NCBI GenBank assembly: GCA_018816345.1
Contig: JAHIWG010000109.1
Location: 1 to 43,957, forward strand
DNA: 43,957 nucleotides
Source: Spirochaetota bacterium
GTDB taxonomy: Bacteria; Spirochaetota; Spirochaetia; Treponematales; UBA12059
Direction of reading: 5' to 3'
Below are positions 1 to 43,957 of the stretch, piece by piece. The translations under genes and the position numbers were made by a program. The first letter of the stretch is position 1. Each line of letters starts with the position of its first letter. A model generated the notes under the pieces. The model did no database searches, was not told the DNA's origin, and saw nothing but the letters and a program-made list of their open reading frames with translations.

Positions 1-2
1 AC

Positions 3-680
3 AAGGATACCGCCGAGCAGATGGCCGGTTTCTTCAAGGGAGTCACCGTCGGGGACCTGCCGGAAGGCAACGGCTGGGCGATCGAATTCCTCCAGCTATG
101 CACGCACTCCGGTACCCACCTCGACGCGCCATGGCATTATTACCCTACGCAGGACGGCGGCGAGCCCGCCTTGACCATCGATCAGATCCCGCTGGAATGG
201 TGTATTGGCAACGGCGTCAAGATGGACTTCTCCGACAAGCCGGACGGCTACAAGATTAGCGCCGGGGACGTGGAGAAGTACTTCGAGAACGCCGGCTACA
301 CGCCGAAAGAAGGCGATATCGTCCTCCTCCATACCGGCGCCGATGCCCGCTGGGGTACTCCCGCCTACCTGGTGGCCGGCCCCGGGATGAGCTACGGAGC
401 TACCATGTGGCTGCTCGACAAGGGAGTCAAGGTGGTAGGTACCGACGGCTGGAGCTGGGACGTGCCGCTTCCCTTCGAGGGGGAGGAGTTCGCGAGGACC
501 CGCGACGCCTCGATTATATGGGAGGCGCACCGCGTTGGCCGGGACAAGGCGTACTGCCATATCGAGAAGATGACCAACCTGGACAAGCTCCCCCTGACCG
601 GTTTTACCGTAAGTTGCCTGCCCGTGAGCATCAAGAGGGCTTCCGCCGGATGGTGCCGCGCCGTGGCGATCATGGATTGA
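3..680 (+). CDS. Cyclase-family (kynurenine formamidase-like) hydrolase, 5' end cut by window
   Basis: A metal-dependent amide/ester hydrolase of the cyclase family (kynurenine formamidase and isatin hydrolase are known members), expected to open a cyclic or formylated amide. The signature HSGTHLDAPWH, which supplies metal ligands and catalytic residues, lies near residue 37 of the visible part. The reading frame is open to the left edge (codons from base 3 read KDTAEQ before the first ATG at 21), and family members are usually longer at the N-terminus, where a DLS-type strand precedes this motif. The true start therefore lies outside the window. It reads in the same direction as the symporter that starts 68 bases downstream and may share its operon. 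A second, diverged family member lies at 15392-16264. The substrate is unknown. Confidence 0.85.
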   Translation, partial: KDTAEQMAGFFKGVTVGDLPEGNGWAIEFLQLCTHSGTHLDAPWHYYPTQDGGEPALTIDQIPLEWCIGNGVKMDFSDKPDGYKISAGDVEKYFENAGYTPKEGDIVLLHTGADARWGTPAYLVAGPGMSYGATMWLLDKGVKVVGTDGWSWDVPLPFEGEEFARTRDASIIWEAHRVGRDKAYCHIEKMTNLDKLPLTGFTVSCLPVSIKRASAGWCRAVAIMD

Positions 681-748
681 GTCAAGCGCCGGAGGATCCT
701 CCCCAGCGTAAGACGCGAAGGCTTAACAGAGAATAAGGAGAAAGACAA

Positions 749-2728
749 ATGACATCGACCGTTATTTTCCTGATAATGTTTGTCGTCTTTTCCGCCATCC
801 TAGTTGGCGCCGGCCTGTACTCCAAGCGATGGGTTTCCGAGTCGTCCGATTTTATACTGGCCGGAAGGGAAGTATCCACCGTCATCAACATGATGGGCGT
901 ATGCGCTATCGGCTTCGCCGGCACTACGATAGCGTTGGCTCCCGGCTTTTCCGTCCTATTGGGCTTTAAGGCCGCGATCATGTGGGGCGGAATATATTGC
1001 ATATGCGGCTTGATGCTGTTCGGCGTCCTGTTCTCGGGGTTCATACGCCGTAGCGGCGCGCAGACTCTGCCCGAGTACCTGGAGATGCGCTTCAACGGCA
1101 CGGTGCGTTCCGTCGTCGCCATCACCAGCGTCATCGGCATGTCAGGAATCCTGGCTAACAATATCGTCTCCTGCGCCAACGCCATCACCGGGTTCACTGG
1201 CTGGAACCCCACCGTCATAATCGCCGTGATATTCGCGATCATCATAGGCTTTACCTTCATCTCGGGGCTGTGGGCCGCTACGATCACCGATTTCTTCCAG
1301 GTCACGATAGGCGTCGTGGCCGTTCCCCTCCTCCTTACCCTGCTCGTCAGGAAGTACGGCGGCCTGGGAGCGGTAAACGCGGCCTGGCCGGGCGGCGACT
1401 TCTTCTCCGCCGGGATCGGAGGAGCGAGCCTTCCCGGCGCAAAGCTAACCTATCCGTCGATACTTAATTTCGTAATATGCTTCGCCGCCGCGCTCGTCTG
1501 GGGGAATAACTACTATTGGATGAAGATAGCGTCGTGCCGTAGCGAGAAGGTCGCCAAGAAATCCTTCGTCCTAGCCGCCATCATCCTCGTTGCCGTCTTC
1601 ATGATCCCGCTCGGCCTCGTCGGCGCTTACGCGGGCGCTTTCTTCGGCGGCAGCTTCATTCCCGGAGGCGGCAAGCTGCTCCAGACCGCGGCGTACGGCG
1701 TGATCGTCAAGGTATTCGCCCCTATCGTCGGTTCGTTCTTCGTCATCGGCGCCGTGGCCGCCTCTATCTCGACCGCCTCGACGGCGGCACTCGGCGCTAC
1801 CGCCGTAGCCACCCGTGATATCTATCAGCGCCTCATAAAGCCCGACGCCGACGTAAAGAAGGGCCTAAAGGCGTCCAAGCTCATCATGGTCGCCATCGGT
1901 CTTCTTACCTGGGTGCTCTGCCAGTTCCCCGGCGGTCCCATCTACCTCTTCGCGTTCGCCAACTGCTGGCTAGTGCCTCCAGCCATCCTCCTTGGCCTGG
2001 GCGCGTTCTGGCCAAGGTTCAATTCCCGCGGAGCGCTGTGGGGCGCCTTGGCCGGGATGATCGCGATGGTCTCGTTTACCCTCCTCGGCGACGTGTTCAA
2101 GGTCTTCGTCATCAACAGGTACGTCTATATGGCGACGCTCGGCTTCGTCATTACGCTGGTAGTGGCCGTCGTCGCTTCGCTGACCGCCAAGTCGAAGTAC
2201 TACGGCCAAGCCGGATGGGATCGAGTCCCGAGCGCCACGAACCGCAAGGACGTAAAGCTGAACGGAACCGACCTGCAGGTGCTGCAGATGATACGCCTCG
2301 GGCACCTGTACATGGCCGACCTCACCGACGCCTTGGGCGTGGACTCGAAGACGTCCAACGCCGCCATAGAGAACCTGGACCAGGGCGGCTATATCGTCCG
2401 CGCCGGCATGAGAGGATCCAAATTCTACGTCTTCGGCATCACGGAGAAGGGCATGGCCGCCTTGCCGGCTTTGGCCGGGCCCGAGGCCGCCATGGCGAAG
2501 GAAGGACTAACGCCGCTATACATGGAGCTGCTGGACCTGGTCAAGAATCATCCCGAGAAGCAGGCGGATTTCGTGAAGCGCAATGCCATCAAGTCGTTGC
2601 ACATGGCGTCCATCTCCGCTCATCTTACCCGTCAGGGCTATATCGTCGAGGGGGGGCTCTTCAAGCGGAAGCTGAGGATTACCGATAAAGGCTCGGCCGC
2701 CATACGGGAATTCGCCGTAGAGGCTTGA
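749..2728 (+). CDS. Sodium:solute symporter (SSS family) with tandem C-terminal winged-helix domains
   Basis: The first ~485 residues are a polytopic membrane protein with about 13 hydrophobic segments and SSS-family character: an early GREVSTVINMMG stretch, then GFAGTTIALAPGF and the TAALGATAVATRDIYQR region. It should import an organic anion or similar solute with Na+. After the last membrane segment two soluble segments follow, about residues 508-575 and 590-655. Both look like winged-helix DNA-binding domains: each has a helix-turn-helix-like segment, then GGYIVRAG or QGYIVEGG, a short wing, and an ITEKG/ITDKG helix as in MarR/PadR-type proteins. SSS proteins normally end after the membrane domain, so this is an unusual fusion. 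An AAGGAG ribosome site lies 8 bases before the ATG. It is followed by thiolase and BKACE genes, suggesting it imports their substrate precursor. Confidence 0.85.
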   Translation: MTSTVIFLIMFVVFSAILVGAGLYSKRWVSESSDFILAGREVSTVINMMGVCAIGFAGTTIALAPGFSVLLGFKAAIMWGGIYCICGLMLFGVLFSGFIRRSGAQTLPEYLEMRFNGTVRSVVAITSVIGMSGILANNIVSCANAITGFTGWNPTVIIAVIFAIIIGFTFISGLWAATITDFFQVTIGVVAVPLLLTLLVRKYGGLGAVNAAWPGGDFFSAGIGGASLPGAKLTYPSILNFVICFAAALVWGNNYYWMKIASCRSEKVAKKSFVLAAIILVAVFMIPLGLVGAYAGAFFGGSFIPGGGKLLQTAAYGVIVKVFAPIVGSFFVIGAVAASISTASTAALGATAVATRDIYQRLIKPDADVKKGLKASKLIMVAIGLLTWVLCQFPGGPIYLFAFANCWLVPPAILLGLGAFWPRFNSRGALWGALAGMIAMVSFTLLGDVFKVFVINRYVYMATLGFVITLVVAVVASLTAKSKYYGQAGWDRVPSATNRKDVKLNGTDLQVLQMIRLGHLYMADLTDALGVDSKTSNAAIENLDQGGYIVRAGMRGSKFYVFGITEKGMAALPALAGPEAAMAKEGLTPLYMELLDLVKNHPEKQADFVKRNAIKSLHMASISAHLTRQGYIVEGGLFKRKLRITDKGSAAIREFAVEA

Positions 2729-2735
2729 CGGCGCT

Positions 2736-2759
2736 CGCGGGCGGTACAAGCCGCCCGCG
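2736..2759 (+). other. Intercistronic hairpin between symporter and thiolase
   Basis: CGCGGGCGG and CCGCCCGCG form a perfect 9-bp stem around a six-base loop just after the symporter stop codon. No T-run follows, so it is more likely an mRNA-stability or partial-termination element than a full intrinsic terminator. Confidence 0.5.
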
Positions 2760-2787
2760 CTCCGCGTATCGCGCTAAGGGGGTCTTG

Positions 2788-3951
2788 ATGTCCGAGCTAC
2801 TGGAAACCGTCATCGTCGCCTATGGGCGGACGGCCTGCGCCAAGGCCAGAAAAGGGTCGTTCAGGGATTCGCATCCGGTGGAGTTCGCCGCCCAGGCGCT
2901 CGCGGGAGTGGTAGACAGGGTCCCGGCCATCGATAGGGAGGAAATCGACGACGTCATCGTCGGATGCGCCATGCCCTACGGCGTGCAGGGATGGAACATA
3001 TCGAAGCTCATTCTTCAGAGGGCCCGGTTTCCCGATAGCGTCTCGTCGCAGACCGTCAACCGTTTCTGCTCCTCCGGCCTGCAGGCGTTGGCCCTCGCGA
3101 ACAACAGCATCCGCTGCGGCGAGGAGGCTATCGTCGTGGCGGGGGGAGTCGAGTCGATGAGCCTCGTCCCGATGCTGCCCGACCCCGTAACGTTCGATCC
3201 CTGGCTGGCGGAGAATCGGCCCGGGGCCTATACGGGGCCCGGGCTCACCGCCGAGGCCGTGGCGGAACGATACTCCGTCAGCCGAGGGGACATGGAGGCG
3301 ATGGCCGCCGAGAGCCATAGGCGAGCCGCCGAGGCATGGGCCAAGGGTTACTTCGATGGGCAGATCGTCCCCGTCTCGATCGTCGGCCCGGACGGGAAGA
3401 GTATCGTCGTGCGACGCGACGAGGGGGTTCGCCCCGACGCCAGTCCCGGGGGCCTATCCTCCCTGGCCCCGTGCTTTAAGGATGGCGGCCTCGTTACCGC
3501 CGGCACCTCCTCGCAGATGAGCGACGGCGCTGGCTTCCTCGTCATGATGTCGGGGGCGAAGGCGAAGGAAAAAGGGCTCCGGCCTATCGCCCGAATGCTC
3601 GCCTTCTCCACGGGCGGCGTTCCCGCGGAGATAATGGGAATCGGCCCTATCGTGGCCGTGCCGAAGGTCCTGAGGAAGACCGGGCTCGGTATCGACGACA
3701 TGGATATCATCGAGCTCAACGAGGCCTTTGCCGCCCAGGCTCTGGCCTGCATGCGTTCCCTGGGCATGGACCCCGCCAGGGTCAATCCATGGGGCGGGGC
3801 GATGGCGCTGGGGCACCCGCTAGGCGCGTCGGGCGCCATGCTGGCCTGCAAGGCTCTCGCGTACCTAGAGCGCACCGGCGGGCGTTACGGCATGGTCACC
3901 ATGTGCGTCGGAGGCGGGATGGGCGCCGCGGCCGTGTTCGAGCGGCTATAG
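2788..3951 (+). CDS. Thiolase (acetyl-CoA acetyltransferase family)
   Basis: A 387-residue thiolase catalysing CoA-dependent cleavage of a 3-ketoacyl-CoA, or the reverse condensation. The nucleophilic cysteine is in NRFCSSGLQA (Cys94). The catalytic histidine is in GHPLGASGA (about His343) and the second cysteine in MCVGGGMG (about Cys373). The length is normal for the family. The frame is open further upstream, but the ATG at 2788 has an AAGGGGGT ribosome site and begins with the expected MSELLETVIVAYGRT start. It sits between the SSS symporter and the BKACE gene. BKACE enzymes release acetoacetate, which after activation to acetoacetyl-CoA would be a thiolase substrate, so the pair makes sense as a short catabolic route. 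Whether it prefers acetoacetyl-CoA or longer chains cannot be read from the sequence. Confidence 0.93.
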   Translation: MSELLETVIVAYGRTACAKARKGSFRDSHPVEFAAQALAGVVDRVPAIDREEIDDVIVGCAMPYGVQGWNISKLILQRARFPDSVSSQTVNRFCSSGLQALALANNSIRCGEEAIVVAGGVESMSLVPMLPDPVTFDPWLAENRPGAYTGPGLTAEAVAERYSVSRGDMEAMAAESHRRAAEAWAKGYFDGQIVPVSIVGPDGKSIVVRRDEGVRPDASPGGLSSLAPCFKDGGLVTAGTSSQMSDGAGFLVMMSGAKAKEKGLRPIARMLAFSTGGVPAEIMGIGPIVAVPKVLRKTGLGIDDMDIIELNEAFAAQALACMRSLGMDPARVNPWGGAMALGHPLGASGAMLACKALAYLERTGGRYGMVTMCVGGGMGAAAVFERL

Positions 3952-3995
3952 CGAGCATCCTGAAAGGCATGCGAGGTTAAATAAGGAGCTATCCT

Positions 3996-4838
3996 ATGAA
4001 CAAGCGCATCATTACCGTGGCGCCGACCGGAGCGTGGCCTACCAAGAAAGAGAACCCAAACGTACCGCTGCGGCCCGCTGAGATAGCGGACGAGGTCTAT
4101 GGCTGCTGGAAGGAGGGGGCCGCCGTCTGCCATATACACGTGCGCGACGACGACTCCAGGCCGACCATGGACTTAGGCAAATTCGAGGAGACCGTCCGGC
4201 TCATCAGGGCCCGCAAGGACTGCGATATAATCGTCAACCTGACTACCTCTGGCGGAATCAATCTGAAGGAGGACGATCGCTGCCGCCCATTCTTCGAGTT
4301 GAGGCCCGAGATGGCCACCTTCGACTGCGGTTCCATGAACTGGCAGCACTCCGCCGTATTCGAGAACCATCCGCTATTCCTGGAGAGAATCGGGGCGATG
4401 ATGCAGGATTCGGGCGTAAAGCCGGAGATCGAGACCTTCGACCCCGGCATGATATACAACGCCGGCTACTACCTGAGGAAGGGCGTGCTGAAGGCTCCCC
4501 TGCATTTCCAGTTCTGCATGGGCGTCCCAGGCGGCATCAAGGCCAGCGCCAAGAACCTGGTCTTCATGAAGGATACCATGGACGAGGTGGCTCCCGGCTC
4601 GACGTGGTCGGCCTTCGGTGTCGGAGCTGGCGCGATGGAGATACTGTACTCGGGCGTCGCGATGGGAGGCCATGTCCGCGTCGGCATGGAGGACAACGTG
4701 ATGTACAGGAAGGGCCAGCCGGCCGACGGGAACAGGCAGTTCGTCGCCCGGGCCAGGCGCGTCATAGAGGAATTCGGTTGCGATATCGCTACCCCCGCCG
4801 AGGCCCGCCAGATACTCGGCCTCTCCCCTCGGGCCTGA
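3996..4838 (+). CDS. Beta-keto acid cleavage enzyme (BKACE, former DUF849)
   Basis: Members of this family, first characterised as 3-keto-5-aminohexanoate cleavage enzyme (Kce), use acetyl-CoA and a beta-keto acid to give acetoacetate and a new acyl-CoA. The 280-residue length is typical. The metal site is visible as HIHVRD (His46, His48) and the C-terminal glutamate in GMEDNVMY (Glu232); FCMGVPGG and TSGG are other family motifs. At position 14, where I recall lysine-pathway Kce having a glutamate that holds the substrate amino group, this protein has Trp (TGAWPT). A non-amino keto acid substrate is therefore likely; this point rests on memory of the Kce sequence. An ATAAGGAG ribosome site precedes the ATG. 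It closes the gene set that starts with the symporter. Confidence 0.9.
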   Translation: MNKRIITVAPTGAWPTKKENPNVPLRPAEIADEVYGCWKEGAAVCHIHVRDDDSRPTMDLGKFEETVRLIRARKDCDIIVNLTTSGGINLKEDDRCRPFFELRPEMATFDCGSMNWQHSAVFENHPLFLERIGAMMQDSGVKPEIETFDPGMIYNAGYYLRKGVLKAPLHFQFCMGVPGGIKASAKNLVFMKDTMDEVAPGSTWSAFGVGAGAMEILYSGVAMGGHVRVGMEDNVMYRKGQPADGNRQFVARARRVIEEFGCDIATPAEARQILGLSPRA

Positions 4839-4851
4839 TCGCGGGGGCTCC

Positions 4852-4951
4852 CTATCTCGGCCCGCGTAGGGGCGTTTCCGAGACTTCCCCGATGACAGGA
4901 GCCTTTCGTTGGAGCCGCGCGGCGCGGCGAGAGGTTCCGGGGCGGCCCATA
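4852..4951 (-). pseudogene. Decayed fragment of an amidase 3' end
   Basis: About 100 bases here align by eye to the last ~100 bases of the intact amidase gene at 12645-12750, in the same relative orientation. They share CCTATCTCGG at the stop codon, CGTTTCC, then CAGGAGC, TTGGAGCCG/TCGGAGCCG and GGCGCGGCGAG. A one-base deletion near 4888 breaks the frame relative to the intact gene and no ORF remains. It reads as the remnant of a second, related amidase gene. The surrounding 190-base gap (4839-5029) holds nothing else recognisable apart from the ribosome site for the next gene. Confidence 0.6.
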
Positions 4952-5029
4952 GTCATCGACGGCTCGTCGAGAGGCCTAACCGTTGATTCAGGCTCGCCCG
5001 CAGGCTAGTATGCGCGCGGAGGCAATCGC

Positions 5030-5944
5030 ATGAAAAAGGAATCGCTCCTTGTCGTCGTCTCGTATGCCTTGGTCTATCTCGTCTGGGGGTCGACGTATTT
5101 CTTCATAAAGGCCGCGGTGGCGACTATCCATCCGACGGTCATCGTGGGCCTTCGCTTCCTGTTCGGGGCCGCCCTGCTAGCCGTCGTCGCGAGGCTACGA
5201 GGCGGCCTGCGATCGCTCCCCGGCCTCAAGGAAATAGCGGGCGCCGGCGTTCTCGGGATACTCCTCCTCCTCCTCGGCAACGGGCTCGTCACTTTAGCCG
5301 AGAGGACGATACCGAGCTGGACGGCGAGCGTCGTGATAGCCTGCATGCCTATATACGTGGCCTTCTTCAATCTGCTCCTATATCGCGCGAAGGTATCGGG
5401 GATCCGGCTGGCTGGCGCGCTCGCGGGCGTCGCGGGCGTGGGGTTGCTGCTGTACCAGGGGGCGGGACGGGGGGGATCCCTCGGGCCGGGTCTCGCGCTC
5501 GCGGTGGCGGGGGCCCTGTCGTGGGCCTTCGGCTCGAGCCTCGCGAAATCGATGCCGAAGCCGAAGGACGTGCTCGTTTCGACCTCGATACAGATGCTCG
5601 TCGGCGGCGGCGTCGCGCTAGCGTTGGGAGCCGGTTCCGGGGTCGATATCGCGTCCGCCCTGGGCGGAGCCTCGGCATGGTCGCTTTTCTCGCTCGGGTA
5701 CCTGGCCGTCATGGGCGCCCTGGCGCTCGTCGCCTACAACCACCTGCTCGCGGTGGAACCGAGCTTCAGGGTTTCCAGCTACTCGCTCGTCAATCCGCTG
5801 ATCGCCGTGGCGCTCGGCATGGCGGCCGGCGAGAAGGCCTCGCCCTTCTTCGCCTTAGGCTCGCCCCTGGTGCTCGCGGGGCTAGTTACGATCCTGTACG
5901 GGGACGCGATTCGGGATAAGCTCAGGCGTAAGGCGGGCTCATGA
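5030..5944 (+). CDS. EamA-family (DMT superfamily) transporter
   Basis: A 304-residue inner-membrane protein with ten hydrophobic segments in two halves of five, the EamA repeat arrangement. The N-terminus (YLVWGSTYFFIKAAV) and the second-repeat entry (LSWAFGSSLAKSM) are typical of the YedA/RhaT-like drug/metabolite transporters, usually metabolite or amino-acid exporters. A GGAGG ribosome site lies about 8 bases before the ATG. It is separated from the upstream catabolic genes by a gap containing a decayed amidase fragment, so shared function with them is doubtful. The substrate cannot be inferred. Confidence 0.9.
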   Translation: MKKESLLVVVSYALVYLVWGSTYFFIKAAVATIHPTVIVGLRFLFGAALLAVVARLRGGLRSLPGLKEIAGAGVLGILLLLLGNGLVTLAERTIPSWTASVVIACMPIYVAFFNLLLYRAKVSGIRLAGALAGVAGVGLLLYQGAGRGGSLGPGLALAVAGALSWAFGSSLAKSMPKPKDVLVSTSIQMLVGGGVALALGAGSGVDIASALGGASAWSLFSLGYLAVMGALALVAYNHLLAVEPSFRVSSYSLVNPLIAVALGMAAGEKASPFFALGSPLVLAGLVTILYGDAIRDKLRRKAGS

Positions 5945-5986
5945 CCTTCGGTGACGGGAGCCCGCCTTACGCGGGCGCGTCCGGCG

Positions 5987-6170
5987 CTATGCCTTCGGCT
6001 TGTCGCGGTCAAGCGTCCATCGGAAGCCGAACTCATCATTGAGGTCGCCGTAGACGGCCCCCCAGAACTCCGCTATAGGCGGCGAAATCACTGTACCGCC
6101 TGCCGAGAGCTTCGCGAACAGGTCTAGAAGCTCGGCCTCCGACGCGCGGAGGAGCATCAGGCTGATCCCG
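5987..6170 (-). pseudogene. C-terminal remnant of a PhnB/VOC-type protein
   Basis: On the minus strand a 62-codon stretch ends in TAG and reads GISLMLLRASEAELLDLFAK, then AGGTVISPPIAEFWGAVYG and a DEFGFRWTL tail. This matches the C-terminal half of PhnB-like vicinal-oxygen-chelate proteins (LF..L..GG.V..P....FWG..YG...D.FG..W). The N-terminal half, which should hold the first metal ligand repeat, is absent: upstream codons degenerate and reach a stop with no plausible start. It is a truncated gene remnant. The remaining bases to 6282 show a short hydrophobic plus-strand frame that I do not recognise and no other feature. Confidence 0.7.
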
Positions 6171-6282
6171 ACGCCCCGCGCGGGATACGCCCGCGTTTCT
6201 GGTCGTCGCCAGCCTTATTACCATCATCCTCTCGCACGGCCCCGGCAACGGCCCGATAGCGGCCCCTCTGGCGATGATCGCC

Positions 6283-7647
6283 TCAGGGTTCCGCGCCCGC
6301 GTCCATCAGGCCCAGCTCGGAGACCAGCTGGCGATGGGCCTTGTCGTCGATCCTATAGAAGAAGAGAGGGATGATCATGAGGAGCGATCCGATGCCCGGT
6401 ATCAGGGTCATGGCCATGAATATCCCCTGCAAGGCCTGCGGCGACTGCGCCGCGTTGGCCTTGAAGCCCACGACGGTCAGCAGTATGCCGGCGAGGAATT
6501 TGCCGAGGCCTGCCGTCAGTTTCCCGATGAAGGTCAGCGTCGAGAAGATGGTGCCCTCATTGCGCTTGCCCGTCTTCTTCTCCATATACTCGACCGTATT
6601 GGCTATCATGGTCGTGCGGATGACGTCGGGGAAGCCGTTGAACAGCCCCCACGCCGCGGCGAAGACGTAGAACGCTATTACGTTCCCGTAGCCTATGAGA
6701 TACATGAGCGTACCGAGCGCCGCCAATATTACGCCGCTCAGGATGACCAGCTTCTTTCCCTCGATACGCTTAGTCAGCCACGGGACGAGGCCCGCCCCGA
6801 CGGCCATGCTCACGAGGCTGATGCCCGCTATCATCGTCATGAGGCTCTCGTCGCGCAGGTTGTACTTCGCGAAATGCATCATCAGTATGGTCTGGAGCCC
6901 GGGCAGCACCGCGATGAGGTAGGACAGGAGCACCATCATCAACGGGCCGTTGGAGAAGATGGCTCGCAGGCTGTCGTTGACTCCGGCCTTGCGTTCCCGC
7001 CCCGAGGATTGCCTCATGGTCCGTTCTCTGGTAATGAGCCCGGCCTGCACTATGGACAGGAAGCCGATGGCGCAGAATATCAGCGCGACGCCGAAATAGC
7101 CGCTCGCCCGCTCGGTTTGGAAGAGGTTCTTGAGAGGCACCGTAAGAAGCACGGCGGCGGCGGTGCCTAGGGCGCCGGCTATGCGCGCCCAGGAGATGAG
7201 CGTGTTCCTGTCCTCGGTGAGGGGGCTGATCCGGCCGGATAGAGTCCACAGGGGAATGTCGCCCGACGTGTACACCATGCCCCAGAGGATGTACGTTATC
7301 CAGACGTATACCAGGCGGCCGCGGCCGGATAGCGCCGGCACGTAGAACAGCAGCGCCGTCGTTACCGCTATCGGTAGCGCCATGTAGAGCAGGAACGGCC
7401 TGCACTTGCCCCAGCGGCTCCTGGTGCGGTCGACGATGACGCCCATGATCAGGTCGTTGTACGCGTCCCATATCCTGGCGGCTAGGAACATGGCGCCGGC
7501 CGCGGCTGGCGTTATGCCCATCACGTCCGTATAGAAGATGAGTATGAAGAAATTGACGAAGGTATACATGAGGTTCTGTCCGCCCAAGGCTGTAGCGTAC
7601 GACAGTCTCTCCTTCAGCGGCACGGTAGCGCTCGGCAAGCTTGGCAT
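6283..7647 (-). CDS. GPH-family sugar:cation symporter (MFS)
   Basis: A 454-residue, 12-helix membrane protein of the glycoside-pentoside-hexuronide:cation symporter family, which includes MelB. Diagnostic motifs are FYTDVMGI in the first helices, the conserved DRTRSRWGKCRPFLL loop between helices 2 and 3, and a second-half LTKRIEGKK loop. The frame is open further upstream into the mannosidase, but the ATG at 7647 has a GGAGGAAGG ribosome site and starts just before PLKERLSYATALGG, so it is the preferred start. It follows the alpha-mannosidase stop by 17 bases and is surely co-transcribed. The likely cargo is a mannoside or mannose-containing oligosaccharide hydrolysed by that enzyme. Confidence 0.92.
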   Translation of the reverse strand: MPSLPSATVPLKERLSYATALGGQNLMYTFVNFFILIFYTDVMGITPAAAGAMFLAARIWDAYNDLIMGVIVDRTRSRWGKCRPFLLYMALPIAVTTALLFYVPALSGRGRLVYVWITYILWGMVYTSGDIPLWTLSGRISPLTEDRNTLISWARIAGALGTAAAVLLTVPLKNLFQTERASGYFGVALIFCAIGFLSIVQAGLITRERTMRQSSGRERKAGVNDSLRAIFSNGPLMMVLLSYLIAVLPGLQTILMMHFAKYNLRDESLMTMIAGISLVSMAVGAGLVPWLTKRIEGKKLVILSGVILAALGTLMYLIGYGNVIAFYVFAAAWGLFNGFPDVIRTTMIANTVEYMEKKTGKRNEGTIFSTLTFIGKLTAGLGKFLAGILLTVVGFKANAAQSPQALQGIFMAMTLIPGIGSLLMIIPLFFYRIDDKAHRQLVSELGLMDAGAEP

Positions 7648-7664
7648 GGCGGTTCCTTCCTCCG

Positions 7665-10600
7665 TTAAAAATCGAAATCGTCTAGCAAGGCCTGGGCGCT
7701 CGTAACCGAGCATAGCGGCTTGGATTCGTCGGCCGCTACGATATAGACGCCGGGGTCGGCCGGGAGCCTGCAGGAGGCCGCTCCCGCCGGCGCCCGCAAA
7801 CGTAGCGTGAACAGGTAGCCGAATTTATACGCCCGGTCCTCTCCGTCTTCATGGGTATGGGTCGAGTACCATTCTAGCCGTCCGCGCTTCACGAAGCCGG
7901 GCGCTACGCCGGCGCAGCTGTTCAGCCAGGCATAGTCGCGATGCTCGCCTACGAAGTGCCGGGGCCGCCGTCTCCAGATCCTGGTATCCCACTGCCCCAC
8001 GAATCCCGTCATCGCCGGAATCGTGCGCGTATCCTCGCCGATGGGCGCGCCGTCCTCGCCCAGCCAGGTGAACGTGACTTCGCGATCCTGTTCCGAGGCG
8101 ACCAGTAGCGAAAGCCTGCGGGTCCCCGGCCGAAGGGAGAGGGCCTGCCCGGCCGCTAGGACCGCGTCGTTCCCCGCCCCCTCGGGCGCCAGCGCGAAAG
8201 CGGCGCTTCCGCTCTGGATTCGCGCGGGGAGCTGCTCGCGAGGGATCCGGGCGTCGCCGCGCTCATGATTGAGCCCGGATAGGCGGCGGTCGTAGTCGAG
8301 GTCGACGGGCCGCCCGTCGCGGCCGGCGCGCGGAGTCGCCGCGGGATCCTCGAGCTCGACGATATACGCGGTAATCGCGTTGGCGCCGACCCTGGCCGTA
8401 AACGAGGAGCCGCGGCGCTCGACGGGCTCGAGCCGCCTCTCGAGCCCGTCCGCCAGCCAGACTGAGCGGACGGGCCGGCAGAAGGTCAGCTCGCCGACCG
8501 CCTCCGCGCCGCGCCGCTCGTATAGCCGTACCAGGATGCCGTCGCCGTCCTCAGCCTTCTTGGCCGCGAGCACGCCGATCTGCTCGGAGGAGAGCTCGAA
8601 GAGCGATGGCTGACCCGGGGCCAGCCGGCCGGCGGGCCTGTCGGGCGCCTCGTCCGAGATGCAGAACGCCCGCGTCGGCTGGTTGAACCTCCGGGCGAGG
8701 CGGTCGGTCCCGTTCCAGCCGTTCCTATGCGCATGTATGGCGTAGCGGACCGTGTGGCGGCCCCAGTCTTGGCTGGACTGGTCGCGGAAGCCGTTGAGCG
8801 CGCGGGTAGCCGGAGTGTAAATAAGCGTCATGCGGAGCGTGTCGGCGGCGGGATGGTCGAAACCGTATTTCGAGTCCTCGACGAGGGAGACGCCCCATTC
8901 CGGATCGCGCATCTCCACCCAGAGCCTGGAAGGCATCTCGAAGCATGTACTATGATTGAGGCCCCGCTCGATACGGGAGGTCTCCCAGTTATAGGTGACC
9001 GTCGTATCGTCCATGGCCGTCGAGACGGCGAGCTTCAGGGAGCAGCCGCTCTCTCGCCATTCTATACGCTCGGTGAATTCGACGGTATCGGAATTCCTAT
9101 CCAGGCTGATGTCCTTGATGAGGACCGACTTGTTGTGCTGGATACGCACCCGCAGGGAGCATCGCTCCGAACCCTCTTCAAGCACGGAGACCTCGCCCCC
9201 GTCCTCTATCCGGAAGGCCGGCTTCTTCTTCCTGTCGCGCCAGTCCATGTTCCACGCCGGGTACAGGGCCGGTTTTTCCTTCTGTAGCTCGTAGGCCAGG
9301 GGCTTGCCCAGTACTTCCTTAGCCAGGGCCTTGGAGACTATTGAGCGAACGGCGCCGCGCGGGCTTACGATGACCCTCAGGTGCTCGTTCTCGAGAGTGA
9401 ATTCTCCGTCCCGGCGCGCGACGAGTACCGAAGCCGGAGCCCGTGCCGGAGCCCCGGATCCCGCCGCCGAGAGCGAATACCGGGACCAGCCGAACGGAGC
9501 CTGCCTCGGCGCGAAGGTGACGACGCTGGAGCCGTCGCGCTCGAGCCGAGCCTGCCCCGGATACTCGGTTCCGTCGGCGGAGACGAGGACGACGCTACCT
9601 GTCGCGGCGTCGTCGCGGCCGCGGAGCGCCACCGAGACGGCATCCTCGCGCGGCTCGGCGAGCGGGTTGAACAGGAGGATGTCGCCGTCGCCCGCCGTCA
9701 GCGGGGCCATGGCCTCGGCGGTATCCTCGAGTACCGCGGTCCAGGTCTTCAGGGCCACCACCTCGTCGTTCTGGGAATACTCGTACGCGGTAGGCGTGCA
9801 GGTGCCGGGCAGGATGTCGTGCATCTGGCTGCCGATGACCCGAGCCCAGGCCGACTCGATCTTCTGAGCGGGATACGGAAGGCCTGCGTGCTTCAGGGCC
9901 GCCAAGGCCGCCGCCTCAGCGGCCGCCGCGAGCTGCTCGTTCCTGCGGTTCCAGCGCTTCATGATCGTCGCCGAGGTGAGCGAGCCCGCGGAATGGTTTA
10001 TGAGCAACAGGTCGCCTTCGTAGCGCTCCATGGCCTTCTTCTCGTCCGCGGTGATCCCGCTGAAGAAATCGTCGGCCGAACCCTGGCGTACGATGACGCC
10101 GTCCTCTTCCCCGGCGGTCTTCCCGATGCTCCCAAGGGCGGTACGTACCGACTTCTCGGTCGGCGCGCCGCCTATGTCCCCGACGCCGTAATACTGGAAC
10201 GACTTCCATATTCCGGTCTTCTCGCCCTGGGACCGGAGGCGCGAGACGCGCTTGCGGTCGGACTGGACGGGCGCGTTAACGCGCGAGACGTAGTCGCAGG
10301 GATTGAGGGCGCTCACGAGCCCGCTGCCGTCCGGCCCCAGCCAGATCCCGAGGTCGAACGGGATGCCCGCGGCGGAATTCCAGGCGAGCTTCTGGCTCGA
10401 GAAGCCGAGTATGCCGCAATGGGCCAGGACGGTAGGCATGTTGGCGGGAAAGCCGAAGCAATCGGGTATCATGTAGTCGCGGCTGCTCCGATCGAATTCT
10501 CTCCGCTGCCAGCGGTCGCCGTACAGCACGTTGCGTATCATGGATTCTACCGACGGGACGAGCGCGTCGGTCTCGTCCATGCAGGTACCGGCGAGGTGCC

Positions 10601-10841
10601 ATCGCCCCTCGGCTACGAGCTTCCTCACTCGCTCGAACAGCTCCGGGTAGTATTCCTTCATCATCGAGTACCGTATCGTCCCGGTGAAGTTAAAGCGATG
10701 GCCGGGATATTCCTCGAACAGGCGAAGATTCTCCTCGAGCGTCCTCCTGATGTACTTCTTGATCGTCGTGGGATACTCCCAGCGCCACTGAGTATCCAGG
10801 TGCGCGTAGGGAACTAGGTATATTTCCTTTCGGAAGCTCAT
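7665..10841 (-). CDS. Alpha-mannosidase, glycoside hydrolase family 38
   Basis: A 1058-residue zinc-dependent retaining alpha-mannosidase. The zinc ligands and nucleophile of GH38 are all visible: HLDTQWRWE (His14, Asp16), the nucleophile/ligand Asp127 in PDCFGFPANMP, and His341 in GSQMHDILPG. The middle domain and beta-sandwich C-terminus (about 400-1058) have the normal length for bacterial GH38 enzymes. No signal peptide is seen, so it acts in the cytoplasm on imported mannosides. A GAGGA ribosome site precedes the ATG. It heads the operon with the GPH symporter, and its promoter region is shared with the divergent GntR/LacI-type regulator at 11039, which probably controls it. Confidence 0.95.
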   Translation of the reverse strand: MSFRKEIYLVPYAHLDTQWRWEYPTTIKKYIRRTLEENLRLFEEYPGHRFNFTGTIRYSMMKEYYPELFERVRKLVAEGRWHLAGTCMDETDALVPSVESMIRNVLYGDRWQRREFDRSSRDYMIPDCFGFPANMPTVLAHCGILGFSSQKLAWNSAAGIPFDLGIWLGPDGSGLVSALNPCDYVSRVNAPVQSDRKRVSRLRSQGEKTGIWKSFQYYGVGDIGGAPTEKSVRTALGSIGKTAGEEDGVIVRQGSADDFFSGITADEKKAMERYEGDLLLINHSAGSLTSATIMKRWNRRNEQLAAAAEAAALAALKHAGLPYPAQKIESAWARVIGSQMHDILPGTCTPTAYEYSQNDEVVALKTWTAVLEDTAEAMAPLTAGDGDILLFNPLAEPREDAVSVALRGRDDAATGSVVLVSADGTEYPGQARLERDGSSVVTFAPRQAPFGWSRYSLSAAGSGAPARAPASVLVARRDGEFTLENEHLRVIVSPRGAVRSIVSKALAKEVLGKPLAYELQKEKPALYPAWNMDWRDRKKKPAFRIEDGGEVSVLEEGSERCSLRVRIQHNKSVLIKDISLDRNSDTVEFTERIEWRESGCSLKLAVSTAMDDTTVTYNWETSRIERGLNHSTCFEMPSRLWVEMRDPEWGVSLVEDSKYGFDHPAADTLRMTLIYTPATRALNGFRDQSSQDWGRHTVRYAIHAHRNGWNGTDRLARRFNQPTRAFCISDEAPDRPAGRLAPGQPSLFELSSEQIGVLAAKKAEDGDGILVRLYERRGAEAVGELTFCRPVRSVWLADGLERRLEPVERRGSSFTARVGANAITAYIVELEDPAATPRAGRDGRPVDLDYDRRLSGLNHERGDARIPREQLPARIQSGSAAFALAPEGAGNDAVLAAGQALSLRPGTRRLSLLVASEQDREVTFTWLGEDGAPIGEDTRTIPAMTGFVGQWDTRIWRRRPRHFVGEHRDYAWLNSCAGVAPGFVKRGRLEWYSTHTHEDGEDRAYKFGYLFTLRLRAPAGAASCRLPADPGVYIVAADESKPLCSVTSAQALLDDFDF

Positions 10842-10929
10842 CGTTAAGTCCTCGAGTGGCGGTTTGGCGACGGCGGCGGAGCGTTCGTCCGGCGCGTGAT
10901 TTCTAGAAGCGCATCAAGCCCGAGATGAT

Positions 10930-10976
10930 TTGATATATCTAGGAATCAATGGTATAGTAAGGATATGATATATCAA
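10930..10976 (+). promoter_or_regulatory. Promoter with paired TGATATATCA operators
   Basis: Two copies of a palindrome, TGATATATCT and TGATATATCA, lie 37 bases apart centre to centre (near 10935 and 10972), and their outer edges extend to TTGATATATC / GATATATCAA. Between them is a good plus-strand promoter: TTGATA (10930-10935), a 17-base spacer, and TATAGT (10953-10958). It fires toward the regulator gene at 11039, so that gene has a leader of about 70 bases. One operator covers the -35 box and the other lies just past the -10 box, an arrangement suited to repression. The same region must also hold the mannosidase promoter on the minus strand, whose boxes I could not fix. Confidence 0.7.
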
Positions 10977-11038
10977 CTTCTAGCCGAGTATAGCATCGGA
11001 CAGCTTGCTGTCAACATAATTATTTCAGAGGGCAGGCG

Positions 11039-12295
11039 ATGACGACCGCCGGCCTTCCTCTATACGCGGTCATCTTCAACGATTATAAGGGCAGGATTCT
11101 CTCGGGCGAGTTGCCGCCCGGAGCGAGGCTTCCCGGCGAGATGGAGCTGGCCGCGGAATACGGGGTGAGCAGGATTACAGCGACGAGGGCCTTAAAGGAG
11201 CTCGAGCTGCATAAGCTCATAGTCAGGATCCGAGGGAGCGGTAGCTACGTCGGCGAAGGCCGGGCCTCGCCGGAGCCCGACTCCGGGGTGCGCGACGGCC
11301 GCCTCTCCATAATCTCGCTGGTGCTTCCCTTCGAAGCCGAGGTGTCCTTCGACATATTCAAGGGCATAGAGGACGTGGCTAAGGAGCACGACTATTTCGT
11401 CACCTTCCATAACTCGTCCCAAAGCGAGACGGCCGAGCGCCAGATCGTCGAGGACGTCATCTCCCGGGGGTCCCACGGGCTCATCATCTACCCCGCGATG
11501 ACTGATAATAACCTGGACCTCTATAGCGGCCTCATGATAGACACCTATCCCTTCGTCATGATCGACCACAAGCTGCCTGGCCTCGATACGTCCCTCGTGT
11601 GGGCGGATAACAGGAACGGCTTCTCGGAGATCACCGGTCACCTGCTGGAGCTAGGGCATAGGCGCGTCGTCATGGTAGGAAGCTCGGTATACGGCATTTC
11701 CTCGGAGCTGGAACGCTACCGCGGCTTCTGCAAGGCGCATATCGACCGGGGCGTCCCGCTCATGGGAAAGCACCTCTACGATCAGCACGATCTCGCGCGC
11801 ATGCCAGCGGACTACCGCCCCGGAGAGGAAGAGCCCCGGAGAGCCATAGCCTATCTCTACGATCTGCTGGAGACGATACCCGAGCCGGAACGGCCAACCG
11901 CCATAGCGGCCGTGAACGATAGCCTGGCGCAGCTCCTCGTAACCATCGCCATGGAACGGGGCATACGGATCCCCGGCGACTATTCCGTGACCGGCTTCGA
12001 CGACCTGCCCTGGTCTGCGCACCTGCCCGTGCCGCTCACTACCGTGCGCCAGGACGTAAGGACGATCGGCCGCGTCGCCGCGCAGGAGCTGTTCAGGAAA
12101 ATCAATAATCCCGGAAGCCCGGCCCGCGTCGTCGACGTGGAGTCGAGGCTCGTCGTCCGCGATTCCAGCGGTGAGCCTCGGAAGGGTCGAGCGGCCAGGC
12201 CGGAGCGGCTCTCGGCGCCATGGGAGGAGGAGCGGGTACTCTCTTCTCCCGACGCCGAGGCGCCCGCGCGCCCAGGAGAACGCCTCGGCGGGTAG
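11039..12295 (+). CDS. GntR-type regulator with LacI-like sugar-sensing domain (AraR-like architecture)
   Basis: The N-terminal ~75 residues are a GntR winged helix (RILSGELPPGARLPGEMELA, then VSRITATRALKELE and a GSGSYVGEG wing). From about residue 90 to 375 there is a periplasmic-binding-protein-like LacI effector domain (HGLIIYPAMTDNNL, VMIDHKLPGLD, VTGFDDLPWSAHLPVPLTTVRQD). This domain order is that of Bacillus AraR. The last ~40 residues are Arg/Glu/Pro-rich and look unstructured. It should bind the TGATATATCA pair upstream and be released by a sugar, presumably mannose or a mannoside given the divergent mannosidase-symporter operon. It overlaps nothing and ends 9 bases before the convergent DUF1904 gene. 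The start is the first ATG after an AGAGGGCAGG site. Confidence 0.92.
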   Translation: MTTAGLPLYAVIFNDYKGRILSGELPPGARLPGEMELAAEYGVSRITATRALKELELHKLIVRIRGSGSYVGEGRASPEPDSGVRDGRLSIISLVLPFEAEVSFDIFKGIEDVAKEHDYFVTFHNSSQSETAERQIVEDVISRGSHGLIIYPAMTDNNLDLYSGLMIDTYPFVMIDHKLPGLDTSLVWADNRNGFSEITGHLLELGHRRVVMVGSSVYGISSELERYRGFCKAHIDRGVPLMGKHLYDQHDLARMPADYRPGEEEPRRAIAYLYDLLETIPEPERPTAIAAVNDSLAQLLVTIAMERGIRIPGDYSVTGFDDLPWSAHLPVPLTTVRQDVRTIGRVAAQELFRKINNPGSPARVVDVESRLVVRDSSGEPRKGRAARPERLSAPWEEERVLSSPDAEAPARPGERLGG

Positions 12296-12304
12296 GCGGG
12301 GCTC

Positions 12305-12631
12305 CTAGCCGAACCGCTCCCCGTTCTCGTAGTAGCCGTCGGCCGGTATCGCCACGAATTCCACGGCCAGGTAATCCGCGTCGCCTTTCAGTTCCTCGGC
12401 CAGGATAGCGGCTACGGCCCTCTTGACCGGCTCCGGCCGCTCGAACCAGTGGACCTCGACGTAGGGCTCGGAGGCGACGAAGCCGCCGTCCCGGACCCGC
12501 CTCGTCGGCTCCAGCTCGAGCTTGAGCCACTCGGCGTCGCAGCCTATGGCCTCGGCGAGGCGCGCCGTCAGCCGTCCCGAGCGAGCGAGCGCCAGCTCCT
12601 CGGCGACGTACCTGATCTTGAAGTGCGGCAT
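12305..12631 (-). CDS. DUF1904 / tautomerase-like small protein
   Basis: A 108-residue soluble protein beginning MPHFKIRYV. It resembles DUF1904 proteins, small members of the tautomerase/MIF-like fold in which the N-terminal proline after Met removal is often catalytic (Pro2 is present here). It is the last gene of the minus-strand catabolic series and follows the amidase stop by 13 bases, with an AGGGAGGG ribosome site. If active it could tautomerise a keto/enol intermediate of that pathway; this is inference from fold family and position only. Confidence 0.65.
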   Translation of the reverse strand: MPHFKIRYVAEELALARSGRLTARLAEAIGCDAEWLKLELEPTRRVRDGGFVASEPYVEVHWFERPEPVKRAVAAILAEELKGDADYLAVEFVAIPADGYYENGERFG

Positions 12632-12644
12632 GACGATACCCTCC

Positions 12645-14021
12645 CTATCTCGGCGCGCTTAGGAACGTTTCCATCACTTTTCCCAATGCCAGGAGCGCCT
12701 CGTCGGAGCCGAACGGCGCGGCGAGCTGTACCCCCAGCGGCATCCCGAGCACGGACATGCGCGACGGCAGGGCCAGGGTCGGTAGGCCGGCGTTGGTCCA
12801 GGGAAGGTTCATCACGGGGCTCCCCGTGGCGTCCAGGCCCTCGGGCGCTATGCCGGGGGCCGCCGGGCTAATCCAGTAGTCGGCGCCGTTCTCCTCCAGG
12901 AGGCTCTCCAGCTCCTTGCGCAAGGCTCCGCGGCCCGACTTGTCCAGCTCCAGCTCGTTGTCGTCGATAGCGGCGCCCTTGGCTATAAGCTCGCGCGTCG
13001 CCTCGGCGTATAGATCGGCGCGGCCGGGGAACCAGGCCCGGTGCGTCCGCTCCATCTCCGCGGCCGCTATGCGGCGATGGCGGGCGTTGATCTCGTCTAT
13101 GTCGGCGAACGCCGGGACGCGGACGACCGAGAATCCCGCGCCGCGCAACCTGGCCACGGTCGACTCGAAGGCGGCGATCGCGGCGGCGTCGGCCTGGGCC
13201 AGGAACGGCCCGTCGGGGACGGCCAGGATGGGCCGCCTCTTCAGGTATCGGGCCGCGGCCTCGTCGTACGCCGCGCCGTTCCAATCGAGGGCGACCACGG
13301 GCGCCGCCAGGGCTATGCCGGCCGCGTCGGGCGCGAGGAGGCCTACGTGGTCGAGGGCCGGGCTGAAGGGCACGACGCCCTCTCTGCTCGTCCGCTCGTA
13401 GCTGGGCTTCCAGCCGGCTATGCCGCAGAACGCGGCCGGCCTGGAGATCGATCCTATGGTCTGCGTGCCCAGGGCCAGCGAGCAGTAGCCGGCCGCGACG
13501 GCCGCGGCCGATCCCGAGCTCGAGCCTCCGGGCGTCCTTCCCGGGTTCCAGGGGTTGGCCGTCGGGCCCGGAGCGAAATAGGCGAACTCCGTCGTTACGG
13601 TCTTGCCCAATACCAAGGCGCCCGCCGCCTTGAGCGCGGCGACGACCGGGCCCTGCGGCATCGCGAACAGCTCGGAGGGTAGCGCGGAGCCCGCCCTGGT
13701 CTCGAAGCCGTCGGCCGCGAAGATGTCCTTGACGCCCACGAGGACTCCGAACAGGGCGGGCCTCGCGGCGGGGTCGGGGTAGCGCGATAGGAGGGAACCG
13801 GCCTCCGCGAGCAGCCGCGCGCGCCGTCCCGGCTCGGGGAGCAGCGCGTGGATCTCGCCGTCGAACTCGTCTACCCGGTCCAGGGCCCTGCCCACGTACT
13901 CGAGGAGGGGGACGGAGCCTGAGCGGAGCCCCTCGGCCAGCGGGGCGAGGGGCCTGGGGGCGACGGCGGCGGGCCTCGCCGCGGCGTCGCTCGCGCGCGC
14001 GCCTTCGGGAGCGCCGCTCAT
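12645..14021 (-). CDS. Amidase (amidase signature family)
   Basis: A 458-residue Ser-cisSer-Lys amidohydrolase. The catalytic lysine is in GVLVGVKDIFA, the cis-serine in TPGGSSSGSAAAVAAG, and the nucleophile in the diverged segment TQTIGSISRPAAFCG (the usual form is GSDTGGSIR.PA). The minus-strand frame stays open far upstream inside the CoA-transferase gene, but the ATG at 14019-14021 overlaps that gene's TGA as ATGA, so translational coupling fixes the start. The family includes allophanate hydrolase, ureidomalonase, malonamidase and aryl-acetamide hydrolases. In this locus it may deamidate or decarbamoylate a ring-opening product. A decayed relative of its 3' end lies at 4852-4951. Confidence 0.9.
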   Translation of the reverse strand: MSGAPEGARASDAAARPAAVAPRPLAPLAEGLRSGSVPLLEYVGRALDRVDEFDGEIHALLPEPGRRARLLAEAGSLLSRYPDPAARPALFGVLVGVKDIFAADGFETRAGSALPSELFAMPQGPVVAALKAAGALVLGKTVTTEFAYFAPGPTANPWNPGRTPGGSSSGSAAAVAAGYCSLALGTQTIGSISRPAAFCGIAGWKPSYERTSREGVVPFSPALDHVGLLAPDAAGIALAAPVVALDWNGAAYDEAAARYLKRRPILAVPDGPFLAQADAAAIAAFESTVARLRGAGFSVVRVPAFADIDEINARHRRIAAAEMERTHRAWFPGRADLYAEATRELIAKGAAIDDNELELDKSGRGALRKELESLLEENGADYWISPAAPGIAPEGLDATGSPVMNLPWTNAGLPTLALPSRMSVLGMPLGVQLAAPFGSDEALLALGKVMETFLSAPR

Positions 14022-15211
14022 ACGACGGCGCCCTGGGCGCGCAAGGCGGCTATGGCGGCCTCGTCGAGGCCGAGCGTCGACCTGAGCACCTCGTCCGTGT
14101 GCTCTCCTATGGCGGGGGCGGCCGGCCTGGTCGCGCTCTCCGGCACGCTCTCCATCTTGATCGGGTTGCCCGGTATGGTCACGCGCCCGGCCGCCGCGTC
14201 GTCCACGGTCACGAACATATTGCGCGCGGCCAGCTGGCGGTCGCGCATCACGTCCTCCACCGTGTTGACCGGGGCGCTCGGGACTCCCGCCCCGTTGAGG
14301 ATTTCCAGCCACTCGGCGCGGTCCCTGGGCTCGAACAGCCTCTCCAGCTCCGGCAACAGCTCCGCGTAGTGCCTGGTCCTGTCGCCGTTGGTGGCGAAGC
14401 GGGCGTCGGCCAGGAGGTCGGGCCGCTTCATCGCCTCGCAGAACTTCTTCCACAGGCCGTCGTTGCCCACGGCCACCACGAACCAGGCGTCGGCCGCGCG
14501 GAAGGCCTGGAACGGAGTAATGGTCGGGTGGCGCGTACCCAGCGGGGCCGGGGGTCGGCCGTCGACCTGGAAGCGCACTAGGGCGTTCTCCAGAATGGAA
14601 AGCTGGCAATCGAGCATCGACACGTCTATCTTCTGCCCGAGGCCCGTCTTCTCGCGCTGGTAGAGCGCCGTCGTGATGCCCGTGGAGCAGAAGACCGCCG
14701 CCGTGATGTCGCCCATGGACAGTCCGACGCGGGTCGGCGGCGAGTCGGGCCATCCCGTGATGCTCATCACGCCGCCCATCGCCTGCACCAGTATGTCGTA
14801 GGCCGGCCGGCCGGAATCCGGGCCCGTGTGGCCGAAGCCGGAGACCGCCGCGTATATCAGCCTCGGGTTGGCCGCCTTGAGGACGTCCCAGCCCAGTCCC
14901 AGCTTCTCCATGGTCCCCGGCCTGAAGTTCTCGACCACGACGTCGCACTCCTTCGCCAGGCCTACCAGCACGCGCTTGCCCTCCTCGGACTTCAGGTCTA
15001 TCGCGATGCTCTTCTTGCCGCGGTTGACGTTCACGAAGTAGAGGCTCTGGCCGTTACGGAACGGCCCGAACGCGCGCGAGTCGTCGCCCGTGCCGGGCGC
15101 CTCGACCTTTATTATCTCGGCCCCGAGGTCCGAGAGCATCATGGTGCAGAACGGCCCCGCGAGCACGCGGGTGAGGTCGAGGACGCGCACGCCCTCCAGC
15201 GGCTTTGGCAT
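14018..15211 (-). CDS. Class III CoA-transferase (CaiB/BaiF family)
   Basis: A 397-residue family III CoA-transferase. It has the classic N-terminus (LEGVRVLDLTRVLAGPFCTM), the LGAEIIKVEAP and NVNRGKKSIAIDLK motifs, and the catalytic aspartate in GRPAYDILVQAMGG (about Asp169). These enzymes move CoA between carboxylic acids such as formate/oxalate, succinate or carnitine derivatives. Its place between a cyclase-family hydrolase and an amidase suggests it activates a carboxylate produced by ring cleavage. An AGAGGGAG ribosome site precedes the ATG. The upstream gap to the cyclase gene holds an inverted-repeat element, so it might be read from its own promoter. Confidence 0.93.
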   Translation of the reverse strand: MPKPLEGVRVLDLTRVLAGPFCTMMLSDLGAEIIKVEAPGTGDDSRAFGPFRNGQSLYFVNVNRGKKSIAIDLKSEEGKRVLVGLAKECDVVVENFRPGTMEKLGLGWDVLKAANPRLIYAAVSGFGHTGPDSGRPAYDILVQAMGGVMSITGWPDSPPTRVGLSMGDITAAVFCSTGITTALYQREKTGLGQKIDVSMLDCQLSILENALVRFQVDGRPPAPLGTRHPTITPFQAFRAADAWFVVAVGNDGLWKKFCEAMKRPDLLADARFATNGDRTRHYAELLPELERLFEPRDRAEWLEILNGAGVPSAPVNTVEDVMRDRQLAARNMFVTVDDAAAGRVTIPGNPIKMESVPESATRPAAPAIGEHTDEVLRSTLGLDEAAIAALRAQGAVV

Positions 15212-15237
15212 ACTTGGCTCCCTCTAAGAGAATAGGC

Positions 15238-15379
15238 GCAGAGACACGGAGAAGATGAGGTCGGAAAAGAGAATGGAACTAAAGGGAATGATGAAGGAAT
15301 CATGAAATCCCCGACTTCTTCATCATAATCAAATCCCAAGTTGGATTCCTAATCCGTCTTCTCTTCTCCGTGTCTCTGC
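15238..15379. repeat. Short element bounded by 18-bp perfect inverted repeats
   Basis: GCAGAGACACGGAGAAGA (15238-15255) and its exact reverse complement (15362-15379) bracket 106 bases of A/G-rich sequence unlike its surroundings. Within it, GATGAAG and CTTCATC form a smaller dyad. No ORF of its own is present. The arms resemble the ACAGAGACACGGAGAA-type sequences that, as I recall, flank GxxExxY-gene (rRNA intervening sequence-like) elements in many bacteria; a related stretch, CCACGGAGGCACGG, occurs at 16310. It lies between the cyclase and CoA-transferase genes and would be transcribed as a long hairpin. Confidence 0.6.
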
Positions 15380-15391
15380 ACTAATATTATA

Positions 15392-16264
15392 TTAACGCTT
15401 CTTGGCTTCCTCGTGGAGCCAGGCGGCCTTGGCGCCGGCGATGTCGCCGAACTTGGTCAGCTCGCACTTGGCCTTCTTCGCCTGCAGCTTCTCGTAGCGA
15501 TCGTCCTCGACCATGGCGACTATGCGGGCCACGCTCGACTCGCCGTCCACCAGGCGCCAGGGGAAGCAGCCTATGGTGGCGCGCTGGTTGAGGAGCAGGT
15601 CTATGTCCCCGCCCAGGCACTCGGCGTGGATGATGCCGACGTTGAACATCTCTATGTGCATTAGCTGGTACTTGTCCTCGCTGAATACCCCGTCCAGGCC
15701 CTTGCCGTACTTCGACTTGAAGTGCCTGTCGCACTCGGCGGCCTGCTTGGGCATCCAGTCGCGGATCTTGGTGTTCATCGGGTGGTCGGCCGAGCCGCAG
15801 TCCACGCCTATCCAGCGCAGCTTCTTCTTCTTGGCCCACTCGGCGAACTCGCGGTCGGGACCGGGGTGCTTGATCATGTAGCGTATCTCGTCGCCCGTCG
15901 GCTGGTCCCAGCCGTAATGGTGGAAGCCGGTGTGGATTATCAGGATATCGCCATCCTTGACCTCGACGCGGTCCTCGACCATCTTCGAGGTATAGACGTC
16001 GTAGTCGCCGGCGATATCGGACAGGTCGACGACGGCGCCCTCGTGCACGAGGAAGTCCATGTCCAGGGACGCTATGTCCTTGCCGGGCGTATAGAAGTGT
16101 ATCTCGCCGTCCAGGTGCGTGCCGATGTGGTTGGAATGCGTAAGCAGCTGGCCGTTGGCGCCGTTGGGCGCCAGCCGCTTGAAGTACTTCATCTCCAGCG
16201 GCTCGTAGGTGGGCCAGGGCGGCGTGCCGATTCCCAGCGGGATAGTCAAGTCGATCATCTTCAT
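15392..16264 (-). CDS. Cyclase-family metal-dependent hydrolase
   Basis: A 290-residue member of the cyclase/kynurenine-formamidase family. The motif HIGTHLDGEIHF (about residues 46-57) carries the metal-binding and catalytic His/Asp residues. The N-terminal MIDLTIPLGIGTPPWPTYEP strand and the GDILIIHTG strand are characteristic. Family members hydrolyse cyclic amides or N-formyl amides, for example isatin and N-formylkynurenine. Placed right after allFGH-like genes and the molybdenum hydroxylase, it is the best candidate for opening the oxidised heterocycle. A strong AGGAGG site precedes the ATG. The gap to the upstream gene carries several hairpins, so it may be expressed at a different level. 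It is only distantly like the copy at the left edge. Confidence 0.88.
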   Translation of the reverse strand: MKMIDLTIPLGIGTPPWPTYEPLEMKYFKRLAPNGANGQLLTHSNHIGTHLDGEIHFYTPGKDIASLDMDFLVHEGAVVDLSDIAGDYDVYTSKMVEDRVEVKDGDILIIHTGFHHYGWDQPTGDEIRYMIKHPGPDREFAEWAKKKKLRWIGVDCGSADHPMNTKIRDWMPKQAAECDRHFKSKYGKGLDGVFSEDKYQLMHIEMFNVGIIHAECLGGDIDLLLNQRATIGCFPWRLVDGESSVARIVAMVEDDRYEKLQAKKAKCELTKFGDIAGAKAAWLHEEAKKR

Positions 16265-16409
16265 AAGAACCTCCTAGTGTCGACAAAAAAATATAAAAGA
16301 CGAAGTTAACCACGGAGGCACGGTTTAAGGGGGGAAAGTCTCCCTCTCGCTCCGTTGTCCATGACGTTCCGGCTCGCTCCGCCTGCCTTCTCTCCGGCTT
16401 TGTCGTCAA

Positions 16410-16479
16410 GGGGGATACCCCCTCGAACGGCGGCTACGCCGTTCTCACCCCTATGACGCTGCGCATTGCTCGCGTCATA
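16410..16479 (-). other. Row of three perfect hairpins downstream of the allG-like gene
   Basis: Three consecutive perfect stems: GGGGG-ATA-CCCCC (16410-16422), GAACGGCG-GCTA-CGCCGTTC (16425-16444) and TATGACGC-N12-GCGTCATA (16452-16479). The last overlaps the final codons of the allG-like gene. None has a clear T-run on the minus strand, so they look like RNA-stabilising or partial termination structures between the allG-like and cyclase genes. The rest of the 210-base gap has CCACGGAGGCACGG at 16310 and the cyclase ribosome site, and no gene. Confidence 0.5.
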
Positions 16480-17902
16480 TCGCGTACTTCTCCGCGAATG
16501 CTACGAGGGCGTCCCTGAACGCGTTCTCTGGCGGTTTGACGAGGCCCGCGCCTACCATGCCGACGCCCGGGTCCTTGTGGGCTATGCCGGTGTTGATGGC
16601 GGGCAGGATGCCCGTCTCCACGACCTTGCGGACGTCGATGCCGGTAGGGGTGCCGCGGAAGTCCAGGACGGGGATGCGGTACGATTCGCTCTCTGCGTCC
16701 GTTATCTCGTACATGCGCATCGTCACGTCGACGGCGTCCTTAGGCGAGCCCCCGACGAATTTGACTATCGCGGGCGCCGCCGCCATCGCGAAGCCGCCTA
16801 TGCCCGAGGTCTCGGTGATCACCGAGTCGCCTATATCGCGCGAGGCGTCCGCGGGGCCGTAGCCGGGCAGGTAGAGGCCGTCGATGACGCCGGCGGGGCC
16901 GGTGAACCACCTGCCGGGAAGGCCCGACAGCTTGATGCCGAATTCGGTGCCGTTGCGCGCCATCGTCGTGATGATGGTGCTGCCCTCTATCCCCGCCGCG
17001 GCGTCTACCGAGCACTTCGCGCTGGGCATGGTCAGGTTGAGGAAGAAGTGGTCGTTGGAGTTTAGGAACGCGAGCGCCTTGGCGAGCTTCTCCTTGGGGT
17101 AGTCCAGCGTGACGATATGCGGGGCCAGCTCGCGGATGACGATGGAGGTGCCGGCGCGGTTGCGGTTGTGGCCCTCGTCGCCCATCTGGAGCACCTGGGC
17201 GATGAGGCTCCTCATGTCGACGGGCCCGTGGAGCGCCAGGGCCTCCGAGAGGATAGGAGCCAGCTCGTCCCTCATCCAGCGCAGGCGGTCGATGACCTCC
17301 GCCGAGTAGGCTCCGTAGCGCAGGACCTTGCCTAGGCCCTCGTTGAGGGTGCAGTAGGCGCGGTTGCCGAACGCCTTGTTCTCGACTATCCAGACGGGCA
17401 TGCTGGCCGTCATCACGCCGGCCATGGGGCCGACCGAGTCGTGGTGATGGCAGGGCTCGAAGCGGACCTTGCCGGAGGCGGCCATCGCCTCGGCCTCGGC
17501 GGCGTCCTTGGCGAGGCCCTCGTATATGAGGCCCCCTATGACGGCGCCCCGCAGCGGCCCGCACATCCTCTCCCAGGTCACGGGAGGGCCAGCGTGCAGT
17601 ATCAGGTCCCGGGCCATGCCGGGGACGACGTCCTTCGCGACGCCTATGCCCACGACCGTCGGCTCGGCCGCCAGGATGCGCCTTACGGCCTCCGCGTTGG
17701 CCTTCTCCACGTCCACGGTCGTCCCCGCCGCGATGGCGTCCAGGGCCGCTATGGCCTTCCCGTCGCCTCCGGCCGGCGGCCGCCAATCCACGTGGACGGC
17801 GCGGGCGCCCTCGCTGGCGAGGTTGGCCGCGAAGGATTCGAGCCCGAGGTTGACGGCGACGAGCTCCGCCCCGAAGAGGTCTAGAATCGGCTGTACGTTC
17901 AT
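16475..17902 (-). CDS. allG: DUF1116 protein, AllG-like subunit of oxamate carbamoyltransferase
   Basis: A 475-residue DUF1116 (YlbE-type) protein. In E. coli the FdrA-YlbE-YlbF set (AllF, AllG, AllH) has been reported as the oxamic transcarbamylase of allantoin use, converting oxalurate and phosphate to oxamate and carbamoyl phosphate. The sequence shows family features such as ERMCGPLRGA, CHHHDSVGPMAGVMTASMP and EGLGKVLRYGAYS. The open frame extends upstream into fdrA, but the ATG at 17900-17902 overlaps the fdrA stop as ATGA, so that start is preferred. The symbol reflects family and context; since the purine or pyrimidine substrate here is unproven, the true ureido substrate may differ. 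Confidence 0.88.
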   Translation of the reverse strand: MNVQPILDLFGAELVAVNLGLESFAANLASEGARAVHVDWRPPAGGDGKAIAALDAIAAGTTVDVEKANAEAVRRILAAEPTVVGIGVAKDVVPGMARDLILHAGPPVTWERMCGPLRGAVIGGLIYEGLAKDAAEAEAMAASGKVRFEPCHHHDSVGPMAGVMTASMPVWIVENKAFGNRAYCTLNEGLGKVLRYGAYSAEVIDRLRWMRDELAPILSEALALHGPVDMRSLIAQVLQMGDEGHNRNRAGTSIVIRELAPHIVTLDYPKEKLAKALAFLNSNDHFFLNLTMPSAKCSVDAAAGIEGSTIITTMARNGTEFGIKLSGLPGRWFTGPAGVIDGLYLPGYGPADASRDIGDSVITETSGIGGFAMAAAPAIVKFVGGSPKDAVDVTMRMYEITDAESESYRIPVLDFRGTPTGIDVRKVVETGILPAINTGIAHKDPGVGMVGAGLVKPPENAFRDALVAFAEKYAI

Positions 17903-19509
17903 AGCGCCGCTCCTTTCGAGGCGAGCCTGGCTATCTCTACGGCGACGAGCGCCGCGCGGTAGTTCGAGGGCATCACGACGACGCCCTCCGCCTCCAGGGC
18001 GGCGACCTGGGCCCCGTATCCCTGGGGGTCGCCAGGCGTTCCGGTGACCGACGCTATCACGGGAAGGTATCCGCCCCTGGCCGCGGCGGCGGCCCTGGCG
18101 GCGCGTATCGCCCCGACGCAGGCCCCGGCGGGGTCGGCGTGCGAGCCGTAGCCGAGCACCACGTCGACGAGGACGACGGCGGTCCCGGGGTCGCGGCCCT
18201 CGGCGGCCAGGCGCTCGGCCCTGGCCGCGGGGTCTATCATGGGATGGGGCTTGCCTGCGGTGAAGAAGTCGTCGCCGAGGTCGATGACGACGTGGCCCTC
18301 GGAGCGGAGGGGATCCGCCATGGTCCACGCGGGGTCCGTCTGGTTGTTCGACCGGACGCCGCCGAGCATCGCGTGGGCTATGAACAGGGCCTCGTCCGCG
18401 AGCGTGCCGCCGGTATAGAGGCCCCTGAGATAGCGCTGCTCCGGGGCGAGCCTCCTCGCCTCCGCCGCGGCCAGCGTCTCTATCGCTATCTTGCTGGGCC
18501 GGTTGTAGCGATCGTTGCCAGAATCCTCGCGCAAGCGTCCCTTCGCCGACGTGGCGTCCGCGGCGCCCTCGGCGAATAGGGTGGCCAGCAGGGCGGCTTC
18601 CTCCAAGTCGGACGCGTAGGCGAGGCGGGCCTCGTCGGCTCCCGGTTCGGCGCCTAGGAAGTGCGCGACCGACGGCTTTCCGCTAGCGCGCAGCGCCGCG
18701 ACGACCTTGGCCGCTACCTCGGCCGCGGGCGGCTTCGAGACGACGAGTATCACCTTGGTCGCCGGATCGGCGGCGAGCGCCTCGATGGCGAGGAGGCTGG
18801 TCATGCCGCCGACGGCCGCGTTCTTCATGTCCCGGCCGCCGGTGCCTATGGCCTGGCTTACGCCCGAGCCGTAGCGGTCGATCAGGCAGGTCGTTTCCTG
18901 CAGGCCCGTGCCCGACGCCGCGACGACGCCTATCGGCCCGCGCCTGACGACGTTGGCGAAGCACAGGGGCTTGCCGTTCAGGATGGCCGTGCCGCAATCC
19001 GGGCCCATGAGGAGTAGCCCCTTGGACGTCGCCAGGCGCTTCAACGCTATCTCGTCTTCCAGCGATACGTTGTCGGAGAAGACCATCGCATGGAGGCCCG
19101 CCTCCAGCGCCTTCCGCGCCTCTCGGGCGGCGAAGGCGCCGGGCACGGATACGACGGCGACGTTGGCCGCCGGCTCGAGGGCTAACGCCGCCCTGAACGA
19201 GCCTACCTTTGACGCTCCGGAGCCCGCGGCCTCGGTCTTCTTGCGGGTGAGCGAGTCGAAGGCCTCGGCTATAGCCGCGGCCGCGGTCGCCTCGTCGCGG
19301 GCGTCTACCGCGGCGACGAGGTCGTTGGGGCCGAGGCCCTCGAGGTCGGCCGCCGCGAAGCCCATATCCCCGAGCATATCCAGGTTCATAGGCGTGGCCA
19401 TCGCCACTATGGCGTCCGATACCCCCGGCAGCCCCTTGAGGCCCCTCGTGGCGAGCATCAGGAATACCGAGTCGTAGTAGGAGCCCTTTTTCACAGAAAT
19501 TCGTTTCAT
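17899..19509 (-). CDS. fdrA: FdrA/AllF-like subunit of oxamate carbamoyltransferase
   Basis: A 536-residue acyl-CoA synthetase-like protein of the FdrA family, related to the alpha subunit of succinyl-CoA synthetase. Key segments are LLMGPDCGTAILNG (about 165-178), RRGPIGVVAASGTGLQE, and the second-half glycine-rich LYTGGTLADEA and SRAxxHPMIDP-like region. AllF of E. coli is the partner of AllG and AllH in oxamic transcarbamylase. Here it lies between the allH-like and allG-like genes, with an ATGA overlap to allG and a 27-base gap after allH, which supports a complex. The likely product, carbamoyl phosphate, would yield ATP through carbamate kinase; no carbamate kinase gene is in the window. 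Confidence 0.9.
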   Translation of the reverse strand: MKRISVKKGSYYDSVFLMLATRGLKGLPGVSDAIVAMATPMNLDMLGDMGFAAADLEGLGPNDLVAAVDARDEATAAAAIAEAFDSLTRKKTEAAGSGASKVGSFRAALALEPAANVAVVSVPGAFAAREARKALEAGLHAMVFSDNVSLEDEIALKRLATSKGLLLMGPDCGTAILNGKPLCFANVVRRGPIGVVAASGTGLQETTCLIDRYGSGVSQAIGTGGRDMKNAAVGGMTSLLAIEALAADPATKVILVVSKPPAAEVAAKVVAALRASGKPSVAHFLGAEPGADEARLAYASDLEEAALLATLFAEGAADATSAKGRLREDSGNDRYNRPSKIAIETLAAAEARRLAPEQRYLRGLYTGGTLADEALFIAHAMLGGVRSNNQTDPAWTMADPLRSEGHVVIDLGDDFFTAGKPHPMIDPAARAERLAAEGRDPGTAVVLVDVVLGYGSHADPAGACVGAIRAARAAAAARGGYLPVIASVTGTPGDPQGYGAQVAALEAEGVVVMPSNYRAALVAVEIARLASKGAAL

Positions 19510-19536
19510 CGCATCACCGAATCCTTCCGTAGCTAA

Positions 19537-20478
19537 TCATAGCGCATCGGGCCGCTGTCCGCGATAGCCCGTCGCGTCCAGGAATCCCGCCATCGCGTCC
19601 TCTCCCGAGCTCGCGCCGTGCCCGAGGGCCGCCCTCGCGGCCTCGCGCAATCGGCGCTCGTCCGCTTTCGCGGCGGCCGCGGCTATCGCCAGCTCGACGA
19701 GGTAGGCGGGCGGCGCGCCGGCGATCGCGCCGGCCAGGAGCGCCCTGCCCGCCGGGGTCGTCCGCGGCAGCGCGGCCTCCAGCGCCGATCGGAGCTCCGG
19801 CTCGGACGATCGCGGGCCGCCCTCGAGCAGGTCCCGGCCCGTCAGGTAGCCCGCGATCCAGTCGTCGCCCGCCGGCGTGGAGCCGGGGCCGAAGCCCACG
19901 AGATCGGCCGGGAAGCCCGGCCCGGCCCGGAGCCGGCGGAACGCGTCCCCGAACGGCCCCGCGCCGTGGATGCCGTCGGGCGACCTGACTGGCCCGCGCG
20001 CCGACGCGAGCTCGTCGGCGAGTATCCGCGCCGCGTCGCTGAGCCCGCTTGGAGCCGATGCGCGCTCCGGGTCGTTATCGTCGCCCGCCGCCCCTCGCGC
20101 CGCCGGGGGCCTAGCCCGTAAGCGGGCCGACGCCTCGAGGAGCGCCGGCCTGGGATCCCACGGGAACGCCCCGGCGACGATCGCCTCGGCCGCTACGGCC
20201 GAGGTCGCCGCGCCTCCCGCTATCCCGAGCCCCTCGCGGTCGTAGGAGGCCCGGGCAAACCCGCCGTCGGCCCGGAGCGCGAGCCCGGCCGTCCGGGAGA
20301 ACTCGTCGAAGCCCTCCTCTACGACGAAGGCCCTGGCGTCCATGTTATCGGGAAGGCCCACTACCGAGACGGCGGCCCCGTCGCCGTGGAGGAGCGTGAC
20401 GGCCTTCGCGGTCGCGCCGATCACCCGCGCGGTCCACGGCGGCGGAGGGACGAGGAAGCCGATTGTCGATACGCGCAC
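19537..20478 (-). CDS. allH: DUF2877 protein, AllH-like subunit of oxamate carbamoyltransferase
   Basis: A 313-residue DUF2877 (YlbF-type) protein, the third member of the FdrA-DUF1116-DUF2877 set. Its hallmark GLGPG.TP.GDD..AGYL appears as VGFGPGSTPAGDDWIAGYL near residues 190-208. The start is a GTG at 20476-20478 placed 7 bases after a GGAGGGGG site. An Ala/Arg-rich insertion around residues 120-150 looks like a flexible linker. It follows an intrinsic terminator that separates it from the permease gene, so the three carbamoyltransferase genes may have partly independent expression, either by readthrough or from a promoter not seen. Confidence 0.85.
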   Translation of the reverse strand: MRVSTIGFLVPPPPWTARVIGATAKAVTLLHGDGAAVSVVGLPDNMDARAFVVEEGFDEFSRTAGLALRADGGFARASYDREGLGIAGGAATSAVAAEAIVAGAFPWDPRPALLEASARLRARPPAARGAAGDDNDPERASAPSGLSDAARILADELASARGPVRSPDGIHGAGPFGDAFRRLRAGPGFPADLVGFGPGSTPAGDDWIAGYLTGRDLLEGGPRSSEPELRSALEAALPRTTPAGRALLAGAIAGAPPAYLVELAIAAAAAKADERRLREAARAALGHGASSGEDAMAGFLDATGYRGQRPDAL

Positions 20479-20491
20479 GATGGCCCCCTCC

Positions 20492-20525
20492 GAGAATAAA
20501 GAGGCCGCCCCGTCGGGGCGGCCTC
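20492..20525 (-). terminator. Intrinsic terminator between permease and allH-like gene
   Basis: An 11-bp perfect GC stem (GAGGCCGCCCC / GGGGCGGCCTC, three-base loop, 20501-20525) is followed on the minus strand by TTTATTCTC. It lies 24 bases past the permease stop and immediately before the ribosome site of the allH-like gene. Confidence 0.8.
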
Positions 20526-20548
20526 CATCGTCGTCCCTAGTCCCTGCT

Positions 20549-21808
20549 TCAGTCGCACTCGGCCGACGTTATGTCCTTCGGCCGGAGTATCAGGTTGAGC
20601 ACTATGCCGAATATGGCCGCGAGGCCGAGGCCCGAAAGGTTGATGTTGCCGAACTTGAAGGCGGCGCCGCCGAGGCCCAGCACCAGCATCGTCGCGGTGA
20701 TGATGAGGATCTTGGGGTTGCTCATGTTGAGCTTGGCGTCGACCATGTTCTTGATGCCTATCGAGGAGATCATGCCGAACAGCAGGATGGAGATGCCGCC
20801 GATTACGGGGCCGGGAATAGTGCCGATGAGGGCCGTGAATTTAGGGATAAGCGACAGCATGATGGCGAAGATCGCCGCGATGCGCATGATGATGGGGTTC
20901 TTGGCCCCGGTCAGCGCCACGGCGCCCGTGTTCTCGGAATAGGTGGTATTGGCCGGTCCGCCGATGAACGCGGAGAGGCTCGTCGCCAAGCCGTCGCCGA
21001 TGAGCGTGCGGTGGATGCCCGGATCCTTGATGAAATCCTGGCCGACCACGTTGCCGATCGCCAGCACGTCGCCGAAATGCTCGACCATCGTGACGATGGC
21101 TATCGGGACCATGATGGTGATGGCTTCCAGGGAGAATTTAGGCAGGCTGAACTTGGGGAAACCGATCCACGCGGCCTTCTGCACGCTGGAGAAGTCTACC
21201 TGGCCGAGGATTATGGCGAAGATATAGCCGGCCACGAGCGCGATGAGGACGGGCAGGTTGGACATGAACTTCCAGCCGAATTTCGGGAAGCCCACCTTGA
21301 CGAAGATGCCCACGGCGAACGTGAACAGCGCGATGCCCCAGGCTCCGTTGACGCCGATCGCATCGACGATGGGCTTGGAGAACGCGCCGCTGGCGTTCTG
21401 GATGGCGACCGGCGCCAGTATCAATCCTATCAGGATAATCATAGGCCCGGTCACGTGGGGCGGCAGGATCTTATGCAGGTTCTCGTACGAGACGAACTTG
21501 AAGATGATGGCCACCACGACGTACAGGATGCCGGCCACGACTATGCCGCCGAGGGCGTAGGGCAGGCCCTGGCTGGCGCCTACCGCCACGATGCCGGGTA
21601 TGAAGGCGAAGGAGCTTCCGAGGAAGACCGGCACCTTGAATTTGGTGATGATGTGGAACAACCAGGTCCCGACGCCCGCGGCGAACAGGGTAACTCCCAC
21701 GTCGAGCCCGGTGATGATGGGCACCAGCACCGTCGCACCGAACATGACGAACGTGTGCTGGAGTCCCATTACGACGTTCTTGCCGGTCAGATCTTTTTCC
21801 TTCTCCAC
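20549..21808 (-). CDS. Uracil/xanthine permease, NCS2 family
   Basis: A 419-residue inner-membrane nucleobase:cation symporter. The first helix has the NCS2 QH motif (MGLQHTFVMFGATVLVP), helix 8 has MVEHFGDVLAIGN, and the signature in helix 10 reads GGPANTTYSENTGAVALTG, whose TTYxEN form is closer to uracil permeases (UraA/PyrP) than to xanthine/urate ones. The frame is open 18 codons upstream, but GTG at 21806-21808 follows an AAAGGAG site by 7 bases and is the likely start. It lies between the molybdenum hydroxylase and the carbamoyltransferase genes, so it probably imports the nucleobase they degrade. A terminator follows it. Confidence 0.93.
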   Translation of the reverse strand: MEKEKDLTGKNVVMGLQHTFVMFGATVLVPIITGLDVGVTLFAAGVGTWLFHIITKFKVPVFLGSSFAFIPGIVAVGASQGLPYALGGIVVAGILYVVVAIIFKFVSYENLHKILPPHVTGPMIILIGLILAPVAIQNASGAFSKPIVDAIGVNGAWGIALFTFAVGIFVKVGFPKFGWKFMSNLPVLIALVAGYIFAIILGQVDFSSVQKAAWIGFPKFSLPKFSLEAITIMVPIAIVTMVEHFGDVLAIGNVVGQDFIKDPGIHRTLIGDGLATSLSAFIGGPANTTYSENTGAVALTGAKNPIIMRIAAIFAIMLSLIPKFTALIGTIPGPVIGGISILLFGMISSIGIKNMVDAKLNMSNPKILIITATMLVLGLGGAAFKFGNINLSGLGLAAIFGIVLNLILRPKDITSAECD

Positions 21809-21955
21809 GGCCTGCTCCTTTCGCGACGCGACCCCGATACGGGGGCCTCGAAGCGCATACAAGGCGGTAGTCGCCCCAGCGGCCGACGGCCGCGGGTCGG
21901 GGCGCTCCGCGAACGGCCCCTAGCGCGGGCCGAGCGGTACCTGCGTCGTTCTCCC

Positions 21956-24391
21956 TCAGCCCCTGTTCCTGGCCTCGGGAGCGGATCGGCATGAGCCGAT
22001 CGGCGATTTCGTGATCCAGTTGTCTATAGGCTCCTTCTTGGTCAGGGCCCTCCAGACGTCCTCGAAGCGCATGGGCATGTGCATGATCTCGGCGCCCGTC
22101 GCCTTCTGGATGGCGTTGCCTAGGGCCGGCGCCACCGAGATCATCGAATGCTCGCCTACGCCGCGGGCGCCGTACGGGCCGTCTATCTGAGGCGTCTCCA
22201 CGACGGCGCACTCGATCTCCATGGGCAGGTCCTTGGCCGTAGGTATCTTGTTGTCGGTGAAGGACGGGTTGAGGAGCCGGCCCTGCTGGTCGTAGATGTA
22301 CCCCTCGCAGACGGCCGTCCCCAGGCCCTGGATCATGCCACCTATGGCCTGCCCCCGCACGATGTCCGGGTTGATGGCCCTGCCCACGTCGTAGACGCTG
22401 GCCACCTTGAGGACGCGATACTCGCCCGTGGCCTCGTTAACCTCGACTATCATGCCGTGGGCGCCGTAGGTCCAGTCTATGGCCGGGCTGCCCTCGCCCG
22501 TGTTCTTATCCAGGTTGGACAGGCCCTGCGCGATGTACCGGCCCACGCCTATGATGGGGCCGCCGATGCCGTTGCCGTTAGGCATCGCGAGGCCGACGGC
22601 CATGGCGGAGAAGGCTACCGAGCTGGCCGGATGGTGCTTGACGAAGACTCTGTCGCCGTCGTGGCCGAGGTCCCTCGGATTGGCGCGCAGGGCCTCGGCG
22701 GCGACCGCGTAGGCGTTCCTGAGCATGTCCTCCGCGGCGAGTATGGCGGCGTTGCCCGAGAGGAGGAGCCCCTTGGACGCGACGGTCTGCCAGTCGTAGG
22801 GGTCGCGGTCGGTGTCGTTCTCGAAGGCGACTTTTACCTTCTCGATGGGGAAGCCGAGGCGCTCGGCGACTATCTGCCGGATCGAGGCGTAGGTTCCCTG
22901 GCCGTAGTCCGTCAAGGCAAGGTTCACCAGCACCGAGCCGTCCTCGTTCATCTTGAGGACGACCGCCGTGGCGGTGAACGACGGCATCGCGGGCGCCTTC
23001 TGCAGGGCGGCCACGCCCTTGCCTATCTTCCAGCCCGTCTTCTCCTGCCTCCGTAGCTCGTCCGCGCTCAGGGACCCGTACCCGATCATGCGGGCGGCTT
23101 CCTCTATGCACTTGACGACGTTGCCGGTGCTCGGGAGTATCGTCTCCCCCGTCATCGTCTTGGACCCGGGCCTGAGCGCGTTCCTGAGCCTGAACTCGAG
23201 GGGGTCCATGCCTATGGCCTGCGCAATGAGCTCCATGTGCCGCTCCACGGCCCAATGGAATTCCACGTGGCCGAAGCCGCGGTAGGCCGTGCCGTAGGGC
23301 TTGTTAGTGTAGATGGTGTAGGCGTCGACCCAGGCGTTGGGGATCTCGTAGGGGCCCGAGGCGGAGAAGCCGGAGGCGCGGGTCACGTTGACGGCGTAGT
23401 CGGCGTACGCGCCCGAATCCCAGTACATCGTCATGTGCTGGGCCTGGATCCTGCCGTCCGCGGAGACGCCCGTCTTGATGCGGTAGGTCAGGGCCGAGCG
23501 GCAAGGGAGGAGGCTGAATTCCTCCTCGCGGCTGGCCTGGAACTTGACCGGCTTGCCCCCTGCCTTGCGGGAGAGCACGGCGCACAGGGGCTCTATGCCG
23601 ATGCCCGCCTTGCCGCCGAAGCCGCCGCCCACGTAGGGTATCTGGACCCGCACGTTGATGTGGGGCAGGCCGAAGGCGTGGCAGAACAGGTTGCGGACGG
23701 TGAAGGGCGACTGGGCGCTCGTCCAGATGCTCACCCTGTCCCCCCTGGCCCACTGCACTATCGCCACGTGCGTCTCCATGGGGACGTGCTGGACGGACGG
23801 GCAGGAATACTCGCGCTCGACGATGTACTCGGAGGCCTCGAAGCCCTTGTCCACGTCTCCCTTGCGGAGCTTGGTATGGTTGGCGATATTGGTGCCCGGC
23901 TTGGGAGTGAAGACCGCCTCTATATAGGAGTACGTGCCGAGCTCGGGATGCACGAGCGGCGCGTCCGGCTTGAGGGCGTCCATGTGGTGGAGCACCGGCG
24001 GTAGCGGCTCGTACTCGACCTCTATAGCCTCGACGGCCGCGCGCGCCTGCTCCAGGGTCTCGGCGGCGACCGCGGCGACGGCCTCGCCGTAGTGGCGGAC
24101 CTCGCCCTTGGCCAGGATGAATTTATCGACTATATAGAGCCCGATGTGGTAGTCGAGCTCCTCGCCGGTGACGACGGCCCTGACGCCGGGCATAGCGGCG
24201 GCCTTGGACGCGTCGATGCGCTTGATGCGCGCGCGGGCGTGCGGGCTCTTCTTGAGCTGGGCGTGGAGCATGCCGGGCAGCTCCATGTCGCTGACGAACA
24301 CGGCCTCGCCGGTGAGCTTCTCGACCATGTCCGGCCGGCCGGCCTTCTTGCCGACGTACGTCATGTCGGCGGTCTTGATATCGTCAAACAT
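21956..24391 (-). CDS. Molybdenum-binding subunit of an XDH-family hydroxylase
   Basis: An 811-residue molybdopterin-binding large subunit of the xanthine dehydrogenase family, which hydroxylates N-heterocycles using water. The N-terminal aldehyde-oxidase a/b hammerhead domain begins at GKKAGRPDMVEKLTGEAVFVSD. Cofactor-contact motifs are YVGGGFGGKAGIG, AYRGFGHVEFHWAVER and LTDYGQGTYASI, and the catalytic glutamate is in GARGVGEHS (Glu747). Its active-site loop AYRGFGHVE differs from the FRGFGGPQ of classic xanthine dehydrogenase, so xanthine, another purine, a pyrimidine or nicotinate are all possible. It overlaps the iron-sulfur subunit gene by 8 bases and has a GGAAGGGAG ribosome site inside it. 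The C-terminus carries a short basic tail that is not family-typical. Confidence 0.92.
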   Translation of the reverse strand: MFDDIKTADMTYVGKKAGRPDMVEKLTGEAVFVSDMELPGMLHAQLKKSPHARARIKRIDASKAAAMPGVRAVVTGEELDYHIGLYIVDKFILAKGEVRHYGEAVAAVAAETLEQARAAVEAIEVEYEPLPPVLHHMDALKPDAPLVHPELGTYSYIEAVFTPKPGTNIANHTKLRKGDVDKGFEASEYIVEREYSCPSVQHVPMETHVAIVQWARGDRVSIWTSAQSPFTVRNLFCHAFGLPHINVRVQIPYVGGGFGGKAGIGIEPLCAVLSRKAGGKPVKFQASREEEFSLLPCRSALTYRIKTGVSADGRIQAQHMTMYWDSGAYADYAVNVTRASGFSASGPYEIPNAWVDAYTIYTNKPYGTAYRGFGHVEFHWAVERHMELIAQAIGMDPLEFRLRNALRPGSKTMTGETILPSTGNVVKCIEEAARMIGYGSLSADELRRQEKTGWKIGKGVAALQKAPAMPSFTATAVVLKMNEDGSVLVNLALTDYGQGTYASIRQIVAERLGFPIEKVKVAFENDTDRDPYDWQTVASKGLLLSGNAAILAAEDMLRNAYAVAAEALRANPRDLGHDGDRVFVKHHPASSVAFSAMAVGLAMPNGNGIGGPIIGVGRYIAQGLSNLDKNTGEGSPAIDWTYGAHGMIVEVNEATGEYRVLKVASVYDVGRAINPDIVRGQAIGGMIQGLGTAVCEGYIYDQQGRLLNPSFTDNKIPTAKDLPMEIECAVVETPQIDGPYGARGVGEHSMISVAPALGNAIQKATGAEIMHMPMRFEDVWRALTKKEPIDNWITKSPIGSCRSAPEARNRG

Positions 24392-24869
24392 GCTCGAGCT
24401 CTCCCTTCCCGCCGGGCCGCCCGGTGAGGTCCATCACCGCCTCGACTATCTGGACGTAGCCGGTGCAGCGGCAGAAGTTGCCTTCTATCGCTTCCTTGAC
24501 CTCGTCGACGCCGGGCTTCCCGTTGTCGGCCAGCAGTTCCTTGACGGACATCACCATGCCCGGCGTGCAGAAGCCGCACTGCACGGCGTGATGCTTCTCG
24601 AAGGCTTTCTGGATGTCGGACAGCGACGGCCCCTGGGCCTCGCCCTCGATGGTGCTGATGACGGCCCCGTCGGCTTCTACCGCGAGTACCATGCATGAAT
24701 TGACGGCTCGCCCGTTCAGTATGACGGTGCAGGCGCCGCATTCGCCCATGCCGCAGCCTTCCTTGGTGCCGGTGAGCCCCAGGCCCTCGCGGAGGAAGCG
24801 GAGGAGCGTCACGTGCTCCGCGCACTCGCGCTCGTATGCCAGTCCGTTAACCGTTAGCTTGATCCTCAT
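24384..24869 (-). CDS. [2Fe-2S] subunit of the XDH-family hydroxylase
   Basis: A 161-residue electron-transfer subunit with two [2Fe-2S] centres. The plant-ferredoxin-type N-terminal domain has Cys39, Cys44, Cys47 (EGCGMGECGAC) and Cys59. The helical C-terminal domain has Cys98 and Cys101 (QCGFCTPG) and Cys133 and Cys135 (NFCRCTGY), so all eight ligands are present. It passes electrons from the molybdenum subunit to the FAD subunit. One base separates it from the FAD subunit gene and it overlaps the molybdenum subunit gene by eight bases, the common FAD-FeS-Mo order. Its length is normal. Confidence 0.95.
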   Translation of the reverse strand: MRIKLTVNGLAYERECAEHVTLLRFLREGLGLTGTKEGCGMGECGACTVILNGRAVNSCMVLAVEADGAVISTIEGEAQGPSLSDIQKAFEKHHAVQCGFCTPGMVMSVKELLADNGKPGVDEVKEAIEGNFCRCTGYVQIVEAVMDLTGRPGGKGELEHV

Positions 24870-24870
24870 A

Positions 24871-25683
24871 TCACTCGACCTCCGAGAGGAGGCGCCGTAC
24901 GTAGACGCCTATCATATGCTCGCGATACTCCTTGGTGCCCCGTACGTCGCTGATCGGGGAGACGGAGGCCAGGACCTTGCGCGCGGCCTCGTCCGGGTCG
25001 TCCTTCGCCCCGACCGTGTCGACGAGCACGGGGGTAGGGGCGGCCGAGCTGACTCCGAAGCGTAGCTCGCCGTCCTTCCTCGTCATGAGCACGCCCACTA
25101 TGCCCAGGTCGTGCCCGGCTATGCGCTTGAGCTTCAGGTACCGGCCCGCGGCGCCGGCCGACTCGGCGGGTATGATTATGGTAGCCAGGAATTCCCCCGG
25201 AACCAGGACGGTCTTCTTTACGCCGGCGAAGAAGTTGGCGAACGGCACTACCCGTTCGCCCGTCGCCGAGCGGATCACCGCGCGGGCGCCCAGGCATAGC
25301 AGGGCGGGCGCCATGTCGGAGCAGGGCGACGCGTTGACGACGTTGCCCGCGACCGTGGCGCGATTGCGCACCTGGTGGCTGGCGAGCTCGTGGGCGCAGG
25401 CGCAGAGCGACGGGTAGCGTTCCCTGGCGTCCTTGGAGCGCAGCACGTCGTTTATCGTGACGGCCGGTCCCATGGACAGGCCCTCGGAGCCGAACGCCAT
25501 CCTGTCGGCGCCCTGGAATTTCTTGACGTCGACGACTATGCGCGGCTTGAATACGCCGTTCCTGATATTCGGGATGAGGTCGGTGCCGCCGGCCAGTATC
25601 CTGCCGTCGGCCTTGATGTCGTCCAGGACCGTGGCGAGCTCGGTCGCCGTCCTCGGGGCTAGGTACCGGAATTCGTAGACCAT
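24871..25683 (-). CDS. FAD-binding subunit of the XDH-family hydroxylase
   Basis: A 270-residue CoxM/XdhB-type FAD-binding protein. FAD contacts are visible as LAGGTDLIPNIR near residues 30-41 and TVAGNVVNASPCSD near 113-126, followed by the CO-dehydrogenase flavoprotein C-terminal domain. It should pass electrons from the iron-sulfur subunit to NAD+ or another acceptor. It is the first gene of the minus-strand locus, with AAAGGTG as ribosome site and a leader that contains a promoter, an operator-like dyad and a terminator-like hairpin. Confidence 0.93.
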   Translation of the reverse strand: MVYEFRYLAPRTATELATVLDDIKADGRILAGGTDLIPNIRNGVFKPRIVVDVKKFQGADRMAFGSEGLSMGPAVTINDVLRSKDARERYPSLCACAHELASHQVRNRATVAGNVVNASPCSDMAPALLCLGARAVIRSATGERVVPFANFFAGVKKTVLVPGEFLATIIIPAESAGAAGRYLKLKRIAGHDLGIVGVLMTRKDGELRFGVSSAAPTPVLVDTVGAKDDPDEAARKVLASVSPISDVRGTKEYREHMIGVYVRRLLSEVE

Positions 25684-25711
25684 CGATAGTCACCTTTCGC
25701 GGCATGGGCAT

Positions 25712-25742
25712 GAAAATAAAAACCCGGATCGTATGAACCGGG
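25712..25742 (-). terminator. Terminator-like hairpin in the leader of the hydroxylase operon
   Basis: On the minus strand CCCGG-N10-CCGGG (25723-25742) is followed by TTTTTATTTTC. The stem is short (5 GC pairs, perhaps two more inside after a mismatch). It lies between the predicted promoter and the FAD-subunit start, so it could act as an attenuator. I do not recognise a known purine or xanthine riboswitch core. Confidence 0.5.
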
Positions 25743-25775
25743 CGAGCGTGGTAAAAAGGAATCGACTTCGACTAT

Positions 25776-25805
25776 AGTTAAGACACCATTCGGGCGGGGT
25801 GTCAA
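25776..25805 (-). promoter_or_regulatory. Promoter and operator-like dyad for the hydroxylase operon
   Basis: Reading the minus strand, TTGACA (25805-25800), an 18-base spacer and TTAACT (25781-25776) make a plausible sigma-70-type promoter with a leader of ~85 bases. The spacer is filled by a dyad, GACACC-N10-GGTGTC (25782-25803), that would let a repressor block the polymerase. No regulator gene for it is in the window. Confidence 0.6.
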
Positions 25806-25918
25806 GAAAAACCCTATTCCCGGTGTTTTCCTCCCCGGTTTATCCGGGCGCCTGCACGGGCGCCGCTACTGGCGCCGATCTTGTGGCCGCGCGCGTTTCG
25901 TGCGAGAATCGAGCGATC

Positions 25919-26869
25919 ATGGATTCCTTCCCCATCGATACCGACGGCGGTCCGCAGGTAGTGCTCGAGCTGATCTACAGGCTTAAGGTAAAGGACGTCA
26001 TGACGTCCGCGGTCGTGACGGCCTCGCCGACGGCGAGCCTCCGCGAGGTTCAGGCCATGATGCGCGAGCGAGGCATCACCGGCGTTCCCATCGTCGAGGC
26101 GGACCGCCTCGTCGGCATCGTCTCCATCGGCGACATCATCGAGGCCCTCGACGGCGGGTGGATAGGGGAGTCGGCGGGTTCCAGGATGAGCGACTCGCTC
26201 ATCGTCCTCGAGGACGACATGCCGCTCTCGTTCGCTATCACCTACTTCAACCGCTACGGGTACAGGCGCTTCCCCGTGCTCGATAAGGACGCCTCCCTCG
26301 CGGGCATCATCACCGCGGCCGACGTCCTCAGGGCGCTGCTCATCGAGATGAACCGCGAGGTGGAGCGGCTAGAGGAGGGCCTGGCCAAGCGCAGGGCCGC
26401 GAGCGCCGCTGGCGCCGCCTCTCCCGGCTCGGGCGCGGCCGCCCCGCTCGTGATGAGCTTCGCCTGCCGCCGCTTCGACTTCGAGAACGCGGGCAAGGCG
26501 TCCGGGGAGCTTAAGAAGGCCCTCAAGGCGCTCGGGGCCGACCCCGCGTCCATACGGCGCGCGGCCATCGTCAGCTACGAGCTGGAGATGAACCAAGTCA
26601 TCCATTCCGATGGGGGGACCATGGAGTTCTCCGCCGCCGACGGCGCCGTGAGCATAGTCGCGAAGGACGACGGGCCCGGCATCGCGGACCTCGAGGCGGC
26701 CCTGACCGAGGGCTTCTCCACCGCCAACGAGTGGGTCAGGTCCCTCGGGTTCGGCGCCGGGCTCGGCCTTCCGAACGCCAAGCGATCGTCGGACGAATTC
26801 GATATTTCTTCGAAGATCGGCGTCGGCACGACCGTGCGCGCCTTAGTACGATATCAGGAGAAGACATGA
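25919..26869 (+). CDS. CBS-pair protein with HATPase (anti-sigma-like) domain
   Basis: A 316-residue cytoplasmic signalling protein. Two CBS motifs span about residues 20-140 (VKDVMTSAVVTASPTASL, then RRFPVLDKDASLAGIITAADVL); such pairs usually bind adenine nucleotides. After an Ala-rich linker, residues ~180-315 form a small GHKL ATPase like RsbW-type kinases, with an N-box ELEMNQVIHSD, DDGPGIADL and GAGLGLPNAKR. It is the first gene of a five-gene coupled cassette. I recall the same CBS-ATPase/DRTGG/PHP set beside [FeFe] hydrogenase genes in clostridia, thermotogas and treponemes. The frame opens further upstream; ATG 25919 is chosen because the family motifs start just after it, although its ribosome site is weak. 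Confidence 0.85.
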   Translation: MDSFPIDTDGGPQVVLELIYRLKVKDVMTSAVVTASPTASLREVQAMMRERGITGVPIVEADRLVGIVSIGDIIEALDGGWIGESAGSRMSDSLIVLEDDMPLSFAITYFNRYGYRRFPVLDKDASLAGIITAADVLRALLIEMNREVERLEEGLAKRRAASAAGAASPGSGAAAPLVMSFACRRFDFENAGKASGELKKALKALGADPASIRRAAIVSYELEMNQVIHSDGGTMEFSAADGAVSIVAKDDGPGIADLEAALTEGFSTANEWVRSLGFGAGLGLPNAKRSSDEFDISSKIGVGTTVRALVRYQEKT

Positions 26870-27213
26870 AGGTTTCAGAGCTTTCCGGTAAATTCGGGTT
26901 CGAGGCTATCTATCAGGCCGACGGGGACGCGGCCTTGGTCGACGGGTACGCCTCGGACCTGCTGTCCGACGTGATGGCCAAGGCGGCCGACGATTCCGCC
27001 CTGGTCACCATCCAGGCCCACAAGAACACGATAGCCGTGGCGTCGCTCGTAGGCATCCGCGCCGTCGTCATATGCAACGAACGGCCCGTCCCCGACGATA
27101 TGATCGAGGCCGCCAAGGCCGAGGCCGTATCTATCTTCAGGACGCCGAAGACGCAGTTCGAGGTTTCCGGGCTACTCTACGGAGAGCTCAGGGCTACAGG
27201 GCCCCGAGGCTAG
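26866..27213 (+). CDS. DRTGG-domain protein
   Basis: A 115-residue protein made of a single DRTGG-type domain (YASDLLSDVMAKA, LVTIQAHKNTIAVASLVGIRAVVIC, then a FRTPKTQFEVSGLLY ending). These domains accompany CBS modules and are thought to sense a small molecule, but the ligand is unknown. The ATG overlaps the stop of the CBS-ATPase gene as ATGA and follows CAGGAGAAG, so the start is firm even though the frame is open upstream. It lies 18 bases before the PHP gene in the same cassette. Confidence 0.85.
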   Translation: MKVSELSGKFGFEAIYQADGDAALVDGYASDLLSDVMAKAADDSALVTIQAHKNTIAVASLVGIRAVVICNERPVPDDMIEAAKAEAVSIFRTPKTQFEVSGLLYGELRATGPRG

Positions 27214-27231
27214 GGGGCCTCGGCTTCCGGC

Positions 27232-27966
27232 ATGCTCGTCGCCTGCGATCTCCATAATCACTCGTGCCTCTCGCCGTGCGGTAGCCTGGAACAATCGCCC
27301 GCCGTCCTGGCGCGCCTGGCCAGGGAGCGCGGCTTGGGCTTGGTGGCCCTGACGGACCATAATACCGCCCTCAACGCGCCGGCGTTCGCCGAGTGCGCGA
27401 GGCGGGAGGGTATCGTGGCGATGTTCGGCATGGAGGCGACGAGCGCCGAGGAGGTGCACGTCCTGTGCCTATTCTCGGCGCTCGACGTCGCCTTGGATTT
27501 CGGCCGATTCCTGGCGGCCCGGCTCCCGAGGCTTCCCTACGACCCGGCCAAGCTGGGCGACCAGGTCGTCGTCGACGCCGACGAGAACGTGCTCGACCTT
27601 CCCGAGCTATACTTCGGCGCGGCCCTCGAGCTCGGCTTCGACGAGCTGTGCACCGCGGCTAGCGGGCGCGGCGCCCTCGTGGTGCCCGCGCATATCGATA
27701 GGCCCATGTTCGGCGCCATCTCTCAGCTGGGCTTCCTCCCGGAGGGGCCCTTCGCTGCCGTCGAGGCCGTCAGGCCCGTCTCGCCGAGCGCCTCCCGAGG
27801 GCATACCGTCATCACCGGGTCGGACGCGCACTATCCCGAGCACGTCGGGAGGCGCCCCTTCGGGCTGGAACTGCCCGAAGGCTGGGACGCGGGCGGATCG
27901 GTCGACCTCGACGCGCTCCGGGACGCACTGGAGGCCGGCCGCGTCCGCCCGACGTTCTCGCCATGA
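27232..27966 (+). CDS. PHP-domain metal-dependent phosphoesterase
   Basis: A 244-residue PHP-fold hydrolase. The four metal-binding motifs are present: DLHNHSCLSPCG (residues 6-17), LTDHNT (about 41-46), a histidine in VVPAHIDRP, and SDAHYPEHVG near the C-terminus. Related small PHP proteins cleave phosphodiesters or nucleotide 3'-phosphates. As part of the signalling cassette it may make or destroy a nucleotide signal, but that is inference. Its stop overlaps the start of the histidine-kinase gene as ATGA. Confidence 0.87.
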   Translation: MLVACDLHNHSCLSPCGSLEQSPAVLARLARERGLGLVALTDHNTALNAPAFAECARREGIVAMFGMEATSAEEVHVLCLFSALDVALDFGRFLAARLPRLPYDPAKLGDQVVVDADENVLDLPELYFGAALELGFDELCTAASGRGALVVPAHIDRPMFGAISQLGFLPEGPFAAVEAVRPVSPSASRGHTVITGSDAHYPEHVGRRPFGLELPEGWDAGGSVDLDALRDALEAGRVRPTFSP

Positions 27967-30900
27967 GCCGCGCGCTAGCCCCGCTCCTTCTCGCCGCGAT
28001 CACGACCGTGTTGGCCGCTTCCGTCGGAGCGGCCGGCCCAGGCGGCGCGGCCGGAGCTACGGCGGCCGGCGCGGCGGCGGAGGGAGGCGCGGGCCTCGAG
28101 ACCGTAACGCTGCATGGCGGGCCCGCGTCGCTGGCCGGCGCGCTCAGGGTCCACGTCGAGGGGCCGTACGGAGCCTCCTCGTCCGTCTTCGGCCCCGTTC
28201 CAGACCGCGCGTTCTTCTCCCGCCTGCCCGTCCCCCCGTACGGCGGCGTCGGGACGGCCCTGCGCGACGAGGCGCTCTCCGGGTACGCCGTCTGGCTGGC
28301 CTTCTCCGTCGAGAACGCCACGAGCGGGGAGCGCTGGTTCCTCGTAGGCGACGGCGCCGGGTTCAACCCCTCGGCGTTGGTCGTCGTGGACGAGCGCGGA
28401 GCCTCGGAGCGCTTCGCGGGAGACTCCCTGGAACGGCTGCGCCTGAGCTCGGGCCTGGAAGACGTGGTCGCCTACGGGCTCGGCCTGCCTTCCGGCGAGC
28501 GCCGCGCGGTGTACGTCCGCCTCGAGGGAGCCGCCTTCGGCGCCGGGCTGAACCTCTGGCCCGCGGAGGCGATCGAGGCCCGCGTCGAGAAGCTGGTCAG
28601 GGTCCAGGGCCTGCTCGCGGGCTTCGCGCTGGCGGCCTGCGCGGCCTTCGCGTTCGTCTCCTCGAGGCCCGGGCCCGCCTCCGCCCGTCCTAGGTATTCA
28701 TCCGCCCTCGGCCTGGCGTTCTCGTCGACGGCTTTCCTCGCCGTCGCGCTCGGGGCCGGGGGCGGCGGCGTCTCGGCGCTTACGAGCGGCGCCGGGCTGC
28801 CCCGATACGCCGCGTCCGTCGCGTTAGGCCTGGCCGCGATCTCCCTCGAGGCCGCGATGGCGCTCGTCCAGGCTCGAGGCCGCGGGCGAGCCGGCCAGGC
28901 CGTCGTAGCGCGCGTAATCGTTCCCAGGCTCGCCTTCGCTACTACGCTCCTCGTCTCCGCCGTTTCGACGGCGTCGCCCCTCGCCTCCTACGCGTTGCCG
29001 GTCGGGCTGGCCTGCCTCGTCGGCCTAAGGGGGGCGCTCGCCGCCGCGGCCTATTCTGGGAGGGCGCTCGCCGGGATGGAGGAGGCTGCCCGGCTGACGG
29101 TCAAGCTCGAATCGGAGATGAAGGGCGGTCGCGATTTCATGACGGCGACGGCCGCCGCGCTACGCGCCCCGCTAAACGGCCTGGTCGCCACGCTGGAGGA
29201 TCTCGACGCTATACTGGCCGAATGCCCGGCCATTCCGGGCCCCGCGACGTCGGACCTGGCGCTCGCCCGGGCGGAGGCCTCCAGGCTCGACACGCTCGTC
29301 TCCAACATCCTCAGCTATTCCGGCATCGGCCCGGCGCGCCTTTCTATAGAGGATTTCGACTTGTCGTCGGTAGCCAGGTCCGCCGCCGGGCTACTCCGCG
29401 TCGCTATATCGGGCAGGGGCGTGCGCATCGACGTCGACCTGCCCATACTAGAGCTGCGCAGCGATATAGGCGTATCCCACCGCCTGCTCTACACCGCCAT
29501 GAGCCGGGCCGCGGGGAACGAGGGGACGACGACCGTGCGCGTCCGGGCCTCGTCAGGCGAGCGCGGAGCGACGTTGACTGTCGAGTACGACGGAGCCTCC
29601 TACGTCGATCCGGGCGCGGGGGCGCTTCCCGGCGTCGAGCCGGCCTTGGACATGGACCTGGCCGTGATGTCCAGGCTGGCGTCCCAGCTCGGAGGGGCTT
29701 TCTACAGGCGCGTCGAGGGCGACCGCGGCGCGTACGTCATCGAGCTGCCGAGGACGAGCCCCGCCGACGGCGAGGCCGGCCCCGCCGAGCGCGGCGCGCG
29801 GCCTCCCGCCCGTCCGTCCTCCCGACCCATCGCCGGACCCCTAGCCCGGGGCATACGGGCCTCGGTGGACCTGGGCGCATCCCCGTCCCCGAGTCCCGCC
29901 CGCGCCGCGGGGAGGATACTCGTCGCCGGAAACGAGCCGGTGGCCCTGTTGTCCATGAAGCGACGGCTCGAGTCGTCGGGCTGGCTCGTCTACGCCACGG
30001 TATCGGCGAACGAGGCCCTGGAACGCCTCCTGGGCGAGGATCCCTACGATATCGCCATAGTCGACTCCGTCATGCCCGAGATGAGCGGGTTCAAGTTCTG
30101 CGAGTCGGTCAGGGCCTCGAGGCTAGGCGAATCCGTGCCGCTGATCGTGCTCATCGAGTCGGGGAGGCCCGACGAGATAGAGCTCGCGTTCCGTTCCGGG
30201 GCCAGCGACTATATCGCGCGTCCCGCGTCCGGGCTCGAGCTGGCAGTCAGGGTCAAGACCCACGTCGAGCTGGCCGCCAGCGTCAAGAGGGAGCTCGAGC
30301 AGGCCGCCAGGATGGCGGAATTCGATAAGTACCGGACGCTCGCCATGCTGTCCGCGGGGGTAGCCCACGAGATCAATACGCCCAACAACGCGGTGCTCAG
30401 GAACGTCCCCATGCTCAAGGAGATATGGTCGGCCCTGGAGACCGTGGTCGAGCGGCTGAACCGCGAGGAAGGCGGCTTCAGCGTCCGGGGCTTCGGCTAC
30501 GATGACCTCAGGCGGGAGATCCCCGATATCCTCAACGACCTGTACATGGGCGCGCAGGACATAAAGAAGATAGTCGAGGGGTTGAAGGACTACGCGCGCT
30601 CGCCCTCTGACTCGAAGTCGTACGGCCTCGTCGACGTGAACGACGCCGTCCGGTATTCCGCTCGCCTGCTAAAGCACTCTATAGTCGTCTCGACGTCCCG
30701 CTTCGAGACCGCGCTGGCGGAAGGATTGCCGCGCGTCCGCGCCGACAGGCTGAAGCTGACCCAGGTCATCGTCAACGTGCTCGAGAACGCCCTCCAGTCG
30801 CTGCCCGATCCGAGCCGCGGGGTGAGGGTGGAAAGCTCCTCGCGGGACGAAGGCGACGGCTCCGCCTGGGTCGCGGTGCGGGTGACGGACGAGGGCGTCG

Positions 30901-31118
30901 GCATGCCGCCCGAGACGCTGGCCTCGGCGTTCGACCCGTTCTTCACGACGAAGCGCGATCGCGGCGGGTCCGGGCTCGGCCTCCCGGTCGCCTCGGGTAT
31001 AGTCCAGGACCTCGGCGGCTCGATAGAATTGCGCTCCGCGCCGGGCGCCGGAACGACGGCGACGATACGCATCCCGGCGTCCGGCCGGGACGAGGATGGT
31101 GACGATGGAAGATGCTAG
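27963..31118 (+). CDS. Hybrid histidine kinase with degenerate first kinase core and degenerate receiver
   Basis: A 1051-residue membrane sensor. It has a signal peptide (1-24), an extracellular domain (about 45-210) and a multi-helix membrane region (about 212-365) resembling 7TMR-DISM sensors. Residues ~385-600 look like a HisKA-HATPase core, but the H-box reads FMTATAAALRAPLN, with Ala398 where the phospho-accepting histidine belongs, and the ATP-lid glycine motifs are missing. A receiver follows (652-770): Asp701 is kept (IVDSVMPEMSG), but the acidic pair is Gly656-Asn657 and the usual lysine is Arg753. The last ~260 residues are a complete kinase, with His802 in GVAHEINTPNN, an N-box NVLENALQS, DEGVGMPPE, and SGLGLPVASG. 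It likely phosphorylates the response regulator encoded next, whose gene overlaps it. Confidence 0.88.
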   Translation: MSRALAPLLLAAITTVLAASVGAAGPGGAAGATAAGAAAEGGAGLETVTLHGGPASLAGALRVHVEGPYGASSSVFGPVPDRAFFSRLPVPPYGGVGTALRDEALSGYAVWLAFSVENATSGERWFLVGDGAGFNPSALVVVDERGASERFAGDSLERLRLSSGLEDVVAYGLGLPSGERRAVYVRLEGAAFGAGLNLWPAEAIEARVEKLVRVQGLLAGFALAACAAFAFVSSRPGPASARPRYSSALGLAFSSTAFLAVALGAGGGGVSALTSGAGLPRYAASVALGLAAISLEAAMALVQARGRGRAGQAVVARVIVPRLAFATTLLVSAVSTASPLASYALPVGLACLVGLRGALAAAAYSGRALAGMEEAARLTVKLESEMKGGRDFMTATAAALRAPLNGLVATLEDLDAILAECPAIPGPATSDLALARAEASRLDTLVSNILSYSGIGPARLSIEDFDLSSVARSAAGLLRVAISGRGVRIDVDLPILELRSDIGVSHRLLYTAMSRAAGNEGTTTVRVRASSGERGATLTVEYDGASYVDPGAGALPGVEPALDMDLAVMSRLASQLGGAFYRRVEGDRGAYVIELPRTSPADGEAGPAERGARPPARPSSRPIAGPLARGIRASVDLGASPSPSPARAAGRILVAGNEPVALLSMKRRLESSGWLVYATVSANEALERLLGEDPYDIAIVDSVMPEMSGFKFCESVRASRLGESVPLIVLIESGRPDEIELAFRSGASDYIARPASGLELAVRVKTHVELAASVKRELEQAARMAEFDKYRTLAMLSAGVAHEINTPNNAVLRNVPMLKEIWSALETVVERLNREEGGFSVRGFGYDDLRREIPDILNDLYMGAQDIKKIVEGLKDYARSPSDSKSYGLVDVNDAVRYSARLLKHSIVVSTSRFETALAEGLPRVRADRLKLTQVIVNVLENALQSLPDPSRGVRVESSSRDEGDGSAWVAVRVTDEGVGMPPETLASAFDPFFTTKRDRGGSGLGLPVASGIVQDLGGSIELRSAPGAGTTATIRIPASGRDEDGDDGRC

Positions 31119-32511
31119 AGGCACGGTAATCGTGGTCGACGACGACGTCGGCGTGCTCAAGCGGCTCGAGAGGCTGCTGCGCTTCGAGGGCTATGCCGAC
31201 GTGGCGCTGTGCGAGCGGGCCGACGACGCGTGGTCCGTCCTCGAGTCATCGAGGCCGGTCGCTATGGTCCTGGACCTGATGATGCCCGGCGTCGACGGCT
31301 ACGCGATGCTCGAGCGGATGCACGCGGAGCGGCCCGACGTGCCCGTGATCGTGGCTACGGCCATAGACGACCTCGACGCCGTAGTCAGGTGCATGAAGGC
31401 GGGCGCCTTCGACTACGTCCCCAAGTCGGCGGAGTCGGCGCGCCTCGTCGCTAGCCTGGAGCACGCCGCCATGATAGGCAGGCTCCTCGACGACAATAAG
31501 GCGCTGCGGGATACCCTGCTCTCCGGCGACGGGCGCGACATTCGCTTCTTCGAGGCGATAGTCACGCGCGACCGCAAGATGACCGATATTTTCCGGTATA
31601 TCGCCGCCATCGCCAGGAGCGATAAGCCTATCCTCATAACGGGCGAGTCCGGTACCGGCAAGGAGCTGTTCGCGGCGGCGGCCCATGCCGCCTCGGGGCG
31701 CTCGGGGGAGCTCGTGACGGTCAACATTGCCGGGCTCGACGACGCGATGTTCAGCGACACGCTGTTCGGGCATAAGCGGGGGGCCTTCACGGGGGCCGAG
31801 GCCGACAGGCCCGGGCTGATAGAGCGCGCCAAGGGCGGCACGCTGTTCCTCGACGAGATAGGCGACCTGCCCCAGCAGAGCCAGGTCAAGCTCCTTCGCC
31901 TCATAGAGCAGCGCCGCTATTACCCCCTTGGGGCCGACCTGACGCGCTCTTCCGACGCGCTCATCGTAGCGGCGACGAACAAGGACCTGGGAAAGGCCTG
32001 CGCGGCCGGGACGTTCAGGCAGGACCTGTACTTCAGGCTCGAGACGCACCTCGTCAGGCTTCCTCCGCTCCGGGACAGGCAGGGCGACCTGCCCCTGCTC
32101 GTCGAGCTGTTCGTAGCAAGGGCCGCGGAGCGCTTCGGCAAGCCCGCGCCGGCGGTCCCTCCCGAGCTATACGAGCTGCTGGGCGCGTATGATTTTCCCG
32201 GCAACGTCCGCGAGCTCGAGTCTATGGTGCACGACGCCGTCGGCCGGGCCCAGGGCAGGACGCTGTCGCTCGATTCGTTCAAGTCGAGGGTTTTCAAGCC
32301 GGATTCCCGTTCCGCCGCGTCCCTTCCGTTCGCGAGCGGCCTTTTCAAGTCCCTGCCGTCGTTGCCTACGCTCCGGGAGGCCGCGGACTCCTTGATAGAG
32401 GAGGCGCTCGCGCGGTCAGGCGGTAATCAGGGCGTGGCCGCGGGGCTGTTAGGCTTGTCGCGTACGGCCTTGAATCGGCGCCTCAAGCTTAGGGACGAAG
32501 AGGATGCCTGA
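31105..32511 (+). CDS. Sigma-54-dependent response regulator (NtrC family)
   Basis: A 468-residue enhancer-binding protein. The N-terminal receiver has VVDDD, phospho-acceptor Asp57 (VLDLMMPG) and YVPKS. The AAA+ domain has Walker A GESGTGKE (180-187), the sigma-54 contact loop GAFTGA (226-231), Walker B TLFLDEIGDL and the arginine-rich RQDLYFRL segment. A Fis-type helix-turn-helix closes the protein (GGNQGVAAGLLGLSRTALNRRL). An earlier ATG at 31096 is only one base from the GAGG ribosome site, while ATG 31105 is 9 bases away and is preferred. It overlaps the end of the kinase gene and is its evident partner. A consensus sigma-54 promoter ~210 bases downstream is a likely target. Confidence 0.92.
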   Translation: MEDARGTVIVVDDDVGVLKRLERLLRFEGYADVALCERADDAWSVLESSRPVAMVLDLMMPGVDGYAMLERMHAERPDVPVIVATAIDDLDAVVRCMKAGAFDYVPKSAESARLVASLEHAAMIGRLLDDNKALRDTLLSGDGRDIRFFEAIVTRDRKMTDIFRYIAAIARSDKPILITGESGTGKELFAAAAHAASGRSGELVTVNIAGLDDAMFSDTLFGHKRGAFTGAEADRPGLIERAKGGTLFLDEIGDLPQQSQVKLLRLIEQRRYYPLGADLTRSSDALIVAATNKDLGKACAAGTFRQDLYFRLETHLVRLPPLRDRQGDLPLLVELFVARAAERFGKPAPAVPPELYELLGAYDFPGNVRELESMVHDAVGRAQGRTLSLDSFKSRVFKPDSRSAASLPFASGLFKSLPSLPTLREAADSLIEEALARSGGNQGVAAGLLGLSRTALNRRLKLRDEEDA

Positions 32512-32606
32512 TCGGGTGTGCGGATTTGCACATCCGGTACGCTAATGACAAATCGATATAAATATATACAACAAATGAATATAGCATAAAGAATACTTGA
32601 TGGGCG

Positions 32607-32646
32607 CCGGTACTGGATAGGAAATTTAAACAAGGTATCCTACCGG
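32607..32646. promoter_or_regulatory. Inverted repeat, possible enhancer site for the sigma-54 activator
   Basis: CCGGTACTGGATA (32607-32619) and TATCCTACCGG (32636-32646) form a dyad with a two-base bulge, centred ~120 bases upstream of the predicted sigma-54 start, the usual distance for an activator site. A second dyad, CGGAT-TTGCAC-ATCCG (32521-32536), lies further upstream. The A+T-rich sequence between gene end (32511) and promoter holds no gene. Confidence 0.45.
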
Positions 32647-32719
32647 AGCGTCGGTGCTATAGTGACCTTAACTTTATTTATTGTATATACATATTAGAAA
32701 GATTATGGTTTGTAGTTTG

Positions 32720-32736
32720 TTGGCACGGCTATTGCA
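32720..32736 (+). promoter_or_regulatory. Consensus sigma-54 promoter
   Basis: TTGGCACG-N4-TTGCA matches the -24/-12 consensus exactly, with the GG (32722-32723) and GC (32734-32735) ten bases apart. Transcription should start near 32747. It lies 208 bases after the sigma-54 activator gene and faces away from it. Confidence 0.88.
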
Positions 32737-32746
32737 TTATTATATG

Positions 32747-32891
32747 CGGGTGCTTGTGTCCCAGCAGGTAATAAAATGTGTATTTTAAAAAGTATATTAT
32801 AAAAAGTCCGCAGTAAAAAAAATGGGACCGATGTAAAGAATCGCTTATCGATTATAGCGGAGCGTCAGGGCCGACGTTCCGCTCTTTTTTT
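32747..32891 (+). ncRNA. Predicted sigma-54-dependent small RNA (~145 nt)
   Basis: The interval from the predicted sigma-54 start to the strong terminator has no convincing ORF; its only ATG frames with more than four codons encode an eight-residue peptide. It shows RNA-like structure: GTCCCA (32758-32763) can pair with TGGGAC (32823-32828) around an A/T-rich region, AATCG-CTTAT-CGATT (32839-32853) is a perfect hairpin, and the 3' end is a terminator with a T-run. A regulated trans-acting RNA fits best. A leader RNA for the hemolysin III gene, with the terminator as attenuator, is the alternative. Confidence 0.6.
32856..32891 (+). terminator. Intrinsic terminator of the predicted small RNA
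   Basis: An 11-bp stem (AGCGGAGCGTC / GACGTTCCGCT, one G-T pair, six-base loop) is followed by CTTTTTTT. It is one of the clearest terminators in the window and separates the sigma-54 transcript from the hemolysin III gene at 33000. Confidence 0.9.
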
Positions 32892-32999
32892 AAACTTCCG
32901 CGCATGCGGCCCCATTCGCGCAACCGGCGAACCCTCCCGCGGTCGAATAGTGCATGGTTCGCCGGCCATGGGTCGTCGCGAAGCATAGAAGGTAGTTAC

Positions 33000-33668
33000 A
33001 TGTCAGATCAACCAACCGCGTCTCTCGGCGTATCACCGGCCCGGTATCCTATCGGAGAGGAGATAGCCAACGCCGTCACCCACGGCGTCTGGTCACTCTT
33101 GTCGATAGCGGGGCTCGTCATCCTGGTAGTATCGGCCGCGAGCCGAGGCGACGCCTGGTACGTCGTCTCGTTCGCGATATTCGGGACCAGCTCGGTGCTC
33201 CTGTTCACGATGTCGACGCTCTATCACGCTATCAGCGCCCCGCGGGCGAAGCGCGTCCTCAAGGTCATGGACCATTCGTCGATATACGCGCTCATAGCCG
33301 GGACCTATACGCCCTTCGCGCTGACGGCGCTGCGCCCGACGGTCGGCTGGACGGTCTTCGGGATAGTCTGGGGCGCCGCCGTCATAGGTATTTCGTTGAA
33401 GCCGTTCCTGGCCGGCAAGGCCAAGCTGCTGTCGACAATAGCCTACGTCGCCATGGGCTGGATAATCGTATTCGCGTGGAAGCCGCTCACGGCCGCCGTG
33501 GATTCCAGGTCCATAGGTTTCCTTATAGCCGGAGGCGTCGCCTACACGTTGGGCGCGGCGTTCTACCTGCTGAAAGGAAGGGCCTGGTCCCACCCCGTAT
33601 GGCACCTGTTCGTCGGGGCCGGGGTCACCCTGCACTTCTTCGCGGCGCTGGCGCTGCTGCCCGCTTAA
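33000..33668 (+). CDS. Hemolysin III family membrane protein (YqfA/PAQR-like)
   Basis: A 222-residue protein with seven hydrophobic helices. Family motifs are EEIANAVTHG near the N-terminus, TLYHAI, MDHSSIYALIAGTYTPF, and HPVWHLFVGAGVTLHFF near the end; the conserved Ser/His/Asp residues suggest a metal-dependent hydrolase fold like that of PAQR receptors. Its cellular role is unknown and cytolytic activity is not implied. The frame is open 32 codons upstream, but the ATG at 33000 follows AGAAGG and precedes the family-typical start. It sits after a strong terminator, and its own promoter was not identified. Confidence 0.9.
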   Translation: MSDQPTASLGVSPARYPIGEEIANAVTHGVWSLLSIAGLVILVVSAASRGDAWYVVSFAIFGTSSVLLFTMSTLYHAISAPRAKRVLKVMDHSSIYALIAGTYTPFALTALRPTVGWTVFGIVWGAAVIGISLKPFLAGKAKLLSTIAYVAMGWIIVFAWKPLTAAVDSRSIGFLIAGGVAYTLGAAFYLLKGRAWSHPVWHLFVGAGVTLHFFAALALLPA

Positions 33669-33673
33669 TCTCG

Positions 33674-34177
33674 CTAGGCGGGCTCGGCCTTATCGTCCCG
33701 CTCCAGCTTGCGCCTGCGCCTGCGCCTGAGGAAACGGGGCGTCGTAGGCTTCTTGAGCCAGAAAATACGCGAGACCGACGACGCCACCGCGAGCCCGCCC
33801 GCGATGGCGCCCGCCATGATCAAGGTCTGGAAGCCGGTGGCCGCCGCGGCCGAGGCGTTTCCGGCGACCGCCTCGAACATAGTCCTGTACATGCCCGCTC
33901 CCGGCACGAGCGGTATGATGGCGGAGATGATGAAGAGGGTCGCGGGACGCTTGAGCAACGCGGCGGCGGCTTCGGCGTAGAGCCCCACGGCGAAGCTGGC
34001 CGCGAAGAACGAGAGGGAATCGGAGCCCGTGGCGGCCGCGGCGGCCAGGTATGCGCCCCAGGCCAGCGCCCCGCCTAGGGCCGCGAAGGGGAGGTCCCTT
34101 ACGGGGGCCCTGAAGAGCACGCCGAATCCGAGCGTCGCGAGCAAGGCCCACAAGAGCTGGAGATAGGCCCCGCTCAT
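33674..34177 (-). CDS. Threonine/serine exporter ThrE-type, C-terminal-domain subunit
   Basis: A 167-residue membrane protein with five helices, matching the C-terminal ThrE_2 half of threonine/serine exporters (FVSAIIPLVPGAGMYR-like segment appears as FIISAIIPLVPGAGMYRTM). In Corynebacterium ThrE is one polypeptide; here the two halves are separate genes. The C-terminus is a strongly basic tail (RRRRRRK). The ATG at 34175-34177 overlaps the stop of the larger subunit gene as ATGA, which fixes the start. It ends five bases from the convergent hemolysin III gene. Confidence 0.9.
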   Translation of the reverse strand: MSGAYLQLLWALLATLGFGVLFRAPVRDLPFAALGGALAWGAYLAAAAATGSDSLSFFAASFAVGLYAEAAAALLKRPATLFIISAIIPLVPGAGMYRTMFEAVAGNASAAAATGFQTLIMAGAIAGGLAVASSVSRIFWLKKPTTPRFLRRRRRRKLERDDKAEPA

Positions 34178-34968
34178 AGGGCGACGCCCGCTAGGACGCG
34201 CGCGGATTGCAGGGCGAACCCGACGCCTATCGATATGCCCGCGGCGGAGATGAACGCGTCGGCCGCCCTGGCTATCCCCGCGACGAGGTCGCCAGCGATT
34301 ATATCCCTTATGGCGTTGACTATCATGACGCCCGGGACGAGCAGCATGATGGCGCCAATGATCATGGCGTCCGTGTTCCCGGCGAGGCCCAGGGCATGGG
34401 CTCCTAGGGCTATCGCCGCCGCTATGGCCCCTCCCACTATGTTGGAGAAGAATTCCGATAGCCTCATGGAGCCTAGCCACGACATGATCATGCCTATGAC
34501 GACGCCTATGGCCGCCGCGACCAGCGCGTCGTTCCAGGCGCCCCCGAAGAACAGGCAGAAGAAACCCGTTACGAAGGCCGCCCCGAGCGAAGGCAGGGGG
34601 GCGGGATAGGAGCCTAGCGAGTCGATGGCGCATAGCTCGCGCTCTACCCCGTCCTGGTCCAGCCGGCCGGAGGCGGCGTCGCGGGCGAGCGAGCTGACCC
34701 TGGCTATCTTCTCCAGGTTCATGTGGCGCTTGCGGATGCGCTTGACCACTGACCGGCTCCGGCCTCTCGCGTCGTCGCAGGAGGCCATGAAGCCCGTCGG
34801 CGTCGCGAAGGAGTCGGGCGATAGCCCGCCGAGCGACGAGGCCACCGCGGCCATCACGTCCTCCGCGCGGTACGTCTCGCCTCCCGACTCGAGGACTATG
34901 CGGGCGGCCTCAGTAGACAGCCTGAGCGCGTCGTCCACGTCGCTCCATTCGCTCTCGTCAGCGCTCAT
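34174..34968 (-). CDS. Threonine/serine exporter ThrE-type, N-terminal (DUF1212) subunit
   Basis: A 264-residue protein. Residues 1-110 are the cytoplasmic DUF1212 part, with LESGGETYRAEDVM and a TPTGFMASCDD strand, and the rest is a five-helix membrane domain containing LVPGVMIVNAIRDIIAGD, a hallmark of the family. With the small subunit it should form an exporter of threonine, serine or similar solutes. The ATG at 34966-34968 overlaps the stop of the outer-membrane protein gene as ATGA, so translation of all three genes is coupled. Confidence 0.9.
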   Translation of the reverse strand: MSADESEWSDVDDALRLSTEAARIVLESGGETYRAEDVMAAVASSLGGLSPDSFATPTGFMASCDDARGRSRSVVKRIRKRHMNLEKIARVSSLARDAASGRLDQDGVERELCAIDSLGSYPAPLPSLGAAFVTGFFCLFFGGAWNDALVAAAIGVVIGMIMSWLGSMRLSEFFSNIVGGAIAAAIALGAHALGLAGNTDAMIIGAIMLLVPGVMIVNAIRDIIAGDLVAGIARAADAFISAAGISIGVGFALQSARVLAGVAL

Positions 34969-35627
34969 TCCAGCCCGACTAACATAGACATGGTTATGTG
35001 CAGTATCCCCTCGTCGAGGAAATCGGCGTTTCCCGTCCACGCGTTGTATACCGGCAAGAGTCCCCTGACCCCGAAGGCGAAGGTGAAATTCTGCTGCAGG
35101 TAGACGTCGAGCCTGAGCGCGGCCGACGGATAGAACCACCTGCCGGAGGCCCAGAAGTACGACGAGATCGCCGCGAGGTTGGCCGCCATCTCGTCCGCGT
35201 ACTCGGCCGTCGAGTCGTTGGCGAAGGCCGCGCGCATCACGAACGCGGGCCCAAGCGAGGCGGCCATGCCTATTCTGTCCGAGAAGCGCAGGGTCGCGGT
35301 CACCGGGAGGTCAAGGATGAAGCCGAGTATGAAGGCGTTATTGCCTTCGCCTCGCTCCGTCTCGGTCGGAACCGCTCGCTCGCCGGTCCATTCGTAGTTG
35401 GTCCAGTAGAGGTCGAGGGCGGGCTGGAGGCTCAGGAAGAATCCCTTGGCGAACGAGACGGCCAGGGATCCGCCGAGCGTGTTGACGACGGGGCTAGCGG
35501 CCCCTAGCCCGGAGCCGTTATATATTATGGCGACCCCGAAGCGGCCCGAGGCCGCCTCGACGTCCAACGCGCCGGGGGAAACGAAGGCGGCCGCGCCTAG
35601 CGCCGCCGCGAGAATGATTCTCTTCAT
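34965..35627 (-). CDS. Predicted outer-membrane beta-barrel protein
   Basis: A 220-residue exported protein. The signal peptide (MKRIILAAALGAAAFVSPGA) is followed by alternating aromatic/hydrophobic strands (SLQPALDLYWTNYEW, ATLRFSDRIGMAASLGP, NFTFAFGVRGLLPVYN) and a barrel-like end, although the last residue is Glu rather than Phe. I do not recognise a named family. Its stop overlaps the start of the DUF1212 exporter gene, so the operon joins an outer-membrane protein to an inner-membrane exporter. An AGGAAG ribosome site precedes the ATG. Function is unknown. Confidence 0.75.
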   Translation of the reverse strand: MKRIILAAALGAAAFVSPGALDVEAASGRFGVAIIYNGSGLGAASPVVNTLGGSLAVSFAKGFFLSLQPALDLYWTNYEWTGERAVPTETERGEGNNAFILGFILDLPVTATLRFSDRIGMAASLGPAFVMRAAFANDSTAEYADEMAANLAAISSYFWASGRWFYPSAALRLDVYLQQNFTFAFGVRGLLPVYNAWTGNADFLDEGILHITMSMLVGLE

Positions 35628-35687
35628 CGTACTTCCTACTATAGCGCGCCGGGGCCCGCTTTCATAGGCCGGTCCGTCGGCCCCGCC

Positions 35688-36842
35688 TCAGGGGCCCGGG
35701 TCTAGGACGAGAAGCCCGCTAGCGCCGGTATTTGGAAAGAGGTCCTCCTCCCAGAGGGCGACGAGCATGCCGTCCACGAGCGCGGCGTCCCTGACTATAG
35801 CGCCGGGGAGCGGCGAGCCGGGATAGAGCGATCCCGCCGCGAACCCGCCATCCGCCCGACGAGCTATAGAGACGCGCCAGTCGTCGGTGACTATGCAGGC
35901 CGCGATCCCGCCGGGCGCGGGCGCGCCGTCCCGGAGCACCTGAGCGTAGCCGGGAGCGGCGACTCCGGGGTCTCCCCTGACGAAGGCCCGCCTGGAGCCG
36001 TCCGGGAGCCTCGCCTCGAGGAGCAGGGGGCCCGGCACCGCGGCCGCCGCGGCCCGTAGCGGCTCGGGCGCCTCGTCGAGGGGTACCGGGGAGGCCAGCC
36101 TCTCGAAGGCGGCCCTGGAGAGGGGCTCGGCCGCGGTCCCGGAAGCGGAGAGCCTGGCGTAGCCGGCCCGCACGCGGTCGCCTGACTCGGTCCTGTACTG
36201 GGCTAGCCACGCGTCCGGGGAGACCGGGAATACGGCGTACGCGTCGTCCCCGATTCCCGGCTCCATGACCGCGGCCCCGTCGAGCGTCGCCCTCACGACG
36301 ACCGAGGCGGGGGAGCGCGGGCTCCGGGACTCGAAGATGGGGTGCCTATAGAGCAGGAAGAGAGCCTCGTTCCCCCTGGCCCACGACGGCGCGACCGTCC
36401 TGCCGGGGAATTCCGCCTCCGCCCCCGGGATAGGCTCGACTATAAGCCTGGCCTCGGCGGGGCCGCCGTCGCGTCCGTAGCGCGCCACGCGGAGGCGCCT
36501 GAGCCCCGTCCTGTTGACGGCCAGCACGGCGCCGTCGCCCATCGGCTGTATCGACGACGCGACGACGGCCACCGGGAACGGAAGCGGGACGCCCCGCGGG
36601 ATGTCTGTAGGGGCGCCGGGCCCTAGTACGGAGAACGCGCCGTCGTCGCCGATGACGAGCGCGAGGGCTCCGCCCGGGGGCACGGCGAAGCCGGGCCTGG
36701 GAGGCTCCGGGGGGAGGGGCGTCGCCTCCTTGCCGCAGGAGGCCGTCGTCGCCAAGGCCATAGCCAGCGCCAGAGCGGTCGCGCCGGCTATCGCGCGCCC
36801 TCGTCCATTCGCCGCCGTTTCGCTGTATACCGTTCGAGCCAT
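35688..36842 (-). CDS. Predicted lipoprotein of unknown function
   Basis: A 384-residue protein with an N-terminal hydrophobic segment and a lipobox ending TTASC, so the mature protein should start at a lipidated cysteine near residue 36, followed by a Pro-rich linker. The body shows repeated short strands with Gly/Asp turns (LVIGDDGAFSVLGPG, DGAVLAVNRTGLRRLRVARYGRDGG), suggestive of a beta-propeller-like fold, but no known family is recognised. No strong ribosome site precedes the ATG. It lies downstream of the proS terminator, in the same direction. Confidence 0.75.
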   Translation of the reverse strand: MARTVYSETAANGRGRAIAGATALALAMALATTASCGKEATPLPPEPPRPGFAVPPGGALALVIGDDGAFSVLGPGAPTDIPRGVPLPFPVAVVASSIQPMGDGAVLAVNRTGLRRLRVARYGRDGGPAEARLIVEPIPGAEAEFPGRTVAPSWARGNEALFLLYRHPIFESRSPRSPASVVVRATLDGAAVMEPGIGDDAYAVFPVSPDAWLAQYRTESGDRVRAGYARLSASGTAAEPLSRAAFERLASPVPLDEAPEPLRAAAAAVPGPLLLEARLPDGSRRAFVRGDPGVAAPGYAQVLRDGAPAPGGIAACIVTDDWRVSIARRADGGFAAGSLYPGSPLPGAIVRDAALVDGMLVALWEEDLFPNTGASGLLVLDPGP

Positions 36843-36881
36843 GCGTCGAGTCTAGCAGGAGATCGATGATGCAGGAAGACG

Positions 36882-36916
36882 AAAAAAAAAGCCGCCGGCC
36901 CTTAAGGGCGGCGGCT
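36882..36916 (-). terminator. Intrinsic terminator of proS
   Basis: On the minus strand an AGCCGCC-GCCC / GGGC-CGGCGGCT stem with a TTAA loop and one bulged base is followed by nine T's. It lies 45 bases past the proS stop. Confidence 0.92.
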
Positions 36917-36960
36917 TCGATGGCCATGGGGGACGGCGCTGGGCGCTACCCCCGCTCAGG

Positions 36961-38457
36961 TCAATACGACTTGGCGAAGATGGCCCGGTGCTTGGCCGGC
37001 GCCCCGCAGAGGCAGCACGAGCCTTCGCAGTCCGCCTGCTGGTCGAAGGGCATGTTGCGTATAGTCACCTTGAGCTCCGCCTTGAGCGCGGCCTCGCACT
37101 CGCGCCCGCCGCACCATAGGCCGCGCGCGTAGCCGCCGGCGGCCTCGGCGGTGCCCTCGTGGGATTCGCCGTCGACCTCCGACTGCTTCTTCGCCTTCTT
37201 CTCCTTGCCGTAGAAGGCGCGGATATCGTCGAGCGAGGCTACGTCCCTCGTATTGGCGTCGCGGAAGGCCCTGGCCTTCTCCAGGAGGTCCTTCTGCATC
37301 GCCGCGAGTATCTCGCGGGCCTTGGCGGCGGCTTCCTCTACCTTGACGAAGGTCTTCTCGCCGGTATCCCGGCGGACCATCACGACGTTCCCCGAGGCCG
37401 CGTCCTTGGGGCCGGCCTCGACGCGGATAGGAACGCCGCGCATCTCCCACTCGGCGAACTTCCAGCCGGGGCTGGAGGAGTCGTCGTCGTCGAACGCGAC
37501 CCGCCTGCCGTCCGCCTTGAGGGCGGCCACGACCTTGCCGGCGTATTCCAGTACGGTTGCCTTGTTGTCGCTCTTGAATATGGGTACGACGACTATCTCC
37601 TCCTGCGCCAGCGAAGGCGGCAGCACGAGGCCCTTGTCGTCCGAGTGGGTCATGATGATAGCTCCGACGAGGCGGGTGGAGACGCCCCAGCTCGTCGCCC
37701 AGACGTGGTCCAGGCCGCCTTCGCGGGTCTGGAACTGCACGTCGAAGGCCTTGGCGAAATTCTGCCCGAGGAAGTGGCTGGTGCCGGCCTGCAGGGCCTT
37801 CTTATCCTGCATCATCGCCTCGATGGAGTAGGTTGCGACGGCGCCGGCGAACTTCTCGGCCTCGCTCTTGCGGCCGGCGATCACCGGCAGGCAGAGGTAT
37901 TCCTCGGCGAACGCGCGGTATACCTCGAGCATGGTCTCCGTCTCCTGGACCGCCTGCTCCTTCGTCTCGTGGGCCGTGTGGCCTTCCTGCCAGAGGAACT
38001 CGGTGGTGCGGAGGAAGAGGCGCGTGCGCTTCTCCCAGCGGACCACGTTGGCCCACTGGTTATAGAGCAGGGGCAGGTCCCGCCACGACTGGATCCAATC
38101 GCGGTACTTGCTCCATATGATCGTCTCGCTCGTGGGCCTGACTACGAGGGGCTCCTCGAGCTCCTCGCCGCCGGCGTGCGTGACGACGGCCAGCTCGGGG
38201 CTGAAGCCCTCGATGTGCTCGGCCTCCTTCTTGAGGAAGCTCATGGGTATGAACATGGGGAAGTAGGCGTTCTGGTGCCCGGTTTCCTTGAAGCGGCGAT
38301 CGAGCTCGTCGCGGAGCCTCTCCCAGATCGCGTAGCCCCGCGGCCTGATGACCATGCACCCCTTTACCGGCGAGTAGTCGGCCAGCTTCGCGTTAAGGAC
38401 TATGTCGATGTACCACTGCGAGTAGTCGACGCTCCGGGGGGTGATCTTTTCGGCCAT
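36961..38457 (-). CDS. proS: Prolyl-tRNA synthetase, archaeal/eukaryotic type
   Basis: A 498-residue class II aminoacyl-tRNA synthetase that charges tRNA-Pro. Motif 2 ([26 protein letters not shown]) and motif 3 region ([11 protein letters not shown]) are clear. The insertion domain of bacterial-type ProRS is absent. After the anticodon-binding domain there is the extra C-terminal zinc-binding domain with cysteines in LWCGGREC and SCCLCG, ending in KSY. This form is found in archaea, eukaryotes and some bacteria including spirochaetes. Start ATG 38457 leads directly into [14 protein letters not shown]. It is expressed from its own promoter with a structured leader and is ended by a strong terminator. 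Confidence 0.97.
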
Positions 38458-38515
38458 ACGGATACCTCTTACGGGGGCTTCGCGGCCTTAAAAGGCCGCG
38501 CGCGGGATCGGCGCC

Positions 38516-38570
38516 GCGTAAAGACGACGAGGCGCCGACCTTCGGGGCCGGCGCCTCTCGGCGCTTACGC
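38516..38570 (-). other. Structured leader upstream of proS
   Basis: A nested hairpin: GCGTAA/TTACGC at the outside and GAGGCGCCGACC / GGCCGGCGCCTC around a TTCG-type loop inside. A competing dyad GGCGCCG-N14-GGCGCCG-like pairing and a separate GCGGCCTT/AAGGCCGC stem (38482-38499) lie nearer to proS. No T-box core is visible and there is no long T-run, so it may be a terminator of the upstream gene, a leader regulatory fold, or both. Confidence 0.45.
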
Positions 38571-38573
38571 GAT

Positions 38574-38601
38574 AGTATACGATCTATAGCCGCCTGTTCA
38601 A
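38574..38601 (-). promoter_or_regulatory. Probable proS promoter
   Basis: Reading the minus strand, TTGAAC (38601-38596), a 16-base spacer and TATACT (38579-38574) fit a housekeeping promoter. Transcription would begin near 38567 at the base of the structured leader. Confidence 0.6.
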
Positions 38602-38633
38602 CGGAGGCGGCCGGAGGCTGCCGGAGGCGGAGC

Positions 38634-39323
38634 CTACGGTAGCCTGAACGCCTCGACCATGTAATGCACGGAGGAGCCGTAGGCGTCCTTCTGCACGCGC
38701 TCTATGAGGGCGACGACGGTCTTCCCGTCCGGGGCCACCACGATCTCCCGGATCGTGTAGTCGGTCACGCCCTTGCGCTTTATCTTGGGATTACCCGCCT
38801 TGAGGCTGACCTTCTTACCGTCCTTCGCCATCACGGACACCTCGAGCCCGAACGACGAGCTTATCGCCCCCGCCTTATCCTCGACCGTTTCCTTGAGCGC
38901 CACGCTCCATTGGTCCCCCGAGTCGAAGTCGGTGAACGATAAGGCGTCCGGCCCCTCGACTCCGTTGATCAGGAGGTAGACGAGCCTTCCCTGGGCTAGG
39001 TGGTCGATCTTATGCTTTCTGGCCAGCGGGGCCGCGTCGGAGAATAGCTTGTAGAAGCCGCCCGCCGGGTCCCAGCCCGGCTGGATCTCGGTGCCGTACA
39101 TTCCCTTGAAAGCGCCGCCGGGCGCGAAGTCGTTCTTCTTGGTGTCGACCAGGTAAACCTCGGCGTACGGCTTCCCGTTAGCGGCGTCGAGGCCGTAGAA
39201 GCCGAACATGAAGTAGGCCGAATCGGGAGAGAAGCCGAGGTTGACGAGGGTCGCCACGTCGCCCGCGAAAGCCGTCGAACAGAACGCGAGCGCGAGCGCG
39301 ACGATAGCTATCATTCTCTTCAT
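38634..39323 (-). CDS. DUF2259 secreted protein
   Basis: A 229-residue exported protein with signal peptide (MKRMIAIVALALAFCSTAFA, cleavage after AFA). The mature part starts DVATLVNLGFSPDSAYFMFGFYGLD and contains EVYLVDTKKNDF, matching the DUF2259 family of predicted periplasmic proteins, which I associate mainly with spirochaetes. Its function is not known. The gene ends close to the proS promoter and has a divergent neighbour at 39429. Confidence 0.85.
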   Translation of the reverse strand: MKRMIAIVALALAFCSTAFAGDVATLVNLGFSPDSAYFMFGFYGLDAANGKPYAEVYLVDTKKNDFAPGGAFKGMYGTEIQPGWDPAGGFYKLFSDAAPLARKHKIDHLAQGRLVYLLINGVEGPDALSFTDFDSGDQWSVALKETVEDKAGAISSSFGLEVSVMAKDGKKVSLKAGNPKIKRKGVTDYTIREIVVAPDGKTVVALIERVQKDAYGSSVHYMVEAFRLP

Positions 39324-39428
39324 CGATATGCTCCCCCTGGGCGGCTTTGCGGACGGCCGCCCCCGCTATTAGTATCGGCTACGGGCCCGCGCCCTTGAGA
39401 GAAAATCCTCCTGGTAGTACGGTAGCGT

Positions 39429-40232
39429 ATGACCATTAAACTGAGGGAACGGGTGTTCCGGGGTCTATTCGTCGTCTCCGTCGCGGCTTCCGCGGCGGCG
39501 GTAGCTCTCGTGTGGTGGCTAGGCCCCCTCGGCCTGGAGCGCGTCCGCGCCTCCGGGTTCGGCCGGCCCGAGTTAGCGGCGTTCTATACGGGGCTGGCGG
39601 CGGCGGGGGCCTGCGGCGTATACGGGACGATAGTTTCCGGGCTGATAGCCTTCAGGAGCGGGAAGACCGTCTCGGTCGAGATATTCTTCTTCTCGCTTTG
39701 GGCCTTCTGCCAGTCGTTCGAGCTTACGCGCGTAGCGGCGGTCGCGCTCGTGTCGGTTAACTCGGGGTCGGTAGTCTTCGAGCTCCTGACGAGGGCGGCG
39801 CTCTTCGGCCGCTACGGCGGGACGATAGCGGTCTTCGCGGGCAGCCTGTTCTCGGTGGGGCTCAAGCAGGAGCGCGGGGAGCCGCTCCTAGGCGCGACGC
39901 TGATGGCCGGGCTCCTCTTCGCGTCCATCCATCCGCTTAATTCCGTCGGCCCGGGTGTCGATTTCCTGGTCGCGAGGGGCGTGGAGCCGCTGGCCAGGGC
40001 TTTCGAGTCCGCGGTGATCCTGATGGCCGTCGTCAACTACGGGATAGCGTGGTGGTCGGGACGGGATAAGGCCTATTCCCTGGCCGGCGCGGGCTTGGTG
40101 GTATGCGTCGCGTCGACTATGGCGCTGCGCGGGGCTTCGGCTCCGTGGCTCGTCGCCGTCGCGGTTCCGGCGCTCGGCCTCGGCACCTGGATCTATATAA
40201 AAAGCCTGCACGACTACTACCTGTGGCGCTAG
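39429..40232 (+). CDS. Membrane protein of unknown function
   Basis: A 267-residue protein with about seven hydrophobic segments and few charged loops. No known motif is recognised. Notable features are an aromatic-rich FFFSLWAFCQSFELTR helix and a C-terminal SLHDYYLWR tail. It is divergent from the DUF2259 gene (105-base shared promoter region without clear boxes) and convergent with the lipid-kinase-like gene. Codon use is like its neighbours, so it appears native; the ribosome site is weak. Confidence 0.7.
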   Translation: MTIKLRERVFRGLFVVSVAASAAAVALVWWLGPLGLERVRASGFGRPELAAFYTGLAAAGACGVYGTIVSGLIAFRSGKTVSVEIFFFSLWAFCQSFELTRVAAVALVSVNSGSVVFELLTRAALFGRYGGTIAVFAGSLFSVGLKQERGEPLLGATLMAGLLFASIHPLNSVGPGVDFLVARGVEPLARAFESAVILMAVVNYGIAWWSGRDKAYSLAGAGLVVCVASTMALRGASAPWLVAVAVPALGLGTWIYIKSLHDYYLWR

Positions 40233-40264
40233 TCCGCCTCTAGCGCAAAGCCAATCATGGATCG

Positions 40265-40282
40265 AGGCCGCGCGATCGGCCT
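40265..40282. other. Hairpin between convergent genes
   Basis: AGGCCG-CGCGAT-CGGCCT forms a 6-bp stem in the 55-base gap between convergent genes. It may mark bidirectional transcript ends, but lacks T-runs. Confidence 0.35.
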
Positions 40283-40287
40283 TGCTC

Positions 40288-40926
40288 CTAGGCTCGGGCC
40301 CCGCCGAAAATGGCTACGGCCGCTAGCCCGACTATCGTCGGCAGGAGCAGGTTGTCCGCGTCCTTCGTCGGGAGCGCTTCGGTAACCGTGGCTATCGCGG
40401 CTATGGCCGCCGAGCGGGGCGCGTTTCCCGATACCGCGTACGCCGAGCACAGGACGGCGATGAAGCAGGTTAGGCTCCCCTCTACGGATTTGCCTCCCGT
40501 GAAGGGTATCTTTATCGAGCCGATAGCCTTGCCGACGAGGCTGGAAAGGCCGTCGCCGAAGGCCAGGGCGTAGATCGCTATCGACGCGGCGGGTTCCGGG
40601 TATAGGACGAGGGCCAGTAGGGCGCCGATGCCGAGCGTGACGGGGCCGAACACGAAATGACCGGCGTCGCGCCGCCTCGCGGCCAGCGCGGTTATCTTGC
40701 TGACCACCGCGATCTCGTAGCCGCGGATTCGCATAAGCTCGCTATAGGAATATACGAGGACGCCGGACGCCAGCAGGACGACGGTAAAACCGAAGTTCCA
40801 GTTGGCGAGCGTAGGGACTAACCCGATTAATAAGTGTATGCTCTTCCGGACGATCTCGGTTCTGAGTTCCGCTGACCACGGACGGGATACGCTTATCGAA
40901 CCTGCAGTTCTAATCACATCGGACAT
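40288..40926 (-). CDS. Polyprenol/diacylglycerol kinase or CTP-transferase-like membrane protein
   Basis: A 212-residue multi-helix membrane protein of the SEC59/phytol-kinase/CdsA-like group that transfers phosphate or CMP from CTP to a lipid. The signature region is visible: YALAFGDGLSSLVGKAIG, PFTGGKSVEGSL, and a distal EALPTKDADNLLLP. The N-terminus RKSIHLLIGLVPTL is also typical. The lipid substrate is not evident. An AGAGGAAG ribosome site lies just before the ATG. It stands alone, reading away from the tRNA region. Confidence 0.87.
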   Translation of the reverse strand: MSDVIRTAGSISVSRPWSAELRTEIVRKSIHLLIGLVPTLANWNFGFTVVLLASGVLVYSYSELMRIRGYEIAVVSKITALAARRRDAGHFVFGPVTLGIGALLALVLYPEPAASIAIYALAFGDGLSSLVGKAIGSIKIPFTGGKSVEGSLTCFIAVLCSAYAVSGNAPRSAAIAAIATVTEALPTKDADNLLLPTIVGLAAVAIFGGARA

Positions 40927-41239
40927 TTACTTCCTCTTTATGATACTTGCTGTTTATATGCAAATACCGGGCCAATAAATAAGGGTTGGCTGTAGATTGT
41001 GGTAAATGTCGATTTAAGAGGGATATACACGTTTATAATTATTTATATAAAATGAGCGAAACCAGTTACTGTATTATTTATCATACTTCGATGCGAGTAA
41101 ATCTAATTATTTAGACTACTCACGCTGGCCGCTTCCTGATGTTGACACGCTCTTCCTTCCGAAGCTAATATCGCGATAAATCGCTTCGGCGATCAAAAGA
41201 GGCGGGATAGCGCGCGTCAAGCGCAACCCTCCCTACATA
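40927..41239. other. A+T-rich intergenic region with dyads, no gene
   Basis: This stretch is much more A+T-rich than the coding DNA and has no supported gene. It contains TCTAA-TTAT-TTAGA (41102-41115, arms extendable with GTA/TAC) and CCGAAGC-N17-GCTTCGG (41159-41189). These could be regulator sites or transcript-end structures for the tRNA gene or the minus-strand lipid gene; none has the T-run of an intrinsic terminator. Confidence 0.4.
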
Positions 41240-41336
41240 TGGCGTTTTTAGTGGGCGATTAACTCAGCGGGAGAGTGCTACCTTCACACGGTAGAAGTCA
41301 CTGGTTCAATCCCAGTATCGCCCACTAAAAACGCCA
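41240..41336. repeat. 20-bp perfect inverted repeat extending the tRNA-Val acceptor stem
   Basis: Bases 41240-41259 and 41317-41336 are exact reverse complements. Seven of the pairs are the tRNA acceptor stem; the other 13 continue it outward (TGGCGTTTTTAGT paired with ACTAAAAACGCCA), including the discriminator base. The precursor would form one continuous 20-bp helix with the tRNA at its tip. Confidence 0.9.
41253..41324 (+). tRNA. tRNA-Val (anticodon CAC)
   Basis: A complete 72-base cloverleaf: acceptor GGGCGAT/ATCGCCC, D-arm ACTC/GAGT, anticodon arm CTACC-TTCACAC-GGTAG with anticodon CAC (reads GUG), variable loop AAGTC, and T-arm ACTGG-TTCAATC-CCAGT. The discriminator is A. CCA is not encoded (CTA follows), so it is added after transcription. 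The bases beyond both ends continue the acceptor helix perfectly, which is unusual. From 41325 to 41506 no other gene is seen. Confidence 0.97.
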
Positions 41337-41506
41337 ATTCTATTGGAGGTCGCGCTTGAGGCGACGGCCTTCATTCCTGCGACCTATCGGATAGGCTAGC
41401 GCCGCTACGCGAATACCGCCCCGAGTCGTATTGGACGATACCGCCTCGGTATCCCGGCGATTCAATTCCGATTACTGCCTAATCGCGATGTCCTCCTGAA
41501 TGCGGC

Positions 41507-41534
41507 TTGCCAAGCGCGCGTTTGCCGGTATACT
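41507..41534 (+). promoter_or_regulatory. Probable promoter of the membrane LuxR gene
   Basis: TTGCCA (41507-41512), a 16-base spacer and TATACT (41529-41534) precede the gene, giving a short leader of about 19 bases. No clear ribosome site follows. Confidence 0.55.
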
Positions 41535-41559
41535 TAACGATTAAATTTAGCTAGAACGC

Positions 41560-42804
41560 ATGGAAGCGCACCCTATGGAACGCCGTAGCCGTAATATACT
41601 TATCCTCACTCTGATCGGCTGCATCGTCGGCGCCGTTTCGATCTCCGCGTTCCTGTTGATCGCCCCGGATAAGGCCTCGGTCGGCTTGAGCCTGCAGGAG
41701 CAGGTGGCGCGGCACGTCTCGAACGATTTCTCGGTCGTCGAATCCTTGTCGTATCAGCTCATCGCCAATAAGGAAATGAATGAAATCCTGTGGCAATACG
41801 GCGAGAACCCGGATCAATACGGCTCGGCCCTCTTCGACATGAGGTTCTCTGGCCTCATAGAGAGCCAGGCGCCCGTTCGTAGCCTGCTGTCCGAGGCCGT
41901 GTTCTTCGATTTCGACGATGTCAAGCGTACCCCCCTCATGATGACGGAGAACCTGGCCAGGACCGATTACGCCCTAATCGCCTCCGCGACCCGGGAACCC
42001 GCCGTCTCGGCGGACGGAGCGTGCGTATGGCTAGACGTTCCTCTCTTGATATGGGGGCGCCCTCATATCGTTTCCGCCCGCCTCATCAAGCGCGTAGCTA
42101 CGGGCGAACCGATAGGCGTGTTCGTCGCCCTCCTGGATAGCCGGGACGTCGCGAGCGTCGCCGAGACCGTCGGGCCCAGCATATCGGTGGACGCCGGCGA
42201 TATGCGCTCGTTCGTCGTATCCCGGACAGGCGTGATATTGGCGGCCGGCGACGCTGGACTGGTCGGCTCGCCCGTTTCCGCCGCCATCGGCGAAAGCCGG
42301 GCGTTATCGGAGGCGATCGGCTCTGGACGCGACTCCGGGAGGCTCGGGATCGGTTCTACGTCGACGATGGCCTCGGTAGTGTACACCCGGGAGCCGCGAT
42401 TCGGCTTCTTCCTATTGACCGTCCTGCCGCTACGTCACGCCGCCCTGCGAGCCGTAGTCGAATTCTGCTCCTTCGCGAGCGCCGCCATGCTGGCCGCGGT
42501 CGCTATAGTCTCTGCTCGGGCGCGCCGCGCGTCCGCCCCCGTCTCCGGATCCATGGCGGGCGCCGGCCGGCCCGGGGTCGCCTATAGCCTGCCCCCGGGC
42601 GTCCCGGGCCTGACCGGGAGGGAGCGAGAGATACTGGAGCGGCTCGTCCGCGGCATGAGCAATAAGGAGATCGCCTTCGATCTGGGCCTCAAGGAACAGA
42701 CTGTGAAGAACTGCATGGGCCGGCTCTACGGCAAAATAGGCGTGCACGATAGAGTCTCCGCCCTGCTAGCCGTGCGGACGCGTAGCGAGCCCGCGGCGGA
42801 GTAG
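41560..42804 (+). CDS. Membrane-anchored sensor with C-terminal LuxR-type DNA-binding domain
   Basis: A 414-residue one-component regulator. A first membrane helix (about 13-33) is followed by an extracytoplasmic domain of ~250 residues with Cache-like character (an early long helix, then LDVPLLIWGRPHIVSARLI and DMRSFVVSRTGVILAAGD). A second helix lies at about 295-318, and after a Ser/Ala/Pro linker comes a LuxR/NarL helix-turn-helix (LTGREREILERLVRGMSNKEIAFDLGL...VKNCMGRLYGKIGV, about 348-405). No kinase or receiver is present, so binding of an external ligand would act directly on a membrane-tethered DNA-binding domain. It is followed by two GGTAC-N4-GTACC palindromes and a substrate-binding lipoprotein gene. 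An alternative start is ATG 41575. Confidence 0.87.
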   Translation: MEAHPMERRSRNILILTLIGCIVGAVSISAFLLIAPDKASVGLSLQEQVARHVSNDFSVVESLSYQLIANKEMNEILWQYGENPDQYGSALFDMRFSGLIESQAPVRSLLSEAVFFDFDDVKRTPLMMTENLARTDYALIASATREPAVSADGACVWLDVPLLIWGRPHIVSARLIKRVATGEPIGVFVALLDSRDVASVAETVGPSISVDAGDMRSFVVSRTGVILAAGDAGLVGSPVSAAIGESRALSEAIGSGRDSGRLGIGSTSTMASVVYTREPRFGFFLLTVLPLRHAALRAVVEFCSFASAAMLAAVAIVSARARRASAPVSGSMAGAGRPGVAYSLPPGVPGLTGREREILERLVRGMSNKEIAFDLGLKEQTVKNCMGRLYGKIGVHDRVSALLAVRTRSEPAAE

Positions 42805-42817
42805 GTACCTTCGTACC
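42804..42817. promoter_or_regulatory. Palindromic operator, copy 1
   Basis: GGTAC-CTTC-GTACC, starting at the last base of the LuxR-type gene. Its second half runs into TACCCAT, which fits the TACYYMT heptamer bound by NarL, a LuxR-fold regulator. A twin lies 36 bases downstream (centre to centre). Confidence 0.65.
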
Positions 42818-42839
42818 CATAGTCGTCGGTTCTCCCGGC

Positions 42840-42853
42840 GGTACCAACGTACC
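42840..42853. promoter_or_regulatory. Palindromic operator, copy 2
   Basis: GGTAC-CAAC-GTACC, extendable to a CGGTAC/GTACCG dyad. Same half-sites and spacing as copy 1. It lies ~70 bases before the binding-protein start, a position suited to activation. Confidence 0.65.
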
Positions 42854-42920
42854 GATTGCGGGTATCCGGTTCCTCGCTTTCTCTAATAATCGTCAATACC
42901 ACATTTTTCGGAGGGACCAT

Positions 42921-43931
42921 ATGATACAGAGGATCGTATCGATCGCGCTAGCCTGCCTGGCGCTGGCCTCGTGCGGGGGCGGCAAGGAGAAGGCCGCGGA
43001 AGCCCCGGCGGCTCCCGAGACGCTCATGATCTATACTTCCATGAAGGAAGTACTTATCGGCCAGATAAAGGACGCGTTCGTGAAGAAGCATCCTAACGTG
43101 ACCGTCGATTACTACTCGGCCGGCGCGGGCAAGGTCATGGCCAAGATGGCCGCCGAGCGCCAGTCGGGGCAGATAGTAGCCGATATCATCTGGACGAGCG
43201 AGGTGCCGGACTTCTTCTCCATGAAGAAGGAGGGGCTGCTCGAGCCGTACATATCCCCCGAGGCCGCCCACATCGTCAGTCCCGTGGAAGACGCGGAAGG
43301 CTACTATACGGCGGCCCGCCTCGGGACGCTGGGCATAGTTTACAATACCGATAAGGTAAAGACTCCTCCGACTTCGTGGAACGATCTCCTCAAGCCGGAA
43401 TTCAAGGGCGCCTTCGCGATCGCTAACCCGGCCCTATCCGGGACCGCGTTCGTCTCCATAGGCATGCTGGTGGAGAATTTCGGCTGGGAATTCGTCGAGA
43501 AGCTCCGCGCCAACGGCGCCATGATGGGCAAGGGCTCCGGCCAGGTCATAGACGACACCGCCTCGGGGGATCTCTCCGGCTGTATCGGGGTCGACTACAT
43601 CACCCTGGATAAGGTAGAGAAGGGCGCGACCCTCGGTTTCGCGTATCCGCAGGAGATGCTGGTCATACCGAGCCCGGTCGCGATCCTGAAAGGGACTAAG
43701 AACCAGTCCGCGGCCAGGAAATTCGTCGATTTCCTCCTATCCGCGGAGGGGCAGTCCATCATCGCCGGGGCCAATACCATACCCGCCAGGGCCGACGTCG
43801 CCGTCAAGGCGGGGATAGGACTCGTCTCGGCGGACGTCGCCGTCGGTAGGGCGCTGAAGGTCGATTACGCGAAGCTGGGCGCCGAGAAAGAGGCGTCCAT
43901 CGAGCGCTTCGCCAATATCATGACGAAGTAG
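42921..43931 (+). CDS. ABC transporter substrate-binding lipoprotein (Fe3+/anion type, family 1)
   Basis: A 336-residue exported binding protein. The lipobox LALASC places the lipidated cysteine at about residue 18, followed by a charged linker and a mature domain starting ETLMIYTSMKEVLIGQIKDAF, typical of the FbpA/FutA and phosphonate-like iron(III)- or anion-binding group. ADIIWTSEVPDFFSMKKEGLL, GIVYNTDKV and SWNDLLKPEFKGAFAIANP are further family motifs. The tandem tyrosines of iron-binding FbpA are not obvious, so the ligand is open. A GGAGGG ribosome site precedes the ATG. It probably begins an ABC operon continuing past the window and is likely controlled by the membrane LuxR protein upstream. 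The final 26 bases of the window are a GC-rich possible hairpin start. Confidence 0.92.
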   Translation: MIQRIVSIALACLALASCGGGKEKAAEAPAAPETLMIYTSMKEVLIGQIKDAFVKKHPNVTVDYYSAGAGKVMAKMAAERQSGQIVADIIWTSEVPDFFSMKKEGLLEPYISPEAAHIVSPVEDAEGYYTAARLGTLGIVYNTDKVKTPPTSWNDLLKPEFKGAFAIANPALSGTAFVSIGMLVENFGWEFVEKLRANGAMMGKGSGQVIDDTASGDLSGCIGVDYITLDKVEKGATLGFAYPQEMLVIPSPVAILKGTKNQSAARKFVDFLLSAEGQSIIAGANTIPARADVAVKAGIGLVSADVAVGRALKVDYAKLGAEKEASIERFANIMTK

Positions 43932-43957
43932 CGGCCCGCCGCCGCCCCTGGCGGGGC

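Follow-up and report, generated by a model that had tools for sequence, protein, structure and literature searches.

An SSS-family transporter with two C-terminal MarR-like winged-helix domains in spirochaetes and Bacillota

The open reading frame at positions 749–2728 of the window (the whole 43,957-nt stretch of Spirochaetota DNA that was analyzed) is confirmed to encode an SSS transporter followed by two MarR-like winged helices. The frame starts with ATG and lies behind a ribosome-binding site rated as good (AAGGAGAAAGACAAATG); its domains and operon partners are listed in Table 1. We explain this architecture best as a Na+-coupled symporter with an obligate cytoplasmic regulatory tail, whose winged-helix pair would have been reused mainly for protein contact, a reading with about an even chance of being correct. 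With moderate confidence, the tail may be regarded as a regulatory contact module. No described example of an SSS-winged-helix fusion was found in the literature searched, in agreement with the earlier note on this DNA, which knew of none; an absence there is not proof.

Table 1. Coordinates of the fused gene, its domains and its operon partners in the window.
Feature	Position (nt)	Strand	Remarks
Cyclase-family hydrolase (PF04199), operon partner	21–680	+	Most relatives also have it 5′ of the transporter gene
SSS transporter and two winged-helix domains, one protein	749–2728	+	659 aa
SSS/SLC5 transporter domain, residues 1–~481	749–2191	+	Pfam SSF 35–436; Foldseek of the full model
Linker, residues 482–501, conserved K-Y-Y-G...W	2192–2251	+	The split transporter also ends in it
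Winged helix 1 (wH1), residues ~502–572	2252–2464	+	Net acidic; aromatic wing G-S-K-F-Y, without D-x-R
wH1 recognition helix, residues 533–545	2345–2383	+	DSSP of the model, charge count
Winged helix 2 (wH2), residues ~589–656	2513–2716	+	Strongly basic; conserved H-L-T-R-x-G-Y...E-x-G-L-F-K-R-K
wH2 recognition helix, residues 616–628	2594–2632	+	Model, charge count
Thiolase, operon partner	2788–3951	+	Likely start ATG 2788, homologous start
Beta-keto acid cleavage enzyme (BKACE, PF05853), operon partner	3996–4838	+	Pfam

By domain and fold, the transporter is a member of the SSS family (TC 2.A.21). Pfam SSF (PF00474) matches residues 35–436 with E = 1.2e-23 and 84.1 bits, against a cut-off of 22.8. 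The NCBIfam sss model TIGR00813 scores 113.5 bits, below its curated cut-off of 184, which marks the transporter as belonging to a divergent SSS subfamily. A Foldseek search with the full model returned SGLT1/2, SiaT, vSGLT and NIS with E-values down to 1e-13, and the TM-score to the SLC5 fold, taken by target length, reached 0.81 for a model that is only modestly confident (pLDDT 76). Residues S341 and T342 align with the Ser-Ser pair of the SGLT1 Na2 site and are invariant in 20 homologues. Together with the SSF fold, this pair suggests Na+-coupled uptake by the SSS domain, and the fused protein would be competent for transport. Signalling members of the family have been described: CbrA, MxtR/CrbS and PrlS are fusions of an SSS transporter with a sensor kinase, CbrA transports histidine, and the reviewed signalling SSS transporters act mainly via histidine-kinase-type modules (PMC7918813). 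The protein studied here resembles the CbrA type in joining an SSS domain to a C-terminal cytoplasmic module, which serves signalling in that type, but it carries two winged helices where CbrA has a STAC, PAS and kinase tail. Indeed, no kinase, PAS, STAC or HisKA/HATPase Pfam domain matches anywhere in the 659 residues, which rules out the SSS-kinase type.

The tail alone, modelled by AlphaFold with 16 homologues (pLDDT 88, pTM 0.83), folds into two tandem winged helices, so that the two successive C-terminal domains noticed earlier are upheld and a fold other than the winged helix is not what the prediction gives. They had been described as MarR/PadR-type. The MarR part of this description stands, both halves of the tail matching MarR-family chains in VIA-align with Z of 10–11, while PadR was rejected, as no PadR family matched. 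Among Pfam families, HTH_27 (PF13463) matches wH1 at residues 504–568 above its curated cut-off, none exceeds its cut-off in wH2, and MarR_2 (cut-off 27) is missed both by the tail alone (26.8 bits) and by the whole protein (21.2 bits). As judged from the model, the winged-helix core known from MarR is present in both tail domains. Unlike MarR regulators, however, the tail is fused to a transporter, lacks the D-x-R wing and displays no long N- and C-terminal dimer helices in a model that was built as a monomer. Given the absence of the D-x-R wing in the comparison below, we do not file the tail as a MarR regulator. ScpB, the kleisin partner of SMC, makes protein contacts through its tandem winged helices. 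It was the top Foldseek match of the tandem tail and likewise places such domains in tandem within a single short protein, but the match is weak, the whole-length superposition is poor (TM 0.28), and ScpB is soluble.

For a comparison of DNA-contact features with 16 tails, 28 stand-alone MarR-type proteins were drawn from six of the genomes involved, and charge was counted per structural element. The mean net charge of the wH1 recognition helix is -1.1 in the tails versus +1.1 in the 28 MarR-type proteins, and the D-x-R/K wing, present in 24 of these 28, occurs in neither domain of any of the 16 tails. In wH2, the mean charge is +2.6 for the recognition helix and +2.6 for the wing, giving +5.2 for both elements versus +2.3 in the MarR set. 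The same division holds among 15 diverse tails, where the wH1 domain is never net positive and wH2 always carries +4 to +11. Across the wide family, the most conserved residues include D527, D532, E541, D544 and the F559-Y560 wing in wH1, and R628, G630, Y631, G636 and R640 in wH2. The recognition-helix and wing charge on which the earlier note let DNA contact depend is therefore missing from wH1, which has neither MarR-like charge nor D-x-R, and not from wH2, which is more basic than MarR. By these features wH1 looks to be out of DNA work, while wH2 could contact DNA, lipid or an acidic protein. Thus, an acidic wH1 without D-x-R followed by a basic wH2 points to one domain retired from DNA and another potentially contacting it.

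The fusion, sought in other genomes as had been proposed, recurs in more than 25 homologues, mostly in Bacillota and in a few relatives of Treponema. Scanning a single genome for each species yielded 20 core loci at 55–85% identity, hosted by Flavonifractor, other Oscillospiraceae, Youngiibacter, Tissierella, Fusibacter, Eubacterium ramulus, Enterococcus and a Treponema MAG; the whole tail is found in all 19 complete ones. The presence of the same tail in these 19 full-length homologues and in diverged ones rules out a chimeric assembly, a frameshift or a chance reading frame. The closest homologue outside the window's genome is 85% identical and comes from the Treponema MAG (L017), and the most diverged fused homologue (L102:7759–9786) is 30% identical. 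A profile of the tail gave one match per genome, always fused, in 10 of the first 11 genomes tested; in G015 and in G070, the eleventh genome, a contig end truncates the gene. In broader samples, and counting the query genomes themselves, the profile matched 1 of 391 Clostridia genomes at high score, 2 of 393 spirochaete genomes, and 6 of 398 and 4 of 200 genomes in two further Bacillota samples. The fused gene is therefore a rare accessory gene. The dN/dS ratios, 0.02–0.29 for the tail and 0.02–0.12 for the transporter, indicate that the tail is under purifying selection. In the tree, the window protein sits among Bacillota (support 81/85), a position compatible with horizontal transfer.

In one genome (G1298), the two parts occur as separate neighbours (L098:5029–7068). 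There, a stop codon follows the conserved KPKYYG..W linker of the transporter, and some 34 bases downstream, behind an AAGGAGG ribosome-binding site, a separate gene encodes both winged helices as a protein of 161 aa. Two fused copies are also present in this genome, and the split transporter is nested within the fused family in the tree. This nesting suggests fission, with an uncertain order of events, as long branches meet at this point of the tree. The unfused pair shows that the tail need not be joined to the transporter but can accompany it in trans, in the way that FeoC accompanies FeoB. FeoC is a winged-helix protein. Encoded beside the transporter FeoB, it acts on the stability of the latter (PMC10710835), and the separate small protein of L098 resembles it in this arrangement. 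On the other hand, FeoB is an unrelated transporter and FeoC is a single winged helix with Fe-S cysteines; the 659 residues contain no Pfam match to FeoC, and the tail has no cysteine.

The gene order at the homologous loci is cyclase, transporter, CoA-transferase, thiolase and BKACE, the CoA-transferase not being part of every locus. In the window, the thiolase frame taken mechanically opens at TTG 2725 (2725–3951) and overlaps the transporter stop. The earlier note had envisaged a membrane-bound transcription factor, to be checked on the promoter before position 749 or on neighbouring operons. Action at a promoter before 749 is not supported: the gap of 68 bases in front of the gene lies inside the operon and holds a ribosome-binding site only, no promoter-like or palindromic element being seen there by eye, and a promoter or operator directly 5′ of 749 was rejected on this ground. 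In the relatives, a sigma-54 -24/-12 promoter (TGGCAC-N5-TTGCT, mostly with 0–1 mismatch) instead precedes the gene that opens the operon, as seen in 16 of the core loci and in 6 diverged ones. When the 20 core loci are read on both strands (391 kb), sites with at most one mismatch number just 20, and 15 of them are these operon promoters. A gene for a PAS/AAA+/Fis-type sigma-54 activator lies next to the operon in 15 of these 20 loci, in the spirochaete G015 and, among the 7 diverged loci with sufficiently long flanks read, in 6. The window contig starts 20 bases 5′ of the cyclase gene, so that its own promoter and activator are outside the view of the contig. By comparison with the relatives, the 85%-identical Treponema MAG among them, the window's operon would likewise be under sigma-54 control. 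The best candidate activator elsewhere in the same genome (G000:C162, 39% identity) was rejected, its neighbourhood being without the other operon genes, and the true activator is probably off the contig.

Some loci depart from this arrangement or add to it. The stretch read around L102 has no sigma-54 promoter or activator, which means that this partner is not universal. The neighbours there are a UbiD gene and a GAF/PucR-type regulator, indicating that a different pathway uses the same architecture; by eye, genes resembling molybdenum hydroxylase also adjoin it. At L103:5639–8952 (G1343), the fused copy follows directly after a sigma-54 activator and precedes a probable membrane protein of 446 aa without Pfam match. 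Finally, palindromic repeats such as GTGTCAATATATGTTGACAC and GTGTAAAC...TATACAC lie 5′ of the sigma-54 promoter at L013:3651–4130 and L004:2240–2502 and are probably activator sites.

As to the function of the operon, the presence of cyclase, thiolase and BKACE is best explained by a putative anaerobic catabolic operon. The set fits the pattern of the phloroglucinol degradation cluster of Clostridium scatologenes (DPGC, TAL, thiolase), which combines cyclase, BKACE, thiolase and CoA-transferase (PMC10470551). However, a phloroglucinol reductase, a dehydrogenase and a major-family transporter also belong to that cluster, and none was seen beside the window operon. Phloroglucinol as the substrate by analogy was rejected, as the reductase and dehydrogenase are absent from the window's gene cluster and BKACE scores below the NCBIfam equivalog cut-offs. 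Our guess is a cyclic beta-diketone or lactone.

Taken with the features of the tail, this setting bears on its role. The sigma-54 promoter and dedicated activator already supply control of the operon, which counts in favor of a tail engaged in protein contact. Recruitment for protein contact, the second option of the earlier note, is accordingly the better fit, with a DNA role of wH2 still conceivable. In such a mechanism, wH1, with its conserved acidic residues, its aromatic wing and its lack of MarR DNA-contact features, would be the likely docking surface, and the basic wH2 may form a second one. The tail would most likely tune uptake, stability or partner recruitment after synthesis, and may also report transport to the sigma-54 activator of the operon. 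The co-divergence of tail and activator given below also speaks for this reading. Against it stand the basic wH2, which is like that of a DNA binder, the stand-alone winged-helix pair, which resembles a soluble transcription factor, the weakening of the co-divergence once the cyclase is included, and L102 with its lack of the activator.

A more far-reaching view, which we hold only tentatively and at somewhat worse than even chances, makes the transporter itself a transcriptional controller, the tail coupling SSS transport to expression through either wH2-DNA contact or capture of the sigma-54 activator. If true, this would be a one-protein sensor of substrate uptake without a kinase, and the natural split form would work in trans.

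The first of these routes is the main rival to a protein-contact tail, and we consider it rather unlikely. The protein would be a membrane-tethered transcription factor in the manner of CadC/ToxR. Substrate or flux would be sensed by the transporter, and wH2, supported by wH1 as a scaffold, would bind DNA either at the protein's own operon or at other places. The MarR-type fold, the basic wH2 of all 15 diverse tails, the stand-alone tail of L098 and the GTGTAAA/TTTACAC-like palindromic repeats 5′ of some relatives' operons agree with it. However, operon control is explained by the sigma-54 promoter and its activator, whose upstream sites account more simply for the repeats; no promoter was seen before 749, wH1 is without the D-x-R wing and a basic recognition helix, and the model has no long MarR dimer helices. 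CadC and ToxR are membrane-integrated transcription factors that likewise bear a winged helix on the cytoplasmic side (PMC5430869). Unlike the present protein, they have a single-span anchor and an N-terminal Trans_reg_C domain of another winged-helix family, and CadC binds DNA; here, Trans_reg_C gives no Pfam match and the tail is C-terminal to a multi-span transporter.

The second route is one form of the protein-contact explanation and appears less probable still: the tail would hold the PAS-AAA+ activator at the membrane and free or activate it upon transport. PspA and PspF set a precedent for membrane-side binding of a sigma-54 activator. Besides the adjacency of the activator gene at most core and diverged loci, divergence of the tail tracks that of the activator once the transporter is accounted for (partial Mantel r = 0.50, p = 0.0002), whereas divergence of the transporter does not (partial r = -0.02). 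On the other hand, the cyclase co-varies similarly and lowers the tail-activator r to 0.32 when included, the co-divergence is not significant by partial Mantel test in the close core set, L102 is without the activator, and the activator has a PAS sensor of its own. Finally, it is very improbable that wH2 acts as an electrostatic sensor, binding anionic lipid head groups and gating transport by ionic strength or membrane charge, since this would leave the conserved acidic and aromatic wH1 and the stand-alone form unexplained, even though its basic charge is constant across tails and the basic helix-turn-helix of OpuA is a precedent for such sensing (PMC10710835).

Fused regulatory domains are common on transporters, among them CBS, PAS, UspA and cyclic-nucleotide domains (PMC10710835), and the winged-helix pair adds to this list. 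A conserved SSS subfamily having such a pair in place of a kinase, in some cases encoded separately, is a compact system for studying how transport and regulation may be linked, and the surrounding sigma-54 operon makes the role of the tail directly testable.

Follow-up and report, generated by a model that had tools for sequence, protein, structure and literature searches.

A signalling cassette in a Spirochaetota bacterium appears to have a small RNA as its output. In the window (the whole stretch of 43,957 nucleotides that was analysed), the last cassette gene, coding for a sigma-54 activator, is followed by a palindrome, a -24/-12 promoter and a unit of about 145 nucleotides that ends at a terminator. 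The sequence-only reading of this DNA had proposed a sigma-54-controlled small RNA tied to a CBS/DRTGG/PHP/kinase/activator cassette, a view that gains from the retention of promoter and predicted RNA in relatives. Beyond it, we found the palindrome (32517-32532), a repeated A(G/U)GUAAAAA motif in the RNA and the retention of the unit in two families. Judging from sequence and from analogy with CrcZ, whose arrangement is similar, we lean slightly towards the view that the regulator, once activated, drives synthesis of an RNA that would titrate an RNA-binding protein. It is a more tentative suggestion, possible rather than probable, that a dedicated five-protein cassette has an RNA as its sole direct output, one that serves as decoy for a yet undiscovered RNA-binding regulator reading A(G/U)GUAAAAA.

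The exact -24/-12 promoter that had been reported just past the activator gene is indeed there, as TTGGCACGgctaTTGCA at 32720-32736 on the plus strand. It is one of four exact matches to TTGGCAYGN4TTGCW in the 3.8-Mb window genome, which encodes RpoN (PF04552, E 1.2e-53); with one mismatch permitted there are 19 matches, versus 6 for the reversed control. The remaining three exact promoters lie upstream of protein genes and are without the enhancer. On the basis of promoter position, conservation and a held-out test of model R2 (see below), the predicted RNA would run from 32747 to 32891 (plus strand), its start being placed 12 nucleotides past the -12 C. A length of about 145 nucleotides up to a strong terminator had likewise been claimed, and the intrinsic terminator (32856-32891, plus strand) consists of an 11-bp stem with a 6-nucleotide loop (32856-32883) and a U tract, the stem being followed by CTTTTTTT; its pairs covary among relatives. 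In a simple scan of 32400-33100 this was the sole terminator and no sigma-70-type promoter was found, counts that by themselves prove little, as shuffles average 0.8 sigma-70-type promoters and 0.8 terminators. The whole RNA, terminator included, has a folding z of -2.6. Elsewhere in the window genome, one-mismatch sigma-54-like promoters (loci L046, L042 and L047) stand, by eye, upstream of a small heat-shock protein-like gene and two sigma-70-type sigma factor-like genes, which hints at a cascade from sigma-54 to other sigma factors.

Directly past the activator stop codon lies an enhancer-like palindrome, TGTGCGGATTTGCACA, at 32517-32532, the single occurrence of TGTGC-N6-GCACA in the 3.8 Mb of the window genome. 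TGTGCA-N4-TGCACA, with 0-3 mismatches and within 330 bp, finds its best match 194-246 bp upstream of the promoter in 16 of the 17 RNA loci that could be assessed; the exception is genome G064, whose top match is weak and lies elsewhere. For G002, G070 and G064, matches of equal quality turn up in 9-11 of 100 shuffles. TGTGC-N6-GCACA is found once in G016, at the RNA locus, two times in G009 and four times in G028, one copy in each being at the RNA locus; both sites in G007 lie away from that locus, where the copy carries one mismatch. The rarity of the site genome-wide suggests that the activator has few further direct targets.

The cassette comprises five genes on the plus strand. The first (25799-26869) encodes a protein with a CBS pair and an HATPase domain (Pfam CBS 1.6e-28, HATPase_c 4.3e-7), relatives of which were found at 13 of the 16 other RNA loci, two of the three misses being cut contigs. 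The second (26860-27213, start chosen by overlap) encodes a small protein with a weak HPr-kinase-N match (PF02603, E 4.4e-4, below the cut-off); its DRTGG label is taken over from the sequence-only reading, a name that none of our searches returned, and tblastn gave relatives at 14 of the 16 other loci, both misses again being cut contigs. There follow a PHP-domain phosphoesterase-like protein (27232-27966; PF02811, E 2.6e-8, with a CehA/McbA-like match below the cut-off), a hybrid histidine kinase that is probably membrane-bound (27963-31118; HATPase_c, Response_reg and a sub-threshold HisKA) and the response-regulator sigma-54 activator itself (31096-32511; REC-AAA+-Fis HTH, GAFTGA present). 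The kinase homologue in G028 has a 7TMR-DISM sensor according to Pfam, the same region being unmatched in the homologues of G009, G013 and G016. All five proteins are found at 13 of the 16 other RNA loci; the incomplete cassettes are those of G064, without a detectable CBS-HATPase protein, and of G017 and G055, which are cut by contig ends. At the locus of a remote paralog in G015, the CBS-HATPase, DRTGG-like and PHP genes are all missing. In the open-licence literature we found no description of the RNA, of the CBS/DRTGG/PHP/kinase cassette or of the purpose of the latter.

Two metabolic connections of the cassette were considered and set aside. Beside it, on the minus strand (16475-25683), the window carries a purine-catabolism-type cluster with xanthine dehydrogenase-type subunits, AllG and CoA-ligase/FdrA-like proteins; xdh adjoins the cassette only in the window and at all five other same-genus loci, and no xdh match was obtained around the 11 other RNA loci, several of which are short stretches. 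The cassette had also been called "hydrogenase-type", a description that fared badly: the five [FeFe]-hydrogenase matches of the window genome are all off this contig, and PF02906 is present in all 23 family genomes, whether or not they have the cassette. Four hydrogenase loci of 2.8-3.9 kb from cassette-less genomes contained no cassette genes, which is weak evidence. No link of the cassette to hydrogenase was found in the open-licence literature, and the excerpts of PMC5886521 name hydrogenase operons and a PHP-domain gene apart, without a link. We regard the hydrogenase connection as not supported here, unproven rather than excluded.

Conservation was followed through the DNA and through the activator. 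Among 58 relatives searched at the DNA level, two genomes of the same genus have the stretch from promoter to terminator at 73-74% identity, with the match starting at the promoter; a third match, of 34 bases in a remote genome, was taken as chance. The activator had matches in 15 of 23 family genomes at E <= 1e-80 and in 23 of 390 order genomes at E <= 1e-110. With orthologs defined by at least 54% identity, 19 genomes were retained, of which G008 and G010 were dropped because they end before the downstream region. All 17 assessable orthologs, 11 from the window's family and 6 from a second one (both probably of spirochaete bacteria), have a sigma-54-type promoter 3' of the activator gene and then a motif-bearing RNA, the promoter being a like element everywhere and an exact match not always; most of these relatives are fragmented drafts, and related genomes are not independent. 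Where complete, the RNA measures 122-205 nucleotides. A terminator stem with a clear U tract is present in 14 of the 17, the tract being weak in G079, absent after the hairpin in G013 and masked in G070. In G003 activator and RNA are on separate contigs, and the RNA contig begins with the end of the activator gene. Where the activator match does not exceed 49% identity (L019-L021, L141-L150), the motif array is lacking, with 0-1 GUAAA per 500 bp. Behind several paralogous sigma-54 response regulators (L141, L144, L145, L147, L149 and L150; 46-49% identity) there are -24/-12-like elements too, which by eye precede chemoreceptor-like, HATPase-protein and histidine-kinase genes; to encode a target promoter right past the activator looks like a habit of the lineage, as far as sequences can tell.

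The common property of these RNAs is a repeated A-rich motif. Every one of the 17 has at least one copy of [AG][GT]GUAANA, with 37 copies in all versus 3.9 +/- 1.9 in 200 shuffles (maximum 10); GUAAA occurs 51 times versus 16.7 in shuffles, and UUAAA, CUAAA and AUAAA show no enrichment. The motif was first noticed in the window's family, before the second family was examined, and the second family, with its six RNAs, by itself has 18 copies versus 1.1 +/- 1.1 in 300 shuffles (maximum 5). UUUAC, the reverse complement of GUAAA, occurs just once in the 17 RNAs, which argues that the motif acts as RNA. In an alignment of 8 RNAs, the motif columns are 0.80 identical versus 0.50 for the others, a gap that sequence-based alignment itself favours. 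The window RNA is among the least regular, with two exact GUAAA, no GGUAAA and several drifted copies (all plus strand): copy 1, AGGUAAUAAA, at 32766-32775, which fits the family motif; two degenerate copies aligned with better ones in relatives, UUUUAAAAAGU at 32783-32793 and AUUAUAAAAAGU at 32796-32807; CAGUAAAAA at 32811-32819; and AUGUAAA at 32831-32837, the last two recognised from sequence and alignment. The RNA of G064 has a single GUAAA. The motifs are predicted to be 0.75 unpaired, only modestly above the 0.67 of comparable A-rich sites in shuffled sequences; the figure for the RNAs as a whole is 0.48.

The last motif copy of the window RNA lies 3' of a helix, P1, formed by GUCCCA at 32758-32763 and UGGGAC at 32823-32828 (both plus strand). 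This is the long-range GTCCCA/TGGGAC pairing pointed out beforehand, which is present and covaries across 8 relatives; single sequences are unremarkable next to shuffles, 89 of 300 of which equal the pairing of the window. When the arms of P1 (GUCCC/GGGAC) and of the terminator were cut by hand from 8 of the 17 RNAs, 95.6% of the cells were paired and six pairs were changed on both sides, versus none in slid versions of the arms.

Two models were used to search for further members. The structure line of model R1 was off by one column at P1 and by two at the terminator, so that the order-wide search with it rests on sequence. It returned the 10 training RNAs at E <= 4.4e-18 and matched the RNAs of G041, G055, G064 and G070 at the correct places at E 0.0025-0.014, amid 53 other weak matches taken as chance, and it missed those of G013, G028 and G079; these E-values come from a short calibration and are rough. 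Model R2 was made from 10 first-family RNAs with correct structure columns, although MAFFT had put the P1 arm in the wrong place in several rows. The 52 loci on which it was run comprised seven held-out RNAs (that of G013 and the six second-family ones), a single place in G603 that figured two times, and 43 further loci, of which 14 (including two that overlap) came from less similar activators and 29 from the at least 80 remote NtrC-type loci. The latter stem from a generic AAA+ motif scan that gave at least 80 remote NtrC-type proteins, the best among the matches listed having 44% identity. All seven held-out RNAs scored 20.0-31.6 bits, and the best of the 43 others 17.0.

G603 belongs to another order, and its place (L162/L174, 203-314) received 31.7 bits from R2. 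This place has an exact sigma-54 promoter and then CAGGTAAAAAAGTAGGTAAAAAC, with a long open frame from 405 that has a lipoprotein-like start; having been chosen by a pattern for the same features, near a contig start and without a clear terminator, it is a lead only. That pattern, applied phylum-wide to 392 genomes, gave matches in 10 genomes versus 8 reversed-control matches; by reading, the match in G016 is a true RNA, that in G603 a possible one, and the rest look like chance. As G016 was the only one recovered of seven sampled RNA-bearing genomes, the pattern is uninformative on absence. Rfam, which includes a CrcZ family, gave with cmscan at gathering thresholds a single match in the window, a tRNA, and none at the RNA; with the limit relaxed to E <= 1, 15 of the 17 loci together gave two weak matches (E 0.17), neither of them at the RNA.

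We propose that the cassette works as a signalling relay, with the small RNA as its chief and perhaps its one direct output. In this scheme the CBS-HATPase, DRTGG-like and PHP proteins would tune the hybrid kinase, which would phosphorylate the response regulator; the activated regulator would bind the TGTGCA-N4-TGCACA enhancer past its own gene and loop to sigma-54 RNA polymerase at 32720, and the terminated RNA of about 145 nucleotides would accumulate. The A(G/U)GUAAAAA copies, mostly single-stranded between short helices, would then bind and titrate an RNA-binding protein, thereby freeing the mRNA targets of that protein, as CrcZ does with Hfq/Crc in Pseudomonas. According to excerpts of PMC8395346 and PMC8871633, CrcZ has an RpoN promoter, is encoded in the cbrB-pcnB intergenic region, contains several A-rich motifs and titrates Hfq; excerpts of PMC6292655 give six A-rich motifs for CrcZ/Y, and those of PMC6296734 concern the CbrB regulon. 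As far as these excerpts go, the likeness to CbrAB-CrcZ/CrcY of Pseudomonas and Azotobacter extends to the two-component system, the sigma-54 activator, the RNA gene directly downstream, the RpoN promoter, the several A-rich motifs and, as proposed here, the role of decoy for a translational repressor. There are also clear differences: CrcZ has 407 nucleotides, the motif is another one, there is no Rfam match here, and cbrAB is replaced by a five-gene CBS/DRTGG/PHP cassette. Moreover, CrcZ titrates Hfq, whereas Hfq (PF17209) was found over the cut-off in none of 25 genomes of our set, with 5 of 14 control genomes positive, although a very divergent Hfq could escape; the sole sub-threshold match, in the window genome, lies inside a 415-aa open frame.

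The other well-known decoys are the Rsm RNAs, which titrate a translational regulator (PMC8395346, in excerpt). CsrB, RsmY and RsmZ resemble the RNA described here in repeating one short motif, but theirs is the GGA motif of CsrA/Rsm, and A.GGA is not enriched in our RNAs (6 versus 10.4 +/- 3.2 in shuffles). The promoters of CsrB, RsmY and RsmZ are not of the sigma-54 type. A CrcZ-like layout with no Hfq over the cut-off, no enrichment of a CsrA-type motif and no Rfam match leads us to propose a decoy for another protein. Excerpts on BosR of Borrelia, an RNA-binding regulator (PMC11109971), and on sRNA mapping in Leptospira (PMC5243855) served as background. A class of targets with the motif near the start codon did not emerge in the two genomes searched: in the window genome no AKGUAAAAA lies within 18 nucleotides of an ATG (the reversed control gives 4), and G007 has 7 such sites against 3 for its control, one of the 7 being the RNA itself and just one of the rest opening a long ORF. 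This outcome speaks against an RNA that simply imitates initiation sites.

The alternative that survives best is a small RNA acting by base pairing, in which a 5' GGUUGG-type segment or the A-rich middle would pair with mRNAs and the repeats would be chaperone sites or spacers. We consider it unlikely, though still to be taken seriously. A precedent exists in the Vibrio Qrr RNAs, which are sigma-54-dependent, stand under LuxO and act by base pairing with Hfq; LuxO is an NtrC homologue and qrr1 a small RNA gene, and here too a small RNA is predicted to be under an NtrC-type response regulator. GUUGG is moreover found in the first 25 nucleotides of 8 of the 17 RNAs (shuffle mean 0.46, maximum 3) and may be a second functional element. 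It is absent, however, from the other nine, including that of the window, whereas each of the 17 carries the A-rich motif; there is no seed that all members share, A-rich seeds pair weakly, and the failure to detect Hfq over the cut-off in the 25 genomes also speaks against pairing of the Qrr kind. The A-rich middle, which had been offered beforehand as a region for target pairing, is indeed present, but it makes more sense as a series of repeated binding sites for a protein than as an antisense stretch.

Far less probable is a regulated 5' leader, or attenuator, of the HlyIII gene with the terminator as switch. HlyIII is the next gene in the same direction at 8 of the 17 loci, the window among them, but no match to it was found in the DNA examined around the other nine. 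The RNA thus keeps company with the activator rather than with HlyIII, and no downstream gene is common to all RNA loci. At five loci (G009, G018, G013, G028 and G041) the next gene is convergent, so that the RNA cannot be its leader, which makes this reading untenable as a general account.

It is equally improbable that the repeats act as DNA, as sites past the start for a nucleoid protein or a repressor, with an incidental transcript. A-tracts can bend DNA and the copies come every 13-16 bp in several members, but this reading sits poorly with the strand bias of 51:1, the RNA helix covarying in 8 members, the terminator kept in most and a repeat spacing that varies and is not helical. Least credible of all is an mRNA for a short peptide: short frames exist in single members (a TTG frame from nucleotide 8-9 is open for 12-24 codons in four of six same-genus RNAs, those of G006, G005, G002 and G003, and one frame of G016 is stop-free throughout), but the TTG frame has 5 codons in the window and is absent in G007, the 7-8 nucleotides before it leave scant room for a ribosome-binding site, the motif itself contains UAA, and the search with ATG, GTG and TTG starts gave no coding frame common to members, the longest ORFs within the predicted RNA of the window having 8-12 codons, in keeping with the original statement that there is no credible ORF.

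To our knowledge, the sigma-54-dependent small RNAs known are proteobacterial. If the decoy reading is true, a conserved family built on the plan of CrcZ would exist in another lineage, with another motif and no detected Hfq, and this would point to an undescribed post-transcriptional regulator there. It would add a further decoy system to those of CsrA/Rsm and Hfq/Crc, in bacteria without a detected Hfq. The small RNA would give an output to the CBS/DRTGG/PHP/kinase cassette, and, bearing the motif, it would be a ready bait for finding that regulator.
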